Assembly (NCBI RefSeq): GCF_000688475.1
Contig: NZ_JIAN01000006.1
Coordinates: 744,001 to 808,000, forward strand
From: Cellulomonas sp. URHE0023
Lineage (GTDB): Bacteria > Actinomycetota > Actinomycetes > Actinomycetales > Cellulomonadaceae
Direction of reading: 5' to 3'
DNA: 64,000 nucleotides
Part shown: positions 1-64,000 of the stretch, in pieces
How the letters are laid out: each line of letters opens with the position of its first letter
Position numbering within the stretch: the stretch's first letter is position 1
The notes under the pieces: model-generated
Seen by the model: the letters and a program-made list of their open reading frames with translations, nothing else
What the model was told of the DNA's origin: nothing
The model's database searches: none
Made by a program: the position numbers and the translations under genes

Positions 1-619
1 AGACGACCGCGGACTTCGCCGCCTTCGTCGTCGCGGCGCCCTTGGTGTCCTTCTTCTTCGTCGACACGGCCTTCGTCGGCGCAGCCTTCGCAGCCTTCGT
101 CGAGGCAGCCTTCGTCGAGGCAGGCTTCTTCGAGCTCGGCTTCTTCCCTGCCGCGGACTTCTTCCCCTCGTCGGCGACCTTGGCGCTCTTCGCGCTCTTG
201 GCCTTCGTCGCCGCGGGCGCGTCGGCCTCCGCCTTCTGGGCAGCGGGCGCCTTCGGCTTCGCGGGTGTCTTCGGCTCCGCGACGGCGATCGGTGCCAACG
301 ACCCGGAGGGAGCACCCGACAGCGACGCGAGCGGTACCGCTGCACCCGACGCCACACGAGACCTCAGCGTCGCACCGGGGTGGAACCGCGCCACGGTGGT
401 GGCCGGGACGTCGATCGACGAGCCCGTCTGCGGGTTCCGCGCGGTCCGTGCGGCGCGCGCCGCGGACTCGAACGTGCCGAACCCCGTCAGCGTGACGCGC
501 TCGCCGGCGGCCAGGGCCGCGGTGATCTCGTCGAGCACGGCGTCCACCGCACCTGATGCTGCCGCCCTGCTCCAGCCGCGCGCGGCGATGCGATCAGCGA
601 GGTCAGACTTGCCGGGCAT
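1..619 (-). CDS. hup: HU family DNA-binding protein with Lys/Ala-rich tail (C-terminus cut by window edge)
   Basis: The protein is a histone-like nucleoid DNA-binding protein. Residues 1-90 match the HU fold: start MPGKSDLADRIAARG, the core LTGFGTFE, and the DNA-binding arm with RNPQTG near residue 65. After about residue 100 comes a long low-complexity tail of Ala, Lys, Pro, Ser and Thr (repeated TKAA, KKPA, STKAA units), as in the two-domain HU proteins of actinobacteria, where a histone-H1-like tail increases DNA binding. The ATG at 619 has a good ribosome site (GGAGGG, 7 bases upstream). At least 206 codons are open and no stop is reached before position 1, so the end lies outside the window. 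It sits downstream of leuCD, the usual actinobacterial arrangement. Confidence 0.9.
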   Translation of the reverse strand, partial: MPGKSDLADRIAARGWSRAAASGAVDAVLDEITAALAAGERVTLTGFGTFESAARAARTARNPQTGSSIDVPATTVARFHPGATLRSRVASGAAVPLASLSGAPSGSLAPIAVAEPKTPAKPKAPAAQKAEADAPAATKAKSAKSAKVADEGKKSAAGKKPSSKKPASTKAASTKAAKAAPTKAVSTKKKDTKGAATTKAAKSAVV

Positions 620-675
620 GGTTGTCCCTCCGTCGGCCGACGCACGCACGTCGGGCTCGCTGATCACCGTAGTCA

Positions 676-710
676 TCTGCGGCGGATCCGCAGGTCGGAC
701 CCGCCGCAGA
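676..710 (-). terminator. Putative leuCD terminator hairpin
   Basis: A perfect 10-base inverted repeat (TCTGCGGCGG and CCGCCGCAGA) with a 15-base loop lies immediately 3' of leuD and before the HU gene. There is no clear T-run, so it may act as a weak terminator or as an mRNA 3'-end stabiliser. Confidence 0.4.
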
Positions 711-716
711 CCGACG

Positions 717-1382
717 TCAGGGCTTGCGGCCGATCTCCACGGGCACGCCCACGGGGCGCGCAGCGACGATCTCGACGGGCGGCAGGTGCTTGGCCGGCAG
801 GGTGGCGGGGCGCCACGACTCGCGACGCGCCTCGAACTCGGAGATCTCGTCGGCGTGCTCGAGCGTCAGACCGATGTCGTCGAGGCCCTCCATGAGGCGC
901 CACCGCGTGTAGTCGTCCACCTGGAAGGGCACCACGACGTCGTCGCACGTGATCGTCTTGGACTCGAGGTCGACCGTCACCTCGGTGCCCGGGCGGGTCT
1001 CGAGGATCTTCCAGATGAGCTCGATGTCCTCCTGCGACGCCTGGGCTGCGAGCAGCCCTTGCTTGCCGGAGTTGCCGCGGAAGATGTCCGCGAAACGGTT
1101 CGAGATGACGACCTTGAACCCGTAGTCCTTGAGCGCCCAGACGGCGTGCTCGCGCGACGAGCCGGTGCCGAAGTCGGGGCCGGCGACGAGGACCGAGCCG
1201 GCCTTGTACGCGTCTTGGTTGAGGACGAACGACGGGTCACCGCGCCAGGCGGCGAACAGTGCGTCCTCGAACCCGGTGCGCGTCACCCGCTTGAGGTAGA
1301 CGGCCGGGATGATCTGGTCGGTGTCCACGTTGCTGCGCCGCAGCGGGACGCCGACGCCGGTGTGCTGGCTGAACTTCTCCAT
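717..1382 (-). CDS. leuD: 3-isopropylmalate dehydratase small subunit
   Basis: LeuD is the small swivel-domain subunit of isopropylmalate isomerase, which converts 2- to 3-isopropylmalate in leucine synthesis together with LeuC. It has 221 residues, in the usual range for the family. Characteristic stretches are [15 protein letters not shown] near residue 18, [17 protein letters not shown] near 68 and [17 protein letters not shown] near 95. The gene follows leuC with a gap of about 20 bases, so the two subunits should be made from one transcript. The start ATG matches the conserved MEKF N-terminus. Confidence 0.97.
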
Positions 1383-1402
1383 GAGTCTTCTCGCTTCCTG
1401 GG

Positions 1403-2881
1403 TCAGACCGTCTGGAGGTCAGTGAGAGGGCTGCCGTCGGGGGTGGGTGCACCCGTACCGAGGTCGGCATACGACGAGAGCGTGCCGCGGATGGCGGTCG
1501 CGGCGGCGACGAGCGGGGAGACCAGGTGCGTGCGCCCACCCTTGCCCTGACGACCCTCGAAGTTGCGGTTCGACGTGGACGCCGAGCGCTCCCCCGGGGC
1601 GAGCTGGTCGGGGTTCATGCCCAGGCACATCGAGCAGCCGGCGTTGCGCCACTCCGCGCCGAAGTCCAGGAAGATCTTGTCGAGCCCCTCGGCCTCGGCC
1701 TGCAGGCGGACGCGTGCGGACGCCGGGACCACGAGAACGCGGACGTCGTCGGCCTTGTGCTTGCCCTGCACCACCTTGGCGACCGAGCGCAGGTCCTCGA
1801 TGCGGCCGTTGGTGCACGAGCCGATGAAGACGGTGTCGACCTTGATCTCGCGCAAGGGCTGCCCGGGGGTCAGGCCCATGTACTCGATGGCCCGCTCGGC
1901 GGCGCCACGCTCGTCGGCGTCGGCGATCTCCTCGGGGACCGGCACGGAGCCGGACAGCGGCAGGCCCTGGCCCGGGTTGGTCCCCCACGTGACGAACGGC
2001 TCCAGGTCCTGCGCCTTGAGCACCACCTCGACGTCGAACTCGGCGTCGTCGTCGCTCTTCAGCGTCGACCAGTACTCGACGGCGGCGTCCCAGTCGGCAC
2101 CCTCGGGCGCGTGCGGGCGGCCCTTGAGGTACTCGAACGTGGTCTCGTCCGGCGCGATCATGCCCGCGCGCGCGCCGGCCTCGATCGACATGTTGCAGAC
2201 CGTCATCCGCGCTTCCATGGACAGGGCGCGGATCGCCTCGCCGCGGTACTCGAGCACGTAGCCCTGGCCGCCGCCGGTCCCGATCTTGGCGATGATCGCC
2301 AGGATGATGTCCTTGCTCGTCGCGCCGGCCGGCAGCGCGCCGTCGACGGTGATCGCCATGGTCTTGAACGGGGCGAGCGGAAGCGTCTGGGTGGCGAGCA
2401 CGTGCTCGACCTCGCTCGTGCCGATGCCGAACGCGAGCGCACCGAACGCGCCGTGCGTCGAGGTGTGCGAGTCGCCGCAGACGACCGTCAGGCCCGGCTG
2501 GGTGAGGCCGAGCTGCGGGCCGACCTGGTGGACGATGCCCTGGTCCGCGTCGCCCAGCGAGTGGATCCGCACCCCGAACTCGGCGGCGTTGTTGCGCAGC
2601 GTCTGGATCTGCGTCCGGCTGGTCTCGTCCGCGATCGGGCGGTCGATGTCCAGCGTCGGGGTGTTGTGGTCCTCCGTCGCCAGCGTGAGGTCCGGGCGAC
2701 GGACCTTCCGGCCGGCGAGCCGGAGACCCTCGAACGCCTGCGGGCTCGTGACCTCGTGCACCAGGTGCAGGTCGATGTAGAGCAGGTCGGGTGCACCGTC
2801 GGTGCCCTGCCGCACGACGTGCGCGTCCCAGACCTTCTCTGCCAACGTGCCGGCCATCTTCTCGGTCCGTTCTCTCGTCAT
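1403..2881 (-). CDS. leuC: 3-isopropylmalate dehydratase large subunit
   Basis: LeuC is the aconitase-type [4Fe-4S] subunit of isopropylmalate isomerase. It binds the cluster through three cysteines, seen here in [14 protein letters not shown] and in [13 protein letters not shown] near the C-terminus, and has the substrate and metal segment [31 protein letters not shown] split over residues 135-165. The length of 492 residues is slightly long. An internal ATG at 2857 ([15 protein letters not shown]) fits the usual family start better, and the first eight residues (MTRERTEK) are probably not conserved. The gene is first in leuCD and is divergent from an IclR regulator with 82 bases between them. 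Confidence 0.97.
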
Positions 2882-2928
2882 TCATTCGTCCGGGAGTGTG
2901 GTTTTTCCCGGCTCACCGTTCGTCGTAC

Positions 2929-2957
2929 TTGCATCTCAGTCTTCGAGACGCCAATAT
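2929..2957 (+). promoter_or_regulatory. Probable leaderless promoter of the iclR gene
   Basis: TTGCAT (2929-2934) and CAATAT (2952-2957) are separated by 17 bases and resemble a housekeeping -35/-10 pair. The ATG of the regulator begins only 6 bases after the -10 box, so the transcript would start at or very near the ATG and lack a 5' leader. No Shine-Dalgarno sequence is visible, which fits. Confidence 0.45.
2939..2949. promoter_or_regulatory. Candidate operator, 11-base palindrome GTCTTCGAGAC
   Basis: GTCT and AGAC flank a 3-base centre. The site lies between the -35 and -10 boxes of the regulator and also upstream of leuC, so one bound protein could control both directions. NdgR/LtbR-type IclR proteins are known to control leuCD from the adjacent divergent gene. 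Assigning this palindrome as the site is inference. Confidence 0.3.
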
Positions 2958-2963
2958 CGACCT

Positions 2964-3683
2964 ATGGACAACTCTAGCGGAGTCGGCGTGCTGGACAAGG
3001 CCGCATCCGTTCTCAGCGCCCTCGAGGCCGGTCCGGCCACCTTGGCGCAGCTCGTCACCGCCACCCATCTTGCTCGCCCGACGGCCCACCGGCTGGCCGT
3101 GGCCCTCGAGCACCACCGGCTCGTCGCCCGCGACATGCAGGGTCGGTTCGTGCTCGGGCCGCGGCTCTCGGAGCTGGCGACGGCCGCCGGCGAGGACCGA
3201 CTGCTCGCCGCAGCCGGTCCTGTGCTCGCCGCGCTGCGCGACCACACGGGCGAGAGCGCGCAGCTCTACCGCCGGCAAGGCGACCAGCGCATCTGTGTCG
3301 CCGCCGCCGAGCGTCCGATCGGCCTGCGCGACTCGATCCCGGTCGGCGCGACGCTGACGATGCACGCGGGATCCGCTGCGCAGATCCTGCTCGCCTGGGA
3401 GGAGCCGGACCGGCTGCACCGCGGGCTGCAGGGCGCCAAGTTCACCGCGACGATCCTGTCGGGCGTCCGCCGGCGCGGCTGGGCGCAGTCGGTCTCCGAG
3501 CGCGAGGTCGGCGTGGCGTCGGTCTCCGCTCCCGTGCGGGGCCCGTCCGGTCGCATCGTGGCCGCGGTCTCGGTGTCCGGACCGCTCGAGCGCCTCTCCC
3601 GCCAGCCGGGCCGCCTGCACGCCGCAGCGGTCGTCTCGGCGGCGAACAGGCTCACCGAGGTCCTTCGCCGCACGGCCGACTGA
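2964..3683 (+). CDS. IclR family transcriptional regulator (NdgR/LtbR type)
   Basis: The 239-residue protein has an N-terminal winged helix (about residues 5-65, with LDKAASVLSALEAGPATLAQLV and ARPTAHRLAVALEHHRLV) and a C-terminal effector domain (GDQRICVAAAERP, SGVRRRGWAQSVSEREVGVASVSAPV). This is the architecture of actinobacterial NdgR and of corynebacterial LtbR, which regulate leucine and other amino-acid genes. The divergent position next to leuC matches those systems. The start was chosen at MDNSSGVGVLDKA, where homologues begin and where the leaderless promoter ends, although the frame stays open further upstream. Confidence 0.92.
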   Translation: MDNSSGVGVLDKAASVLSALEAGPATLAQLVTATHLARPTAHRLAVALEHHRLVARDMQGRFVLGPRLSELATAAGEDRLLAAAGPVLAALRDHTGESAQLYRRQGDQRICVAAAERPIGLRDSIPVGATLTMHAGSAAQILLAWEEPDRLHRGLQGAKFTATILSGVRRRGWAQSVSEREVGVASVSAPVRGPSGRIVAAVSVSGPLERLSRQPGRLHAAAVVSAANRLTEVLRRTAD

Positions 3684-3684
3684 C

Positions 3685-3915
3685 GTGGCGGTACGAGGTC
3701 CGGCCGCGGCTCGGCGTCGGCAACGTCGTCGCGCGGCCCTGTGGTCCTTCGTCGGCGGGTTCGTCGGCGGCGCCGTGATCAGCGTGCTCGGCGGCGGGGA
3801 CGTCGTCGGAACGGTCATCGTCGGGGTGCTCCTCGGGTCACTGTGCGCGGCCGTCGCTGCTCTGGTCGTCACTCTCCTGCCGACCACGTCCGGCGGTCCG
3901 CGCGGTCAGCACTGA
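3685..3915 (+). CDS. Small predicted membrane protein, unknown
   Basis: The product would have 76 residues from a GTG that begins one base after the iclR stop. It has a strongly basic N-terminus (RRRQRRR) followed by two hydrophobic helices, roughly residues 19-37 and 41-64, joined by GGGD, and no further domain. I do not recognise a family. The tight spacing suggests it is read from the iclR transcript. Codon use resembles the neighbouring genes, but the ORF is short and it could be non-coding. Confidence 0.45.
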   Translation: MAVRGPAAARRRQRRRAALWSFVGGFVGGAVISVLGGGDVVGTVIVGVLLGSLCAAVAALVVTLLPTTSGGPRGQH

Positions 3916-3916
3916 C

Positions 3917-3937
3917 CCGTCTCGGGAAATGAGACGG
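3917..3937 (+). terminator. Hairpin after the iclR unit
   Basis: CCGTCTC and GAGACGG form a perfect 7-bp stem around the loop GGGAAAT just after the small membrane protein stop. It may terminate the iclR transcript before the LysR gene. There is no U-tract. Confidence 0.4.
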
Positions 3938-3986
3938 ATCCGCTCACCCCTGGTCACCTCCTGCTGCGTGGCCCACACTCCCCGGC

Positions 3987-4841
3987 GTGAACCTCACCCT
4001 CGACATCGGCCCGCTCCGCAGCCTCGTGGCTGTGGCGGACTGTGGTGGGTTCCACCGGGCGGCCGCGGCGCTGCACCTCACGCAGAGCGCGGTCAGCCAG
4101 CACGTCCGGCGCCTCGAGAAGACCGTGGGGCGGCCTCTGGTCGAGAAGGACGGCCGCGGCTCACGGTTCACCGTCGCCGGTGAGGTCCTCGTCGCGGAGT
4201 CGCGCCGGGTCCTCGAGGCGCACGACGCAGCGCTCCGCAGCCTCGGTGTGCGCGTCCCGGTCGCCGAGCTCGTGTTCGGCTCGACCGAGCACGGCGCCGA
4301 CGACCTGCTGCCCGCGGTCGGCACCGCACTCGGTGGCCTGCACGCCGGAACGCTGCGCTTCCGGCTCGACCGCACGACGGCCCTGAACCAGGCGGTCGAC
4401 GGCGGGAGCCTCGATGCCGCCCTGCTGCTCGGCAGCGCGAGCCCGGCCGGGCACTCGGCCGGCCGGATCCCGCTCGTGTGGGTGTCCGGCCCGCAGTGGA
4501 CCCCGGGTTCGGTCACGTCGTTCGTCGCGTTCGACGAGCCCTGCGCCATCCGCCGACGCGCGGTCCAGACCCTCTCGTCGGAAGGTCTGCGACCGCACGT
4601 CGCCGCCGAGTCACCGCACCTGGCCGGCGTGCACGCCGCGGTACGCGCAGGACTCGGCGTGACCCTCCTGCCCCTGATCGGGGAACCGCCGCTCGGGCTC
4701 GTCGTGCGTGACGACCTGCCGCCCGTGGACCCGATCGACCTCGAGGTGCGCGTCCGCCGGGGCGCGGACCCCGAGATCGGCCGGGTCGCTGCGGCCGCGG
4801 TGCGGCGTCTCGTCGACGACCGCGCGCTCGTCGCGGCCTGA
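3987..4841 (+). CDS. LysR family transcriptional regulator
   Basis: This 284-residue regulator has an N-terminal winged helix of LysR type (LRSLVAVADCGGFHRAAAALHLTQSAVSQHVRRLE read across residues 9-44) and a C-terminal periplasmic-binding-like effector domain from about residue 90. It is convergent with the flavin monooxygenase cluster and separated from it by a strong bidirectional terminator, so it is the best local candidate for the pathway regulator. The effector is unknown; CysB/Cbl-type LysR proteins sense sulfur metabolites, but sequence alone does not place it there. The GTG start is the one closest to the helix-turn-helix. Confidence 0.9.
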   Translation: MNLTLDIGPLRSLVAVADCGGFHRAAAALHLTQSAVSQHVRRLEKTVGRPLVEKDGRGSRFTVAGEVLVAESRRVLEAHDAALRSLGVRVPVAELVFGSTEHGADDLLPAVGTALGGLHAGTLRFRLDRTTALNQAVDGGSLDAALLLGSASPAGHSAGRIPLVWVSGPQWTPGSVTSFVAFDEPCAIRRRAVQTLSSEGLRPHVAAESPHLAGVHAAVRAGLGVTLLPLIGEPPLGLVVRDDLPPVDPIDLEVRVRRGADPEIGRVAAAAVRRLVDDRALVAA

Positions 4842-4856
4842 TCCACCGGTCGCCAC

Positions 4857-4887
4857 AGCCGGGCTGGTTCCGCGAACCAGCCCGGCT
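4857..4887. terminator. Bidirectional terminator hairpin
   Basis: A perfect 13-bp stem (AGCCGGGCTGGTT with AACCAGCCCGGCT) around a CCGCG loop lies between the convergent LysR gene and the last gene of the monooxygenase cluster. It can serve both strands. Confidence 0.75.
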
Positions 4888-4895
4888 CTGCCGCG

Positions 4896-5951
4896 TCAGA
4901 CCAGGACCGGCACTCGCGCGGTCCTGCCGACCAGCGGGAAGACCTGCTCCGCGATCCGTTCCAGCTCGCTGTCCAGCGGTGACGCCTGCAGCAGGACGAG
5001 ACCAAGGCCCGCCTCCTCGTAGGCCAGCAGCTTCTCGGCGACCTGCTCGGCCGTCCCGACCAGCCCCGGCCGGAGGCCACGGGTGCCCACCGAGTACTCC
5101 TGCAGGCTCACCGACCGCTCGAGCTGCGAGTGCTGGACGAACTCCTCGTAGGACGCGTAGCTGGCCCCGGCACCCTCGGCGGGCACCGTCGTGATCCGCT
5201 CGAGCTCCGCCTGCGCCTCGCGCTCGGTGTCCCGGACGATGACGTACGCGGCCATCCCGGTCTCGACGAACGGGTCCTTGCCGATCGCCTCCCTGCGACG
5301 CGCCATCTCGGCGATCTTGCCGCCGACCTCCTCGACGGTGCCACCGTGCATCACGTACGAGTCGGCGAACCTCGCGATCGACGCCTTGCCACCCTCGCTC
5401 TCGCCGCCGGCCCAGATCGGCGGTGTCCGGCGCGGCTTGGGCTCGAGCACCGCATCCTCGACCGTGTAGTAGCTGCCCTCGTACCGGAACGGCGTCTCCC
5501 GCCACAGGCCCGTGACGACGTCGACCCACTCCTGCGTCCGGGCGTAGCGCTCGTCGTGCACCCCGAAGATGCCGCCGTACTGCTTGGCCTCCTCCGCCCA
5601 CCATGCGGAGACCACGTTGAGCGCCAGCCGCCCGTGGCTGATGTCGTCGAGGGTCGCCGCACGCTTCGCGAGAACCGCCGGCAGGTGGAACCCCGGACGT
5701 ACCGCGACCATGATCTCGACGTGCTCCGTGACCGCGGCGATGCCCGCGGCGAGCTCCCACGCCTCAAGGCTCGGCGCGCTGATGCCCTTGCGGTCGTTGA
5801 GGTAGAGCTCCGGCACGAGCGTCAGGTCGTAGCCCAGCCGGTCAGCAGTCTGGGAGACCTTCTTGACGTAGTCGAACGTCGCGGGCATCCCCTCGTCGCC
5901 CACGTTGCGCAGGAACCCGCCGTAGATCGGCGTCCAGTAGCCGTACCGCAT
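4896..5951 (-). CDS. LLM class flavin-dependent monooxygenase (SsuD/SfnG-like)
   Basis: This is a luciferase-like TIM-barrel monooxygenase of 351 residues that would use reduced FMN and oxygen. The family includes alkanesulfonate monooxygenase SsuD and dimethylsulfone monooxygenase SfnG, which cleave C-S bonds to release sulfite or sulfinate. Diagnostic stretches are MRYGYWTPIYGGF at the start, VAVRPGFHLPAVLAKRAATLD near residue 82, SHGRLALNVVSAWW near 104 and PPIWAGGESEGG near 180. Its start overlaps the stop of the upstream hydrolase gene (TGATG), so the two are translationally coupled. It is the last gene of the cluster and needs a flavin reductase that is not encoded here. The exact substrate cannot be told. 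Confidence 0.88.
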   Translation of the reverse strand: MRYGYWTPIYGGFLRNVGDEGMPATFDYVKKVSQTADRLGYDLTLVPELYLNDRKGISAPSLEAWELAAGIAAVTEHVEIMVAVRPGFHLPAVLAKRAATLDDISHGRLALNVVSAWWAEEAKQYGGIFGVHDERYARTQEWVDVVTGLWRETPFRYEGSYYTVEDAVLEPKPRRTPPIWAGGESEGGKASIARFADSYVMHGGTVEEVGGKIAEMARRREAIGKDPFVETGMAAYVIVRDTEREAQAELERITTVPAEGAGASYASYEEFVQHSQLERSVSLQEYSVGTRGLRPGLVGTAEQVAEKLLAYEEAGLGLVLLQASPLDSELERIAEQVFPLVGRTARVPVLV

Positions 5952-6763
5952 CAGATGCCCGTCCCGTCAGCCTCGAACGCGTTGCCGAGCGGGACCCGCA
6001 CGACGACGGAGCGGTGCGGGTTGCCGGAGCGCACGCGCTCCAGGAACTGGACCACCGACGCGGCGACCGACCGGTGGGCGGCGTCGTTGAGCACGTCGTG
6101 CACGCCGTCGCGCACGGCGACGAGCTCGGCGTCGGGCCACCACGACAGGGCGCGCACGACGTCGCGCAGCGGTGAGACCTCATCGGCGTTCCCGTGCACG
6201 GCGAGGGCGGGGATACCGACGTACCAGGGGCCGCCGCTCGTGCCAGACGGCTCGCGCGACGTGACCGACGTCCCCCACGCACGGGACGCGTCGGTGACCT
6301 CGCTCAGCGAGCGCGTGAACCGCGGGTCCTCGACGAGCAGCTCGCGGTGCACCGGGCACGACGTGCGCTGCGCGATCTCGTCGTCGATGTCGGCGGCCGC
6401 CGACACGCTGTCCCCCACCGCGGCCCCCGCGAGGATGATCGCCGACGGGCTCACGAGGCCCTGCCGCACGGCGTCCACCACGACCGCTGCCCCGGCGTCG
6501 ACCCCGACCAGGACGCGCGGACCTTCGATCGCCGACTCCTCCCCGTCGATCTCCGCAAGGAGGTCACCGACCTCGGCCGCATCGGCAGGCAGCGTGTCGA
6601 GCACGTCGACGACGTAGCCGTCCGCGGCGATGCGTTGGGCGAAGCGGCCGTAGTGCACGAGGTTCTCGCCGCGTCCCGGCACCACGAGAAGGGCGCCGCG
6701 GGGGCGGACGGTCGACGGCGGGAGGACCCGGACGCGGGTCGCTGTGAGAGTGCTGGTGGACAT
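5951..6763 (-). CDS. Alpha/beta-hydrolase fold protein with Asp at the nucleophile elbow
   Basis: The 270-residue protein shows the fold order of an alpha/beta-hydrolase: oxyanion region LLVVPGRGEN near residue 26, a nucleophile elbow, an acid strand AVHGNADEVSP (Asp194) and a catalytic His in DGVHDVLND (His222). The elbow reads G-V-D-A-G (residues 87-91) instead of G-x-S-x-G, placing Asp89 at the nucleophile position, as in haloalkane dehalogenases and epoxide hydrolases. It overlaps the downstream monooxygenase gene and follows the FAD monooxygenase, so it probably hydrolyses an intermediate of the same pathway. The reaction is unknown. Confidence 0.8.
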   Translation of the reverse strand: MSTSTLTATRVRVLPPSTVRPRGALLVVPGRGENLVHYGRFAQRIAADGYVVDVLDTLPADAAEVGDLLAEIDGEESAIEGPRVLVGVDAGAAVVVDAVRQGLVSPSAIILAGAAVGDSVSAAADIDDEIAQRTSCPVHRELLVEDPRFTRSLSEVTDASRAWGTSVTSREPSGTSGGPWYVGIPALAVHGNADEVSPLRDVVRALSWWPDAELVAVRDGVHDVLNDAAHRSVAASVVQFLERVRSGNPHRSVVVRVPLGNAFEADGTGI

Positions 6764-6789
6764 GGTGGGGGAACCGTTTCTGTGAAGGG

Positions 6790-8481
6790 TCAGAGGTGGA
6801 CGAGGGCTCGCTGGCCGAGCACGACGTCGAGCACGGCGTCGGCGTCCTCCGGCAGGAGGTCTCCGCGCCAGGCGACGTGGTGGTCGGGCCGGACGAGGAC
6901 GAGGTCTGCGCCGTAGAGCTCCCGGACGTGCTCGTCGTCCAGGTGGACGACGGACAGCGGGACCCCGCGCTCGAGGGCGGACGCCTCGAACGCCTCGGCG
7001 CCGGAGCCACCGAGGACCAGGAGCGTCAGGTCGTGCCCGATCCGGTCGTAGAGCGTGTCCCCGAACGGGTCGATGTAGCCGTCCGGGGCCCGGTGACCCG
7101 GGCGGGGGTCCAGGGTGTACCGCTCAGCCGCCCACGGGTGATCCTCCTGAGCCTGCCCGGGTTCGTAGGCGACGACGGGTGAGTCGTCGTACCGCTCGTC
7201 GAACGTCACGCCGGGCGACGGCGAGTACTGCGCTGCGATGAGGCCACCGATCAGCGCACGCGTGGCGTCGGCCTGCTCGCTCGTGTCGGCGTCGTCGGGA
7301 ACGCCGAGGCGGCGGATCTCCTCGAGCGTGGAGGCCCCGGCTTGCGAGCGTGCGAGCGCATGCTGGGCGACCCGCCGGTTGTGCGGGCGCCGCTCACGGT
7401 CGTAGGAGTCGAGAAGGGCCTCGCCGCCGTGCCCGCGCAGGACCGCGGCAAGCTTCCAGCCGAGGTTGACGACGTCGCCGAAGCCCTCGCCGAGGTTGCC
7501 ACCAGGCGTGCGGACGTGCGCGGCGTCGCCCGCGAGCAGGATGCGCCCCGACCGGAAGGTGTCCGCGATCCGCGTGGCCCGGAAGAACGACGTCACGGAC
7601 AGCAGCTCCAGATCGAGGTCCGTGATCCCGAACGCCGCACGCGCGGTGGCGAGCAGCTCGTCCTGGGTCGGCTCGGCGTCGAGCGGGTAGGGCTCGGAGT
7701 AGACCCGCCAGTCGGTGCTGCTGATGGCGGCCAGGAACCCTGACGCCTGCTGGTTGAACACGATGTTGACCCCGCTCGGTGCGGCTCCGACCGCGGCGGG
7801 CTTCGTGCGGACGACGAGACGGTAGTTCTTCTCGGTCGCGTAGTCCCCGGACCGTCCGACCCCCGCGAGGCGACGCACGGTGCTGCTGCCGCCGTCGGCG
7901 CCGATGACGTACCGCGAGCGCACCTCACGCCGCTCGCCGTTGCCCACGACCGTCGTGACGACGCCGTCGCCCGTGTCCTGCACGTCCTCGACGCGCCATC
8001 CTCCGGTCACACTCACGCTGTGCGCCTCGAGCCTCTCGAGGAACACCTTCTGCAACGCGGACTGCGGCCGGCGGATCGAGTCCGCCAACGAGAACGGCGT
8101 CACGCTCGACTGCGCGAAACCGCGTCGCGGCGGAGCGACCAGGACATGCCCGGCCAACGAGGTGACGAACCGCGTGCCGCGGTTCCACTCGGGCGGGAAG
8201 GTCCACTCGTCGCGGATCTGCTGGAGCAGACCCCAACGCCGGAAGAGCTCCACGACCCGGGGCGTGTGCCCGATCGCGCCTGCTCGCGCCAGCGAGGCGG
8301 AGGTCGCGGCATCGACCACCGCAACCTCCACGCCGAGTGCGGTCAGCTCGACGGCGGCGGAGAGCCCGACCGGGCCGGCACCGACGACCAGCACGTCGAC
8401 CTCGCTCGGGGGCCGGCCGATGGGAAAACGGACCGTCTCGACCTCACGACCGCCGGTCGCCCGCAGGATGTCGTCGCTCAT
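6790..8481 (-). CDS. FAD-dependent aromatic-type monooxygenase (PF01494)
   Basis: This flavoprotein hydroxylase has 563 residues. It has the Rossmann motif GAGPVGL at residues 34-40, the DG motif IGADGGSST near 193 and the second FAD motif LLAGDAAH at 316-322, followed by GGNLGEGFGDVVNLGWKL. A C-terminal thioredoxin-like extension (from about residue 430) places it with the phenol hydroxylase/TfdB/MhpA branch, which uses NAD(P)H directly. It lies between the second NtaA-like monooxygenase and the hydrolase on the same strand with short gaps. In this setting it may hydroxylate a ring or side chain of the imported compound, but no substrate can be named. Confidence 0.88.
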   Translation of the reverse strand: MSDDILRATGGREVETVRFPIGRPPSEVDVLVVGAGPVGLSAAVELTALGVEVAVVDAATSASLARAGAIGHTPRVVELFRRWGLLQQIRDEWTFPPEWNRGTRFVTSLAGHVLVAPPRRGFAQSSVTPFSLADSIRRPQSALQKVFLERLEAHSVSVTGGWRVEDVQDTGDGVVTTVVGNGERREVRSRYVIGADGGSSTVRRLAGVGRSGDYATEKNYRLVVRTKPAAVGAAPSGVNIVFNQQASGFLAAISSTDWRVYSEPYPLDAEPTQDELLATARAAFGITDLDLELLSVTSFFRATRIADTFRSGRILLAGDAAHVRTPGGNLGEGFGDVVNLGWKLAAVLRGHGGEALLDSYDRERRPHNRRVAQHALARSQAGASTLEEIRRLGVPDDADTSEQADATRALIGGLIAAQYSPSPGVTFDERYDDSPVVAYEPGQAQEDHPWAAERYTLDPRPGHRAPDGYIDPFGDTLYDRIGHDLTLLVLGGSGAEAFEASALERGVPLSVVHLDDEHVRELYGADLVLVRPDHHVAWRGDLLPEDADAVLDVVLGQRALVHL

Positions 8482-8505
8482 GGGTGTGCTCCTTCTCGGG
8501 CGGGG

Positions 8506-9855
8506 TCAGTGACCGGCCGGCGCGGGCTCGCGCAGGCGGGCGGTGGTGTGGCGGTTGTCCGGGACCGGGAGCCCGAGGTTCCCGCGCAGCGTGTCCGACT
8601 CGTAGTCGACCCGGAACAGTCCTCGTGCGCGCAGGATCGGCAGCACGTCCCCGACGAAGCGGTCCAGGTCGTCCGGCGTGCGGAAGCCCAGGTTCAACCC
8701 GTCGAAGGCATGCGCCTCGAACCACGTCTCGATCGCGTCGGCGACCGTGCGCGGGTCTCCGATGAACGGTGAGGGCGTGTACGACGAGAAGGCCAGGACC
8801 GTCTCGCGCAGCGTGAGGCTCTCCTCGCGCGCCCGTCGGACGATCTCGGCACCACGTGTACGGCCGCCGCGCTCGGCCTGCGCGCTGACATCCGGGAACG
8901 GCGCGTCCAGGTCGTGCGCAGTGAAGTCGTAGGCGCCGAATCCGCGACCGAACGCCGCGAGCTTGCGGTCGAAGTCGTTGTCCGACTCGTAGATGTCCCG
9001 CGCGGCGCGCTGCGCGTCCGCGTCGGTCGAACCGATCACCGGGTTGGCGCCGAGCAGGATGACGACGTGCTCCGGATCGCGACCGAGCGCGGCTGCCCGT
9101 GACTTGATGTCCGCGTAGTACGCCTGCTTGACCTCGAGCGTGTCCGGCGCGGTGTAGATGCCTTCCGCCACGTGCGCCGCGAGGTTGCGGCCCTCGTCGG
9201 ACTGCCCCGCCTGGAAGATCACCGGCTGCCCCTGCGGCGAGCGGGACAGGTTCAGCGGCCCAGCGACGTCGAAGTGCTCACCCCGGTGGTCGAGCGCGTG
9301 CAGCTTCGACGGGTCCAGGAACCGCTCGGCGTCGGCGGGGAACGCGTCGTCCTCGTAGGAGTCCCACAGCCCGCGGACCACCTCGACGTGCTCCAGGGCC
9401 CGGCCGTACCGCGTGGCGTAGTCGAGGTGCTCCTCGAGGCCGTAGTTGCGCGACGTTCCGGTGTCGAAGCTCGTGACCACGTTCCACCCCGCACGGCCGT
9501 GGCTGATGTGGTCGAGAGAGGCGAACCGGCGGGCCACGTTGAACGGCGAGTTGTACGTCGAGCTCAGGGTCCCGACCAGGCCGAGGTGCGACGTGTGCGT
9601 CGCGACGGCGGACAGCAGCGTCAGCGGCTCGAGCCTGTTGAGGTAGTGGGGCGGGTAGGTCGCGTCGATGAACTGGCTGTCGACGATGAACAGCGCGTCG
9701 AACTTGGCGGCCTCGGCGGCCTTGGCCTGGGCGATGTACCAGTCGATGTCGATGCTGGCGTTCTTCGGGATGCGCGGGTCGCGCCACAGGTTGTGCTGGC
9801 CGGGTCCGCCCACGCCGTATGCGCGCAGGCCGAGCTTGATCTGTCGTCGGGTCAT
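8506..9855 (-). CDS. LLM class flavin-dependent monooxygenase, NtaA/SnaA/DmoA family (copy 1)
   Basis: This is a 449-residue FMNH2-dependent monooxygenase of the nitrilotriacetate/dimethylsulfide/pristinamycin monooxygenase family. It begins MTRRQIKLGLRAYGVGGPGQH and has FIVDSQFIDATYPPHYLNRLEP near residue 56, FNVARRFASLDHISHGRAGWN near 104, WDSYEDDAFP near 165 and QPVIFQAGQSDEGR near 208. It is clearly a paralogue of the gene at 15059-16411 with matching motifs throughout. These enzymes are two-component and take FMNH2 from a separate reductase. Placement next to the ABC importer suggests it acts on the imported compound. Confidence 0.92.
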   Translation of the reverse strand: MTRRQIKLGLRAYGVGGPGQHNLWRDPRIPKNASIDIDWYIAQAKAAEAAKFDALFIVDSQFIDATYPPHYLNRLEPLTLLSAVATHTSHLGLVGTLSSTYNSPFNVARRFASLDHISHGRAGWNVVTSFDTGTSRNYGLEEHLDYATRYGRALEHVEVVRGLWDSYEDDAFPADAERFLDPSKLHALDHRGEHFDVAGPLNLSRSPQGQPVIFQAGQSDEGRNLAAHVAEGIYTAPDTLEVKQAYYADIKSRAAALGRDPEHVVILLGANPVIGSTDADAQRAARDIYESDNDFDRKLAAFGRGFGAYDFTAHDLDAPFPDVSAQAERGGRTRGAEIVRRAREESLTLRETVLAFSSYTPSPFIGDPRTVADAIETWFEAHAFDGLNLGFRTPDDLDRFVGDVLPILRARGLFRVDYESDTLRGNLGLPVPDNRHTTARLREPAPAGH

Positions 9856-9867
9856 GTCAGGGTCCTC

Positions 9868-10698
9868 TCAGGAGACGAGCGCGCGAAGCTCGTCGCGGCG
9901 CGCTCGGTCGAGCGAGCCGGTGGCCAGGGTGGGCGCGGAGCCCACCAGGAGTCGGGTGTACTGGTGCTGGGGCCGGTTGACGATCGCGTCGGTCTGGTCG
10001 ACCTCGACGACCGCCCCCTGGTACAGGACGGCCACGCGGTCGGTGATGCCGGCGACGGAGCCGAGGTCGTGGGAGATGAAGACCAGCGCGACGCCGGACG
10101 CCCGTAGGTCCGCAAGGATCTCGAGGACCTGCACCCGGTTCGCCGAGTCGAGGGCACTGACCGGTTCGTCGAGGATCACGAGCTCGGGTCCCGTGACCAG
10201 GGCGCGTGCCACGGCCACGCGCTGTCGCTGCCCCCCCGAGAGCTCACCGGGCAGCCGGTCGAGCACGTCCTCGTCGAGCCGGACGCGCGCGAGGTGCGTC
10301 CGGAGGAGGTCGGCGATCTGGGTGCGCGACGACCGCCCCTGGAGGACCAGAGGCTCCGCCAGGGAGTCCCCGACGGTGTTGTCGGGGTCGAGGCTGCGCA
10401 ACGGGTCCTGGAAGACCAGCTGCACCACGCCCCGGCGACGGAAGTCGCGCCACTGACGGCCGTTGAAGCCCGTGACCGCCTCGTCGCCGATCGTCACGGA
10501 CCCGCCCGAGACAGGGACGAGCCCCACAGCGGCCCGGGCCAGCGTCGACTTGCCCGAGCCGGTCTCGCCGATGATCCCGACCGTCTCGCCCCGGAAGACG
10601 TCCAACGAGGCTCCGTGCAACGCCTGGGTCCGCGAGCGCCGCGAGCCGTAGTGCACGTCGAGGTCCGTGATCCGCAGCAGCGGAGACTCAGGCGACAC
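9868..10698 (-). CDS. ABC transporter ATP-binding protein (DppF/OppF type)
   Basis: This 276-residue ATPase energises the importer. It has Walker A GETGSGKST near residue 44, Q-loop VFQDPLRSLDP near 94, signature LSGGQRQRVAVARAL near 152 and Walker B LVILDEP. The VFQDP/DPL segment and C-terminal region are of the oligopeptide/dipeptide importer class. Its 5' end overlaps the 3' end of the partner ATPase gene by 11 bases. Confidence 0.93.
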   Translation of the reverse strand: MSPESPLLRITDLDVHYGSRRSRTQALHGASLDVFRGETVGIIGETGSGKSTLARAAVGLVPVSGGSVTIGDEAVTGFNGRQWRDFRRRGVVQLVFQDPLRSLDPDNTVGDSLAEPLVLQGRSSRTQIADLLRTHLARVRLDEDVLDRLPGELSGGQRQRVAVARALVTGPELVILDEPVSALDSANRVQVLEILADLRASGVALVFISHDLGSVAGITDRVAVLYQGAVVEVDQTDAIVNRPQHQYTRLLVGSAPTLATGSLDRARRDELRALVS

Positions 10699-11539
10699 CG
10701 GTCAGCTCTCTCGTCTCGGCGAGCGCGGGCTGCGTCAGGAACCGGTCGAGGCCGTACCGGTTGTGCTCGTCGATCAGGAGTCGGGTGTACTCGTGCTTCG
10801 GGTCGAAGAGGATGTCGTCGGTCCGCCCTCGCTCGACGATCACGCCGTCCCGCATGACCAGCACCTCGTCGCACAGCTGCGCGACCACCGCGAGGTCGTG
10901 GGAGACGACGATGAGTGACAGCCCTGTGCGCTCCTTGAGCTCGATCAGCAGGTCGAGGATCTCGGCCTGCACGGTGACGTCCAGAGCGGTCGTCGCCTCG
11001 TCGGCGATCAGGATCTGGGGGTCGAGGGCAACCGCGGTCGCGATCAGGACGCGCTGCAGCATCCCGCCCGACAGCTCGTGCGGGTACTGGTCGTAGACGC
11101 GTGCCGGGTTGCGCAGCCGCACGGCCTCCAGGAGCTCGATCGCCTCCGCCTTGGCCAGCTTGCGGGACACGCGCTTCTTGACCCTGACCACCTCGGCGAT
11201 CTGCTTGCCCACCCGGATCGACGGGTTGAGGTAGGACGCCGGGTCCTGGAAGACGGCGGTGATCTCGGTGCCGCGCAGCCGCTGCCAGTCTCGTGCGGAC
11301 AGGCCGGCCACGTCCTCGCCGAGCAGGTCGATCTCCCCTCCGGACACCTCGAACCGCGCCGGGAGGATGCCGAGCACGGCCCGGCACGTCAGGGTCTTGC
11401 CGCTCCCGGACTCCCCCACGATGCCCAGCACGGCGCCGCGACGAAGCGTGAGGTCGACGCCGCGCACGAGGTCGGCACCGGTGGCGGTGTTGGTGATCGT
11501 CACGTCGCGCAGCGACAGGACGATGTCGTCGTGGGTCAT
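10688..11539 (-). CDS. ABC transporter ATP-binding protein (DppD/OppD type)
   Basis: The partner ATPase has 283 residues with Walker A GESGSGKT near residue 39, Q-loop VFQDPASYLNP near 95, signature LSGGMLQRVLIATAVAL near 154 and Walker B ILIADEATTALD. The two different ATPases of Dpp/Opp importers form a heterodimer. It lies 9 bases after the permease gene. The C-terminal segment FDPKHEYTRLLIDEHNR is typical of the family. Confidence 0.93.
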   Translation of the reverse strand: MTHDDIVLSLRDVTITNTATGADLVRGVDLTLRRGAVLGIVGESGSGKTLTCRAVLGILPARFEVSGGEIDLLGEDVAGLSARDWQRLRGTEITAVFQDPASYLNPSIRVGKQIAEVVRVKKRVSRKLAKAEAIELLEAVRLRNPARVYDQYPHELSGGMLQRVLIATAVALDPQILIADEATTALDVTVQAEILDLLIELKERTGLSLIVVSHDLAVVAQLCDEVLVMRDGVIVERGRTDDILFDPKHEYTRLLIDEHNRYGLDRFLTQPALAETRELTGVA

Positions 11540-11548
11540 GGAGTCTCC

Positions 11549-12406
11549 CTAGGCGGTGGCGTCGGCGGCGACGGGTGCGGGTCGCGAGAGTGCGCGGCCG
11601 GCGTCGCCGGTCACGTCCCGGATGGCGTCGGCGAGCAGGTTGAAGGCCCAGACGGTGACCATGATCAGGAGCGTCGGGACGAGCGGTGCGAACGGCTGAT
11701 AGCTCAGGTACATCAGCTCCGAGGCGAGCACGCCGCCCCAGGTGGGCGCGGGCGGTTGCACCCCGATCCCGAGGAACGTCAGGCTCGAGACGACGACGAA
11801 GCCGGCGCCCATGGTCGTGGCGAGCGCGATCGACAGCGGAGGCAGGACCTTGGCCCACACGTGCTTGCGCACCACCCAGCCGACCGAGGCGCCCGACAGG
11901 AGTGCCGACTCGACGTACTGCGAACGCGACACGGTGAGCGCGGCGGCTCGCGAGACGCGGTAGAAGACCGGCGAGACGAGGACCCCGACGGTGAACATGG
12001 CCTGCGGGATGCCGTTGCCCAGCAGAGCGGTGACTGCCACCGCGAACACGAGGAACGGCAGGGCGATGAGGGTGTCGACGAGCCGCAGCGACAACCACTC
12101 GAACGACCGCCCGAGGTAGACCGAGAGGATTCCCGGCACGGCACCGACCACGAGTGCGATGAGTGCGACCTGCACCGCACCGAGGACGCTGACGGTCGAG
12201 CCGGCCAGGATGCGGCTGAGCACGTCCCGGCCCAGGTAGTCGGTTCCGATCCAGTGGGCGCTGGACGGTCCGGCCAGGACCGCGTCCCCGCCCTCGAGGG
12301 GGTCGTAGGGGGCCAGCGCGGGGCCGAAGGCTGCCAGGAACAGCACGCCGAGGAGTATCACGAGCCCCAGGCGGCCGCTCGGGAGCCGCGCGATGCGTCC
12401 GAGCAT
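11549..12406 (-). CDS. ABC transporter permease (DppC/OppC type)
   Basis: The product is a 285-residue inner-membrane permease. It begins MLGRIARLPSGRLGLVILLGV with a first helix, followed by ALAPYDPLEGGDAVLAGPSSAHWIGTD (split over residues 29-55), the usual DppC linker before the core. The EAA-type loop SRSQYVESALLSGASVGW lies near residue 157. Further helices follow to the C-terminus. The start was placed at the ATG two bases past the upstream permease stop; the frame is open upstream but not conserved there. Confidence 0.92.
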   Translation of the reverse strand: MLGRIARLPSGRLGLVILLGVLFLAAFGPALAPYDPLEGGDAVLAGPSSAHWIGTDYLGRDVLSRILAGSTVSVLGAVQVALIALVVGAVPGILSVYLGRSFEWLSLRLVDTLIALPFLVFAVAVTALLGNGIPQAMFTVGVLVSPVFYRVSRAAALTVSRSQYVESALLSGASVGWVVRKHVWAKVLPPLSIALATTMGAGFVVVSSLTFLGIGVQPPAPTWGGVLASELMYLSYQPFAPLVPTLLIMVTVWAFNLLADAIRDVTGDAGRALSRPAPVAADATA

Positions 12407-12408
12407 GG

Positions 12409-13410
12409 TCAGACCCCTCTCGCCGAGGCGGGCGTGATCTTCACGAGCGCCGTGTTGACCAGCAGGTTGAACACGACGACGACGACGATCGAGACCACGA
12501 GGACGCCCTGGACCGCCGGGACGTCGCCGCGCTGCGCGGAGTCGGCCGCGTACTTGCCGTAGCCGGCGAGACCGAAGATGGCCTCGGTCACCACGGCCCC
12601 GCCGAGCAGGTTCGGGAACTTCATGCCCAACACGGTCAGTGCCGGGCCGACGCCGTTGCGCAGGACGTGGACGAAGAAGATCCGCCGCGGTCCGAGACCG
12701 CGCACGACGGCGCCGACGACGTAGTTCTCGCGGTACGCCCCGATCAGGCCGGAGCGCAGCTGGCGTGCGACGTCGGCGATGGTGTCGAAGCTGATCGCCA
12801 GCGCGGGCAGCCAGATGTGCTCGAACCACGGTGTGACGCCCTGCGAGATCGGCACGTAGCCGGCCGACGGGAACCAGCCCAGGCTCACCGCGAACACCGC
12901 GACGAGCGCGATGCCCACCACGAAGGACGGCATCACGGAGATGACCGTCGTGAACCCGGTGATCGCACGGTCCACCCAGGTGGTCTGCCACAGGGCGGCG
13001 ACCGTTCCGAGTGCGAAGCCGATCGTCACCCCGATCAGGAGTGCGAGGCCGGCGATGGACAGGCTGATGATCGCGCGACCGAACAGGGCCGACGAGATGC
13101 TCGTCCCGTCCACCCAGCTCAGGCCGAGGTCACCGTGCAGGACGGAGGTCAGCCAGCTCCAGTACTGCGTGAGGAACGGCTGGTCCAGTCCCCACTGCGC
13201 CTCGAGCTGCGCCACCTTCTCGGGCGTTGCGGACTCCCCCAGCTGCAGGTGCGCCGGGCTGAGCCCGCTGAGCTGGCGCAGCCCGAACGTGATGAACGTG
13301 CCCAGGAAGAACACGGGGACGAAGACGGCCAGCGTTCGGCCCAGACCACGCGAGATGCCGTGCGTCCGCGCCCAGCCCTGGACGTGAGTCGTGGTCGTGG
13401 TGGTGCTCAT
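12409..13410 (-). CDS. ABC transporter permease (DppB/OppB type)
   Basis: This 333-residue permease has a first helix at about residues 25-45 (LAVFVPVFFLGTFITFGLRQL), a periplasmic loop with LDQPFLTQYWSWLTSVLHGDLGLSW, and five more helices. The EAA-like loop is YRENYVVGAVVRGLGPRRIF near residue 230. It pairs with the DppC-type permease. The ATG at 13410 has a strong ribosome site (AGGAGGGG). The N-terminus contains an unusual run of Thr (STTTTTT). Confidence 0.92.
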   Translation of the reverse strand: MSTTTTTTHVQGWARTHGISRGLGRTLAVFVPVFFLGTFITFGLRQLSGLSPAHLQLGESATPEKVAQLEAQWGLDQPFLTQYWSWLTSVLHGDLGLSWVDGTSISSALFGRAIISLSIAGLALLIGVTIGFALGTVAALWQTTWVDRAITGFTTVISVMPSFVVGIALVAVFAVSLGWFPSAGYVPISQGVTPWFEHIWLPALAISFDTIADVARQLRSGLIGAYRENYVVGAVVRGLGPRRIFFVHVLRNGVGPALTVLGMKFPNLLGGAVVTEAIFGLAGYGKYAADSAQRGDVPAVQGVLVVSIVVVVVFNLLVNTALVKITPASARGV

Positions 13411-13437
13411 CAGGGTCCCCTCCTCTCGGGTCGACGG

Positions 13438-13465
13438 CCGGGGCGCGTTATCAGGCGCGCCCCGG
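13438..13465 (-). terminator. Intercistronic hairpin between binding protein and permease genes
   Basis: A perfect 10-bp stem (CCGGGGCGCG with CGCGCCCCGG) and an 8-base loop lie between the substrate-binding-protein gene and the permease genes. In such operons a hairpin at this point usually lets the binding protein be made in excess by partial termination or RNA stabilisation. Confidence 0.55.
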
Positions 13466-13474
13466 CGGGCGTTG

Positions 13475-15016
13475 CTACTTCTCGGCGACCGTGACGCCGG
13501 TCCAGTGCACCTGGCCAGGGATTGCCGGCAGGTCGGAGACCCGCGGGCTCTTGACGAAGATGTTCGGCTGGCTGTAGGTGAACACCAGCGCCTGGCTCTC
13601 CAGCCCGGCACGTGTCGCTGCCTGGAGGTTCTTCGCGTAGTCCGGTGAGTCGAGCGGGGTCTGGCGGGCCACCGCGATCGCGGCGTCGAACCCCTCAGGG
13701 ACGTACGGCGAGGACAGGTTCAGCGGGCCCTGCGGACCGAAGTGGGCCGTCAGGGTCTGCACCGGCGACTCGCGGCCCGTCGTGCCGTAGAGCGACAGGG
13801 CGAGGTCCTTGGCGAAGAAGGGCGTGGCCCAGTCCGGCTGCACCTTGATGTTCACCGTGATGCCCACCTCGGCGAGCTGGGACTGCACGATCTCCGCGGC
13901 GGGAGACTCCGCCGGGATGACCAGGTCGACCGAGATGTCGTTCGGGTGGCCCGCCTCGGCGAGCAGCTCCTTGGACTTCTCGGGGTTGTACGGCCAGAGG
14001 TCCTCGGACTCCTTGTCGTACGCGATGTACCCGGCAGGGAACGGCTCCGCCGTGGTCGAGCCCGTGCCGAACGTGACCTTGTCGACGAACTCCTGGCGGT
14101 CGATCGCGTACCTCACGGCGTCGACGACCTTGGGGTCGTCGAACGGCGGCTTGTTGATGTTCAGGCTGATGTTCGACGCGTTGTAGCCGGGCTGCTTGAC
14201 GACGTCGAGACCTGCAGCCTCGGCGGCCTTGACCTGGCTCGGAGCCAGGTAGGCGAAGTCGAAGACGCCCGTCTGGATGCCTGAGACGACGGTCGCGGGG
14301 TCCGGCGCGGCCGACAGGTCCACCTCGTCGATGTGGATGTGCTCCGCGTCCCAGTAGTTCGGGTTCTTCACCAGGACCGCGTGGGAGCCCGTGACGAGCT
14401 CCTTGACGATGAACGGTCCGGCGCCGACGGGCGAGGTGTTGAGCTTGGCCGGGTCCTTCGCAGCCTCGGGGCTCGTGATCTGCGCGACGCGCTGACCGAG
14501 CAGGAGCGGGAGCTGGTAGTCCGTCTGCGTGAGGTGGACCACGACGTCGGTGTCACTCGCCGCGTCGACCGACGCGATCGAGCCCAGGTCACCGTCGAGC
14601 GCCGAGTTCTCCTGCGTCTTGGCGCGCTCGAGGTACAGCTTGACGGCCTCGGCGTTCACGGGTGCGCCGTCGCTGAACGTCAGACCGGGGCGCAGGTGGA
14701 ACGTCACCTGGTCGCCGGCCTCGTTGTAGTCCCAGCTCTCGGCGAGCCCCGGCTGGGCCACGCCGTCCTCGTCGATGTTGGTCAGCGAGGCGTACGCGAG
14801 CGACAGGATCCGGAACTGTGCGCCGCTGCCCGAGACGACCGGGTCCCAGTTCGCGGGGAAGTCGATCGCCCACCGCAGGACCTGCGGCTTGTCGGGGTCG
14901 GGCGTGTGGGAGGCATCGGCCGGGGCGGCTCCGCCGGCGGTCCCGCCGCAGGCCGCGAGCACGAGCGATGCGGCGACTGCGGTGGTCAGGGCTGCGGCTG
15001 TTCTGAGTCGTCTCAT
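13475..15016 (-). CDS. ABC transporter substrate-binding lipoprotein, family 5 (DppA/OppA-like)
   Basis: This extracytoplasmic solute receptor has 513 residues. A lipoprotein signal with lipobox VLAAC puts the acylated Cys at residue 23. The SBP_bac_5 fold follows (VLRWAIDFPANWDPV, LAESWDYNEAGDQVTFHLRPGLTFSDGAPV near residue 85 in two parts). Family members bind peptides, opines, glutathione, nickel chelates and other ligands. The surrounding monooxygenases suggest a sulfur- or nitrogen-containing organic ligand, which cannot be specified. It is the second gene of the cluster after a NtaA-like monooxygenase. Confidence 0.93.
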   Translation of the reverse strand: MRRLRTAAALTTAVAASLVLAACGGTAGGAAPADASHTPDPDKPQVLRWAIDFPANWDPVVSGSGAQFRILSLAYASLTNIDEDGVAQPGLAESWDYNEAGDQVTFHLRPGLTFSDGAPVNAEAVKLYLERAKTQENSALDGDLGSIASVDAASDTDVVVHLTQTDYQLPLLLGQRVAQITSPEAAKDPAKLNTSPVGAGPFIVKELVTGSHAVLVKNPNYWDAEHIHIDEVDLSAAPDPATVVSGIQTGVFDFAYLAPSQVKAAEAAGLDVVKQPGYNASNISLNINKPPFDDPKVVDAVRYAIDRQEFVDKVTFGTGSTTAEPFPAGYIAYDKESEDLWPYNPEKSKELLAEAGHPNDISVDLVIPAESPAAEIVQSQLAEVGITVNIKVQPDWATPFFAKDLALSLYGTTGRESPVQTLTAHFGPQGPLNLSSPYVPEGFDAAIAVARQTPLDSPDYAKNLQAATRAGLESQALVFTYSQPNIFVKSPRVSDLPAIPGQVHWTGVTVAEK

Positions 15017-15058
15017 GGAACTTTCCGTGTGGGGTGGTGGTTGCTGTGGACGTTCTGG

Positions 15059-16411
15059 TCAGACGAGGGAGGGCTGACGCTGCGCCTCGCGCGCGACGGC
15101 GTGCACGTTCTGCGGGACGGGCAGGCCGAGGTTCCCGCGCAGGGTCGAGGACTCGTACTCGCTGCGGACCACCCCGCGCTCGCGCAGGATCGGAAGCACC
15201 TCGTCGGTGAACCGCGCGAACTCGCTGGGCACGCTGGTGTGGATGTTGAGCCCGTCGAAGGCCCGCCCCTCGAACCAGCGCTGGATCTCGTCGGCGACCG
15301 TGAGCGCCGAGCCGACGAACGGCGACCGGCGCCTCGTCGAGACGGCCTCGACGGTCTCGCGCAGCGTGTACCCGTTCTCCTTGGCGAGCGCCTTGATGCG
15401 GTCCGCCTGCGTCTTGAAGCTCCGGTCGCCGAGGTCGCCGACCTCGGGGAACGGCGCGTCGAGGTCGTACTGCGAGAAGTCGTGCCAGCCGAACGGCCGG
15501 CCGAACTCCGCGAGCGCACGCTCGAAGCTCTTCGTGCCGAGGATCGCCTGCTCCTTGGCGCGGGCGTCCTCGTCGGTGTCTCCGATGATCGGTGAGACGC
15601 CCGGCAGGATCAGGACGTGCTCCGGGTTGCGCCCCTGAGCGGCGGCACGCGCCTTGATGTCCTGGTAGAACGCCTGGCCGGCCTCGAGGGTCGGCGCGTG
15701 CGTGAAGATCGCGTCGGCGATGGTCGCGCCGAGGTCCCTTCCCTCGTCGGAGTCGCCGGCCTGGAAGATCACCGGCTGCCCCTGCGCCGAGCGCTCGATG
15801 TTGAGCGGCCCGACGACCGAGAAGTACTCGCCCTTGTGGTTGAGCTGGTGCTGGCGCGACGGGTCGAGGAAGACCCCGTTCTCCTTGTCGCGCGGGAACG
15901 CGTCGTCCTCGTAGGAGTCCCACAGGCCCTTGACCACGTTGACGTGCTCGAGCGCGCGGCCGTAGCGCGTCGCGTAGTCGAAGTGCTCGTCGCGGCTGTA
16001 GTTGCCCGCCGTCCCCCCGTCGCCCGTGGCGACGACGTTCCACCCTGCGCGACCCCCGCTGATCAGGTCCAGGGACGCGAACCGGCGCGCCACGTTGAAG
16101 GGCTCGTTGTACGACGTGGTCAGGGTGCCGACGAGCCCGATGTTGCTGGTGCTCACCGCGAGTGCCGACAGCAGGGTCAGCGGCTCGAGCCGGTTGAGGT
16201 AGTGGTGCGGTGAGTCCGGGGTGATGAACTGGCTGTCGACGATGAACACGAGGTCGAACTTGGCGGCCTCGGCCTGCCGTGCGCGCTCGATGTACCAGTT
16301 GATGTCGACGCTCGCGTTGCCGGGGATCTCCGGGCTGAGCCAGGTGGCGTGCTGCCCCGGGCCGCCGACGCCCATGAGGACGGCGCCGAGCTTGAGCTGA
16401 CGAGTGGTCAC
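15059..16411 (-). CDS. LLM class flavin-dependent monooxygenase, NtaA/SnaA/DmoA family (copy 2)
   Basis: This is a 450-residue FMNH2-dependent monooxygenase and the first structural gene of the cluster. It begins MTTRQLKLGAVLMGVGGPGQH and shares with copy 1 the motifs FIVDSQFITPDSPHHYLNRLEP, FNVARRFASLDLISGGRAGWN, WDSYEDDAFP and QPVIFQAGDSDEGR. The GTG start has AGGGAG about 9 bases upstream. A Cys-containing leader peptide and a hairpin lie between it and the promoter. Family members oxidise dimethylsulfide, nitrilotriacetate, EDTA or related compounds. The cysteine-rich leader makes a sulfur substrate most likely here. Confidence 0.92.
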   Translation of the reverse strand: MTTRQLKLGAVLMGVGGPGQHATWLSPEIPGNASVDINWYIERARQAEAAKFDLVFIVDSQFITPDSPHHYLNRLEPLTLLSALAVSTSNIGLVGTLTTSYNEPFNVARRFASLDLISGGRAGWNVVATGDGGTAGNYSRDEHFDYATRYGRALEHVNVVKGLWDSYEDDAFPRDKENGVFLDPSRQHQLNHKGEYFSVVGPLNIERSAQGQPVIFQAGDSDEGRDLGATIADAIFTHAPTLEAGQAFYQDIKARAAAQGRNPEHVLILPGVSPIIGDTDEDARAKEQAILGTKSFERALAEFGRPFGWHDFSQYDLDAPFPEVGDLGDRSFKTQADRIKALAKENGYTLRETVEAVSTRRRSPFVGSALTVADEIQRWFEGRAFDGLNIHTSVPSEFARFTDEVLPILRERGVVRSEYESSTLRGNLGLPVPQNVHAVAREAQRQPSLV

Positions 16412-16522
16412 GATGGAACTCCCTGGGTCGGGTGCGTACTTCGGGATGCGCGCATCAGTGACGCCCGGCTGCTCGCGGCAGGCGGGTGTCGATGGATGTG
16501 CGGGGGGCCCACGAGGGCGGGG

Positions 16523-16538
16523 GTCGGCTTCAGCCGAC
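16523..16538 (-). promoter_or_regulatory. Candidate attenuator hairpin downstream of the leader peptide
   Basis: GTCGGC and GCCGAC form a perfect 6-bp stem with a 4-base loop, starting 18 bases after the leader stop and ending about 110 bases before the first monooxygenase start. A second, weaker GCCC/GGGC hairpin lies at 16507-16518. The placement suits attenuation coupled to leader translation. The alternative antiterminator pairing has not been worked out. Confidence 0.35.
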
Positions 16539-16555
16539 GGGCAGCACGGCGCGCG

Positions 16556-16678
16556 TCAGAGACACGCGAGGGTGATGCCGGACGCCGCGTCCAGACAACG
16601 ACACGCACGCGGCACGACGACCAGCGCAGGGCTGGTCAGCGCCGTGCGGCGCGGGTCGAGGCTGGGGACCGGAGTCAT
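16556..16678 (-). CDS. Cys-containing regulatory leader peptide of the monooxygenase cluster
   Basis: A 40-codon reading frame (ATG at 16678, TGA at 16556-16558) ends RACRCLDAASGITLACL, with three TGT cysteine codons in the last 17 positions. Short leader peptides with clustered Cys codons precede many actinobacterial sulfur operons, and in mycobacteria leaderless polycysteine ORFs are known to attenuate the downstream genes in response to cysteine. The ATG lies 6 bases after a -10-like box, so the leader would be leaderless. An internal GTG (16615) would give a 19-residue version with the same Cys codons. The frame does not resemble any enzyme, and its function is inferred from position and Cys content. 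Confidence 0.5.
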   Translation of the reverse strand: MTPVPSLDPRRTALTSPALVVVPRACRCLDAASGITLACL

Positions 16679-16684
16679 AGGACG

Positions 16685-16713
16685 AGTCTGCTGTCAGGTG
16701 CCCGGCGCGTCCA
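16685..16713 (-). promoter_or_regulatory. Leaderless promoter of the monooxygenase cluster
   Basis: On the minus strand TGGACG (16713-16708) and CAGACT (16690-16685) are spaced by exactly 17 bases, and the leader ATG follows 6 bases after the -10 box. Four of six bases match the -35 consensus TTGACA. This supports transcription starting at the leader ATG. Confidence 0.45.
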
Positions 16714-16798
16714 ACGACGCCTCGGCATCGTCATCGATCAGCAGCCGTACTCGATCGTTCAGCACGGCCGGTGTGGCGCTGGTCCTCCGGGAACGAGA

Positions 16799-16827
16799 AA
16801 AGGCCCGGTCACATGGACCGGGCCTTT
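16799..16827 (-). terminator. Rho-independent terminator of the tRNA genes
   Basis: A perfect 12-bp stem (AAAGGCCCGGTC with GACCGGGCCTTT) with a 5-base loop, followed on the minus strand by TTTTCTC, lies 8 bases beyond the 3' end of tRNA-Glu. It also isolates the tRNAs from the upstream region of the monooxygenase cluster. Confidence 0.85.
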
Positions 16828-16834
16828 CTCTACG

Positions 16835-16907
16835 TACCCCCGACCGGATTCGAACCGGCGCTACCGCCGTGAGAGGGCGGCGTGCTAGGCCGCTACACAA
16901 CGGGGGC
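16835..16907 (-). tRNA. tRNA-Glu (anticodon CTC)
   Basis: All arms can be folded: acceptor GCCCCCG with CGGGGGT, D-arm closed by GTG/CAC, anticodon stem CCGCC/GGCGG with loop CTCTCAC (anticodon CTC), and T-arm with GGTTCGAATCC. The first acceptor pair is G1-U72. The CCA end is not encoded. A strong terminator follows, and tRNA-Gln is upstream on the same strand. Confidence 0.95.
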
Positions 16908-16993
16908 CTATACGCTGCGAGGCCCGAGGGCCTCGCTTGCGATTGAACACTTTACCCGATCCACCACGGTGGACCGAATCAGCGGTGTCAACG

Positions 16994-17065
16994 CTGGGGT
17001 ACCAGGACTCGAACCTAGACTAACTGAACCAGAATCAGTCGTGCTGCCAATTACACCATACCCCA
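16994..17065 (-). tRNA. tRNA-Gln (anticodon CTG)
   Basis: The acceptor stem TGGGGTA/TACCCCA begins with the U1-A72 pair typical of tRNA-Gln. The anticodon stem CTGA/TCAG encloses loop TTCTGGT (anticodon CTG). The T-arm contains GGTTCGAGTCC and the discriminator is G73. CCA is not encoded. It lies about 86 bases upstream of tRNA-Glu and is probably co-transcribed with it. Confidence 0.95.
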
Positions 17066-17229
17066 TGGGGGTATAACGCCCGACCCTCGTCGGTCGCCTG
17101 GCGGGGCGAACCTACGTGCAGCCGGACGTCGTACCGGCGGTGAACACTACCCGGTCGCGGGGACAGGGTCCAACCAGGTGGCCGCACCGTGACGAAGGCC
17201 ACGGCTCCGGACCGAGCCGGACGACCGGC

Positions 17230-17685
17230 TCAGCGCGGTATCGCACCCAGCTCCGACGCGTCGTACCAGAGCAGGTCGCGCTCGTCGAGGCGGTCGATCG
17301 CCGCGTCGTCGCCGGTGATCGCCGCGTCGACGTCGGCACCTACCCCGGGCTCGTCCACGTGCACGCACGCGATGTCCTCGAGGTCGACGGCCCGCAACAG
17401 ATCCATCGCGCTCGGGACCTCGTCGTCGTCGACCAACGCCCGGACGTCCTCCTGCGACACGTCGACCGACACCACGAGCCGCGCGCGGGGGGCGCCGGGC
17501 AGCTCACCGAGCAGGGCGAGCGAGTCGTCGGCGGCCGCGAGCTGCGCCGCGAACTCGAGGCCTTCGTCGTCCTCGTCGGGGAACATCGCCCGAAGAGCCG
17601 GCGTCACGGCATGCACCCGACGCGGCGTCAACGGGCCTGCCGCGGGCTGGATCTGGTCGAGGGACGCGGGGAGGTAGATGCGCAC
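17230..17685 (-). CDS. DUF6912 family protein
   Basis: This 151-residue cytosolic protein begins MRIYLPASLDQIQ and is rich in Asp and Glu (VDVSQEDVRALVDDDEVPSA, DLLWYDASELG at the end). I recognise it as the actinobacterial DUF6912 type, whose function is unknown. There is no signal peptide or membrane segment. It is monocistronic or the distal gene of the CpaE/SAF unit, which ends about 58 bases upstream. The 164 bases between it and tRNA-Gln show no gene. Confidence 0.8.
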   Translation of the reverse strand: MRIYLPASLDQIQPAAGPLTPRRVHAVTPALRAMFPDEDDEGLEFAAQLAAADDSLALLGELPGAPRARLVVSVDVSQEDVRALVDDDEVPSAMDLLRAVDLEDIACVHVDEPGVGADVDAAITGDDAAIDRLDERDLLWYDASELGAIPR

Positions 17686-17743
17686 GCACCCAGTGTGCCC
17701 GTCGCCGGGCCCATCGGTCGGCTCCCGCGCGGCCCGCAGGGTG

Positions 17744-19006
17744 TCAGCCGGCGACGGCCGGCCGCGCCACGGGCGCCAGCATGGAGTCCACCTGCACCGC
17801 GACGGCCGCGAGAGCGCGCCTCGCCGGAGAACCCGGCGCGACCTCGCGCAAGGTGCGCGCCTCCAGCAGTGCTGCGTCGAGCGACGGCCGGTCGTCCGGC
17901 ACGAGGTGCACGTCGGTCACCCCTGCGTACCGCGCGAGGGCCTGCTGGACCGCCTCGCCCGGGTGGGCACCGGCAACCGAGGCACGCACCCGGTTGACCA
18001 TCACGATCCGCGTGCCGCCCAGACCCAGCTCGGTCAGCTCGCTGAGGCCACGCACGAGCCGCTGGACCCCGACCGGGTCCCCCGAGCCGACGACCAGGAC
18101 GACGTCCGCAGCCTCGAGGGCACTGAGGGTCGCGGCATTGCGACTCGGGGCACGGGTGTCGTAGCTCAACAGCTCGTCCTGCTCGAGGTTGAAGCCGCAG
18201 TCGATCACGGTCCACTCGGCCAGCGAGCGCGCCACGCCCCAGACGGACTCGAGCGACGACGACGGCAGCTCCGCCCAGCGGTCGGCGCGCGAGATCCCGG
18301 ACAGCACCCGCAGGTCCGGCGAGATCAGGGGCGTCAGGCGCGCCAGCGTCACCAGGTCGAGGGTGCCCTGTCCCGCCGCCCGGGCAGCGGCGGCGATCCC
18401 CGGTGCCTCGTCGAGCATCCCCACGACCTGCGCGACGCACCCCCCGTACGTGTCGGCATCCACCAGCAGCGTGCGGCGACCCGCAGCAGCCAGCTCCGCG
18501 GCGACGTTCACGGCGACCGTGGTCCGGCCGGGCGCCCCCGTCGGACCCCACACCGCGACGACCAAGCCCGCGGCAGGACGCACGACCGGAGCGTCGTCGG
18601 GCGGCGCCCCGGCAGCCTGGGAGGTGCTCGCGGCGTCAAGGATCGCCAGCGCCTCGCGGACGACCGAGCCGGCCGCATCCTCGTCGTGCGGTTCCATGAC
18701 CACCAGGTCCGCGCCGAGGGCGGCGAGCCGCTCTCCGATCCACGGGCGCGACAGGTCTCCGACGCCGACGACGCGGACCCCGGCCCGGTGCAGAAGGTCC
18801 ACAGCCTCCCTGTCGAGCAGGTCCAGGTCACCAGAGACGACCGCGAGCCTGCCCAGACCCGCCTCGGCTGCTGCGAGCAGCTCCGTGAGGTCGGCACACC
18901 GTCGCGTCACGCTGAGGCGGCCACCCGTGCGCTCGAAAGCCTGCACGATGATCGACTCAGCAGACCCGTGCACCGCGCACAGCACCCCGACCGACACGTC
19001 AGCCAC
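17744..19006 (-). CDS. CpaE-like P-loop protein with altered Walker A
   Basis: This 420-residue protein resembles CpaE/MinD-type ATPases of Tad-pilus and septum-localisation systems. A receiver-like N-terminal domain (about residues 1-120, no Asp pocket recognised) precedes a MinD-like domain. The deviant Walker A, normally KGGxGKT, reads T-G-A-P-G-R-T-T at residues 156-163, so both lysines are missing. The Walker A' segment LLVDADTYGG (180-189) and VIDCG survive. The GTG start at 19006 overlaps the upstream SAF gene by 8 bases, so the two are coupled. ATP binding may persist but normal hydrolysis is doubtful. The frame extends further upstream, but those residues overlap the SAF gene. Confidence 0.82.
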   Translation of the reverse strand: MADVSVGVLCAVHGSAESIIVQAFERTGGRLSVTRRCADLTELLAAAEAGLGRLAVVSGDLDLLDREAVDLLHRAGVRVVGVGDLSRPWIGERLAALGADLVVMEPHDEDAAGSVVREALAILDAASTSQAAGAPPDDAPVVRPAAGLVVAVWGPTGAPGRTTVAVNVAAELAAAGRRTLLVDADTYGGCVAQVVGMLDEAPGIAAAARAAGQGTLDLVTLARLTPLISPDLRVLSGISRADRWAELPSSSLESVWGVARSLAEWTVIDCGFNLEQDELLSYDTRAPSRNAATLSALEAADVVLVVGSGDPVGVQRLVRGLSELTELGLGGTRIVMVNRVRASVAGAHPGEAVQQALARYAGVTDVHLVPDDRPSLDAALLEARTLREVAPGSPARRALAAVAVQVDSMLAPVARPAVAG

Positions 19007-19661
19007 CCGTTCCCGGCACGGGGACGACGTCGAGCGTGCCGTCCGCCGAGAGCGCCGCGAGGATGTCCGGCAGCTGCGCGCTCGGCACGAGCACCTGGAC
19101 CTGAGTCCCCCCACCGACGCTGAACGCACTGTCCGGCGTCGTCACCTCCGAGACGACGAGGTCACGCGCGAGCTGCCGAGGCTCGGCCGGTCCTTCGTTC
19201 TGGCCGGACGCCGGCGTGGGCGTGAACCAGAGGTCCGCCTGCGCGCCGACGGTCACGTCCTTGGACGGCACGTGCTCCAGCGTCACCGACACGGGGCGGA
19301 GGTCGAGATCGCTCGCGTCACCGACCGCCGACGCCGGGACGAGCTCACCGCGGCCGACGACCCGTACGACCACCGCGTCGGTCAGGGCCTCGTCGGCACG
19401 CAGGTAGTGGTCGAGGTTGACGGTGCCCAGGCGGACATCCACGACGACGAGCTGGCTGGCCTCGAGCCGGTCCCCCGGGACCAGCGCGACGCGCGACACG
19501 TACACCGGCACGGTCGCCTGAGCGGTCCGCACCACCCACGAGCCCAGCAGGACGGACGCCGCCACCATGGCGATGCCGGCGAGCAGCCGCGGGTCGCGCC
19601 AGCCGGGTCGGCGCAGCCGAGCCGCGACGGGCGCGGGCAGATCGATGACGCTGGTGTCCAT
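18999..19661 (-). CDS. SAF-domain membrane-anchored protein (CpaB/RcpC-like)
   Basis: The 220-residue protein has one membrane helix at about residues 25-45 (LLAGIAMVAASVLLGSWVV) followed by a SAF domain (VPVYVSRVALVPGDRLEASQLVVVD split, residues 50-75; GRGELVPASAVG near 103). SAF domains of the CpaB/RcpC group occur in Tad pilus and flagellar P-ring chaperone proteins. The ATG at 19661 is followed by MDTSVIDLPAPV. It is coupled to the CpaE-like gene. No pilin, secretin or CpaF ATPase is found nearby, so a full Tad system is not encoded here. Confidence 0.8.
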   Translation of the reverse strand: MDTSVIDLPAPVAARLRRPGWRDPRLLAGIAMVAASVLLGSWVVRTAQATVPVYVSRVALVPGDRLEASQLVVVDVRLGTVNLDHYLRADEALTDAVVVRVVGRGELVPASAVGDASDLDLRPVSVTLEHVPSKDVTVGAQADLWFTPTPASGQNEGPAEPRQLARDLVVSEVTTPDSAFSVGGGTQVQVLVPSAQLPDILAALSADGTLDVVPVPGTGG

Positions 19662-19778
19662 GACTCCCCTGTTCGTCGGCAGACCTGTGCATCCTGCCGT
19701 CCGGACGGCCCCGTGCGGGCGAGAACAGAGCATTGTGGACAAACCGGTTGCTGCGCCGGTGCGTGTCAGACTGCGGTC

Positions 19779-20006
19779 ATGCCTTCGCGGTTCCTGACAC
19801 TCGCGGACGTCACCGAGGTGCTCAACATCTCGGCCCCGCAGGCCTACGCCCTCGTGCGCTCCGGCGACCTGCCGGCGATCCAGATCGGTGGTCGCCTCCA
19901 GTGGCGCATCGAGTCGGACGAGCTCGAGAAGTACATCCAGCGGATGTACGAGGAGACACGAGCGCGCAACTCGTCGGACGCCACCTCCTCCGCCGACGCC
20001 GGCTGA
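19779..20006 (+). CDS. BldC-like helix-turn-helix DNA-binding protein
   Basis: This 75-residue MerR-type single-domain regulator begins MPSRFLTLADVTEVLNIS and continues QAYALVRSGDLPAIQIGGRLQWRI, the recognition helix and wing of the BldC/excisionase family, ending with an acidic-polar tail (NSSDATSSADAG). BldC proteins of streptomycetes control development by cooperative binding to direct repeats. The gene is divergent from the SAF/CpaE unit. The ATG follows CAGACT by 6 bases, so it may be leaderless. Confidence 0.88.
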   Translation: MPSRFLTLADVTEVLNISAPQAYALVRSGDLPAIQIGGRLQWRIESDELEKYIQRMYEETRARNSSDATSSADAG

Positions 20007-20016
20007 GGCACTCGGC

Positions 20017-20538
20017 TCAGGCCTCGTGCACCACGCGTAGCCGCTCGAACGGCACCGACCACGACGCACGTCCCTGAGTGCCGAGCTCGACGACGTCCAG
20101 GTGATCGGCTCCGACCCGGTCGATGCGTCCGATGAGCTCGGACCCGCCGGCTGCGACCCGGACCCCTACCCTGTCGCGCGACAACGCCCGCAGCACCTGA
20201 CCGAGCCCCAACCGGGACTCGACGACGCCGGGGGGCGGCGCCGAGTCGGTCGCGAGACCTTCGACCGCGGCCACCGCCGCGAGCGGAACGAGAGCTCGTC
20301 GTGCCGGTGCGGCCAGCAGCAACCACTCAGGCGCCGCCTCCAGCACTGTCCCGTCGACAGGCTCGCCACCCTCGACCCGGACACGCAGCCGCTGCCCGAC
20401 CGACGCCCGGAGGCGAGCCGAGAGCATCACCGAGCCGCGTTCCGCCCGGGCCAGCTCCGAGACGTCAGCGCGCAGGTCCGCCAGCCGACCCGCCGCGAGC
20501 TGGGCCTCCATGTCCGCGAACAGCTGTTCCCACCGCAT
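20017..20538 (-). CDS. Conserved hypothetical protein next to the BldC-like gene
   Basis: The product has 173 residues from ATG 20538 (MRWEQLFADMEAQLAAGRLAD). An amphipathic helical N-terminus of about 50 residues is followed by beta-rich stretches with repeated small-barrel character (VGQRLRVRVEGGEPVDGTV, DRVGVRVAAGGSELIGRI, DHLDVVELG, SVPFERLRVV). I recognise the pattern as common beside BldC genes in actinobacteria but can assign no function. It converges on the BldC gene with a 10-base gap. No signal peptide is seen. Confidence 0.75.
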   Translation of the reverse strand: MRWEQLFADMEAQLAAGRLADLRADVSELARAERGSVMLSARLRASVGQRLRVRVEGGEPVDGTVLEAAPEWLLLAAPARRALVPLAAVAAVEGLATDSAPPPGVVESRLGLGQVLRALSRDRVGVRVAAGGSELIGRIDRVGADHLDVVELGTQGRASWSVPFERLRVVHEA

Positions 20539-20657
20539 CCGAGAACCGTAGGCGACGCTCGTCGAGCCCGTGGTCAGGCACGTAGCGGGAAGACCTCCGG
20601 GAAGCGGCCTCGGTGTACCGCCAGCTGGGGCTGGTGCTCGTGCGCGGCGCGCGCCGG

Positions 20658-21461
20658 TCAACCGGTGCCGGAACTCAGGCGGATGGCCCGAGCGAGGGTC
20701 GCGTCGAAGGCGGAGGGACTGGTGAGCACCACCCATCGGCACGAGCCTCGCGGCAAGCCGTGCTGTGCCGCGACGGCATCCCGAGCCGCGCGCAGGGACA
20801 GGCGTGCCAGGACCCCGGAGAGCACGAGACCAATGACGGCCACCGCAGCGACGGCCAGCCCGACCGGTGCACCGTCGGCGCCCGCGAAGCCGAGTGCGGT
20901 CGGCACCATCACGGCGAAGACGATGGCGACGACGACCGCACGCGAGAACCGTGCCAGGTGCTGGGCTGCTTCGGGCCCCAACCTCCCCGCCCAGCGAGTC
21001 TCGATCCTCGGGTGGGGCGAGCGCGGGACCGCACTGACCCAGCGGCGCGCCGAAGGAGTCCGCAGGAGCACGAGGGGGCCCGCTCCGGCGCCCCAGACCA
21101 CCACCGCGACGACTGCCGAGGACGGTTCGCGCTCCACCCACGAGGCGATCGCTCCCCACACGGAGACGGCAACGACGATTCCGAACGCCCACCTGAGGCG
21201 CCCGGGGCGCCCCCATCGCCACAGGTCTCTCGCGCCGAGCACGAAGAGCGACCCGAACCCGACCAACGCCATCGTGAGTACCAGAACTCCGCGGGCTGCG
21301 AACTGGTTGCTCACCGCGTCGACGTGGGACCACAGCGCCGGCAGGAGGACGACAGCGGCGCCGGCCACGAGCGCGGCCAGCAGCAGGGCCCACACCACGA
21401 CGGCCCTGATCACGCGTGGTCTGTGACCGGTCCGATCAGGAGGATGCGGGCCCTTCGGCAT
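20658..21461 (-). CDS. Polytopic membrane protein, unknown
   Basis: The protein has 267 residues from ATG 21461 (MPKGPHPPDRTGHRP). Six hydrophobic segments can be seen: two near residues 20-55, a pair near 80-125 and a pair near 160-210. A cytosolic tail includes WVVLTSPSAFDATLARAI. An upstream in-frame ATG at 21503 would add 14 residues of poor quality. I do not recognise a family. It is on the same strand as its unknown neighbours but with gaps of about 90-120 bases. Confidence 0.65.
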   Translation of the reverse strand: MPKGPHPPDRTGHRPRVIRAVVVWALLLAALVAGAAVVLLPALWSHVDAVSNQFAARGVLVLTMALVGFGSLFVLGARDLWRWGRPGRLRWAFGIVVAVSVWGAIASWVEREPSSAVVAVVVWGAGAGPLVLLRTPSARRWVSAVPRSPHPRIETRWAGRLGPEAAQHLARFSRAVVVAIVFAVMVPTALGFAGADGAPVGLAVAAVAVIGLVLSGVLARLSLRAARDAVAAQHGLPRGSCRWVVLTSPSAFDATLARAIRLSSGTG

Positions 21462-21552
21462 GGCCGAGATCCTAGACGGCGGCCGTCGACAGAAGATGCT
21501 CACCTCTTGTGCCGCTCACGGGCGACGGGGAACCGGCGAGGTTGCGAGCAGC

Positions 21553-22260
21553 TCAGTCGCCCGACGCCTCGGAACTTGCATGCGTCGCCGCCTGCCGTGC
21601 ACGGAGGCGCTCTCGCCTGCGTCGCATCACGGCCGGCGTTGCCGTCACACCCACGAACAGCAGCCACGCGCCCAGAAGCTCGGCGAGCAGGATGAACACG
21701 ATGGGTGCGTGGCCGGATTCCGGTCGGGCCACCCACGGCAAGACGATGAAGACCGCCCCGGCAATGCAGTACGTCAGCGTCAGGCCCCAGACCATCGCGT
21801 GCCGGCCACGAACTTTCGGTACGACGCCCGGGAAGTCCCGCTCGAGGTCGGGGGCGTTCCCGATGTAGTTCCTGTCCTCCCACCTCATGCCGGCCGCCTC
21901 GACCGCCGACTTGACGGCTGCTACGGGGTACCACCCCGCGAAGTGCTCCGGCAGCGCCGACCCGGTCTCACCGAAGCCCGACGGGAACGCGCCGAGCACG
22001 GTTCCGGAGATGTCGGTGACCAGGTACCGGTCGATGAGTCCCGGGCTGAACTGGGACGGGAACATCGTTCGGATGTGGGTCACGGTTCTGGCCTGCCCGG
22101 GCTTGTCTCCGACCGCGAGGTCGAACCCGCCCCGCCGGAAGGCGACATAGCTCGGGGCAGCCCAGGTGATCCGTTCTGGCCCCACCGCCAGGGATGTCCC
22201 CTCGTACTGGCGCCGGAGCCACGTCGCATCGAAGCGTCCGACGTTAGGGGTGAGCAGCAC
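21553..22260 (-). CDS. Hypothetical protein with two membrane helices
   Basis: The product has 235 residues from GTG 22260, chosen for its ribosome site (AAGGA, 7 bases upstream); the frame is open much further upstream but that part looks non-coding. The N-terminal two thirds is soluble (LTPNVGRFDATWLRRQYEG, HFAGWYPVAAVKSAVEAAGMRWEDR), followed by two helices near residues 160-185 and 190-212 and a basic tail (MRRRRERLRAR). No family recognised. Base composition is somewhat lower in GC than the neighbours, including its upstream region, so it may be an accessory gene. Confidence 0.6.
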   Translation of the reverse strand: MLLTPNVGRFDATWLRRQYEGTSLAVGPERITWAAPSYVAFRRGGFDLAVGDKPGQARTVTHIRTMFPSQFSPGLIDRYLVTDISGTVLGAFPSGFGETGSALPEHFAGWYPVAAVKSAVEAAGMRWEDRNYIGNAPDLERDFPGVVPKVRGRHAMVWGLTLTYCIAGAVFIVLPWVARPESGHAPIVFILLAELLGAWLLFVGVTATPAVMRRRRERLRARQAATHASSEASGD

Positions 22261-22469
22261 GGCTCCATCCTTTCGCAGAACGCGATGCCTGACCGGCAGG
22301 TTTGCTGGGACAGGGGTCTGCGCACGCCCCCCGCAGCGTGCGAGCGCCCGAGCACGTCCGTGCGACGCCTGCCGAGGTGGCGCCGTTGCGCCGCGCCATC
22401 GCGTCGTGACCGATGCGCAGGTCCGGAGCCATGCGCACTGGACACGAATCGGACAATCAGGTACATCTA

Positions 22470-22518
22470 TGATCCTCAACTGATGCCAAACAGCATCAAA
22501 CGACATGATTGAGGATCA
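22470..22518 (+). promoter_or_regulatory. Nested inverted repeats overlapping the LysM gene ribosome site
   Basis: A perfect 10-base inverted repeat (TGATCCTCAA at 22470-22479, TTGAGGATCA at 22509-22518) encloses a second perfect repeat (TGATGC at 22481-22486, GCATCA at 22493-22498). The 3' outer arm contains the GAGG ribosome site 7 bases before ATG 22522. If transcribed, the stem would hide the ribosome site; as DNA, it looks like a double operator. TATGAT (22468-22473) could be a -10 box overlapping the first arm. Confidence 0.55.
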
Positions 22519-22521
22519 ACC

Positions 22522-23403
22522 ATGGTGACCGACGCTTTGCGCCCGAGCACGACACCCCCACCGGCACAGCCCCGGCCGACGCGGGTGACGACGACGTTCG
22601 GCCTCCTGGTCGCCGCGCTGGTCGGTGCAGGACTGGCCGTCGGGCTCGCGGCGCGGGCGTGGTCACTGGCCGGCGGGTCGTCGTCGCCGTCCGTCGACGC
22701 GCTCGTGGAGATCGCCCTCTGCGGGGTCGGTGCGCTGGTCGCCGCCTGGCTCACCGCATCGGCTCTGGTCGCGCTCTGCTGCCTGGCGATGCGACTGGTG
22801 GGGTCGAGCTGGCGACTCGGAGAGCGGCTCGTGCATCGGTGGGCCCCCGCGGTCGTGCGCCGGTCGCTCGTTCTCGTCGTCGGCGCCACGGTCGGGCTCG
22901 GCGCCGCGACGGGTGCCTCCGCCACGGTCGCCCCGGCACCGAGCCCCTCGCCCAGCACCGTCGCGGTCGCCGCCGAGGACCTCGGCTGGCACGTGACGAC
23001 TCCCGCGGACGGTGCAGCCGGCGACAGCGCGCGCCCGTCGCCCGAACCCAGTGCATCGCCAGCCGCGGAGTCGCACCTCCCTGCGCAGCCCACGCCAGAC
23101 TTGGCACCGGAGGTCATCGCGCCTGCGGACACTGCGGTCGCGGTGCCCGCGCCGGCGCTCATGTCGCCCGCAGCCACCGCACCCACGACCCCTGACCGCG
23201 GACACGTGGTCGTCGCGGCCGGCGACAGCCTCTGGGCCATCGCGGCGAGGCATCTCGGACCCGATGCGACCGACGCCCAGATCGCGGCGTCCTGGCCGCA
23301 GTGGTACGACGCCAACGCGGCCGTGATCGGACCTGACCCGAGCCGGATCGTGCCCGGTCAGGAGCTCACGGCGCCACTGGCGCACGACGGAGCGTCGTCA
23401 TGA
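22522..23403 (+). CDS. Membrane-anchored LysM domain protein
   Basis: This 293-residue protein has three hydrophobic segments (about residues 25-47, 60-90 and 113-135), a long Pro/Ala/Ser-rich linker (about 135-225) and a C-terminal LysM domain (VVVAAGDSLWAIAARHLG to VPGQELTAP, about residues 233-285). LysM binds N-acetylglucosamine in peptidoglycan, so the C-terminus should lie outside the membrane. The stop overlaps the next start (ATGA), so it is coupled to the Rv3235-like gene. The nested repeat upstream suggests specific control. Confidence 0.85.
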   Translation: MVTDALRPSTTPPPAQPRPTRVTTTFGLLVAALVGAGLAVGLAARAWSLAGGSSSPSVDALVEIALCGVGALVAAWLTASALVALCCLAMRLVGSSWRLGERLVHRWAPAVVRRSLVLVVGATVGLGAATGASATVAPAPSPSPSTVAVAAEDLGWHVTTPADGAAGDSARPSPEPSASPAAESHLPAQPTPDLAPEVIAPADTAVAVPAPALMSPAATAPTTPDRGHVVVAAGDSLWAIAARHLGPDATDAQIAASWPQWYDANAAVIGPDPSRIVPGQELTAPLAHDGASS

Positions 23404-23981
23404 CCGCCGTCGCCGTCGAGCTCGCACCATCGAGCGCGGAGGACGCGTTCGCCCTGGTGCACGGCCCGGCGTCGGGTCCCAGGGCCACACCTCGGATCCG
23501 TCTCGTCCCGGCTCCCGCCAAGGCACTCATCCCACGGGCCACAGGTGCCCCGCAACCGGTCGCACCCACGATCACAGCGCGGATCTCCGTCTTGCGTGCC
23601 CTCGAGACGTCAGCCCCGACCGACGACGAGGACGCGCCGAGTGCCGTCCCGTCGGGCAACCCCGCAGCCATCGGCTGTTCGATCGCCCTCGCTGCGCTGG
23701 AGGTCCTCTCAGGCCGCCGGCCGGTCGCGCAGCTCGCCCGCTGGCTCGCCCCGGGCGTCTACGAAGCCGTCCAGGTGCGCAGCGCCCTGACGACGCGCGT
23801 CCTCCGTCCGCGCCAGGAGGTGCGACGACCCGTGGTTCGACGGTTCCGGCTGGTCTCGGTCGTCGCGACGGCGCACGAGGTGACCGTCGTCGCAGACGAC
23901 GGCGGTCGCGTTCGTGCTGTGGCGCTCAGGCTCGAGGCGCACCGCGGCGCCTGGCGCGCATCAGCGCTCGAGATCGGCTGA
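23400..23981 (+). CDS. Rv3235 family protein
   Basis: This 193-residue protein has a disordered N-terminus of about 90 residues and a compact C-terminal domain (ALEVLSGRRPVAQLARWLAPGVYEAV near residue 100, RRFRLVSVVATAHEVTVVADDGGRVRAVALRLE near 150 in parts). It matches the actinobacterial Rv3235-type family found next to secA1 and often with a LysM protein. Function is unknown. It converges on secA with 54 bases between them. Confidence 0.82.
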   Translation: MTAVAVELAPSSAEDAFALVHGPASGPRATPRIRLVPAPAKALIPRATGAPQPVAPTITARISVLRALETSAPTDDEDAPSAVPSGNPAAIGCSIALAALEVLSGRRPVAQLARWLAPGVYEAVQVRSALTTRVLRPRQEVRRPVVRRFRLVSVVATAHEVTVVADDGGRVRAVALRLEAHRGAWRASALEIG

Positions 23982-23990
23982 CGCGGGCGA

Positions 23991-24022
23991 CGGCCCGCCC
24001 ACCCACGAGGGCGGACGGGCCA
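23991..24022. terminator. Imperfect hairpin between convergent Rv3235-like gene and secA
   Basis: GGCCCGCCC and GGGCGGACGGGCC can pair with a bulge around an 8-base loop. It lies between two convergent stops and probably terminates both. Confidence 0.35.
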
Positions 24023-24035
24023 ACGGCTCCCGACG

Positions 24036-26840
24036 TCAGCGCTTGCGCTGCTGCTTGGCGGCCTTGCGGCGCTCCTCACGGTTGACCGTGCCGCCAGCCT
24101 GCGATCCGGGCTCGGCAGACGCACCGTTCGCACCCGAGGGACCCGTGGCACGCGTGACCACACCACCGTCACCGTCGACGGTCGGCGCCGAGTACTGCAA
24201 CGGCGCCCGCTGCTCCGGGCCGTCGATGCCCTTCGCGACGAGCTTGGGTGCGCCGGGTCGATCGGCGGCCGCGGCACCCGCACTGCTCGCAGCCGCAGCG
24301 ACAGAGTCGAGCGTGATCGGTGCGGCGCCCTGCTCCTGCTCCTGAACCTGCACCTCCAGGTTGTACAGGTAGCCGACGGTCTCTTCCTTGATCGCGTCGT
24401 TCATCGCGTTGAACAGCTGGAAGCCCTCGCGCTGGTACTCGACCAGCGGGTCACGCTGGGCCATCGCCCGCAGGCCGATGCCCTCCTTGAGGTAGTCCAT
24501 CTCGTAGAGGTGCTCGCGCCACTTGCGGTCCAGGACCGAGAGGGTCACTCGCCGTTCCAGCTGACGCATGTTCTCCGCGCCGATGGTCTCCTCGCGCTCG
24601 GCGTACGCGACCTCGGCGTCCGAGAGGATCTCCCGGATGATCAGGTCCGCCGACAGGCGCGTCTCGCCGCCGGCCTCGGCGATGACCTCCTCAGGCGTGA
24701 TCGACACCGGGTACACCGCCTTCAGAGCGGTCCACAGCCCGTCCAGGTCCCAGTCCTCCGGGCGCCCCTCGGCCGTGGCCGCGGCGACGTAGTCCGTGAG
24801 CACGTCCTTGCGGAAGTGCTGGATCTGGACGTGCATGTCCTCACCCTCGAGCACGCGCCGACGCTCGTCGTAGACGACCGTGCGCTGCCGGGACATGACG
24901 TCGTCGTACTTGAGGACGTTCTTGCGGATCTCGAAGTTGCGCGCCTCGACCTGTGACTGCGCCGACTGGATGCCGCGGGTCACGATCTTGGACTCCAGCG
25001 GCATGTCCTCCGGGAATCCGGCGCGCGTCATCATCGACTCCGCCAGGCCCGAGTTGAACAGGCGCATCAGATCGTCCTGCATGGACAGGTAGAACCGCGA
25101 CTCCCCCGGGTCTCCCTGGCGACCGGAACGACCACGCAGCTGGTTGTCGATGCGGCGCGACTCGTGCCGCTCGGTGCCCAGCACGTACAGGCCGCCGAGC
25201 TCCGCGACCTCGTCATGCTCGGCCGCGACAGACTCCTTGGCCTTGGTGAGCGCTGCCGGCCAGGCGGCCTCGTACTCCTCAGCATTCTCGGCAGGGTCGA
25301 GGCCACGCTTCTCGAGCTCTTCGACGGCCATGAACTCGGCGTTGCCACCGAGCATGATGTCCGTCCCACGACCGGCCATGTTGGTCGCGACGGTGACCGC
25401 GCCCTTACGACCGGCCTGCGCGACGATCGACGCCTCGCGCGCGTGGTGCTTGGCGTTCAGCACCTCGTGCGGAACACCCTGCTTCTTCAGCTTGCTCGAG
25501 AGCAGCTCGCTCTTCTCGACGCTCGTCGTGCCGACGAGGACCGGCTGGCCCTTGGCGTGCCGCTCGACGATGTCCTCGACGACGGCGTCGTACTTGCCGT
25601 TCTCGCTCTTGTAGACGAAGTCCCGCTGGTCGATGCGCTGCATCTCGCGGTTCGTCGGGATGGGGACGACGCCGAGGTTGTAGGTGCCCTGGAACTCGGC
25701 GGCCTCCGTCTCGGCCGTACCCGTCATCCCGGAGAGCTTGGAGTACAGGCGGAAGTAGTTCTGCAGCGTGATCGTGGCCAGGGTCTGGTTCTCAGCCTTG
25801 ATCGCCACCCCTTCCTTCGCCTCGATCGCCTGGTGCATGCCCTCGTTGTAGCGGCGACCCGGCAGGATGCGCCCGGTGTGCTCGTCGACGATGAGGACCT
25901 CGCCGTTCATGACGACGTAGTCCTTGTCGCGCTTGAACAGCTCCTGGGCCTTGATGGCGTTGTTGAGGAAGCCGATCAGCGGCGTGTTGAGCGACTCGTA
26001 CAGGTTGTCGATGCCGAGGTAGTCCTCGACGCGCTCGATGCCGGGCTCCAGGACGCCGATCGTGCGCTTCTTCTCGTCGACCTCGTAGTCGCGCTCGGCC
26101 TGCAGCCGACGGACGACCTTGGCGAACTCGGCGTACCAGCGGTTGGCGTCGCCCGAGGCGGGGCCGGAGATGATCAGCGGCGTGCGCGCCTCGTCGATCA
26201 GGATCGAGTCCACCTCGTCGACGATCGCGAAGTTGTGACCGCGCTGGACCAGCTCGTCGGTGCTCCACGCCATGTTGTCGCGGAGGTAGTCGAAGCCGAA
26301 CTCGTTGTTCGTTCCATAGGTGATGTCGCACGCGTACTGCTGCCGGCGCTCGTCGGAACGCTGCGTCGACAGGATGACACCGCTCGTCAGCCCGAGGAAC
26401 CGGTAGACGCGGCCCATCAGTTCCGACTGGTAGCTCGCCAGGTAGTCGTTGACGGTGACGACATGCACGCCCTTGCCGGCCAGGGCGTTGAGGTACGCCG
26501 GAGCGGTCGCGACCAGCGTCTTGCCCTCGCCCGTCTTCATCTCGGCGATGTTTCCGAGGTGCAGTGCGGCGCCGCCCATGAGCTGGACGTCGAAGTGTCT
26601 CTGGCCGAGCGTGCGGCGCGCCGCCTCGCGGACGGCAGCGAACGCCTCGGCGAGCAGGCTGTCCAGCGACTCCCCGTCGGCCAGGCGTGCGCGGAACCGG
26701 TCGGTCTCCTCGCGCAGCTCTGCGTCGGACAGCGCGACGAAGCTGTCCTCCAAGGTGTTGACCTGCTGGGCGATGCCCGACAGCTTCTTGACGATCCGGC
26801 CTTCACCGAGGCGCAGGACCTTCTCGAGGATCGCTGGCAC
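24036..26840 (-). CDS. secA: Preprotein translocase ATPase SecA (SecA1)
   Basis: SecA is the motor that drives unfolded preproteins through SecYEG. The 934 residues include Walker A MKTGEGKT (101-108), the DEAD-type box [17 protein letters not shown] near 206, the preprotein cross-linking region, [13 protein letters not shown] near 490, [21 protein letters not shown] near 553 and the helical scaffold. The C-terminus is a disordered stretch ending in a basic tail ([14 protein letters not shown]) and lacks the Cys-rich zinc motif found in many SecA proteins, as usual for actinobacterial SecA1. The start is GTG with [20 protein letters not shown] following. Confidence 0.98.
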
Positions 26841-26956
26841 GCACTACTCCCGACGTGTTCGCACTCCGGGCGCGCGGCGTCGGAGCGGCTTGGGTGCCGA
26901 CCGCACGGCCGGGCCCGACCATCGTAGGCGAGCCTGCGGGGCGTGGGCGAAAGTCC

Positions 26957-28183
26957 TTACCGCATCGTGGCCTTCAGGGACGCCGCGAGGTCGCCGCGGT
27001 CGGTCACGGCGACGTCGTCGAGGCCGAGCCAGAGCGCGAGGTCACGCAGCTCGGCCGCCAGCTCCTCGACGACCTCGACCTGTGCGCCCGGGCTCCGGTG
27101 CGCACCTTGGACCCGAAGGACGCCGGCCTGGCGGTCCGCCTTGAGGTCGACGAGAGCCGGCAGGGACTCCCCGAGGAGGAACGGGAGCACGTAGTAGCCC
27201 CAGACACGCTTCGGTTCCGGGACGTAGATCTCGATGCGGTAGCGCAGCCCGAACAGCGCCTCGACGCGGCGCCTCTCGAACACGAGGGGGTCGAACGGGT
27301 TGAGCAGCGCGCGCCCCGTCGCTCGGCGCGGGAGCGTCGCGTCCCGGTGCCACCAGACGGGACCCTCGTCCCAGCCGTCCACCGTGACCTCGGCGAGCAC
27401 ACCCTCCTCGACCAGCTCGGCGACCGCGAGAGCCGCAGGCGCCAGCTTGATGCGGAAGTAGTCGGCGAAGCTGCGCAGCGTGCCGATGCCGTGCGCACGT
27501 GCACCGATCTCCATGAGAGCGCGGACACTCTCGGATTCCGACGGCTCCGGCGCCGCGAGGACTGCGGGCGGAAGGACGCGCGACGTCAGGTCGTACCGCC
27601 GCTCGAACGCCCCGTTGCGTCCCGCCGACGTCACCTCGCCGGTGAAGAAGAGGAACTCGAGCACCCGCTTGGCCACGGTCCAGTTCCAGCCCCACTCGGT
27701 CCGGGTGGTCGGGTGCTCGGCCTCGAAGCCCTCCTGGACCTGCCGGGCCGTCATGGGGCCCCGTGCGGTGATGATCTCGCGGATCTCGCGGAGCAGCGGC
27801 GTGTGCTGCAGCGGGACGTCCGCGATCGACCCCCAGGCCTCCGTCAGGTAGGAGCGCTGACGCCACCCGAGCAACCGGAACGTCTCCGGCGGGACGAACG
27901 AGGCCATGTGCGCCCAGGTCTCGACGAGCCTGCGAGGGGCTTTCCCCGATGCCGTGTCGAGCAGCGAGGCGTCGTAGGCGCCGATCCGCGAGTACGTCGG
28001 CATGAGGTGCGCTCGTGCGAGCACGTTGACGGAGTCGATCTGCAGGACGCCCAGCCGGTCGACCACCTGCTGGAAGTGCCGCATCGTCGGCGGCGCCCCA
28101 CGCACCGGCCTGGGCGCGTCGAGGCCTTGAGCGCGCAGGGTCAGGCGTCGGGCTTGCGACAGGCTGAGGCGCTCCACGGTCAC
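26957..28183 (-). CDS. YcaQ/AlkZ-like winged-helix DNA glycosylase family protein
   Basis: This 408-residue protein belongs to PF06224, whose studied members (YcaQ of E. coli, AlkZ of streptomycetes) excise alkylated bases or open interstrand crosslinks. Tandem winged helices span the length. The family motif appears as LQIDSVNVLARAHLMPTYSR near residue 47, with ETWAHMASFVPPETFRLL near 90. It lies between hpf and secA on the same strand and is independent of a second, distant family member at 39967-41127. Repair activity is inferred from family only. Confidence 0.85.
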   Translation of the reverse strand: MTVERLSLSQARRLTLRAQGLDAPRPVRGAPPTMRHFQQVVDRLGVLQIDSVNVLARAHLMPTYSRIGAYDASLLDTASGKAPRRLVETWAHMASFVPPETFRLLGWRQRSYLTEAWGSIADVPLQHTPLLREIREIITARGPMTARQVQEGFEAEHPTTRTEWGWNWTVAKRVLEFLFFTGEVTSAGRNGAFERRYDLTSRVLPPAVLAAPEPSESESVRALMEIGARAHGIGTLRSFADYFRIKLAPAALAVAELVEEGVLAEVTVDGWDEGPVWWHRDATLPRRATGRALLNPFDPLVFERRRVEALFGLRYRIEIYVPEPKRVWGYYVLPFLLGESLPALVDLKADRQAGVLRVQGAHRSPGAQVEVVEELAAELRDLALWLGLDDVAVTDRGDLAASLKATMR

Positions 28184-28249
28184 CGGCCCATCCTCGCGCC
28201 GACCACCGACACCGACCCGTCGGCCGACACGACGCGCCGTGGGAACGCA

Positions 28250-28285
28250 CCGACGCCCGGCCGTCGTGCGACGGTCGGGCGTCGG
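28250..28285 (-). terminator. Terminator hairpin after hpf
   Basis: A 16-bp stem (CCGACGCCCGGCCGTC with GACGGTCGGGCGTCGG, one G-U pair) with a GTGC loop lies 22 bases beyond the hpf stop. It ends the mtrA-mtrB-lpqB-comF-hpf direction before the YcaQ-like gene. Confidence 0.75.
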
Positions 28286-28307
28286 AGCGATCCATGGTCG
28301 GCGAGTG

Positions 28308-28943
28308 TCAGCCCGCGCCGACCTCCAGCGGGACGTGCACGGACGACACGGCCGTGTCGAGCTTGATGACTCCGTAGCTCCAGCCGCGGCGGCGGTACGC
28401 GACCGACGGCTGAGCGGTCTCGGCGTCGATGAACAGGAAGAAGTCGTGACCGACCAGCTCCATCTCGTAGAGCGCGTCGTCGACGGTCATGGGATGGGCT
28501 GCGTGGACCTTCTCGCGGATGATCACCGGCGAGTCGCCGAGCGTCGTCTCCACAGCCGCGTCGGGGTCGAGCGGCGCCGGTGCCTCGGGCTCGGGCTCGG
28601 GCGGGCGGACGTCGACCGGCGCGATCGGAGTGTGGTTGCGGTGGTCCTTGCGCCGGTCGCGGGTTCGGCGCAGGCGCTCGAGGAGCTTGTTGAGCGCCAT
28701 GTCCAGAGCCGCGTACCTGTCGTCTGCGCATGCTTCGGCGCGGATCACGGGACCTCGGTCCACCACGGTCAGCTCGACACGCTCGGAGCTTCCTGACTGG
28801 CGGGGATTCGTCTCGTGCGACACGACGACATCGATGCGCTGGGCGCGGGGGGCCAGCTGCTCGACTTTCGCGAGCTTCTGCTCGACGTGCGCCCGGTACT
28901 TCGGGAGCACCTCGGTGTGCCGGCCGGCAACCACGATCTCCAT
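28308..28943 (-). CDS. hpf: Long-form ribosome hibernation promoting factor
   Basis: This 211-residue protein binds the 30S decoding region and, through its C-terminal domain, dimerises ribosomes into inactive 100S particles. The N-terminal S30AE domain (MEIVVAGRHTEVLPKYRAHVEQKL; LNKLLERLRRTRDRRKDHR near residue 88) is joined by a Pro/Glu-rich linker to the C-terminal dimerisation domain (VIIREKVHAAHPMTVDDALYEMELVGHDFFLF near 142 in parts). The ATG at 28943 has AGGAGG 7 bases upstream. It follows comF by about 195 bases that hold no gene. Confidence 0.95.
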   Translation of the reverse strand: MEIVVAGRHTEVLPKYRAHVEQKLAKVEQLAPRAQRIDVVVSHETNPRQSGSSERVELTVVDRGPVIRAEACADDRYAALDMALNKLLERLRRTRDRRKDHRNHTPIAPVDVRPPEPEPEAPAPLDPDAAVETTLGDSPVIIREKVHAAHPMTVDDALYEMELVGHDFFLFIDAETAQPSVAYRRRGWSYGVIKLDTAVSSVHVPLEVGAG

Positions 28944-29139
28944 GTGAGCCTCCTGCGAGGGTCGGGGGTGGGACGTGCCCACCCGGGTGACATGCGTTGG
29001 GCTGCCCTGAGGGCAGTCAGGCGGCGTCACCTCCTCCCGCAGCCGATCCGGAAGACCCGTGAGGTCTGTCCAGGCTCGGCGCCGGCTCTGGTCACACGCT
29101 AACCCCGTGACCCATCTGAGACCACTCCCGCGCCGGGGA

Positions 29140-29895
29140 TCACCCCCGCGCGTCCGAGGTGTGGACAGCAGACCGCGGTGGCAGCGCCGGCGGTCGCCCC
29201 GAACCGGGCGTCGACGCGAGGGTCAGACCCGCGACCACGACACCCCCCGCGCGCTCGAGCGCCCTGCGCGACGCTGCGAACGTCGCCCCCGTGGTCAGGA
29301 CGTCGTCGACGAGCACGATGTGACGACCCGCGACATCCCGCGTCCGGCGATCAGGGACCCAGAGCTGACCCGCGAGGTTCCGAGCACGGTCGCGGGCGCC
29401 GAGGCCGACCTGGTCGCCTCCGCGGGCACGGTGCAGGACCGGCGCGACCTCTGCGGGGACGGCCGCCGCGCGCAGTCCGGAGGCGACGCCCGACGCGAGC
29501 GTGTCCACGAGGTTGCCACCGCGGCGCCTGCGGGACGCCGCTGTCGACGGCGCGGGGACCACGACGATCGGCGCCCAGGCCGCGAGCTCGTCGGCGACCT
29601 GCCGGGCCTGGTCGGCGATCGCCCGGGAGAAGGCTGCGCTCAGATCGGCGCGACCACGGTCCTTCCACGCGATGATCGCCCGTCGCACGTCGCCGGTGCA
29701 GTCGGCGAGCGTCCAGACCGGAAGAGGTCCCCGTCCGTCCATGCGGTCGAGGCGCGGAACCCTGGTGTCGCACCGCCACGGCGTGCCCGCGAGCCGTCCG
29801 GCACAGCTCGGGCACCATGCGAGGTCGTCGACCCCGCACCCGGCGCACTCCACGGGCAGCACCAGCCCGAGGAGGTCGCGGAAAGGGGAAGCCAT
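29140..29895 (-). CDS. comF: ComF family amidophosphoribosyltransferase-like protein
   Basis: This 251-residue protein has an N-terminal zinc-finger-like pair (CAGC and CPSC, about residues 18-31) and a phosphoribosyltransferase domain with the PRPP loop VLVDDVLTTGAT near residue 196. ComF proteins are needed for DNA uptake in competent bacteria, but in actinobacteria the conserved copy downstream of lpqB has no proven role. It lies 76 bases after lpqB on the same strand. Confidence 0.9.
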   Translation of the reverse strand: MASPFRDLLGLVLPVECAGCGVDDLAWCPSCAGRLAGTPWRCDTRVPRLDRMDGRGPLPVWTLADCTGDVRRAIIAWKDRGRADLSAAFSRAIADQARQVADELAAWAPIVVVPAPSTAASRRRRGGNLVDTLASGVASGLRAAAVPAEVAPVLHRARGGDQVGLGARDRARNLAGQLWVPDRRTRDVAGRHIVLVDDVLTTGATFAASRRALERAGGVVVAGLTLASTPGSGRPPALPPRSAVHTSDARG

Positions 29896-29971
29896 CCGAC
29901 GATCGTCGGCGTCACCGCCGAGGCCCGACGCATCACGGCCCTCGCCGCGTCAGCCCCGGGCTGAGGGCGGC

Positions 29972-31666
29972 TCAGCCGGGGTACGACGGGTAGGACGCCC
30001 CGGTGACCCCCGCCACGGGCGCCCACGTCGAGCCCACCGACCGGCGCAGGCTGCCGTCCTGCGTCGTCACGTAGATCACGGTGCCACCGGCCATCGCCGT
30101 CGGTTCGGCGACCTCCGGGAGCAACGTCGTCGGTCCGGAGACCGGGACCCGGTGCACCGTGACGTTGCCCGTGCTCCGCCCCAGGACCCCGAGCGTGGAC
30201 TCGTCGACCCAGCTGACCTCCGTCGCGTCGACCACGGACGCACCCGCCCGGATCGGAGACCCGATGCGCTGCGGAGCGCCCGACTCGTCGCGGATGACCC
30301 CCGCGACGTCGATCGAGACACCGTCGGCACCGACCGAGACCACGGCGATGCGGGTGCCGTCGGCCGCGACGCGCAGGGCTCGCACGGTCCGGCCCTTCAG
30401 CCAGTCGGCCTGGACGGCGACGTCCTGGGAGCCGACCTTGACCGTGACGATCCCGTCGTCCGCCGACGCCGTCCAGATCCAGCCGAGCCGGTCGATCGAG
30501 GGCGCAGCGAGCGAGGTGCCCGTGTAGAGCGTCGTCGCCGGCGTGTCGGTCGTGGGTGCGGTGACGAGCGCACCGGGTCCGGACAGCAGCACCCGCAGCG
30601 AGCCGTCGAGGTTGCTCGCAGGGCTCCTGGCGTCGAGCCCCTCCAGCGTGCCGACCGACGGCACGGGCGACACCTCGTCACGCGACAGGTACACGAGCCG
30701 GTCCGCCTGGAGGAACTCGACGTTCCCCGACGGCGCGGTCCCGCGCTCGAGCGTCGCGGGGTCGCCCACGAGCGGCACACCGTCGGTCGCTGCGTTCCCA
30801 CCGGCCTCCACTGCCGTGACCTCCACGGAACCGACCCCGGGCACCTGGCGCAGGCTCTCGTCGATCTGCGCGAGCAGGAGTCGACGGTCGGCCTTCGTGA
30901 CGACCACCTGAGGACTCAGCCCGACGTGGGCCACACCGTCCGGGCCGAGCAGCACGGCCTCCGGGTTCAGGTCCACACCTTCAGGAATCTCCGTGGTCAC
31001 CGCGTCGCGCAGCCACACCGCCGGACCGGCGAGAAGCTCCTGCACCACGTAGGTCTGGAGGTTCTTCTTCGGGAGCCACCTCGTGTCAGGTACGAGGAAC
31101 GTCTTGTCAGGCGACAGGAAGTACAGCGGCGTCGACTGGAACGTCCGCTCGAAGTCGGGCTGCTGCAGGATCAGCCCGTCCGGTGCCACGGAGATCCGCC
31201 ACTGCTCGTCGTCGTCCTGGACCAGGTCGAACGTGACGGACTCGATGGCGTTCGGTGGCGCCTCGACGTACTGCCCGTCGCCGTCGACCCGCGCGTGCAC
31301 GGGGACGTCGCCGACAACCTGTGCCTCGCTCGTGCTCGGCCCCCACCGGATCGGCCCTACGACGACCTGCCCGGAGAGTGGCTCCCAGCTCGCCTTGGCC
31401 TCGCCCGCGAGGTACTCGCGGGCCCGCTCGAAGTCGTCGGAGAACCCGGCGGCGCTCGCGGTGAGGAAACCGTCGACGATCTGCTGCGGCGTGTCGTCCG
31501 GACTAGGGCCTGCTGCGATCACGTCGACGTCGGACGGCGTCACCACCGTGATCTCGCTCTTCTGCACCGCACCCGAGGTCGGGATCGCCGCGCAGGCGGT
31601 GCCGAGCAGCAGAACGATAGCCGCGAGCGCGCCGAGCCTGGTGGTTCGGATCCGGTTCGTTCTCAT
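29972..31666 (-). CDS. lpqB: Lipoprotein LpqB, partner of the MtrAB system
   Basis: LpqB is a surface lipoprotein that interacts with the sensor domain of MtrB and modulates MtrA phosphorylation in mycobacteria. The 564 residues begin with a signal peptide with lipobox LGTAC (Cys25), then a GerMN-like domain (QTYVVQELLAGPAVWLRDAV near residue 220) and a C-terminal beta-propeller region. The ATG at 31666 has AGGAGG upstream and overlaps the mtrB stop (ATGA), so sensor and lipoprotein are translationally coupled. Confidence 0.95.
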   Translation of the reverse strand: MRTNRIRTTRLGALAAIVLLLGTACAAIPTSGAVQKSEITVVTPSDVDVIAAGPSPDDTPQQIVDGFLTASAAGFSDDFERAREYLAGEAKASWEPLSGQVVVGPIRWGPSTSEAQVVGDVPVHARVDGDGQYVEAPPNAIESVTFDLVQDDDEQWRISVAPDGLILQQPDFERTFQSTPLYFLSPDKTFLVPDTRWLPKKNLQTYVVQELLAGPAVWLRDAVTTEIPEGVDLNPEAVLLGPDGVAHVGLSPQVVVTKADRRLLLAQIDESLRQVPGVGSVEVTAVEAGGNAATDGVPLVGDPATLERGTAPSGNVEFLQADRLVYLSRDEVSPVPSVGTLEGLDARSPASNLDGSLRVLLSGPGALVTAPTTDTPATTLYTGTSLAAPSIDRLGWIWTASADDGIVTVKVGSQDVAVQADWLKGRTVRALRVAADGTRIAVVSVGADGVSIDVAGVIRDESGAPQRIGSPIRAGASVVDATEVSWVDESTLGVLGRSTGNVTVHRVPVSGPTTLLPEVAEPTAMAGGTVIYVTTQDGSLRRSVGSTWAPVAGVTGASYPSYPG

Positions 31667-33378
31667 CGGACCTCCTGTGGCTCGTCGACGGGCTCCGGGC
31701 TGTCGTCCGACCGTCCGACCGTCAGGTCCGGCAACGCCGCTGGATCGGTACTGCCACGGACGAGCGGCACCTGCATGGCCTCGACCACCGGGCCTTCGTC
31801 GGGCACCAGCGGCAGCGGCGAGTCGGTCAGCCGGATGCCCGCGCGCCGAGGGAGCGTCAGACGGAAGCACGCACCGCGGCCCGGGCGCCCCCACGCCTCG
31901 AGCCAGCCGCCGTGCAGGTGGGCGTCCTCGAGCGAGATGGCCAGGCCCAGTCCGGTGCCGCCCGTGGTCCGTGCCCGCGCGGGGTCGGCGCGCCAGAACC
32001 GGTCGAACACGTGCAGTGCCTCGTCAGGGGTCATCCCGACGCCGCGGTCGCGGACCGTCACCGCGACGGCGTGCGCGTCTGCGCCGACCGTCACCTCGAC
32101 CGACGTTCCCTCGGCGTGCTCGATCGCGTTCACCAGAAGGTTGCGCAGGATCCGCTCGACGCGGCGCGGGTCGATGTCGGCCGCGCACGACTTCTCGGGG
32201 ACGGTGACCTGGAGCCACGTGCCCCGGCGTTCCGCGAGCGGGGTGGCGTGGTCGACGGCCGAGACGACGACGTCACGCACGTCGCGCCCGCCCGCCTCGA
32301 GCAACGCGGCGCCCGCGTCGAACCTGCTGATCTCCAGCAGGTCCGCGAGCAGTTCCTCGAACCTGTCGAGCTGCGTCTGCAGCAGCTCGGCCGAGCGCTT
32401 CACCGCAGGGTCGAAGCTCCCGCGAGCCGCGTAGATCATCTCGCCGGCCATCCGCACCGTGGTCAGCGGGGTGCGCAGCTCGTGCGACACGTCCGAGACG
32501 AACCGCCGCTGCAGCGTCGAGAGCTCCTCCATGCGGTGGATCTGGTCCTGCAGGCTGGCCGCCATCTCGTTGAACGAGCGAGCCAGCGTCGCCATCTCGT
32601 CCTCACCGCGCTCGGGCATCCGCTCGGAGAGGTGGCCGTCCGCGAGCCGCTCGGCCACCTCGGCGGCCCGGCGCACAGGCCGTACCGCCTGCCGGGTGAC
32701 CAGCCAGGTCATGCTGCCCAGTAGGGCGACGAGCGCGATGGCCGCCAGCAGGAGCGTGCGCTGCAGGAAGTCGAGCCGGTCCTGCTCGGACTGGAGGCTG
32801 TACAGGAAGAAGAGCTGGTACGTGCCGACGCCACGCACCTCGACGTCCTGACCGACCATGACGGCAGGTTCCTCACCGACCTCGACGGGCCAGGCGACGG
32901 ACTGCCAGTGCTGGCCCCCCGTCGCCGTCGCCGCCCGGAGCTCAGGGCTCACCAGGCCGACGAGGGAGAACGTGGACGCCGCCCCGTTGAGCGCGACCCC
33001 GCCGCCCTTCTGGCCAGGTGCGCGCAGCAGGAACACCTCGCGCTCCCCCGAGCCACCGGCACGCTGCGCGCGAGCCACGACGTACAGCAGACGCTGGACG
33101 TCGGTGCCCGAGTTGGCGGTGGACGCATCGAAGGTCGCCTGCGCCACGAGCGTCGAGCGCGCGCTCTCGACGAGCACCTGGTCCACACGCGCGGTGAACA
33201 ACCCGTCACGCATGCGCTGGCTCACGTAGACACCGATCACCGCGAGCGCGACCAGGCCGATCGCCATGGTCGTCGTGATCACGCGGACCTGCAGGGAGGA
33301 CCGCCACGTCCGGGCGCCCGAACGCACCCGCCGCGCTGTGCGGGCCCGAACGAGCCGCCACGCGCTGTTCACACGCAC
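31663..33378 (-). CDS. mtrB: Sensor histidine kinase MtrB
   Basis: MtrB phosphorylates MtrA and links it to cell division and wall remodelling. The 571 residues contain helix 1 (about 33-53), an extracytoplasmic sensor domain to about 205, helix 2 (207-229), a HAMP domain (RPVRRAAEVAERLADG, 232-285), the H-box VSDVSHELRTPLTT with His299, and the ATPase domain with N-box, DRGVGM and GGTGLGLAI. The C-terminus carries a Pro/Asp-rich extension. The GTG start lies 30 bases after the mtrA stop. Confidence 0.96.
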   Translation of the reverse strand: MRVNSAWRLVRARTARRVRSGARTWRSSLQVRVITTTMAIGLVALAVIGVYVSQRMRDGLFTARVDQVLVESARSTLVAQATFDASTANSGTDVQRLLYVVARAQRAGGSGEREVFLLRAPGQKGGGVALNGAASTFSLVGLVSPELRAATATGGQHWQSVAWPVEVGEEPAVMVGQDVEVRGVGTYQLFFLYSLQSEQDRLDFLQRTLLLAAIALVALLGSMTWLVTRQAVRPVRRAAEVAERLADGHLSERMPERGEDEMATLARSFNEMAASLQDQIHRMEELSTLQRRFVSDVSHELRTPLTTVRMAGEMIYAARGSFDPAVKRSAELLQTQLDRFEELLADLLEISRFDAGAALLEAGGRDVRDVVVSAVDHATPLAERRGTWLQVTVPEKSCAADIDPRRVERILRNLLVNAIEHAEGTSVEVTVGADAHAVAVTVRDRGVGMTPDEALHVFDRFWRADPARARTTGGTGLGLAISLEDAHLHGGWLEAWGRPGRGACFRLTLPRRAGIRLTDSPLPLVPDEGPVVEAMQVPLVRGSTDPAALPDLTVGRSDDSPEPVDEPQEVR

Positions 33379-33408
33379 GACGTCGCCGCCCTTCTCACGG
33401 CACGAGCG

Positions 33409-34092
33409 TCACGTCGAAGCCACGCCCGCCTTGTAGCCGACTCCGCGCACGGTCACGACGATCTCGGGCTGTTCAGGGTCGTTCTCGATCTTCGAGCGGA
33501 GCCGCTGCACGTGGACGTTGACGAGACGGGTGTCCGCCGCGTGCCGGTATCCCCAGACCTTCTCCAGCAGGACCTCGCGCGTGAACACCTGCCACGGCTT
33601 GCGGGCCAGCGCGACGAGCAGGTCGAACTCGAGGGGCGTCAAGGAGACGGGCTTGCCACCGCGGGACACGCGGTGGCCGGGGACGTCGATCGAGACGTCA
33701 CCGATCGAGAGGTGCTCAGGCGCCGGCTCGTCGCTGCGCCGGAGCCGCGCGCGCACGCGGGCGATGAGCTCCTTGGGCTTGAACGGCTTGGATATGTAGT
33801 CGTCCGCGCCGGCCTCGAGCCCGAGGACGAGGTCGACCGTGTCGCTCTTGGCCGTGAGCATCACGATCGGCACGCCCGACTCGGCACGGATCTGCCGGCA
33901 GACCTCGTTCCCGTCCTTGCCGGGCAGCATCAGATCGAGCAGGACGAGGTCCGGTTGCGTCGCCCGGAACACCCCGAGCGCCTCGTCACCGTCCTCGCAG
34001 AACACCGGGTCGAAACCCTCGGACCGCAGCACGATGCCGATCATCTCGGCCAGCGCGGTGTCGTCGTCGACCACCAGCACGCGTCCCTTCAT
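33409..34092 (-). CDS. mtrA: DNA-binding response regulator MtrA
   Basis: MtrA is an OmpR/PhoB-type regulator of 227 residues. The receiver domain has the acidic pocket VVDDD, phospho-acceptor Asp53 in LLDLMLPGKDG, and Lys in SKPF. The C-terminal winged helix contains LTPLEFDLLVALARKPWQVFTRE and RLVNVHVQRLRSKIE. In relatives it controls cell division, wall hydrolases and chromosome replication. The ATG follows GAGAAT by 6 bases with no ribosome site, so it may be leaderless. It is divergent from the MoxR cluster across 180 bases that hold no gene. Confidence 0.97.
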   Translation of the reverse strand: MKGRVLVVDDDTALAEMIGIVLRSEGFDPVFCEDGDEALGVFRATQPDLVLLDLMLPGKDGNEVCRQIRAESGVPIVMLTAKSDTVDLVLGLEAGADDYISKPFKPKELIARVRARLRRSDEPAPEHLSIGDVSIDVPGHRVSRGGKPVSLTPLEFDLLVALARKPWQVFTREVLLEKVWGYRHAADTRLVNVHVQRLRSKIENDPEQPEIVVTVRGVGYKAGVAST

Positions 34093-34272
34093 GCGCGCAT
34101 TCTCGCATCACACGACGATGGTCTCGGCCCGTTCGTGTCCGCCATGCGGCACGCCGCCCACAGATCACCCGGTCGCGCGTCCCGCGCAGCTCCCCCATGG
34201 CACGATGATTCCTCCGCGGGGGCCGGGTCCAGCTCCTCGCGAAAACCACCGAGCCGAGGGAGCAGTGCTCGT

Positions 34273-35568
34273 ATGACGAGCCCGCACGACGACGCGCCGG
34301 AAGTTCCGGCCTGGGTCGACCCGACAGGCCCCGGCACCGCGCCGCAGCCCCCCGCAGCTTCCGCACCGCCGGGATACGGCTCGCCGACACCGCCTCCGGG
34401 ATACGGCTCGCCGACACCGCCGCCCGGATACGGCTCGCCGACACCGCCGCCCGGATACGGCTCGCCGACACCGCCGCCGGGATACGGGCAGCCGGTCCCT
34501 CCGTCCGGGTACCCCCAGCCTCCGGCGTACGGGCAGCAGCAGCCGACCCCACCACCAGGCTGGGGCGGGCAGCCGCCCGTCGCACCCGGATGGGGACAGC
34601 CGATGGCGCCGCCACCGGGTGCGTCCTGGCGACCGCCCGCGCTGCAGCCGGGGATCATCCCGCTGCGACCGATCGGCCTCGGCGAGATCTACGACGGCGC
34701 CTTCCGGGCGATCAGGGCGAACCCGAAGGTCATGTTCGGGATGTCCGCGATCGTGGTGACGATCGCCGTCGCCCTGCAGTCGCTCATCTCCTGGTACGTC
34801 GAGGGCCTGGTATCGACGCAGTTCACGGACCTGGCTGCCGAGCTGGATCCGCAGGGCGTCGCCGGGCTGGACTCGACCCTGAGCGCGATGGTCGGGGAGC
34901 TGTCCGGCCTGCCGATCACGGCGCTCGCCACCACCGTCCTGACGGGTCTGCTGATCGTCTCGGTGAGCCGGTCGGTCCTCGGCCAGGTCGTGACCGTCCG
35001 GGAGGTGCTGAAGGGAGGGCGTGTCTGGCTCGTCGTCGGGTTCTCGTTGCTCCTGACCCTCATCGTGTCCTTGGTCCTGGGCCTGGGCGTCGGCGTCGTG
35101 ACGCTCCTGGGCGCGAGCGGGAACCTCGGGATCGGGATCCTGCTCGGTGTGCTGGGCCTGATCGCCTACGTGATCGCGACGTTCTGGGTCAGCGTGCGGA
35201 CGCTTCTGGTCGCACCCGCGCTGATGCTCGAGGGCAAGGGTTTCTGGTCGACGATCAGGCGGGCGTGGCGGCTGACGCGCGGCGTCTTCTGGCGGTTGTT
35301 CGGGATCTGGCTGCTGACGAACATCCTGGCGAACATCATCACCGCGATCTTCACGGTCCCGGCGCAGATGTTCGGGCAGCTGTTCCTCGGCGACACCGCC
35401 GGCAGGTCGTTCGCGTCCATCGCCGTGAACGGGGTGGCCAACGTCATCGCCCTGACCCTTGCGACGACTTTCGTCGCCGCCGTCACCGCGTTGCTGTACG
35501 TCGACGTGCGGATGCGTCGCGAAGGGCTCGACGTCGAGCTGGCGCGCGCAGCGGAGCAGACCGCGTGA
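34273..35568 (+). CDS. Membrane protein with Pro/Gly/Tyr repeat N-terminus (GDPD-TM-like)
   Basis: The protein has 431 residues. Residues 1-125 are disordered and carry tandem PPGYGSPTP repeats. From about residue 130 (PLRPIGLGEIYDGAFRAIRANPKVMFG) it matches the membrane domain found with glycerophosphodiester phosphodiesterases in actinobacteria, with about six helices (VSRSVLGQVVTVREVLKGG between helices; RRAWRLTRGVFWRLFGIWLL near 340). No catalytic phosphodiesterase domain is present. It is first in a run of genes joined by GTGA overlaps (DUF4129, DUF4350, MoxR). Confidence 0.85.
   Translation: MTSPHDDAPEVPAWVDPTGPGTAPQPPAASAPPGYGSPTPPPGYGSPTPPPGYGSPTPPPGYGSPTPPPGYGQPVPPSGYPQPPAYGQQQPTPPPGWGGQPPVAPGWGQPMAPPPGASWRPPALQPGIIPLRPIGLGEIYDGAFRAIRANPKVMFGMSAIVVTIAVALQSLISWYVEGLVSTQFTDLAAELDPQGVAGLDSTLSAMVGELSGLPITALATTVLTGLLIVSVSRSVLGQVVTVREVLKGGRVWLVVGFSLLLTLIVSLVLGLGVGVVTLLGASGNLGIGILLGVLGLIAYVIATFWVSVRTLLVAPALMLEGKGFWSTIRRAWRLTRGVFWRLFGIWLLTNILANIITAIFTVPAQMFGQLFLGDTAGRSFASIAVNGVANVIALTLATTFVAAVTALLYVDVRMRREGLDVELARAAEQTA
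34366..34500 (+). repeat. Five tandem 27-base repeats within the membrane-protein gene
   Basis: Four near-identical 27-base units (34366-34473) and a fifth diverged one (34474-34500) encode PPGYGSPTP four times and PPGYGQPVP once. The unit is in phase with the reading frame, so copy number can change without a frameshift. Confidence 0.9.
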
Positions 35569-36254
35569 CCCTGTCGGCCTGGGCGGTGATCGGCGCAGCA
35601 CGCCTGCCCGTCACCATCCCGGTCGACCCGGATGCCACGACGGCGCAGCGCTGGGCGACCGAGGAGCTCGCGGACCCGGTGTACCACCAGCGTCCCTCGC
35701 TGCTGAACCGCATCATCGAGTGGCTCTCCGAACAGCTCTCCGGCGTCACCGCGACCGGGCTCCCGAGCCCCGTCGTCCTGCTCCTGGTGGTCGCCGTCAT
35801 CGCGGCCGTCGTCGCCGTCGCGTTCATCGTGAACGGGCCGGTCCGACGATCTCGCCGGGTCGCGTCCGAACGCAGCGTCCTCGACGCCGACGACGTCCGG
35901 ACGTCTGACCAGATCCGACGTGCAGCCGACGCGGCCGCCGGCGCCGAGGACTGGACGCTCGCGGTGGTCGAGCGCTTCCGCGCCATCGTGCGTGGGCTCG
36001 AGGAGCGCACGGTGCTGGACGAGCGCGCGGCGCGCACGGCGCACGAGGCCGCCGACGCCGCGGCCGGTCGTCTCCCTGAGCTCGGCAGCGACCTGGTCAC
36101 GGCCGGCTACCTGTTCGATGCGGTCGCCTACGGCCACGAGGCCGCGAGCGCCGCGGACGACCACCGTCTGCGCGACCTCGACACGCGGGTCCGCGCAGCA
36201 CGGCCCGTGGCACGCGCACGGACCGCGAGCGATGCTGTCGGTGTGTCCTCGTGA
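35565..36254 (+). CDS. DUF4129 domain protein
   Basis: The 229-residue protein has one clear helix (about residues 62-86, VVLLLVVAVIAAVVAVAFIV) and a cytosolic DUF4129 region (AEDWTLAVVERFRAIVRGLEERTVLDERAARTAHE near residue 126 in parts; GYLFDAVAYGHEAAS near 184). The domain occurs beside MoxR ATPases and DUF58 proteins; function unknown. The GTG start overlaps the previous stop (GTGA) and the end overlaps the next start the same way. Confidence 0.85.
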   Translation: MTLSAWAVIGAARLPVTIPVDPDATTAQRWATEELADPVYHQRPSLLNRIIEWLSEQLSGVTATGLPSPVVLLLVVAVIAAVVAVAFIVNGPVRRSRRVASERSVLDADDVRTSDQIRRAADAAAGAEDWTLAVVERFRAIVRGLEERTVLDERAARTAHEAADAAAGRLPELGSDLVTAGYLFDAVAYGHEAASAADDHRLRDLDTRVRAARPVARARTASDAVGVSS

Positions 36255-37443
36255 GCGTGTACGCAGGACCGGCGGAGGCTGTGGTCGGTGACGGGACCAC
36301 GGGACGCTCACGTGCGGCGTCCCGCTGGCGCCGATGGCGGCTGCCCCTCGGGATCCTCGGGCTGCTGTGCCTGGTGGCCCTGCTCGCGGCCCTCCCGCAG
36401 CCCGTCACCTCGACGGTGCCGCTCGCGCCCGACAACCCTCTGCCGGCCGGCGCACGCGCAGCCGCGCAGATCCTGGGCGAGCAAGGTGTCGACGTCCACT
36501 ACGTTCGCCGGATCACTGACGTCGAGCGGCTCGCCGGACCGGGTACGACCGTCCTGCTCGTCGGGGACCAGCTGATCGACACGGAGCACACCGACGTGCT
36601 TCGAGAGACGGGTGCCGACCTCGTTCTCGTCAACGCGAGCTGGGCGGTCAGCGAGCTGACCGAGTCCCTCGGCTACGGGAACGGTTCTGGCGGCGTCGAG
36701 ACGCGCACCGCGGAGTGCGACGATCCTGACGCCGTCGCCGCCGGGACGATCACGGCCAGCGGCTCCGTGCTCGCCTTCGGCTCGGACGCCGTCGTCTGCT
36801 TCCCCGCGCCCGGCACGTCGTCGAGCACCGGCGGGGCGTACGCCGTCACCAACGTCGACGACCAGCGCGTCGCCGTCCTCGCCGACACGGAGCCTCTGAC
36901 CAACGAGCGGCTCGCGGACGAGGGAAACGCCGCCCTCGTGCTTCGGACGCTGGGCCGGCACGAGGTGCTGGTCTGGTACATCCCGTCGGCCGACGACCAG
37001 GACCCGCTCGAGTCCGGCGGACCCGGGATCACGGACGTCGTCCCGCCGCTGGTCAGCCTCATCGGCCTGCAGCTCCTGCTCGTCGCGGCGGCAGCAGCGC
37101 TGTGGCGCGGACGTCGCCTCGGCCGCATCGTCACCGAACAGATGCCGGTCGTCGTGCGCGCGGGCGAGACGACCCGCGGGCGCGGCCGCCTGTACCGCCG
37201 CTCCGGTTCCTTCGGACATGCTGCGGCGGCCCTGCGCGCGGGTGCCACCGCGCGCTCGTGCGCCCGGCTCGGACTGCCGCGCTCGGCCCCGCCCCAGGTG
37301 GTCATCGACGCCCTGGCCCGGGCGTCCGGACGCAGTCCCGGGCAGATCGAGGCGCTCCTGTACGGGCCGCCCCCCACAGACGACCACGGTCTCGCGCAGC
37401 TGGCGCGGGACTTGGACCATCTCGAGAGCGAGGTTCACCGATC

Positions 37444-37447
<4 letters not shown>
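36251..37447 (+). CDS. DUF4350 domain protein
   Basis: This 398-residue membrane protein has an N-terminal helix (about 32-50), an extracellular DUF4350 domain (APDNPLPAGARAAAQILGEQGVDVHYVRRITD near residue 58 in parts) that resembles glutamine-amidotransferase-like folds, and a second helix near 265-285 (PPLVSLIGLQLLLVAAAAALW). The cytosolic tail contains RLYRRSGSFGHAAAALRAG and pairs with MoxR-type systems. It overlaps both neighbours by GTGA. Confidence 0.85.
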
Positions 37448-38592
<1,145 letters not shown>

Positions 38593-38608
38593 CGCAGGCA
38601 CGGGGCTG

Positions 38609-39901
38609 ATGGCGATCACCTGGCGGGCGGTCGCGCTCACGGCGGCCGGGATCGTTGCGGTGGTCCTGTTCCCGGCGACCGGCACGGTGCTGCTGTGGGC
38701 CGTGCTCGTCGTCGTGGTGGTCGCGCTCGACGCCGTGCTCGCCGCGTCCCCACGGCAGGTCGCGGTGAGCCGCGAGGTGCCGTCGTCGATCCGCATGTCG
38801 CAGACCGCACGCTCGACGCTCACGCTGACGAACCTCGGTCGCCGACGCCTGCGTGCCCTCGTGCGCGACGCGTGGCCGCCGTCGAGCGGTGCCGACGAGA
38901 ATCGGCACCAGGTTCTCGTCCCACGAGGCGAGGGTCGTCGGGTCTCGACGGTCCTGGCACCGACCCGGCGAGGGGACGCGCACGCCGACCGTGTGACGAT
39001 CCGGACCGTGGGCCCGTTGGGCGTCGCGGGTCGACAGGCCTCGCTGACGGTGCCCGGTCGGCTGCGCGTGCTGCCGGAGTTCGCATCCCGCAAGCACCTG
39101 CCGAGCAGGCTCGCCCGCCTGCGTGAGCTCGACGGCCGTGCCGCGGTCCAGGTGCGGGGTCCGGGCACGGAGTTCGACTCCCTGCGCGAGTACGTGATCG
39201 GCGATGACGTGCGCTCGATCGACTGGCGCGCGACCGCCCGGAGGGCCGACGTCGTGGTCCGTACCTGGCGTCCGGAGCGCGACAGACGCGTCCTGATCGT
39301 CCTCGACACCTCTCGGACCTCGGCGGTCCGGGTCCAGGACGCACCCAGGATCGACGCGTCGATCGAGGCCGCGCTGCTGCTCGCCGCACTGGCCACCCGC
39401 GCGGGCGACCGGGTCGAGCTGATCGTCTACGACCGCACCGTGCGCGGCCGGGTCGCCGGTCAGAGCGGTCCGCGGGTGATGCCTGCGTTCGCGGACGTGC
39501 TCTCGCTCGCTGAGCCGCAGCTCATCGAGGCCGACTGGCCGGGCGTCGTCGCGCAGGTGCGCCAGCGGCTGAGCCAGAGGGCCCTCGTCGTGCTGCTCAG
39601 CGCGCTCGATCCCGCCGCAGTCGAGCACGGGCTGCTGGGCGTCGTGAACCAGCTCACCGAGCGGCACCAGGTGGTGCTCGCGTCGGTCGCCGACCCGGAG
39701 GTCGACGACCTGCGCACTGGCCGGCAGGACGCGGCCGCGATGTTCGACGCGGCCGCGGCCGAGCGCGTGGGCCTCGAACGTGCGGCGGTGGCGGCCCGCC
39801 TGCGCCAGCGGGGCGTCGAGGTCCTGGACGCCCTCCCCGACGACCTCGCACCTCAGCTGGCAGACCGGTACCTCGCCCTCAAGGCGGCCGGCCGGCTCTG
39901 A
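38609..39901 (+). CDS. DUF58 domain protein
   Basis: The 430-residue protein has two N-terminal helices (about residues 8-45), a beta-rich segment and the DUF58 signature GTEFDSLREYVIGDDVRSIDW (near 188, here over two stretches) followed by a von Willebrand-type fold with VLIVLDTSRTS. It is the usual partner of MoxR ATPases. The ATG lies 16 bases after the MoxR stop. Codon use matches the cluster. Confidence 0.92.
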   Translation: MAITWRAVALTAAGIVAVVLFPATGTVLLWAVLVVVVVALDAVLAASPRQVAVSREVPSSIRMSQTARSTLTLTNLGRRRLRALVRDAWPPSSGADENRHQVLVPRGEGRRVSTVLAPTRRGDAHADRVTIRTVGPLGVAGRQASLTVPGRLRVLPEFASRKHLPSRLARLRELDGRAAVQVRGPGTEFDSLREYVIGDDVRSIDWRATARRADVVVRTWRPERDRRVLIVLDTSRTSAVRVQDAPRIDASIEAALLLAALATRAGDRVELIVYDRTVRGRVAGQSGPRVMPAFADVLSLAEPQLIEADWPGVVAQVRQRLSQRALVVLLSALDPAAVEHGLLGVVNQLTERHQVVLASVADPEVDDLRTGRQDAAAMFDAAAAERVGLERAAVAARLRQRGVEVLDALPDDLAPQLADRYLALKAAGRL

Positions 39902-39966
39902 GCATCGGTCTGGCCGCGGACAACATCGACCGCAGGCCAGGCCGACATCCGAGACAGGAGACCGAT

Positions 39967-41127
39967 GTGGCTGCACCCGTTCCCGGCGACCTGCTCTCCT
40001 CCGCACAGCTCAACCGAGCGCTCCTCGCGCGACAGCACCTTCTGGATCGGCACAGCGGGCCCGCGCTCGAGGTGGTCGAAGACCTGGTCGGCCAGCAGGC
40101 GCAGAACGCCTGGTCGCCGTACGTGGGGCTGTGGAGCCGGGTCAGCGGGTTCCGCCCGGCCGAGCTGGGCGATGCGATCTGGGACAGGACGGTTGCCCGC
40201 ATCGCGGTGATGCGCGGCACGATCCACCTGGTGACGCGCGACGACGCGTTGCTCCTGCCCGCGCTGATGGCTCCGCTGTACGCACGGGACCTCGAGGTCA
40301 ACGTCCAGCACGCGGCGGGGCTGCGGGGCGTGGACGTCGGCGAGGTCACCGCGGTCGCCCGCACTCTGGTCGAGCTCGAGCCGCGCGTCACCACCGACCT
40401 CGGCCGCCTGCTGGCGGAACGCTGGCCGCAGGTTGCGCCCAGCACGCTCGCGTACGCCGCCCGCGGCACCCTTCCGCTCGTGCAGGTTCCGCCACGAGGT
40501 GTCTGGGGCAGATCGGGTGCGACGACATGGACCACCGCGGACGCATGGTTCGGCACCGCGTCGGCAGACCTGTCCGAACCGGACGTCCTGGAGCGCGAGC
40601 ACGAGCGACTCGTGCTCCGCTACCTGCGGGCGTTCGGTCCTGCGTCCGTCGCGGACGTCCAGAACTGGTCGGGGCTCAGGGGTCTCCGTGCTGTCGTGGA
40701 CCGTCTGGGCGACCAGCTCGTGCGGTACCGGGCGGATCCGCCTCCCGGCGGTGTACGACCGCGTGAGCTTCTCGATGTGCCTGATGGGCCGCTTCCGGAC
40801 CCCGGGACGCCCGCGCCGGTGCGCTTCCTGCCCGACCTCGACAACGTCCTGCTGGGACATGCGGACCGGACCCGGATCATCTCCGAGGAGCATCGTCGCT
40901 CGCTCGCCACGTCGAACGGCGTCGTCCCGCCCACGTTTCTGCTCGACGGCCGGGTGGCCGGCACATGGGCGGTGTCCCGGGAACGCGACGCCCCTGCGAC
41001 GCTCACCGTCCGCCCGTTCGCGCCGGTGACGGCCGCGGACCGCAGGCTCGTCGAGGACGAGGCGGAGGCCTTCGTCCGGTTCATGGCCGACGATGCCGTC
41101 GCGCACCGGGTCGTCGTGGAGGACTGA
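39967..41127 (+). CDS. Winged-helix DNA-binding domain protein (PF06224, AlkZ/YcaQ-like)
   Basis: This 386-residue protein belongs to the same broad family as the YcaQ-like protein at 26957-28183 but to a different subgroup: N-terminal LVGQQAQNAWSPYVGLWSRV near residue 41 and AVMRGTIHLVTRDDALLL near 80, where the QAQN segment takes the place of the QIDS motif. In AlkZ the catalytic motif is QxQ, and Q-Q-A-Q here can provide it. The GTG start follows DUF58 by 65 bases. It interrupts the otherwise usual DUF58-SpoIIM-RDD order. Glycosylase activity is inferred. Confidence 0.85.
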   Translation: MAAPVPGDLLSSAQLNRALLARQHLLDRHSGPALEVVEDLVGQQAQNAWSPYVGLWSRVSGFRPAELGDAIWDRTVARIAVMRGTIHLVTRDDALLLPALMAPLYARDLEVNVQHAAGLRGVDVGEVTAVARTLVELEPRVTTDLGRLLAERWPQVAPSTLAYAARGTLPLVQVPPRGVWGRSGATTWTTADAWFGTASADLSEPDVLEREHERLVLRYLRAFGPASVADVQNWSGLRGLRAVVDRLGDQLVRYRADPPPGGVRPRELLDVPDGPLPDPGTPAPVRFLPDLDNVLLGHADRTRIISEEHRRSLATSNGVVPPTFLLDGRVAGTWAVSRERDAPATLTVRPFAPVTAADRRLVEDEAEAFVRFMADDAVAHRVVVED

Positions 41128-41141
41128 CCACGCTGCCCGGC

Positions 41142-42131
41142 TCAGCCGGCCATGGCCAGGACGTACCCGGCGCGGTCGTCCTCGAGGTCACCGGTCTCAC
41201 CGTCGCGGACCGCTCGCCGTCCCAGCACGATCGTGTAGACCCAGAAGAGGGTCACGGCGATCGCACCGAGCGTGATCTTGAGGGACCACGGCAGCGTGGA
41301 CCCTGTCACGAAGCCCTCGATCAGGCCGGAGACCGCCAGGGTGCCGATGAGCCCGATCGCGACCGTGATGAAGGCGCGACCCTCCTGAGCGAGCGCGCGC
41401 GACCGGGTGCGGGGCCCAGGCACGAGCCACGTCCAGAAGATCCGTAGCCCGGCGGCACCCGCGACGAAGACCGAGGTCAGCTCGAGGAGCCCGTGGGGGG
41501 CGATCGACTGGAGGAACACGTCGAGCTGTCCGTGCGCAGCCATCATCCCGCCGGTCGAACCGACGGCGATCGCGTTGCTGACCTGGAAGTACAGCGGACC
41601 GATCCCCGTGATCCCGGTCGCGACGCAGACCGCCGTGAGGAACGCGTTGTTGGTCCACACCATCGCGGCGAACCCGGGTCCCGGCTCGTAGTACTGCTGG
41701 AACATGTCGTCCACGTACCGCTGCTGCTCGGCAGGGGTGCCCATGAGCGCGAGAGCCTCGGGCTGGGTGGCCACCCACACCCCGGACACGGTGGCCAGGA
41801 CGGCGAAGCCGAGCGCGACCGCCGCGGTCCACCAGCGGATGCGGTAGAGCGCGGCCGGGAGCGAGACGACGACGAACCGCGTGACGTCCCGCCACCCGGC
41901 CTGGTGCGACCCTGCGATCGCCGCCCGCCCGCGGGCCACGAGCTGGGAGAGCCTCGCGACAGTGACCGGATCCGGCGCGCTGGACCGGATGACCGAGAGA
42001 TCGGTCGCGGCAGCCTGGTAGAGGCGGACCAGCTCGTCCACCTCGGCTCCGGTGAGCCGCCTGCGACGCGCGAGCTCGTCGAGCCGTGCCCACGCGCCTG
42101 CGCGCACCCGCTCGTACGCGTCGAGGTCCAT
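41142..42131 (-). CDS. SpoIIM-like membrane protein (stage II sporulation protein M family)
   Basis: This 329-residue integral membrane protein starts MDLDAYERVRAGAW (ATG 42131; a GTG two codons earlier is possible). A helical cytosolic N-terminus of about 90 residues is followed by five or six helices with the family stretch WTNNAFLTAVCVATGITGIGPLYFQVSNAI near residue 160 and SIAPHGLLELTSVFVAGAAGL near 208. In non-sporulating actinobacteria it occurs with MoxR/DUF58/RDD genes. It is divergent from the RDD gene. Confidence 0.88.
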   Translation of the reverse strand: MDLDAYERVRAGAWARLDELARRRRLTGAEVDELVRLYQAAATDLSVIRSSAPDPVTVARLSQLVARGRAAIAGSHQAGWRDVTRFVVVSLPAALYRIRWWTAAVALGFAVLATVSGVWVATQPEALALMGTPAEQQRYVDDMFQQYYEPGPGFAAMVWTNNAFLTAVCVATGITGIGPLYFQVSNAIAVGSTGGMMAAHGQLDVFLQSIAPHGLLELTSVFVAGAAGLRIFWTWLVPGPRTRSRALAQEGRAFITVAIGLIGTLAVSGLIEGFVTGSTLPWSLKITLGAIAVTLFWVYTIVLGRRAVRDGETGDLEDDRAGYVLAMAG

Positions 42132-42235
42132 GTGCACAGCCTGCCATCCTGCACGCGCTGCCAGCGGCTACTCTGCGGCAGGAGCCCGGCCGGAAGGCTG
42201 TGGATGCACGCGGGGACGGATGGATGGGGGCGAGC

Positions 42236-43057
42236 ATGGCGAACATGGACGGGATCGTCATCGGCGAGGGTGTCGTCCTCGATGCGAGGCCGACGTCCTC
42301 GGCCGTCCGCCTGCTCGCGGCGCTCCTCGACCTCCTGGTTCTCGGCGTCGTCGTGTTCCTCCTGATCATCGTGCTCTCCAGCATCTCGCCGACCACGGAG
42401 GAAGCCGCCCGGATCACCAGCGTGGTCTTCATCGCGACGATCACGGTGGTCATCCCGACGACTGTCGACACGTTGACCCGGGGCAGGTCGCTCGGAAAGC
42501 TGGCCCTCGGCATTCGCATCGTCCGGGACGACGGCGGCCCGATCGTCTTCCGTCAGTCCCTGGTCCGGGCGCTCGTCGGCATCGTCGAGCTCTGGCTGAC
42601 GTTCGGATCGGTCGCCCTGATCACGTCGACCGTCAACCCGCAGGGCAAGCGGGTCGGGGATCTCCTGGCGGGGACCTACGCCGTCCGGGTCCGGGGATCG
42701 GCCCCACAGCGGCCGCCACTGTCGATGCCGGCGCAGCTCGCGGGCTGGGCGGCCAGCTCGGACATCGCCCGGTTGCCCGACGGCCTGGCGCTGTCCGCTC
42801 GCCAGTTCCTCGGTCGCACGGCCACCCTGCACCCGACCTCACGGGTGCAGCTGGGTACCCGGCTCAGCGAGGAGGTGCAGCGCTACGTCAACCCGCTGCC
42901 CCCGTCGGGTACCCACCCTGAGGCGTTCCTCGCTGCGGTGCTCACCGAGCGTCGGAACCGGGAGTTCGTGGCCTTGGAGAGGGCCGGGCACCGGGACGCC
43001 GTCGAGGCGATGCAGCTGCACCGGCTCCCGCACGGCATCCCAGACCCGGTCGACTGA
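42236..43057 (+). CDS. RDD family membrane protein
   Basis: The 273-residue protein has an RDD domain (SSAVRLLAALLDLLVLGVVVF near residue 20; TRGRSLGKLALGIRIVRDDGG near 80) with three to four helices, and a soluble C-terminal half with RRNREFVALERAGHRDA. RDD proteins are often transport-related; this one belongs to the MoxR cluster subgroup. Starts at 42224, 42236 or 42245 are all possible; 42236 was chosen for the GGGGGCGAG upstream. It converges on ahcY with a 9-base gap. Confidence 0.85.
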   Translation: MANMDGIVIGEGVVLDARPTSSAVRLLAALLDLLVLGVVVFLLIIVLSSISPTTEEAARITSVVFIATITVVIPTTVDTLTRGRSLGKLALGIRIVRDDGGPIVFRQSLVRALVGIVELWLTFGSVALITSTVNPQGKRVGDLLAGTYAVRVRGSAPQRPPLSMPAQLAGWAASSDIARLPDGLALSARQFLGRTATLHPTSRVQLGTRLSEEVQRYVNPLPPSGTHPEAFLAAVLTERRNREFVALERAGHRDAVEAMQLHRLPHGIPDPVD

Positions 43058-43066
43058 CGTCGCCCG

Positions 43067-44548
43067 TCAGTACCTGTAGTGCTCCGGCTTGTACGGGCCG
43101 GCAGCGTCGACTCCCAGGTACTCGGCTTGCACCTTGGTCAGCTCCGTGAGCCTGACTCCGAGCGCGTCGAGGTGCAGGCGCGCCACCTTCTCGTCGAGCA
43201 CCTTGGGCAGCCGGTAGACCTCCCGGCCGTACTCCCCGGGCTTGGTGAACAGCTCGATCTGGCCGATGACCTGGTTGGAGAACGAGTTGCTCATGACGAA
43301 CGACGGGTGGCCGGTCGCGTTGCCCAGGTTCAGCAGACGCCCCTCCGACAGCACGATGATCGACCGCTCGGGACGCCCCTCGTCCGCGGGAAACGTCCAC
43401 TCGTGCACCTGCGGCTTGATCTCCGTGCGCGTGATCCCCGGGACGGCGGCCAGGCCGGCCATGTCGATCTCGTTGTCGAAGTGCCCGATGTTGCCGACGA
43501 CGGCCTTGTTCTTCATCGCGGCCATCTGCGCCGCGGAGATGACGTCCTTGTTGCCTGTGGTCGTGATGAAGAAGTCCGCCTGGTCGATGACGTCGTCGAG
43601 ACGCGCGACCTGGAAGCCGTCCATCGCGGCCTGGAGCGCGCAGATCGGGTCCACCTCGGACACGATGACGCGCGCGCCCTGGCCCCTGAAGGCTTCCGCA
43701 GCACCCTTGCCGACGTCTCCGTAGCCCGCGACGAACGCGACCTTGCCGCCCATCAGCACGTCGGTGGCGCGGTTGATGCCGTCCGGCAGGGAGTGGCGGA
43801 TGCCGTACTTGTTGTCGAACTTCGACTTGGTGACCGAGTCGTTGACGTTGATCGCCGGGAACAGCAGTCCGCCCGCCTCGGCGAGCTGGTACAGGCGGTG
43901 CACGCCTGTCGTGGTCTCCTCGGTGACCCCCTTAATCGCCGCGGCGATCGTGGTCCAGCGCTGCGGGTCGGCGGCCAGGGACGCCCGGAGCGTGTCGAGG
44001 ATGACCGTGAGCTCCTCGGAGTAGTCCGCGTCGCCGGGAACCGGGTTGCTCGGCACCGCGCCCGCCGCCTCGTACTCGACGCCCTTGTGCACCAGCAGCG
44101 TCGCGTCGCCACCGTCGTCGAGGATCATGTTCGGGCCGGCTCCCCCGGGCCAGACGAGGATCTGCTCGGTGCAGTCCCAGTACTCGGCCAGGGACTCGCC
44201 CTTCCACGCGAACACGGGGACGCCGGTCGGTTCGTCGACCGAGCCACTGGGCCCCACGACGATCGCGGCGGCAGCCTCGTCCTGCGTCGAGAAGATGTTG
44301 CACGACGCCCAACGGACCTGCGCGCCCAGCGCGACGAGGGTCTCGATGAGGACGGCGGTCTGCACGGTCATGTGCAGCGAACCCGCGATGCGGGCGCCGG
44401 CCAACGGCTGGGTGGGGCCGAACTCGGCCCGCAGCGCCATGAGTCCCGGCATCTCGTGCTCGGCGAGCCGGATCTGGTGACGGCCGGCCTCGGCCAGTGA
44501 CAGGTCGCGGACCTTGTAGCGTCCGGGGGCTTCGGAGAAGGTGGACAT
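43067..44548 (-). CDS. ahcY: Adenosylhomocysteinase
   Basis: AhcY splits S-adenosylhomocysteine into adenosine and homocysteine, relieving inhibition of methyltransferases. The 493 residues contain [15 protein letters not shown] near 57, the NAD site GYGDVGKG at 275-282 and the conserved C-terminus PYKPEHYRY. The length includes the insertion of about 40 residues seen in actinobacterial enzymes. The ATG at 44548 has AGGAG 7 bases upstream; the open frame further upstream is not conserved. The 147 bases upstream show no gene, and I could not fit an S-adenosylhomocysteine riboswitch there. Confidence 0.98.
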
Positions 44549-44695
44549 CTCACTCCTGACGGGTGCGCAGCGATGGGCAGTCGATAGGCACAGCGGAGCG
44601 GACCGTCCGAGGACGGGACACTCACGCCGGCGCGACCCCTCTCGGTCTGCGGGCATCACCCACGCCGTCGCGGCCATGCTAACCGCGCGACGGCC

Positions 44696-45628
44696 CTACG
44701 CCGAGGTTTCGACGGCCCTGCGCAGGTCCGGTTCGAGGTAGATGACCCGTGCGATCGGGACGGCTGCGCGCACGCGAGTCTCCGCCGCGTCGATCGCGGC
44801 GGCCACGTCGGCGGCGCTGGTCGCACCGTCCACCTCGATCTTGGCTGCCACCAGCAGCTCCTCCGGACCCAGGTGCAGGGTGCGCAGGTGGATCACCGAC
44901 GCGACCCCCGGGCCGACGAGGGCGGTGGTGATCGCGTCGACGTCCTTGGCGGTCGCCGACTCGCCGAGCAGCAGCGACTTGGTCTCCATGGCGAGCACGA
45001 TCGCGATCAGGACGAGCAGGATGCCGATGCCCGCCGTGCCGAGCGCGTCGAACTTCCCGTTCCCCGTGATGAGGGTCAGCGACACACCGAAGAACGCGAG
45101 GACCAGGCCGATGAGTGCGCCGAAGTCCTCGAGCAGCACGACCGGCAGCTCGGGCGCCTTGGCGGTCCGCACGAACGAGACCCACGACTGGTCACCACGC
45201 GTGTGGTTGGACTCGATGATCGCGGTGCGGAACGAGAAGCCCTCGAGCACCATGGATGCGCCCAGGACGACCAGGGGAACCCACCACCAGCGCCCCTCGA
45301 TGGGGTGCGGGTCCTGCCACTTGTGCCAGGCCTCGTACAGGGCAAACAGGCCACCGAGGGAGAACAGGACAATGGACACGATGAACGAGTAGACGTACCG
45401 CTCACGGCCGTAGCCGAACGGGTGGGCGGCGTCGGCCTCACGTCGGGCCCGCTTGCCACCGAGCAGCAGGAGCAGCTGGTTCCCGGAGTCCGCGAGCGAG
45501 TGCACCGACTCGGCCAGCATGGAGCTGGACAACGTCAGCAGGTAGGCGATGAACTTGGTGAGCGCGATGCCCAGGTTGGCCGCGAGCGCCGCCAGGATGG
45601 CTCGGGTACTGCCGCCCTCGTGCGCCAT
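44696..45628 (-). CDS. Cation diffusion facilitator family transporter
   Basis: This 310-residue metal-proton antiporter-type protein has six predicted helices. The helix 2 motif reads AESVHSLADSGNQ (residues 39-51), where His and Asp form half of the zinc-type site, and the helix 5 segment is FDALGTAGIGILLVLIAIVLA. The C-terminal cytosolic domain (VIHLRTLHLGPEELLVAAKIEVDG) is the usual ferredoxin-like fold. Metal specificity cannot be read safely; zinc, cobalt or iron are usual. It overlaps the Trm112-like gene by one base. Confidence 0.9.
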   Translation of the reverse strand: MAHEGGSTRAILAALAANLGIALTKFIAYLLTLSSSMLAESVHSLADSGNQLLLLLGGKRARREADAAHPFGYGRERYVYSFIVSIVLFSLGGLFALYEAWHKWQDPHPIEGRWWWVPLVVLGASMVLEGFSFRTAIIESNHTRGDQSWVSFVRTAKAPELPVVLLEDFGALIGLVLAFFGVSLTLITGNGKFDALGTAGIGILLVLIAIVLAMETKSLLLGESATAKDVDAITTALVGPGVASVIHLRTLHLGPEELLVAAKIEVDGATSAADVAAAIDAAETRVRAAVPIARVIYLEPDLRRAVETSA

Positions 45629-45834
45629 CAGCCGCGCCGGACGGGGACAGCCTCGTCGACGAGCAGCACCGGGATGCCGTCGCGCACGGGGTACGCCAGG
45701 GGGTCGTCAGGATCCGTGGAGACCAGTGTGGGTTCACCGTCGGGCCCGACGCCGTCCACAAGGGTCGCGCCGGTCACGGGGCAGCGAAGGAGGTCACGAG
45801 CCCAGGGCGCGAGCACGCGCGCGTCGTCACTCAT
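45628..45834 (-). CDS. Trm112 family small protein
   Basis: This 68-residue protein has the pattern LLRCPVTGATLVDG and AYPVRDGIPVLLVDEAV of Trm112-like proteins, which activate methyltransferases in eukaryotes and archaea. Only one of the zinc-ligand cysteines of canonical Trm112 is present, as is usual for bacterial versions. It sits directly between manB (4-base overlap) and the CDF transporter. The target methyltransferase is unknown. Confidence 0.9.
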   Translation of the reverse strand: MSDDARVLAPWARDLLRCPVTGATLVDGVGPDGEPTLVSTDPDDPLAYPVRDGIPVLLVDEAVPVRRG

Positions 45835-47303
45835 GAGGCGTCCTGCCGCACGAGTGCGAGGACGTCATCACGGACCTTCTCCATGATGTCCTCGTCCGCC
45901 GCCTCGACGTTCAGGCGCAGCAGCGGCTCGGTGTTCGAGGCACGCAGGTTGAACCACCACTGGGGGTGGCCGTCCCAGTGCGACACCGTCAGCCCGTCGA
46001 GCTCGTCGACCGTCACCGGACCGGCGCCCTGCGTGGTCACGTACGCCTCGATCACGCGCTCCCGCGCGGCCTGGACGTCGGTCACCCGGGAGTTGATCTC
46101 ACCGCTGGCGGAGTACGGCTGGAACTGCTCGGCCAGGGCCGACAGCGGGTGCGGCTGACCCCCGAGCGCGGCGAGCACGTGCAACGCCGCCAGCATGCCG
46201 GTGTCCGCGAAGAAGAAGTCGCGGAAGTAGTAGTGCGCGCTGTGCTCGCCCCCGAAGACCGCGTCGTTCTGCGCCATCTCCGCCTTGATGAACGAGTGGC
46301 CGACTCGGGTCCGAACCGTCGTCGCGCCCGCTGCGCTGAGCAGGTCGGGCACGACCTGCGACGTGATGAGGTTGTGGATCACGGTCGGCGTCCGCCCGGC
46401 GGCACGCTCGCGCGCCACCTCACGCAGGCCGACCAGAGCGGTGATCGCCGAGGGGCTGACCGGGTCACCGTTCTCGTCGATCACGAAGCACCGGTCCGCG
46501 TCGCCGTCGAAAGCCAGGCCGATGTCGGCGCCGTGCTTGACGACCGCTGCCTGCAGGTCGCGCAGGTTCTCCGGCTCGAGCGGGTTGGCCTCGTGGTTGG
46601 GGAACGTGCCGTCGAGCTCGAAGTAGAGCGGGACCACATCGAGCGGCAGCTCGGGCAGGCCGGCACCCGTGCCGAGGACGGCCGGGGCTGTGAAGCCACC
46701 CATGCCGTTGCCCGCGTCGACCACGACCTTGAGGGGTCGGATGCCGGAGAGGTCAACCAGCGACCGCAAGAACTGCGAGTAGTCGGTCAGCATGTCCTGG
46801 TCGGAGATCGTGCCGATCTCTTCCGGTCCGACCAGCGGGATCTCGCCGCTCGCCAGGTAGTCACCGGCGAGCTCGCGGACCTGGGTCAGGCCGCTGTCCT
46901 GGCCGACCGGGCGCGCACCCTTGCGGCAGAGCTTGATCCCGTTGTACTTCGCCGGGTTGTGGCTGGCCGTGAACATGGCACCCGGGATGTCGAGCGCACC
47001 CGACGCGTAGTAGAGCCCGTCCGTCGAGGCGAGCCCGATCCGGACCACGTCCACGCCACGGAGCGAGAGGCCCTCGGCGAAGGCCGCGACGAGCTCAGGA
47101 CCGGACGGGCGCATGTCGTTGCCGATGACGACGCGGGCCCGACCCTCGCTCTCGGGGATCACGACGACGTCGGCGAACGCGGCGCCGATCGCTCGTGCGA
47201 CCGCCGGGTTCAGCTCCTCGGGGACGACACCCCGGACGTCATAGGCCTTGATCAGGGCAGACAGATCGACACGGTCGGCTGCAGGGGAAGTCACGGGCGT
47301 CAT
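45831..47303 (-). CDS. manB: Phosphomannomutase/phosphoglucomutase
   Basis: ManB interconverts mannose-6- and mannose-1-phosphate, the entry to GDP-mannose and envelope mannosides. The 490 residues include the phosphoserine loop TASHNP (112-117, Ser114), the metal loop DGDADR (266-271), GEHSAHYYFRDFFFADTG near 325 and the phosphate-binding loop LRASNTEPLLRLNVEA near the C-terminus. It lies in the conserved order manB - DUF3499 - metallopeptidase. ManA is encoded 14 kb away at 61201-62391. Confidence 0.96.
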   Translation of the reverse strand: MTPVTSPAADRVDLSALIKAYDVRGVVPEELNPAVARAIGAAFADVVVIPESEGRARVVIGNDMRPSGPELVAAFAEGLSLRGVDVVRIGLASTDGLYYASGALDIPGAMFTASHNPAKYNGIKLCRKGARPVGQDSGLTQVRELAGDYLASGEIPLVGPEEIGTISDQDMLTDYSQFLRSLVDLSGIRPLKVVVDAGNGMGGFTAPAVLGTGAGLPELPLDVVPLYFELDGTFPNHEANPLEPENLRDLQAAVVKHGADIGLAFDGDADRCFVIDENGDPVSPSAITALVGLREVARERAAGRTPTVIHNLITSQVVPDLLSAAGATTVRTRVGHSFIKAEMAQNDAVFGGEHSAHYYFRDFFFADTGMLAALHVLAALGGQPHPLSALAEQFQPYSASGEINSRVTDVQAARERVIEAYVTTQGAGPVTVDELDGLTVSHWDGHPQWWFNLRASNTEPLLRLNVEAADEDIMEKVRDDVLALVRQDAS

Positions 47304-47325
47304 GCTACCCGGCGGGGAATCGGCC

Positions 47326-47607
47326 CTAGTCCTGCGTCTCGCCGCCCATGACCTCTTCCCGGGACAGGGGCGCGCCGTCGCCGTCGAGCGGGAACCAGTT
47401 GCGCTGCTCGCACGCGGGGCAGGACACGAAGAGCACCTGCTTGCCGGACGTCAGCGCCATCCGGATCCGGGTCATCTGCGTCTCGCCGCACCGCAGGCAC
47501 GCTGCGGTGCCGGGGATGGCCGGACCGCCAGGCTGGCTGATCGAGCCGAGCGGCTCGGTCGCCTGCTGAGCACGCGCCCGGGCAGCCTCACCCTTGCGGC
47601 GGGCCAC
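47326..47607 (-). CDS. Small zinc-ribbon-like protein, unknown
   Basis: This 93-residue protein starts from GTG 47607, two bases from the DUF3499 stop. Two Cys pairs, CLRCGE and CPACEQRNWF, could form a zinc ribbon, preceded by a basic Ala/Arg segment. The second part ends LDGDGAPLSREEVMGGETQD. Its position between DUF3499 and manB is consistent with a conserved operon member, but I cannot name a family. Confidence 0.65.
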   Translation of the reverse strand: MARRKGEAARARAQQATEPLGSISQPGGPAIPGTAACLRCGETQMTRIRMALTSGKQVLFVSCPACEQRNWFPLDGDGAPLSREEVMGGETQD

Positions 47608-47608
47608 G

Positions 47609-47974
47609 TCAGCCCTCTCCTCGCAGGACCCGCAGGTGCCCGCGCCGGGGCGCCTCCGCCAGAGCCGAGCCCACTGCCTCCGGGAGCGGGTCGGGCTGAG
47701 CTGGACGACCCGCCTCACGCACGGCGTCCGCGAGCGCCAGCAGGTCGTCGCGGCTCGGTGCAGCGGGTGTGAACTCGGGGGTGAGCCGGACGACCTCCCA
47801 GCCCCGGGGAGCGGTCAGTCGCTCGCCGTGCTCCATGCACAGGTCGTACGAGTGCGGCTCCGCCTGCTGCGCGAGCGGGCCGAGGACCGCGGTGGAGTCG
47901 GCGTACACGTACGTCAGCGTCGCCACCGCCGGACGGCCGCACGCCGTGCGCGTGCACTGCCTCACAGATCTCAC
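47609..47974 (-). CDS. DUF3499 family protein
   Basis: The 121-residue protein has the strong family signature VRQCTRTACGRPAVATLTYVY followed by AEPHSYDLCMEHGERLTAPRGWEVVRL. Four cysteines and two histidines suggest metal binding. The GTG at 47974 was chosen just before the conserved region, although the frame extends 17 codons further. The mycobacterial homologue lies in the same place beside manB. Function unknown. Confidence 0.9.
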   Translation of the reverse strand: MRSVRQCTRTACGRPAVATLTYVYADSTAVLGPLAQQAEPHSYDLCMEHGERLTAPRGWEVVRLTPEFTPAAPSRDDLLALADAVREAGRPAQPDPLPEAVGSALAEAPRRGHLRVLRGEG

Positions 47975-48037
47975 GGGCTGACGGTACCCCTGGGGCACGA
48001 CACGCCGCGCTCCCCACGCCGACACGGACCCGCGATC

Positions 48038-48052
48038 TACAGTTCAGAGGTG
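48038..48052 (+). promoter_or_regulatory. -10 box and leaderless GTG of the metallopeptidase-like gene
   Basis: TACAGT (48038-48043) lies 6 bases before GTG 48050. No ribosome site is present. No clear -35 box was found. Confidence 0.35.
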
Positions 48053-48547
48053 AGTCCCGCGTCCCCACCACCAGCCCGCCGCACCGCCGGCGTCGGTCGA
48101 CGCACCATGGCCGTGCCGTCGGTCGCGGTGCAGCCCGTACGTCGTCGCGACCGGCGCGGGCGGGGCCCACGAGGGCCGCTCATGCCGAGCACGATGCCCG
48201 CCTACCGCACCCGGGCGGAACGCTTCGACGACCTCGTGCTCGACGCCGTCGAGCGGATCGAGCGTCACTGGGCCAAGCAGCTCTCGGGAACCGAGTTCGC
48301 GGTGGAGGACGTCCCGCCCTCCAACCCGGCACCGTGGGAACGCGGCGGGGTGCCCCTCGGACGCTACTTTCCGTCCGACGCGGGTCTGCCCGCCCGCATC
48401 GTCATCTACCGGCGGCCGGTCGAGTCCCGCGCCGGCGACCCGTTCGACATGGCCGACCTCGTGCGCGACGTCGTCGTCGAGCAGGTGGCCCATCTGCTCG
48501 GCCGCTCTCCCGACGACGTGGACCCGGACTACCGCGACTCGCACTAA
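48050..48547 (+). CDS. Metallopeptidase-fold protein (Rv3259 type) with degenerate zinc motif
   Basis: This 165-residue protein belongs to the minimal zincin-like family PF06262. A basic, Arg-rich N-terminus (GRRT, RRRDRRGRGPRGPL) precedes the conserved FDDLVLDAVERIERHW. Active family members carry HExxH; here the aligned segment reads V-V-E-Q-V-A-H-L-L-G (about residues 143-152), so the first His and the catalytic Glu are not in place. It is divergent from DUF3499, as in mycobacteria. Peptidase activity is doubtful. Confidence 0.85.
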   Translation: MSPASPPPARRTAGVGRRTMAVPSVAVQPVRRRDRRGRGPRGPLMPSTMPAYRTRAERFDDLVLDAVERIERHWAKQLSGTEFAVEDVPPSNPAPWERGGVPLGRYFPSDAGLPARIVIYRRPVESRAGDPFDMADLVRDVVVEQVAHLLGRSPDDVDPDYRDSH

Positions 48548-48559
48548 CCTGTCGCCACG

Positions 48560-49441
48560 ATGAGCCCCGTTGTCCCGAACCCCTCTGTCCCGAGCACAGA
48601 TCCCCCCGTTCGCGTCGTCTGCGTCGTCTTCCATCCCGGAGACGAGCTCGCGACCTTCGCCCGCACCCTGACCACCGCCTCGGCCCACCCCGTCGACCTC
48701 GTGATCGTCGACAACGGCACCGACCAGAGCGTGTCGCGAGCGGTGGCCGACGAGTTCGGCGCCCGCTTGCTGGTCACCGGCGCCAACCTGGGCTACGGGG
48801 GCGCCGTGAACGCGGGTGCCGCGGCGTGCGCGTCGCCGTGGCTCCTCGTCGCGAACTCCGACCTCGAGTGGGAGCCGGGCTCACTCGACGTGCTGGTCGC
48901 CGCCGCCTCCGTCGACGCACGGACCGGCTCCGCAGGCCCGGCCCTGCTCAACCCGGACGGCACGGTGTACCCGTCCGCCCGCGCGCTGCCGTCGCTGACG
49001 CAGGGTGCCGGGCACGCGCTGTTCGTCCGCGTGTGGCCGGGCAACCCGTGGACGCGTCGGTACCGCGCCGAGCAGGAGGCCGCCGGGCAGCAGCGGGCCG
49101 CGGGCTGGCTCTCGGGCGCCTGCCTCCTGGTGCGCCGAGAGGCGTTCGAGGCGGTCGGAGGTTTCGACGACGCGTACTTCATGTTCTTCGAAGACGTCGA
49201 CCTCGGTGAGCGCCTCGGTCGCGCCGGATGGACCAACCTGTACGTCCCGCAGGCACGCGTCACGCACGTGGGTGGCACGTCGTGGCGCGCCAGACCTGCG
49301 CGGATGATCTCCGCGCACCACGCCAGCGCCGCTCGGTACGTCGGGCGCCGCTATCCGCGCTGGTACCAGTGGCCGGTCCGCAAGGCGGCTGCGCTCGGCC
49401 TGCGCCTGCGTGAACGCTCGGAGCTGCGCGCAGCCTCCTGA
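48560..49441 (+). CDS. Glycosyltransferase family 2 (WbbL rhamnosyltransferase-like)
   Basis: This 293-residue GT-A enzyme has VRVVCVVFHPGDELATFARTL near residue 17, a GANLGYGGAVNAG nucleotide-binding loop near 75, NSDLEWEPGS (DxE-type metal site) near 97, GACLLVRREAFEAVGGFDDAYFMFFEDVDL in parts near 190 and a C-terminal HVGGTSW. It resembles WbbL, which adds rhamnose in the linker between peptidoglycan and the wall polysaccharide in mycobacteria. The sugar is not proven by sequence. It converges on DUF5719. Confidence 0.9.
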   Translation: MSPVVPNPSVPSTDPPVRVVCVVFHPGDELATFARTLTTASAHPVDLVIVDNGTDQSVSRAVADEFGARLLVTGANLGYGGAVNAGAAACASPWLLVANSDLEWEPGSLDVLVAAASVDARTGSAGPALLNPDGTVYPSARALPSLTQGAGHALFVRVWPGNPWTRRYRAEQEAAGQQRAAGWLSGACLLVRREAFEAVGGFDDAYFMFFEDVDLGERLGRAGWTNLYVPQARVTHVGGTSWRARPARMISAHHASAARYVGRRYPRWYQWPVRKAAALGLRLRERSELRAAS

Positions 49442-49446
49442 GCGCC

Positions 49447-51066
49447 TCAGTACGTACCAAGTCGTGGATCCTCGCGGACCGCGACGTCCGGCGCGGTGTC
49501 CGGTACCGGGACCGGGTCGAGGACCGAGAAGAGTGTCCCGTCGGCCTGTGGCGCCTCCGCGACCACGACCCAGGCGAGCGTCACCCCCGCACCCTGGTCG
49601 CTGAGCAGGTCGACACCGACGACCCCGGCGTGCGGCGCAGCGACAGCGGCGGGATCCGCGGGCGCAACCGCGCCCGTGCCCGCTGCGAGCTCGTCGAGCG
49701 TCCAGGCGCTGGTGGTGCCCGCCGGGATGCTCACCGTCCGCTCTGCCACAACCGCTCCCCCGGGCCCGAGCAGCCTGAGGCGTCCTGTCGCCGCGCCGCC
49801 GGCCGTGACGTCCTTCGCGCTCGACACGGCGGCGAGCACGAGCGTGCCCTGCGTCCCCGCAGGAAGAGCGACCAGGCCGGCGCGCCCGGGCGCGGTCGAC
49901 GCCGCCCATGCACGCTCGACGCTCGGCGAGTCGTCGAGCTCACCGAGCGAACCGGGGCGTGACATCACCGACGACGCGATCACCGGCTCGTCGGAGTCCA
50001 CCACGGCCGTGTAGGCGCCCGCCGGCAGCCCGCCGAGCGGGACGTCGGTGACCTCGCCAGGCGCGAGCGCCACGGTGTCGACACCGGGCAGCTCGAGGAC
50101 TCCGTCCGGTCCGAGGAGCGTCACGGTCGCGGTCGTCGCAGCGTCGCCCGGTGCCAGCAGCCGTAGGGCGGGAGCGTGCGGGTCGTCGACGGTGGACGCG
50201 ACGACCGAGATGCCTGGAACCACCTGGCGCGTCGAGGGCATCGCACCCGGCACCACGAGCTCGGTGCCGCCGGGAGTGAAGCCGTCGAGCGCGGAGTCCT
50301 GCACGTGCACACCGATGCGTCCGCCTGTCGCGACGACGTGCAGCGCGAGCCGGCGCTGCTCCGCCGCGATGCCGCCGAGCACGATCACGCGCTGCGCTCC
50401 AGGCGCCACGAGATACCGCTCGCCGGTGAGGTCTACCGTGCCGTTGGGCCCCCAGACCTCGAGCGCGACCTCCGCCGGTGTCGTCCCCGGGTTGTCGAGG
50501 ACCAGCTGCGCCGTGCTCGACAGATCGGTCGCCCCTCCGAGGAGCCAGGCGTCGCCGGTCGACTGCTGGCAGGAGGCCGCGGCCAGACCTCGCAGGTCGC
50601 CTGCCGTGACGAGCCCGCTGCCGACCGCCGCGACCCGGGCCGGGACGTCGGTCGGGTCGGCTCGCACGATCGAGGGGACCCCCACGGTCGGGAGCTGGAC
50701 TGCGTCTCCGTCCGCGGCCAGGGTCGCCCAGGTCGTCGACCGGTCCAGCGGGAGGACCGCGCCCGGACCGCTGGGGGACGAGGTGACCGCCGTGACCGTG
50801 CTGATCGGGTCCACCGGTGTCGGGTCGAACGCACCGTCGCCGCGACCCGTGTCGTCGGGCAGGATCAGCGGCCCGGGGCAGACGAGCGTCGTCGCCGACG
50901 GCTTGACGGGCACCCGGGTCGCGGGCACCGCCGGGTCGTCGCCATCAGGCAGGCGCGTCCCGGCCGCCACGACCGCGACCGTCAGCCCGAGCACCACGAG
51001 CCCCGTGGCAGCGCGCGCCGTGCGTCCCAGCCAGACGTGCGAACGGGAGACCTCTGCATCGGTCAT
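49447..51066 (-). CDS. DUF5719 family membrane-anchored protein
   Basis: The 539-residue protein has one helix near residues 17-37 and a long extracytoplasmic beta-rich region with repeated units (LVLDNPGTTPAEVALEVWGPNGTV near 190; LRLLAPGDAATTATVTLLGPDGVLELPG near 300 in parts). This matches the actinobacterial DUF5719 family, found downstream of the large glycosyltransferase next to whiB2. The start overlaps the glycosyltransferase stop by ATGA, so the pair is coupled. Function is unknown. Confidence 0.88.
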   Translation of the reverse strand: MTDAEVSRSHVWLGRTARAATGLVVLGLTVAVVAAGTRLPDGDDPAVPATRVPVKPSATTLVCPGPLILPDDTGRGDGAFDPTPVDPISTVTAVTSSPSGPGAVLPLDRSTTWATLAADGDAVQLPTVGVPSIVRADPTDVPARVAAVGSGLVTAGDLRGLAAASCQQSTGDAWLLGGATDLSSTAQLVLDNPGTTPAEVALEVWGPNGTVDLTGERYLVAPGAQRVIVLGGIAAEQRRLALHVVATGGRIGVHVQDSALDGFTPGGTELVVPGAMPSTRQVVPGISVVASTVDDPHAPALRLLAPGDAATTATVTLLGPDGVLELPGVDTVALAPGEVTDVPLGGLPAGAYTAVVDSDEPVIASSVMSRPGSLGELDDSPSVERAWAASTAPGRAGLVALPAGTQGTLVLAAVSSAKDVTAGGAATGRLRLLGPGGAVVAERTVSIPAGTTSAWTLDELAAGTGAVAPADPAAVAAPHAGVVGVDLLSDQGAGVTLAWVVVAEAPQADGTLFSVLDPVPVPDTAPDVAVREDPRLGTY

Positions 51067-54000
51067 GAGCGTCCGCTCCAGCTCCGGGCGCCGCGACGCC
51101 GGCGGACCGGTACCGCGAGCAGCAGGGTGACGAGCAGGACGAGCGACTGGACGACGAGCACCGGGGTCCGATCAGGGGTGTCGTATCGGACGACGAGGTC
51201 GCCGCCACCGGCGCCGAGGTCGAAGGACTGTCGCCATCCGTCCTGGAGCGCGCGCAGCGGTGCACCGTCGAGCGAGGCGTGCCAGTGCGGGTCGGCACGC
51301 TCCGCGAGAACGAGATGCCGGCCGGCGTCACCCGCGGGAACACGGGCGTGGACGGAGCGGTCGGACGAGGGCACTGCGACCGCGGCGACCGTCGGGTCGG
51401 CGATATCGGCTCCCGAGGGGACCAGACGGGCCCACGCGGACACCACGACCGGGGCAGCCGCGCCGGCACCGGGGGCGGTCGCCTGGACCCTCCACAGGGT
51501 GCCCGCCGCGTTGACGGTGACGCGCTCGAGCCCCGCGGTGGCGTCCAGCCGGCTGACCAGCTCGTCGCGCGCAGCCCTGGCCACCTGGTCGTCGGCCGTG
51601 CGCTGGGGAAGGGCTGGCACGAGCACGTCGGCGACCCCGAGCGAGCCGAGCTCGCCGGCGACGTCACCGCTCGCCGCGGTCGCGAGACGTGCGACGAGGG
51701 CGTCGACCTCCTGTGTCGCGGCGTCGTCCGGGGCCACGGTCGGGTCCGTGAGGTCCCCGTCCAGCGTGCGGGTCCAGGCGGCGGCGGCCTGGTCGACCAG
51801 GGCCGGCCCGTCCCCCCGCATGAGCTGCCAGGTTGCCGTCGGGCCGGAGCCCTCCTCCGGCGTCGCGCTCACGGCGAGGACCCGGGATGCTGCCGGCGAG
51901 TTCTGCGCCTGCTGCCCGACCGCAGGGACGATCGGTCCGTCGAGGGTGCTCAGTGCGACCGCGTCACCCGTCCGTGCCTGCCAGGTCCACGTACCCAGCC
52001 AGGCCAGCGGCACGACGACGGCGACCAACGTCAGCGCAGCAGCAAGCACCTGGCGCACGCCGAACGAGTAGCTGCCGAGCCGCTCACGCAGGCGGTCGGT
52101 GCCGATCACCGCCGCGGTGAGCAGTCCAGCGCCTGCCAGCGAGACCGCCGGGCCCGACCAGCCGCGCACCAGTGACCCACCGTCGAGCGCCACGGGGACG
52201 AGGACGACGACCGACGCCGTGGCCAGACCGGTCACGGCGACCAGCCAGGCGCCGCGCACGGCGCGAGCCGCGGGGGCGCCGCGCAGGAGGGCGAGCACGG
52301 CAAGGACGAGCACGACGGCACCTGTGGCGAGCGGCAGCGCGTTCGCGACACCCGACGGCAGCACTGCACCGACGAGGGTGCTCGGATCGGACGGGACGCC
52401 CAGCAGCCGGCTGAGGGGGTCGGCTGCGGGGGTCACAACCGGCAGTCCCGGGTCGGCGACGAGCAGGCGCCACCCGGGCAGACCGCGGCGAGCCGCCTCC
52501 ACCAGGGTCGGGGCCAGCAGGACGATCGCCGGGACGGCGGCGAGCAGCACGCGTCCGCGGCGGCGTGGTGCGCACAACGCGACGATGCAGAGCGCGAGCA
52601 GACCCGGGACGAGCAGCACAGGGGCTCCGGCCACGACGACAGCGAATGCCAACGCGGCACCCGCCGCTGCGGCGATCGACCCCGTCGGGTCGGGCGCACC
52701 CACGAGCGTGAGGGGCTCGGCCAACGGGACCGCGGGGGTCGGCCCGGAGTGCGTGGGCACGCGCTGGTGCGGGATCTCGGCCGCAACCGGCCCTGCAGGG
52801 TCGATGTCGTCGGCGTCGGCGTGCCGAGCCGTCACCAACCCCGACAGGACCTGGTCGACGCGCTGCACGCCGACCGCTCGCGCAAGCCCGAGACCCACCC
52901 ACGGCAGCGCCACGTGTGCGACGACCGCCCCGAGCCGGCCCGCGCCCAGTGCGAGCAGGAGCGTCGGCGCCGCAGCCCAGACCAGTGCCGCCCACGCACG
53001 CACGCCGACGGAACGCGTCACCGCGCCTGCCGCGGCCCAGGCGCCGGTCCCGGCGAGCACGACCGACCCGAGCAGGAGCAGCCCGACGGCGGCCGACGAG
53101 GACCCGCCCGTGGCGGCCGTCGGACCGACGAGCAAAGTCAGCAGCGCGTCGGCGGGCCCGGGCGTCCCGAGGCCCCCGGCCACCCAGCCCGAGGTCGCCG
53201 CGCTCCACAGGTCCCCGAGGCGAGCGGTGGTCGGCAGCAGAGCATCGCCGACGAGCCGCGCACCGCCGACCACGGGGGCCACCAGAGAGCCGAGCGCCAA
53301 CGCCGTGACGATCGAGAGCCCGCCTGCCAGGACGGCGAGGGTGGTGCGGCGCTTGGTCGTGAGGGCGGCCAGCTCGCGCAGCTCGAGCTCGCTGGGCGCC
53401 TGGACGACGCGCCGGACCTCCGCACGTGCGAGACGCCGGTCGCGCGACTGCGACCAGACGTCGCGCAGCCCCGCCTGGAGCGGTCGCAGCGCGCGTCGGG
53501 GCAGCCGCCGGGTGCGCGTCGCGCGCGCCCGGGCCCGGACGACACCGGCAGGCCGGCCGATCGCGACCAGTGCCGAGCGCAGCTCGTCGACCGCGAGGCC
53601 CGGCTCCTTGGCTGCGAGCTGCCACAGCGACCGGACGACCGCCCCCACGAGCGCGAGTACCGCGACCACCGGCACGAGCACGAGCGGCGCCGCGACCAGA
53701 CGGCTGTGCACGAGCGCGCGGCGGCGTGCGTCGAACGAGCGCCTAGGGTCCGCCGCGTCGTCCTCGCCGTCGCCGTCCAGGTCGGTCGGCACAGCGGTGG
53801 CGCCCGACCCGCCTGCGGTGCGCAGCCCGAGGTAGCCGGCCTGTGCGTGTCGCACGACGGCTGACGGGACCACGATGACGCGGTGCCCCGCCAGGCGTGC
53901 CCGGCGCGACAGGTCGAAGCCGTCGCCGAAGGGTCCGAGCAGCGGGTCGGTTCCGCGCAGGTGCTCCCACACGTCACGCCGCACCAACGCGCCAGCCAGG

Positions 54001-54584
54001 CCGACCCCGAGCACGTCGTCGCGGCCGTCGTGCTGACCCTGGTCGAGCTCCCCCGGTTCGACGTCTGTCATGCGGCGACCGGAGCGCGAGGTACGAAGGC
54101 CCACCTCGAGCAGACGTTCCGGATCCGTCCAGGTCCGCTGCTTGACGCCCGCGACGGCCACCGAGGGCGCGCGGCCGACCGCGCGCACCAGCTCGGCCAG
54201 TGCCGTGGGTGCGGGGGCGCTGTCGTCGTGCAGAAGCCACAACCAGGTCGTGGTGGGACCGACCTCGGTCGCGAGCGCGCGCCGCACGGCGTGTCCGAAG
54301 GTGCGGGCTCCGGGAGCGTGCACGAGGTAGAGAGAGGGCGTCGGGGAGTCGACGACGGCGCCGAAGATCCGTTGGAACATCGGCCCGACGGACTCGTCGG
54401 CGGCCTGGGAGACGTCAACGAGGAAGACGCGCAGAGGGCGACGCGTCTGCGCCGCGAGCGCGACGAGCGTCGTCTCGAGGTACGGGGTGCGGCCGTGAGT
54501 GACGACGACCGCCGACACCGGCGTCGTCACCGGTGTCGAGGAGGTCGCCGTGGGGACATCCACGGGCTGGAGCGTGTCAGTCAT
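51063..54584 (-). CDS. Giant glycosyltransferase family 2 / polytopic membrane protein
   Basis: The product has 1173 residues. The N-terminal 260 residues form a GT2 domain (VSAVVVTHGRTPYLETTLVALAAQ near residue 23, WLWLLHDDSAPAPTAL near 113, DPLLGPFGDGFDLSRRARLAGHRVIVV near 213 in parts). The remainder has 12 or more hydrophobic helices between about residues 300 and 930 and an extracytoplasmic C-terminal domain ending in a final helix (VLVVQSLVLLVTLLLAVPV) and a basic tail. The architecture suggests transfer of a sugar coupled to membrane-side processing. The ATG at 54584 was chosen because the upstream 26 codons look non-conserved. It follows whiB. Confidence 0.85.
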   Translation of the reverse strand: MTDTLQPVDVPTATSSTPVTTPVSAVVVTHGRTPYLETTLVALAAQTRRPLRVFLVDVSQAADESVGPMFQRIFGAVVDSPTPSLYLVHAPGARTFGHAVRRALATEVGPTTTWLWLLHDDSAPAPTALAELVRAVGRAPSVAVAGVKQRTWTDPERLLEVGLRTSRSGRRMTDVEPGELDQGQHDGRDDVLGVGLAGALVRRDVWEHLRGTDPLLGPFGDGFDLSRRARLAGHRVIVVPSAVVRHAQAGYLGLRTAGGSGATAVPTDLDGDGEDDAADPRRSFDARRRALVHSRLVAAPLVLVPVVAVLALVGAVVRSLWQLAAKEPGLAVDELRSALVAIGRPAGVVRARARATRTRRLPRRALRPLQAGLRDVWSQSRDRRLARAEVRRVVQAPSELELRELAALTTKRRTTLAVLAGGLSIVTALALGSLVAPVVGGARLVGDALLPTTARLGDLWSAATSGWVAGGLGTPGPADALLTLLVGPTAATGGSSSAAVGLLLLGSVVLAGTGAWAAAGAVTRSVGVRAWAALVWAAAPTLLLALGAGRLGAVVAHVALPWVGLGLARAVGVQRVDQVLSGLVTARHADADDIDPAGPVAAEIPHQRVPTHSGPTPAVPLAEPLTLVGAPDPTGSIAAAAGAALAFAVVVAGAPVLLVPGLLALCIVALCAPRRRGRVLLAAVPAIVLLAPTLVEAARRGLPGWRLLVADPGLPVVTPAADPLSRLLGVPSDPSTLVGAVLPSGVANALPLATGAVVLVLAVLALLRGAPAARAVRGAWLVAVTGLATASVVVLVPVALDGGSLVRGWSGPAVSLAGAGLLTAAVIGTDRLRERLGSYSFGVRQVLAAALTLVAVVVPLAWLGTWTWQARTGDAVALSTLDGPIVPAVGQQAQNSPAASRVLAVSATPEEGSGPTATWQLMRGDGPALVDQAAAAWTRTLDGDLTDPTVAPDDAATQEVDALVARLATAASGDVAGELGSLGVADVLVPALPQRTADDQVARAARDELVSRLDATAGLERVTVNAAGTLWRVQATAPGAGAAAPVVVSAWARLVPSGADIADPTVAAVAVPSSDRSVHARVPAGDAGRHLVLAERADPHWHASLDGAPLRALQDGWRQSFDLGAGGGDLVVRYDTPDRTPVLVVQSLVLLVTLLLAVPVRRRRGARSWSGRS

Positions 54585-54651
54585 GCTCGGAACATGGTGC
54601 GTCAGCCCCAGCGGGAGCCCGGGAGCGACACGCCCCGGCGACCTACGAGGG

Positions 54652-54981
54652 TCAGACGACACGCCGCTTGAGCTTGCGCCGCTCCCGCTCGGACAGGCCG
54701 CCCCAGATGCCGAAGCGCTCGTCGTTCTGCAGTGCGTACTCGAGGCACTCGGAGCGCACGTCGCACCCGGTGCACACCTTCTTGGCCTCGCGGGTCGAGC
54801 CGCCCTTCTCGGGGAAGAACGCCTCAGGGTCGGTCTGGGCGCACAGAGCGCGCTCCTGCCAACCCATCGGGCCCTCGTCCTCGAGGGCGCCGAAGATCGG
54901 CAGCACGTTCGAAGCCTGCGTCTGTGCAGTCTTGCGTGCGTCTGATGGGAAGATCTCGTCGTTGTCGAGCAGGTTCCACAT
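54652..54981 (-). CDS. WhiB family iron-sulfur regulator (WhiB2/WhmD-like)
   Basis: This 109-residue protein has the four cluster-binding cysteines C47, C70, C73 and C79 (ALCAQTDPEAFFPEKGG, VCTGCDVRSEC), the GIWGG turn at 91-95 and a basic C-terminus (RRKLKRR). WhiB2/WhmD proteins are required for septation in mycobacteria. The neighbours (DUF3499, metallopeptidase, manB) support the WhiB2 assignment over other WhiB types. ATG 54981 has GGAGG upstream; the open frame further upstream is not conserved and instead holds the palindromes at 55082-55103. Confidence 0.93.
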   Translation of the reverse strand: MWNLLDNDEIFPSDARKTAQTQASNVLPIFGALEDEGPMGWQERALCAQTDPEAFFPEKGGSTREAKKVCTGCDVRSECLEYALQNDERFGIWGGLSERERRKLKRRVV

Positions 54982-55081
54982 GCGTGCCTCCGTGCGGTAT
55001 TCGTGTGCTGGGTGCTGCTGTGGATGGGTGTGACACCGTGCCGAGGTGCTGATGTGATGAAGTTCCGTCCGGGTGAATCCC

Positions 55082-55103
55082 TTCCTAGGAATTACACGCG
55101 TGT
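55082..55103. promoter_or_regulatory. Two adjacent perfect palindromes upstream of whiB
   Basis: TTCCTAGGAA (55082-55091) and ACACGCGTGT (55094-55103) are each perfect 10-base palindromes separated by two bases, about 100 bases upstream of the whiB start and 100 bases before the divergent TIGR03089 gene. They look like operator sites. The binding protein is unknown. Confidence 0.4.
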
Positions 55104-55190
55104 CGTTCGCGTTGGTCAAGCCGAGAGGTGGTATTTGCCCGGTTTCTCCGGGTGATCTTCGGTGATTCTGGTCCCCCGGGCGTGTCGCCG

Positions 55191-55205
55191 TAGGGTTGCG
55201 GCGTG
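55191..55205 (+). promoter_or_regulatory. -10 box and leaderless GTG of the TIGR03089 gene
   Basis: TAGGGT (55191-55196) lies 6 bases before GTG 55203, with no ribosome site. The -35 box is weak. Confidence 0.4.
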
Positions 55206-55928
55206 CCTCCAGCGACCATCCCCGACCTCCTCACCCTCCTGACGCGTGAGCCGGGGCGTCCTCGCATCACCTGGTACGCGGCCGACGGTGACCGGGTCGA
55301 GCTCTCCGGGGCGGTGCTGGACAACTGGGTGGCGAAGACCACCAACCTCCTGGTCGAGGAGCTTGACGTCGAACCCGGGACACGGGTCCTCCTCGACCTG
55401 CCGACCCACTGGCGGACCATCGTCTGGCAGCTCGCCGTATGGCGCGCCGGCGGGTGCGTCGTGCTGGCCGGCGGTCCTCCCGCAGACGTCGTCGTGACGG
55501 ACTCCCCCTCGTCGTACGCGACCTCGAGCACCACCCACCTGGTCGCGGTCAGCCTGCCGGCGCTCGCCCGACGGTTCGTCGGCGACCTGCCGCCCGGCGC
55601 GCTGGATGCCGCAGCATCCGTGATGACCTACGGCGACGTGATCGGCTGGGCACCCACACCGGCGCACACCGATCTTGCGGTGGATCCCGGCCCGAACCAC
55701 GGTGAGCTCGTCTCGTGGGCGCTCGGCGCGCACCCCGAGGGCGCAGAGCGGGTGCTGGTCACGGCAGGCCGGGGTCGCACCTCGGCAACCGACGTCCGGC
55801 ACGTGCTCGGGGTCCTCGCGCGGAACGGCTCGGTCGTGCTGGTCGACGCGGACCTCGCGAGCGCCCTCGATGCCGATGCGGATCGAGCCGCGCGCCTCGT
55901 CGCGTCGGAGCTGATCACGCGCTCCTAG
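55203..55928 (+). CDS. TIGR03089 family protein (truncated acyl-CoA-synthetase-like)
   Basis: This 241-residue protein resembles the N-terminal part of AMP-forming acyl-CoA synthetases (GRPRITWYAADGDRVELSG near residue 18, TRVLLDLPTHWRTIVWQLAVWRAGG near 60 in parts) but lacks the AMP-binding and C-terminal catalytic motifs. It is a known actinobacterial family of unknown role (TIGR03089). Its stop overlaps that of the convergent glycosyltransferase gene. Confidence 0.9.
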   Translation: MPPATIPDLLTLLTREPGRPRITWYAADGDRVELSGAVLDNWVAKTTNLLVEELDVEPGTRVLLDLPTHWRTIVWQLAVWRAGGCVVLAGGPPADVVVTDSPSSYATSSTTHLVAVSLPALARRFVGDLPPGALDAAASVMTYGDVIGWAPTPAHTDLAVDPGPNHGELVSWALGAHPEGAERVLVTAGRGRTSATDVRHVLGVLARNGSVVLVDADLASALDADADRAARLVASELITRS

Positions 55929-56980
55929 TCGGCACCTAGGACTCTCCGCAGCTCTGCGCCCATCCGCTCACGGCTGAAGAGGTCCCGGGCCTCATCGGCG
56001 TAGCGCTGGGCGAGCGACCTCGCCCTACCGCCGGCAACCAAGGCGTCGAGCTCTCGGGTCCACGCGTCGGCATCCTGTGCCGTGACGACGATTCCGGTCT
56101 GGCCGTCGACGACGGCGTCGCGCAGACCTTCGAGATCCGCGACCACGACGAGCGCACCGCGCATTGCCGCCTCGACAGCGACCAGGCCGAAACCCTCCAT
56201 GTCCCCGGCCACAGGGATGTTGGGCTGCACGAAGATGTCGCACCCCCGCATCAGGAGCTCGCGAGCGGCGTCGTCCACCCTGCCCAGGAGCCGCACCTTC
56301 TCGGGGTCGGCGATCGTCGCGCGCGCCTGGACCACGCCTGCTCGGTCCTCCCCGTCCCCGGCGACGACGTAGATACAGTCCGCGGGGAGGGCCGGGAGCA
56401 CGTCGCGGATGAACCACGCGACCCCCTTGCGGCGGACGAGGCGCCCCAACGTGGCGATCACCACCGCCTCGGGGGCGACACCGAGGCTCTCGCGCAGCTC
56501 TCGCCGAGACACCTGCGGGTCCGAGACCGTGGGTACCTCCACGCCGAGCCGGACGACCTGGACGCGGTCGGCAGGGACTCCGGCGGCGACCGCGGCGGCA
56601 GCGGTCGCCTGACTGATCGCGACGACTTGGTGCGCGTCCGGCAGCCACCGCCGGACGAGCCACTGGTAGGCGCCCGGTGACCAGACCACGTCCTTGCCCA
56701 TCGCCATCGTCGCCAACCGGACCGACCGGACGAAGGGCCGCAGGACGAGGAACATCAGCACGTCACCGGCAAGCACGACGTCGACCTCCCGACGACGCGC
56801 GACGCGCCTGGCCGTGCGCACGGCACGCACCAGGAAGAGGGGAAGCGACCGGTTCGGTCCGCCGTGCGAGACGAGCCGCGCCTCACCGTCCTCCAGCGCG
56901 CGCCAGACGTCCGCGGCGAGGGTCTGCATCCCACCGACCGACGGCGGGAACTTCCGCGTCACGAAGAGCACCCTGGGCAT
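55925..56980 (-). CDS. Glycosyltransferase family 4
   Basis: This 351-residue GT-B enzyme starts MPRVLFVTRKFPPSVGGMQTLA, has VIATLGRLVRRKGVAWFI near residue 196, the donor-site pattern EGFGLVAVEAAMRG near 280, and no membrane helix. Family members transfer sugars such as mannose from nucleotide sugars to lipid or glycan acceptors. The ATG follows TACTGT (minus strand) by 7 bases and has no ribosome site, so it is probably leaderless. It is divergent from the flippase-like gene. Confidence 0.9.
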   Translation of the reverse strand: MPRVLFVTRKFPPSVGGMQTLAADVWRALEDGEARLVSHGGPNRSLPLFLVRAVRTARRVARRREVDVVLAGDVLMFLVLRPFVRSVRLATMAMGKDVVWSPGAYQWLVRRWLPDAHQVVAISQATAAAAVAAGVPADRVQVVRLGVEVPTVSDPQVSRRELRESLGVAPEAVVIATLGRLVRRKGVAWFIRDVLPALPADCIYVVAGDGEDRAGVVQARATIADPEKVRLLGRVDDAARELLMRGCDIFVQPNIPVAGDMEGFGLVAVEAAMRGALVVVADLEGLRDAVVDGQTGIVVTAQDADAWTRELDALVAGGRARSLAQRYADEARDLFSRERMGAELRRVLGAD

Positions 56981-56993
56981 GGAGCGGACAGTA
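56978..56993 (-). promoter_or_regulatory. -10 box and leaderless ATG of the GT4 gene
   Basis: On the minus strand TACTGT (56993-56988) lies 7 bases before ATG 56980. No ribosome site is visible. Confidence 0.35.
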
Positions 56994-57037
56994 CCGGCGC
57001 TTGACCGACCGCCGACGGTCGGCCGCCGTCGCGCCCC

Positions 57038-57052
57038 TACGATCGTCGGGTG
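57038..57052 (+). promoter_or_regulatory. -10 box and leaderless GTG of the LPG-synthase-TM gene
   Basis: TACGAT (57038-57043) lies 6 bases before GTG 57050 with no ribosome site. Confidence 0.4.
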
Positions 57053-58024
57053 CAGCCCACCCCCGAGCACGCGACCTCTCGCCGCACCCGCGCCCGGTGG
57101 CTCAAGACAGCGGGCGCCGTCCTCGTCGTCGGGTTCGTCGCCGTGTTCGTCGCCGGGCAGTGGTCGGAGATCGTCGACGCCGTCCGTCGCCTGGATGCGG
57201 CGAGTCTCGCCGGATCGCTCGGGTTCGTCCTGGTCGGTCTGGCCGCGGCCGCCCTGTCGTGGCGGGCGGTGCTGGCAGGCATGGGCTCCCCCTTGCCCGT
57301 CTCGGCGGCCGCACGCGTGTACTTCCTGTCCCAGCTCGGCAAGTACATCCCCGGCAGCATCTGGCCGGTCCTCGCGCAGACCGAGCTGTCGACGGAGTAC
57401 GGCGTCCCCCGGGCCCGGGCCGCGTCCGCGGCACTCACCCAGCTGGTCGTCGGGCTGGTCGTGGGCATCGTCGTCGCGGGCTCGACCCTGTCCGTCGCAT
57501 CTGCCGACGCGGTGCGCGCGTACTGGTGGCTGCTCTTCGTGGCGGTTGCAGGCATCGTGATGCTGGTCCCCCCGGTGTTCAACCGCGTGGTCGCCCTCGC
57601 ACGCCGCGTCCTGCGCCGTCCCGGCAGTGACGAGATCTCAGGGCGGACGCTCGTGCGGTCGTCGGCGTGGGCCGTCCTGATGTGGGTTGCGTTCGGCGCC
57701 CACCTGTGGCTGCTCGCGGCCGGCTCGGGTGTCTCGTCGGCGAAGCTCGGGCTGCTCACCACCGGCGCGTACGCGCTGGCCTGGGTGGTCGGGTTCGTGA
57801 TCGTCGTCCTCCCGGCCGGGGCGGGGGCACGCGAGGCCGCGCTCGTGCTGGCCCTCTCACCGGTCATGGACCGTTCCACCGCGCTCGCGCTCGCGCTCGT
57901 CAGCCGCGCGCTGATGATCGCGGGCGACTTCCTCAGTGCCGGGGCCGCCGTGCTCGCCGAGAACCGGCACCGCGCGATGCTGGCCCGCCGGGCGCCGGGA
58001 TCCACCCCTCGCGACGACCAGTGA
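57050..58024 (+). CDS. Lysylphosphatidylglycerol synthase TM region / flippase-like protein
   Basis: This 324-residue membrane protein has about eight helices and the family stretch VYFLSQLGKYIPGSIWPVLAQTELS near residue 90 in parts, plus LPAGAGAREAALVLAL near 258. Members are the membrane part of MprF or stand-alone proteins thought to move lipid-linked material across the membrane. No synthase domain is attached. The GTG start is leaderless. Sitting among glycosyltransferases, it may act on a lipid-linked glycan. Confidence 0.88.
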   Translation: MQPTPEHATSRRTRARWLKTAGAVLVVGFVAVFVAGQWSEIVDAVRRLDAASLAGSLGFVLVGLAAAALSWRAVLAGMGSPLPVSAAARVYFLSQLGKYIPGSIWPVLAQTELSTEYGVPRARAASAALTQLVVGLVVGIVVAGSTLSVASADAVRAYWWLLFVAVAGIVMLVPPVFNRVVALARRVLRRPGSDEISGRTLVRSSAWAVLMWVAFGAHLWLLAAGSGVSSAKLGLLTTGAYALAWVVGFVIVVLPAGAGAREAALVLALSPVMDRSTALALALVSRALMIAGDFLSAGAAVLAENRHRAMLARRAPGSTPRDDQ

Positions 58025-58095
58025 GCCCTCGGGGCCACAGACGGCGCGGATAGGGTCGCCGTGCCGATCCGCCGACGAGAGACGAGACTCCGCAC

Positions 58096-60201
58096 GTGAA
58101 CCCACCGCACACGAGCACAGCGGCGCCGCAACGGGTGGCGCAGCCGCCGGCTCCCGTGCAACCCGAGCCCGCCCGTTGGGCCAGGGTCGTCGTGGGACTG
58201 CCCGACCGGATCGTGATGCTGCTGTTCTGGTGCGCACTGGTCGTATCCGGGTGCGTGCTCGTCTCGCAGTTCCGGCCGTACGTCGTGCTCCCGCTCCTCG
58301 CCGTGGTGGTCGCGTCGACCTGGAGGTTCACGCCCGCGGCGCTCCCGGTCACTCGCGCGCACCTCGTATCGTCGATCGCCGCGCTCGGTGCGGGCCTCGT
58401 GTGGCTCGCCGTGAACCTCCCCTTCGCGTCCACGTTCATCACGGTCTGGCGCGACCCGGGCTTCCTCACGCTCGAGGGCCTGTGGCTGTCCGGCCATGCC
58501 TCCCCGGACATCCCCGTGGGGGCCGCGTCGAGCGTCCAGCACGCGATCCCCGGCCTGACGGCAGCGACCGGCGCGTACGACCTCGTCGGTGGGTCGTTGC
58601 AGGTGCAGGGCGCCAAGCTGCTGCCCGGGATGCTGGGCCTGGCGGGCTGGGCGGGCGGTGAGCAGGCGGTCCTGCGCGCCAACCTGCTCATCGGAGCCGT
58701 GGCGCTCCTCGCCGTGTTCGCGCTCGGTCGCCGGATCGTCCGACCTGCGTTCGCGCTGGTCCCCGTCACCGCGCTGGCGCTCTCGATGCCGATGATGGTC
58801 TTCTCGCGCGCCGCGTACACCGAGCCGCTCGCCATGGCTCTGGTGTTCGGTGGTCTCACGATGGCGTGGTCCGCGATCGAGACGCGGTCGTCGGCGCGCT
58901 ACCTGGTCGCCGGCGGCATGATCGGCGCGACCGCCCTGGTGCGCATCGACGGCGCCGCAGCGGTCGTCGGGCTGATCGCCGGCATCGGGCTGACCGCAGC
59001 AGCGGCCGTACCGCCGCGCACCCGCCAGCGTCAGCTCGTGGCACTCGGGCTCGTCGCCGGCGGAGCGCTGTCGATGGTCCTGCTGGGCTACCTGGACCTG
59101 CGCCTGCACAGCGAGCAGTACCTCTACAACCAGTACGAGCAGTACACCTCGCTCATCGGTCTGCTCGTCGTAGCCGTCGCCGCTGTCGTCGCACTGGGGA
59201 TGCTGCACCGGCTCGACCCCGCGCGGCGCTGGGTCCTGCTGCACCGGCGCAGGCTCGCGACCGCGGCGGCAGCGGCCGTCGGCGTCGTGGCTGTGTTCCT
59301 GGCCAGCCGGCCGATGTGGATGGTCAACCACCACGTCCCGGCGCACACCGGGTACTCCCACCACGTCGCGACGCTCCAGATGAACGCGCACGTGGCGGTC
59401 GACTCGACCCGCAGCTACGACGAGTCGTCCCTGTCGTGGCACGCCTGGTACTTCGGCTGGCCCATGGTCGTGCTGGCGGTCGTCGGTCTGGCGATCGTCC
59501 TGCACCGGGTCGTCGCACGACGCGACCCGCGGCTCGCCCTCGTCTTCGGCGTCGTCGTCGCGCCGTCGTTGCTCTACCTGTGGGTCGTGAACATCACGCC
59601 CGACCAGATCTGGGCCATGCGGCGGTTCCTGCCCGTGACGATCCCCGGCTTCCTCCTCGCAGCGACCGTCACGATCGACGTGCTCTGGTCCCGGCGGACT
59701 CAGGCGGGGCGCACGTTCGCCGCCATCGGCGCCGTCGCGGTCGCCGTCTTCCCCGCGCTCACGTGGGGACCCGCGATGGCGGCGGTCGAGCAGGACGGCC
59801 GACTGGGAGAGCTGCACGCGGCCTGCGACGCCATCGGGGACGACCCCGTCGTCTACGTGCATGTCGGAAAGGTGGCACCGCCCTACCTCGCGACGCTGCG
59901 GACGATGTGCGACGTGGAGGTCGTCCAGGCGCTGGAGCCGATGGGGAGGGGCGACCTGCGGGCGATCCGTCAGGCCTGGGGCGACCAGGACGTCAAGGTC
60001 GTGACCTTCGTGCCCTACACGGTGAGCTGGCCGGACGGCGTGGCGCCCGAGCCCTTGCGCACCAGCACGATCACCTCGTGGCGCGAGCGCCTGCAGAAGA
60101 TCCCGTACAGCGCCGACGAGACCACCTCGCGACTCTGGGTGGCGACGATCCGTCCCGACGGGACCCTCGAACCGGTCACCTCCGGTACTGCATCTCCTTG
60201 A
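58096..60201 (+). CDS. Polytopic glycosyltransferase-like membrane protein (GT39/ArnT-type)
   Basis: The product has 701 residues with about 11-13 helices, a loop after helix 2-3 carrying WRDPGFLTLEGLWLSGH, and a C-terminal extracytoplasmic domain from about residue 565 (DGRLGELHAACDAIGDDPVVYVH). The layout resembles polyprenyl-phosphate-sugar-dependent transferases (GT-C fold), which work with a GT2 synthase like the convergent neighbour. Sequence identity to a named family is not obvious. The GTG start is one of several options. The last 26 bases overlap the end of the convergent GT2 gene. Confidence 0.75.
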   Translation: MNPPHTSTAAPQRVAQPPAPVQPEPARWARVVVGLPDRIVMLLFWCALVVSGCVLVSQFRPYVVLPLLAVVVASTWRFTPAALPVTRAHLVSSIAALGAGLVWLAVNLPFASTFITVWRDPGFLTLEGLWLSGHASPDIPVGAASSVQHAIPGLTAATGAYDLVGGSLQVQGAKLLPGMLGLAGWAGGEQAVLRANLLIGAVALLAVFALGRRIVRPAFALVPVTALALSMPMMVFSRAAYTEPLAMALVFGGLTMAWSAIETRSSARYLVAGGMIGATALVRIDGAAAVVGLIAGIGLTAAAAVPPRTRQRQLVALGLVAGGALSMVLLGYLDLRLHSEQYLYNQYEQYTSLIGLLVVAVAAVVALGMLHRLDPARRWVLLHRRRLATAAAAAVGVVAVFLASRPMWMVNHHVPAHTGYSHHVATLQMNAHVAVDSTRSYDESSLSWHAWYFGWPMVVLAVVGLAIVLHRVVARRDPRLALVFGVVVAPSLLYLWVVNITPDQIWAMRRFLPVTIPGFLLAATVTIDVLWSRRTQAGRTFAAIGAVAVAVFPALTWGPAMAAVEQDGRLGELHAACDAIGDDPVVYVHVGKVAPPYLATLRTMCDVEVVQALEPMGRGDLRAIRQAWGDQDVKVVTFVPYTVSWPDGVAPEPLRTSTITSWRERLQKIPYSADETTSRLWVATIRPDGTLEPVTSGTASP

Positions 60202-61120
60202 TCCGCTCGAGCTGGTCCTCGAGCAGCACACGGTTGACGCGCTGCAGGTCCGACAGCACGCCGAGCGACAGGGACAGCAGGGCCGCGACCGTCATGATCG
60301 AGCCGAAGATCAGCGACTGGACGTGCCCGCCCTGCCCGTCGGACGCGACCCAGAGCACGACGAAGCGCACGAACGGGACCAGCGCCAGCGCCCCGAACAC
60401 GACCGTCAAGGTCAGGAAGATGACGTGCGGCTTGAACATCAGGTAGCTGCGCACGATCGCCGACGCCGACTTGAACATGTGGTGGTAGATCGTCTTGAAG
60501 AGGCGCGACTCGCGGGTCTCCGCATTGGTCACCACCGGGACGCTCTCGATGCGCAGCCGCTTGTGGCCCGCCTGGATGATCGTCTCCATGGTGTAGCTGA
60601 AGTCCGTGACGATGTTCAGCCGGAGCAGCGACGCTCGCGAGTAGGCCCGGAACCCGCTCGCCGCATCAGGCAGGTCTGTGTCCGCTGCTCCGTTGACCAC
60701 CCGGCTGCCCACGCGCTGCATCAGCTTCTTGAACCGCGAGAAGTGTTCGATGGTGGACGTCTGACGGTCCGCGATGACGATGTCCGCACGGCCCTGGACG
60801 ATCGGGCGCACCAGGTCGGGGATGCGGTCCTGGGGGTACTGGTTGTCGCCGTCCGTGTTCACGACGATGTCCGCTCCGTGCGACAGCGCGTAGTCGACAC
60901 CGTCGCGGAACGACCGCGCCAGGCCCATGTTCCGCGCGTGACGGACGACGTGTGTGATGCCGAGACCCCGCGCCACCTCGACCGTCCGGTCCGTGGAGCC
61001 GTCGTCGATGATGAGGATCTCGACCTCGTCGACACCCTCGATGATGTGCGGGATCGACTTTAGGACGTCGGGCAGCGTCGCCTCTTCGTTGAGGCACGGA
61101 ACCTGGATGAAGATCTTCAT
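60176..61120 (-). CDS. GT2 polyprenyl-phosphate sugar synthase-like glycosyltransferase
   Basis: This 314-residue protein begins MKIFIQVPCLNEEATLPDVL, with IDDGSTDRTVEVA near residue 38 and the DxD site NTDGDNQYP near 88, as in dolichol-phosphate-mannose synthases. Two helices near residues 235-258 and 268-290 anchor it, and a coiled tail (LLEDQLERIKEMQYRR) follows. Such enzymes make the lipid-linked sugar donor used by GT-C transferases such as the convergent neighbour. Confidence 0.92.
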   Translation of the reverse strand: MKIFIQVPCLNEEATLPDVLKSIPHIIEGVDEVEILIIDDGSTDRTVEVARGLGITHVVRHARNMGLARSFRDGVDYALSHGADIVVNTDGDNQYPQDRIPDLVRPIVQGRADIVIADRQTSTIEHFSRFKKLMQRVGSRVVNGAADTDLPDAASGFRAYSRASLLRLNIVTDFSYTMETIIQAGHKRLRIESVPVVTNAETRESRLFKTIYHHMFKSASAIVRSYLMFKPHVIFLTLTVVFGALALVPFVRFVVLWVASDGQGGHVQSLIFGSIMTVAALLSLSLGVLSDLQRVNRVLLEDQLERIKEMQYRR

Positions 61121-61172
61121 GACCGTCCTGTCGCCACGTCGCCTGCAGCATCGGCGTGGCCGCCGTGAGGCT

Positions 61173-61189
61173 CCCCGATGCTATCGGGG
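61173..61189 (-). terminator. Hairpin after manA
   Basis: CCCCGAT and ATCGGGG pair perfectly around a GCT loop, 12 bases beyond the manA stop and before the GT2 gene. No T-run follows. Confidence 0.45.
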
Positions 61190-61200
61190 CGCCGCCCACG

Positions 61201-62391
61201 TCACGGCACGTCGGCCTGGACGACGACGCCGCCACCTCTGCCAGTCAGCGGACCGTCGCTCGCCGGGACGAACGCGACCTGTCCACGCTCCAGCGTCAAC
61301 GCCGAACCGTCACCCGTCGCGATCGTGATCGCACCCTCGAGACACAGCAGGATGCGCGGCCCACGACCCGGAAGTGGGTGCACCGCGTCGTCCCTGATCT
61401 CCGTCACGGACAGCTCGAAGTCGTCGACCGGCGCATAGAAGACACGCGTCGCGCCGTGGAACACCTCAGGGGCGATTCTGATGGGAGGAGCGGCGATGTA
61501 GTCCACGTTCCGCAGCACCTCGGGCACGTCGATGTGCTTGGGAGTGAGCCCGGCCCGCAGGACGTTGTCCGAGTTGGCCATGATCTCGACGCCCATACCG
61601 CGCAGGTACGCGTGCACACCGCCGGCGGGCATGAACATCGCGTCACCAGGCTGCAGGGTGACCGGGTTGAGCAGCAGCGAGATCACCACGCCAGGGTCGC
61701 CGGGGTACGCCTCCTGCAGCAGGGCGACGTTGCGGTCCGCGCGCGGCGACGGCGACCCGGTCGAGAGGCGACGCGCGCACGCATCCGCCACCTCGCAGAC
61801 GGCCTCGGCGCTGGGGCGGGTCTCCGGCTCGAGGAGCAGCGTGAAGGCCGCACGGATCCCGTCGGGCGTCGGGTTCGCGATCAGGGCCTCGTGCAGCTCG
61901 CGGGCCAGCGGGGCGTCCAGGTCCGCCAGCAGCTCGGCTGCGCGGCGCGGTGCCCGGAAACCGCACAGCGCGTCGAACCGGGTCAGCGCGTAGACCAGCT
62001 CGGGCTTGTGGTTGGTGTCGCGGTAGTTCCGGTGCGGGGCGTCGAGCGGGATGCCCGCCGCCTCCTCCTCCGCGTGACCCTTGCGTGCGCGCTCGATGTG
62101 CGGGTGCACCTGCAGCGACAGCGGCCGGTCGGCGGCGATGACCTTGAGCAGGTACGGCAGGACCGGGCCGAACCGCGTCACCACGTCCTGCCCGAGCGCA
62201 CCCTCGGCGTCCGATGCGATCAGCTCGTCCAGCCCTCGCATCCCGTTGCTGAGCACCCGGGACGGAGCAGACGCGTGCGCACCCATCCACGCCTCAGCGA
62301 CCAGGTCCGTCGTGGCAGGACCGAAGAGGTCCTGGATCGCGGTGGGCGAACCCCAGGCGTAGGGCTGGGTGGCGGGGGCAATCCTTAGCAC
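61201..62391 (-). CDS. manA: Mannose-6-phosphate isomerase, class I
   Basis: ManA converts fructose-6-phosphate to mannose-6-phosphate, feeding ManB. The 396 residues start MLRIAPATQPYAWGSPTAIQDLFG and carry the zinc site residues Gln94 and His96 in SLQVHPH and Glu131 in NHKPEL, with a distal PAGGVHAYL segment near 255. The GTG start has GAGGG about 7 bases upstream. It lies among glycan genes rather than beside manB. Confidence 0.96.
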   Translation of the reverse strand: MLRIAPATQPYAWGSPTAIQDLFGPATTDLVAEAWMGAHASAPSRVLSNGMRGLDELIASDAEGALGQDVVTRFGPVLPYLLKVIAADRPLSLQVHPHIERARKGHAEEEAAGIPLDAPHRNYRDTNHKPELVYALTRFDALCGFRAPRRAAELLADLDAPLARELHEALIANPTPDGIRAAFTLLLEPETRPSAEAVCEVADACARRLSTGSPSPRADRNVALLQEAYPGDPGVVISLLLNPVTLQPGDAMFMPAGGVHAYLRGMGVEIMANSDNVLRAGLTPKHIDVPEVLRNVDYIAAPPIRIAPEVFHGATRVFYAPVDDFELSVTEIRDDAVHPLPGRGPRILLCLEGAITIATGDGSALTLERGQVAFVPASDGPLTGRGGGVVVQADVP

Positions 62392-62427
62392 TGAACCCTC
62401 TTCGATCGGCCGGCCGGACGGTGCATC

Positions 62428-63570
62428 CTACCGAGACGCCGGGTTCGTCCTGACAGAACGAGTATTCGCTGACTCGAACGCGGAGACGTGCACGCGCGCC
62501 GCGGCGTCCCACGTGAAGGTCGCGGCACGCTGGAGTGCGGCGGTCGACAGGTCTGCGCGACGCTCGTCGTCAGCGAGCAAGGCGCGCAGCTCGCGGCCGA
62601 TGCTCGTGTCGTCCGTACCGCAGTACGCGACCGCGTCCCCGCCGACCTCCGGCAGCGACAGCTCGCGCGTGGTCAGCACGGCTGCGCCGCACGCCATGGC
62701 CTCGAGCACGGGCAGCCCGAACCCCTCACCGAGGCTCGGGTAGGCGACGACGCGGGCGCCTGACAAGAAACCGGGCAGGTCCTCCAGCGGGAGGTACCCG
62801 GTACGTCTGGCGACCTTGTGCTCGGGCAGCGCAGCCAGCGTCGGCTCGACCTCGGTGTCCCAGCCCGGTCCCCCCGCCATCACGAGCGCCTCGTCGCGAC
62901 CGTCGGTCGCCGCCACCCAGCCGCGGATGAGGGCCGGAACATTCTTGCGAGGCTCCAGGGTGCCCAGGAACGCGACGTAGGGCCGCTCCCCGATGTCGAG
63001 AGTCGCGCGAACGCGGGCACGCTCCGCGTCGTCGACCGGGTGGAAGATCGTCGTGTCGACGCCGTGGTACGCGACGTGGAACTGCGCCGCGTCCGCTCCT
63101 GCGAACCGCACGACCTCGGTGGCGGTCGCCTGCGACGGCACGACCAGCGCTGCCGCGTGCCGCACCGCATAGCGGATCGCGCGGCGGAAGAAGCGCGCCT
63201 TGATCGGCGAGTGAAGCTCCGGATGGCTGAAGAAGGTGGCGTCGTGCAGGGTCACGACGACCGGGAGACCAGGCCGGACCGGCATCGTGTAGTGCGGGCT
63301 CAGCAGCACGTCGGCGTGCACGCGTCGGGCGACCCTGGGGAGCCCCAGCTGCTCCCAGAGCATGCGGACCGGGCGCTTGGCGGTGAGCGCCGGGGCCGCA
63401 ACCAGCCGTGCGGCCGGCGCGATCGTCCGGAGCAGGTCCACGTCGCGCGGCTGACAGACGACGACGACCTCGAGGTGCAGGTCCGTGAGCGCCGGAAGCA
63501 GGGCATCGACATACCGGCCGACTCCCCCGCGGTCGGCCGGGACCGCCGTCGCGTCGACCAGGATCCTCAT
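62428..63570 (-). CDS. Glycosyltransferase family 1/4 (GT-B)
   Basis: The 380-residue enzyme begins MRILVDATAVPADRGGVGRYVDAL, has VVTLHDATFFSHPELHSPIKARF near residue 105 in parts, YVAFLGTLEPRKNVPALIRGW near 203 and the donor motif SLGEGFGLPVLEAMACG near 288. The ATG at 63570 overlaps the stop of the upstream glycosyltransferase (ATGA), so both are made together. The sugar is unknown; mannosyl transfer is common in the family. Confidence 0.92.
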   Translation of the reverse strand: MRILVDATAVPADRGGVGRYVDALLPALTDLHLEVVVVCQPRDVDLLRTIAPAARLVAAPALTAKRPVRMLWEQLGLPRVARRVHADVLLSPHYTMPVRPGLPVVVTLHDATFFSHPELHSPIKARFFRRAIRYAVRHAAALVVPSQATATEVVRFAGADAAQFHVAYHGVDTTIFHPVDDAERARVRATLDIGERPYVAFLGTLEPRKNVPALIRGWVAATDGRDEALVMAGGPGWDTEVEPTLAALPEHKVARRTGYLPLEDLPGFLSGARVVAYPSLGEGFGLPVLEAMACGAAVLTTRELSLPEVGGDAVAYCGTDDTSIGRELRALLADDERRADLSTAALQRAATFTWDAAARVHVSAFESANTRSVRTNPASR

Positions 63571-64000
63571 CGCAGCACCCCCTCGATCGTCGCGGCCATC
63601 TGCGCGCCGCTGCGCTCCCAAGTCCACGCCCGTGCACGCTCACTCGCCAGAGCCACCCGGCCGTCGTCGCGAGACCCGAGTCGTTCCGTCACCGCCCGAG
63701 CGAAGTCGCTCGGGTCGTCCGGGTCGGCATAGTCCACAAGGTCGGTCCCGATCTCATGGAAGGGAGGGATGTCGGACACCACGGCAGGGACGCCGCAGGA
63801 CATCGCCTCGAGCAGTGGCAGCCCGAACCCCTCGTACCGGCTCGGGAAGACGAACAGGGCCGCGCCCGCGTAGACCGCTGGAAGGTCGGCGTCCTCCACG
63901 TACCCGGTGAACGTCACGCCTGCCAGGACGTCCGCCGGGATATCAGCCGGCGGCTGCTGCTCCCCCCAACCGGCACTCCCGACGACCACGAGCGGGTGCC
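63567..64000 (-). CDS. Glycosyltransferase family 1/4, C-terminal part (5' end beyond window)
   Basis: The visible 144 residues are the C-terminal half of a GT-B enzyme: HPLVVVGSAGWGEQ, VTFTGYVEDADLPAVYAGA, SRYEGFGLPLLEAMSCG and AWTWERSGAQMAATIEGVLR. The reading frame stays open to position 64000, so the N-terminal domain lies outside the window. It is coupled to the next glycosyltransferase by ATGA overlap. Confidence 0.9.
   Translation of the reverse strand, partial: HPLVVVGSAGWGEQQPPADIPADVLAGVTFTGYVEDADLPAVYAGAALFVFPSRYEGFGLPLLEAMSCGVPAVVSDIPPFHEIGTDLVDYADPDDPSDFARAVTERLGSRDDGRVALASERARAWTWERSGAQMAATIEGVLR

Follow-up and report, generated by a model that had tools for sequence, protein, structure and literature searches.

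In many soils, sulfur is mostly present as organosulfur, and the question raised by this locus is whether its flavin monooxygenase genes, linked to those of an ABC importer, could serve for sulfur acquisition from such compounds. In the window (the whole 64 kb stretch of Cellulomonas sp. URHE0023 DNA that was analyzed), the cluster comprises ten intact ORFs on the minus strand (16411–4896), five coding for enzymes and five for a family-5 importer; the single strand agrees with the initial annotation, while its count of eight structural genes plus an importer has to be corrected. The first gene, NtaA1 (15059–16411, GTG start), is followed by those of the solute-binding protein SBP (13475–15016; SBP_bac_5, PF00496, 261 bits, in accordance with the binding-protein family proposed earlier), of the permeases Perm1 (12409–13410; PF00528 and PF19300) and Perm2 (11549–12406; PF00528), and of two ATPases, the CntD/NikD/OppD-like ABC1 (10688–11539; PF00005) and the OppF/DppF-like ABC2 (9868–10698), both with NCBIfam matches below the cut-offs. 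Further downstream are located the genes of NtaA2 (8506–9855), an FAD-dependent monooxygenase (6790–8481), an alpha/beta hydrolase (5951–6763) and a flavin monooxygenase of the SfnG/SsuD superfamily (4896–5951), hereafter the SfnG-like enzyme. The gene of a LysR-type regulator (3987–4841, plus strand; PF00126 and PF03466) is indeed convergent with the cluster, being separated from the SfnG-like gene by an inverted repeat (4851–4893; 20-nt arms at 4851–4870 and 4874–4893, 90% complementary), which is a possible bidirectional terminator. The repeat underlying the formerly proposed "strong terminator" is thus real, but it has no T tail acceptable to the terminator scan, which recognized no terminator-like site at 4851–4893 and yielded 3 sites versus 2.6 in shuffles; the promoter scan found no promoter.

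Both NtaA1 and NtaA2 exceed the cut-off of the NtaA/DmoA family model TIGR03860 (500.3 and 475.3 bits, respectively, versus 279.7), which bears out their earlier assignment to this family. Among PDB entries, NtaA1 matched 3sdo (442 bits) and YtnJ (432 bits) far better than DszA, EmoA and DmoA (262, 194 and 192 bits), which belong to the same luciferase-like family, and the best match of NtaA2 was YtnJ (390 bits), followed by 3sdo (386 bits). Amino acid identity to CmoJ reached 46.7% over 430 aa for NtaA1 (37.9% to DszA) and 44.2% for NtaA2. In a quick tree of 74 rows, which carries a long-branch warning at CmoJ and was built without 3sdo, YxeK and NtaA of tested function, both proteins clustered with CmoJ and were separated from DszA and from the other NtaA-like proteins of the genome (SH-aLRT 96). 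Judged by sequence, NtaA1 and NtaA2 lie close to CmoJ/YtnJ and 3sdo, and not to EmoA or DszA. CmoJ/YtnJ is described as a C-S-cleaving sulfoxide monooxygenase (PMC10863075). Its substrate is N-acetyl-S-benzylcysteine sulfoxide, and its chemistry yields an aldehyde plus a sulfenic acid. The entry 3sdo, labelled as a nitrilotriacetate monooxygenase, is slightly nearer to NtaA1 than CmoJ is, and this, as well as the lack of a flavin reductase gene among the ten genes, counts against an organosulfur function. An NtaA-type protein alone was rejected as a marker of the cluster, since relatives of NtaA1 were found at E 1e-60 in 716 plasmid records, Rhizobium first, as compared to 8 records for SBP at E 1e-80. 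Two Rhodococcus proteins annotated as nitrilotriacetate monooxygenase component A appear as probable sulfur-acquisition proteins in a table of a published study (PMC8557817).

The Cys-codon leader announced for the first gene is present as an ORF of 40 aa (16678–16556, minus strand), matching the leader motif and ending in VVVPRACRCLDAASGITLACL before the stop codon. The motif, which was defined after inspection of the 43 upstream regions concerned, occurred 5' of the operon in 37 of these 43 loci (the window included), with 0.13 of 43 expected from Markov resamples and none of 43 found on the reverse strand. Left out of the count were L049 and L051 (contig-end cuts) and L063 (other arrangement), and L031 was set aside as a duplicate of L048; the motif failed in L048, L060, L070, L076, L077 and L087, the last of which retains part of it. 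Once frozen, it was recovered in 11 of 12 further loci and in none of 12 on the reverse strand, these loci carrying mostly the two genus labels most frequent in the first set; L194 fails the frozen motif, which is also absent from the non-actinobacterial L204, L205 and L206 (Bacillota or Pseudomonadota). A Cys-rich leader recurring in this way points to sulfur supply. Markov resampling of the window's leader region (2000 resamples) reproduced the match in 0.45% of cases, and two other matches occur within the 64 kb when both strands are searched. The background count was 38 of 2332 stretches, true leaders included. The window leader represents a divergent form and the nearest relative, L048 of C. 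sp. URHD0024, fails the motif, both facts weighing, together with the other failures, against the organosulfur reading; in that strain, the start and the frame are kept over 41 codons, one of them inserted in frame, but neither the L of the LD element nor the final Cys is conserved. The NCBIfam leader models gave no match to the window leader. Among six leaders tested, two (one from Streptomyces and one from Frankia group 2) weakly resembled the mycobacterial Cys-rich leaders of the Ms4527A family and NF042934, below the cut-offs (at best 16.7 versus 45 bits with the Ms4527A model NF042936, for the Streptomyces leader), whereas the window leader and three others remained unmatched. The fold of the leader-region RNA (z −2.8) names no attenuator.

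Related clusters were detected in Frankia, Streptomyces, Micromonosporaceae, Pseudonocardiaceae and Kineosporia. Within the 44 related loci surveyed, importer genes were present in all 42 not cut by a contig end, and an NtaA-type monooxygenase in every complete locus, lying near CmoJ except in the second Frankia group. Gene presence in this table means a tblastn match of >60 bits and >30% identity, distant cousins being counted, and 5 of the 29 NtaA1 matches are at about 35% identity; L093 was omitted from the table and kept in the survey of relatives and in the leader count. The sample centred on SBP contained an NtaA1 or NtaA2 ortholog of at least 69% identity in all 12 loci free of contig-end cuts (L187, L190, L196 and L200 were excluded for such cuts, and L201 for its 47% SBP), eight of which represent new genomes, L188, L189, L191 and L203 being taken as the same genomes as L058, L050, L055 and L057. 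In 22 of the 44 loci, a LysR gene of about 48–54% identity stands divergent beside NtaA1, as opposed to convergent in the window, and 27 possess a TIGR04027-like luciferase gene (below that cut-off), which is absent from the window with its SfnG-like gene. As to sulfur-related neighbours, an SsuE-like gene was found in 14 of the 44 loci, an Rrf2 gene in 13, and metY and metX in 5; SsuE and the Rrf2 regulator are added in many Streptomyces versions, and metY-metX in a few. The order on a Streptomyces plasmid is cupin, Rrf2, DsbA, SBP, two permeases, two ATPases, NtaA, LLM, hydrolase, ssuE, metY and metX, with the leader present and the FAD gene absent. Four of five Streptomyces genomes have no close metY copy other than the cluster-adjacent one, whose adjacency may therefore be positional. 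No nitrogen-assimilation gene was noticed among the recurrent neighbours scanned in the related loci.

Taken together, the position of NtaA1 and NtaA2 near CmoJ, the recurrent Cys leader and the sulfur genes of the Streptomyces versions suggest, with a probability of roughly 0.7, that the ten genes constitute an organosulfur acquisition cluster; these comparative lines strengthen the "organosulfur scavenging" proposed initially. In such a pathway, ribosomes would stall at the leader Cys codons upon cysteine shortage, resulting in expression of the operon, and the family-5 importer may take up a small compound of the thioether or sulfoxide type. One or two CmoJ-like monooxygenases, with FMNH2 presumably supplied by a reductase encoded elsewhere in the genome, would by homology cut the C-S bond to yield a thiol, sulfenic acid or sulfide, which could then enter cysteine or methionine synthesis. 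The FAD monooxygenase, the hydrolase and the SfnG-like enzyme are tentatively read as accessory, each having escaped detection in some related loci; they might trim or oxidize the carbon moiety or allow a broader range of substrates. A conserved cluster with a readable Cys-codon leader in growable genera would allow what was a vague annotation of monooxygenases to be tested as a pathway for a sulfur source, and would put CmoJ-like C-S cleavage in actinobacteria.

The alternative that survives best, although we regard it as rather unlikely, is salvage of S-alkylcysteines or mercapturates of the Bacillus type, in which imported N-acetyl-S-alkylcysteines would be converted to N-acetylcysteine by a sulfoxidase and CmoJ-like enzymes and then to cysteine by a deacetylase encoded elsewhere. 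Actinobacteria excrete N-acetyl-S-alkylcysteines after mycothiol conjugation, CmoJ is the nearest of the enzymes whose published chemistry was considered here, the best NCBIfam match of SBP, albeit a weak one, is the glutathione binder GsiB (139 bits, far below the cut-off of 594), and the genome holds eight M20-type matches elsewhere. What the cluster shares with the B. subtilis ytn, yha and scm clusters is an FMNH2 monooxygenase of the NtaA/DmoA type, placed with CmoJ by the quick tree. For a counterpart of their sulfoxidase partner CmoO, the candidates would be the TIGR04027-like luciferase of 27 related loci and, in the window, the SfnG-like enzyme. According to a published description of the B. 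subtilis S-alkylcysteine cluster, acetyltransferase and M20 deacetylase genes lie within it (PMC12757645), whereas Pfam and NCBIfam family matches revealed neither among our ten genes, nor was either seen among the recurrent neighbours scanned; for this reason the cluster is not a copy of the Bacillus ones. Its importer of family 5 (peptide type) and its additional genes, those of the FAD monooxygenase and the Asp-nucleophile hydrolase, are further differences. In addition, metY-metX in some Streptomyces would suit release of sulfide or methanethiol better than that of N-acetylcysteine, and at a separate locus of the same genome, L046, a GNAT gene adjoins that of a luciferase-like monooxygenase.

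That the source is a sulfone or sulfonate acted on mainly by the SfnG-like enzyme, the remaining genes being passengers, appears improbable. This enzyme (Bac_luciferase, PF00296) does belong to the two-component FMNH2 monooxygenase superfamily of the SsuD, SfnG and MsuD systems, as was annotated, an SsuE-type reductase accompanies many Streptomyces versions, and the close PDB relative 8vw6 (490 bits, versus 421 for 3rao and 160 for SfnG) is labelled as an alkanesulfonate monooxygenase. However, it stays below the cut-offs of both the SfnG model TIGR04021 (223.3 versus 382.95 bits) and the SsuD model TIGR03565 (163.6 versus 518.2 bits), so that neither name was retained. Of the 44 related loci, 42 show the importer, but a single one, from the same genus, the gene of the SfnG-like enzyme. 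The sulfone or aromatic sulfonate source suggested previously, which relies on this gene, is accordingly weakened; moreover, sulfonate importers are not known to be of the family-5 type.

The FAD monooxygenase carries FAD_binding_3 (PF01494) and Rng_hyd_C (PF21274) domains and is nearest to PRK06126 and RebC (NF004780, 373 bits, below the cut-off of 445). Of the "TfdB-type FAD hydroxylase" assigned to it, the hydroxylase domains hold, but TfdB as the nearest enzyme was rejected, 2,4-dichlorophenol 6-monooxygenase scoring 85 bits against 189 for RebC in PDB. The gene is absent from L195 and L199 among the 12 SBP-centred loci (present in 6 of the 8 new genomes) and from L207, the Streptomyces plasmid version, and was therefore rejected as an obligatory part. 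Use of aminopolycarboxylates (NTA/EDTA type) or of an aromatic compound as a source of nitrogen or carbon, combining NtaA-like C-N cleavage with FAD-dependent ring hydroxylation, accords with the family name NtaA, the label of 3sdo and these aromatic-hydroxylase domains, but is the least probable reading in view of the EmoA score (194 versus 432 bits for YtnJ/CmoJ), the Cys leader, the sulfur-related neighbours and the absence of the FAD gene from the three loci just named; besides, none of the ten genes is one for ring cleavage.

The hydrolase was correctly annotated as having an Asp nucleophile, insofar as an Asp at the nucleophile elbow (D89) is invariant, together with H222 and D194, across all 18 aligned rows (the window and 17 relatives). 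The AlphaFold2 model (pLDDT 80.9, pTM 0.84) places D89 between strand 83–88 and helix 90–100; the protein thus fits a predicted Asp-nucleophile alpha/beta hydrolase, with the elbow Asp accompanied by His and an acid. Foldseek gave monoglyceride lipases as the nearest folds and, among the 50 matches listed, generic lipase/esterase folds of 12–20% identity, and no PDB sequence matched at an E value below 0.06. In favour of an organosulfur function, rhodanese and flavin-reductase genes lie near those of some hydrolase relatives.

Returning to organosulfur acquisition, a broader version of it is speculative: the importer and CmoJ module, presumably mobile and found in actinobacteria as well as on an alphaproteobacterial plasmid, might serve generally as a cassette for acquiring sulfur from an environmental thioether not yet recognised, operating without the Bacillus N-acetylation cycle, controlled in actinobacteria by a Cys-codon attenuator and delivering sulfide or methanethiol to MetY, with the FAD monooxygenase and the hydrolase dismantling a cyclic or aromatic carbon part in connection with the release of sulfur. 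If the substrate were indeed a new thioether, it would be one more source in the terrestrial sulfur cycle. Among the matches listed from the open-licence literature, no description of the cluster was found, and an earlier one may exist. Within the genus, the cluster is rare and of island-like occurrence (2 of 81 genomes), is situated between tRNA-Glu and an IclR gene, and was probably acquired; the second genome, C. sp. URHD0024 (L048), lacks NtaA2, and presence of the whole cluster there was rejected accordingly.

The cluster comprises ten intact genes on the minus strand (16411 to 4896). Five of them encode an ABC importer of the family-5 type (a binding protein, SBP, 13475-15016, two permeases and two ATPases), and the other five encode two FMNH2 monooxygenases of the NtaA/DmoA family (NtaA1, 15059-16411, and NtaA2, 8506-9855), an FAD monooxygenase carrying a Rng_hyd_C domain (6790-8481), a small alpha/beta hydrolase (5951-6763) and a monooxygenase of the SfnG/SsuD superfamily (4896-5951). 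According to family profile matches, the initial annotation, which read the cluster as an organosulfur-scavenging system, had named the enzyme and importer families correctly in kind, its count of eight structural genes plus an importer giving way to ten genes in all; the FAD hydroxylase does belong to the FAD monooxygenases, the label "TfdB-type" being too loose. A LysR gene (3987-4841) is indeed convergent with the cluster, and in place of the strong terminator proposed there lies a clear inverted repeat lacking the T tail required by the consensus terminator scan. Most likely, the cluster serves organosulfur import and C-S cleavage under the control of a Cys-codon leader, each step of which we infer: a thioether or sulfoxide compound would be imported, CmoJ-like monooxygenases would cleave its C-S bond, using FMNH2 supplied by a reductase encoded elsewhere (the genome holds eight candidate matches), the freed sulfur would be used for cysteine or methionine, and the leader would exert control.

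Among solved structures, NtaA1 scored 442 bits with 3sdo, 432 with YtnJ/MoxC, which we take to be CmoJ of B. subtilis, 262 with DszA and 194 with EmoA, and NtaA2 scored 390 bits with YtnJ and 386 with 3sdo. Identity to CmoJ (BLAST) was 46.7% for NtaA1 and 44.2% for NtaA2. A quick maximum-likelihood tree (74 rows, 3sdo not among them) joined CmoJ to the NtaA1 and NtaA2 clades with an SH-aLRT of 96 (and a long-branch warning at CmoJ); DszA, three other NtaA-like proteins of the genome and NtaA from a second Frankia group fell outside. CmoJ is described, in the accessible part of the source, as cleaving the C-S bond of N-acetyl-S-alkylcysteine sulfoxides via a flavin-dependent Pummerer rearrangement (PMC10863075). 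A pathway for NTA or EDTA would agree with the 442 bits between NtaA1 and 3sdo, a nitrilotriacetate monooxygenase by its label alone, but is unlikely, since EmoA is distant (194 bits) and the cluster has sulfur links.

These links are the Cys-codon leader, described below, and neighbouring genes. Streptomyces versions add SsuE, one scanned example of which exceeds the TIGR03567 cut-off, and an Rrf2 regulator, one scanned example of which weakly matches CymR (63 vs 195 bits); some also carry metY and metX. On a plasmid of Streptomyces sp. NBC_01558 the set, lacking the FAD gene, forms a single block ending in ssuE-metY-metX. The adjacency of metY may be positional, because the adjacent copy is the only close one of the genome in four of five chromosomal cases. 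After the cluster on the NBC_01558 plasmid (L207, 15933-19326), the opposite strand carries two extra luciferase-like genes and a further NtaA-type gene.

Organosulfur import and C-S cleavage, as preferred here, would differ in gene content from the Bacillus S-alkylcysteine clusters, which, as far as the accessible part of the source describes them, contain an acetyltransferase and an M20 deacetylase (PMC12757645). Judged against that description, the cluster is not a copy of the Bacillus type, as both genes are absent from the ten; eight M20 matches occur elsewhere in the genome. Another locus of the same genome (L046, 4572-10424) recalls the Bacillus clusters, a luciferase-like monooxygenase adjoining a GNAT acetyltransferase and a DAO oxidoreductase. 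About 34 kb ahead of the window start (L045, 3638-11480), a second family-5 importer is followed by two luciferase-like, NtaA-type genes; the Cys-leader motif was not found in that 19.5-kb stretch. No published description of the cluster was found in an open-licence library, and one may exist elsewhere.

In most loci, a short ORF precedes the first gene of the operon, which is NtaA1 or, in Streptomyces, SBP. Its pattern, an R/C-R-x-V/L-D element plus a Cys close to the stop (MLTTHPGVVCRYVDLRRTCSALCR in Streptomyces, LTCCRWLDYARHGAALC in other loci), was defined after inspection of the upstream regions and occurs in 37 of 43 of them, the window's included, and in none on the reverse strand, with a chance mean of 0.13 and a maximum of 2 of 43 in 100 Markov resamples. 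The frozen pattern was present in 11 of 12 further loci, which are not independent lineages, and in 0 of 12 on the reverse strand; the background across whole loci was 38 of 2332 stretches of 750 bases, true leaders counted. The Cys-codon leader initially noted before the first gene (16678-16556) fits this pattern, with a chance of 0.45% for this single region. In Cellulomonas sp. URHD0024 the start and frame of the ORF are kept with one codon added, the sole gap within it being of 3 bases and those outside of 1, 4 and 5 bases; neither the LD element's L nor the final Cys is conserved. The Streptomyces plasmid version also carries the leader, and the pattern was not found upstream of the Ketogulonicigenium, Novosphingobium and Paenibacillus loci. 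Two of six leaders tested matched NCBIfam leader models, below the cut-offs, and that of the window matched none of these models. Cysteine-responsive leader ORFs are reported from mycobacteria in the accessible part of a paper citing that work (Canestrari 2020, as cited in PMC13236596).

A search for the same gene set in other genomes, suggested in the initial annotation, found the importer in every untruncated tabulated locus, the FAD, hydrolase and SfnG-like genes being variable. In the first survey, centred on the FAD monooxygenase, 45 of 80 kept loci (L048-L091 and L093), all from Actinomycetota, matched this enzyme at at least 56% identity, and 44 of them were tabulated. ATPases were present in 44/44 and SBP with permeases in 42/44 (the remaining two end at contig ends), together with NtaA2 (37/44), hydrolase (31/44), NtaA1-like (29/44), TIGR04027-like luciferase (27/44), cupin (26/44), LysR (24/44), SsuE-like (14/44), Rrf2 and DsbA-like (13/44 each), metY and metX (5/44 each) and SfnG-like (1/44) genes. 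In the second Frankia group (L078-L081, L083) the sole NtaA is a distant one, at about 35% identity, and SBP stands at 42-45%. To offset this dependence on the FAD gene, a survey centred on SBP was run on a class-level sample of 394 genomes (ortholog cut-off E 1e-130), 18 of which, the window's counted, had an SBP ortholog. The 17 others yielded 12 untruncated regions in which SBP is close; each of these held an NtaA1 or NtaA2 ortholog at at least 69% identity, and ten held the FAD gene, which was present in six of the eight genomes new to the analysis (four were already in the first scan). The FAD gene is a usual cluster member and is not required; across the phylum it was detected at E 1e-100 in 3 of 396 genomes, counting that of the window. 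An alphaproteobacterial Ketogulonicigenium plasmid carries NtaA, SBP, two permeases, a fused ATPase and a LysR gene together (62-74% identity for importer and NtaA, 30% for LysR), and Novosphingobium has a related set that includes a second NtaA. Immediately 5' of the NtaA-SBP-importer set of Novosphingobium sp. RL4 lies an ORF judged by eye to resemble a TonB-dependent receptor (L205, 7567-9963).

Within the genus, SBP was detected (E 1e-60) in 2 of 81 genomes, that of the window and G020. The cluster is flanked by an IclR gene (2955-3987), which adjoins leuCD-like genes, and by tRNA-Glu/tRNA-Gln (16834-17065). The tRNA-Glu/IclR junction looks like an insertion site, since 24 of 30 IclR loci from the 81 genomes carry tRNA-Glu no more than 1.5 kb away from the IclR gene; the exceptions are the window's genome and G020, where the cluster sits in between, and four others, two of them short pieces. 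Composition does not set the cluster apart, its G+C being 70.5% vs 71.7% in the remainder of the window. In the 74-row tree, NtaA1 adjoins and NtaA2 nests within Micromonosporaceae rows, and acquisition of the cluster by transfer would be the simplest reading. NtaA1 and NtaA2 each have a clade of their own that mostly tracks host groups, so the duplication seems to predate the cluster's spread.

The hydrolase matched no NCBIfam model and had weak Pfam matches; its predicted structure has a monoglyceride-lipase-like fold at low identity. D89, H222 and D194 are invariant in an 18-row alignment, and an AlphaFold2 model (pLDDT 80.9) puts D89 in the nucleophile elbow, where strand turns into helix, so the putative Asp nucleophile initially proposed stands. 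In the PDB comparison the SfnG-like protein came nearest to 8vw6 and 3rao, and its identity as SfnG or SsuD was rejected, both scores being below the cut-offs. An 81% relative occurs in another genus of the family (L032) beside LysR, hydrolase and family-5 importer genes, where no NtaA or FAD-gene match was found within 19.5 kb. Distant relatives of the hydrolase in the same bacterial family occupy other importer and luciferase-like clusters (L033, L034 and L036-L038 in the same genus, L035 in another); of the three scanned for neighbours, L033 carries rhodanese, flavin reductase and FMN reductase genes, L034 an FAD-linked oxidase, and L035 a rhodanese, an acyl-CoA-dehydrogenase-type gene and an FAD-linked oxidase.
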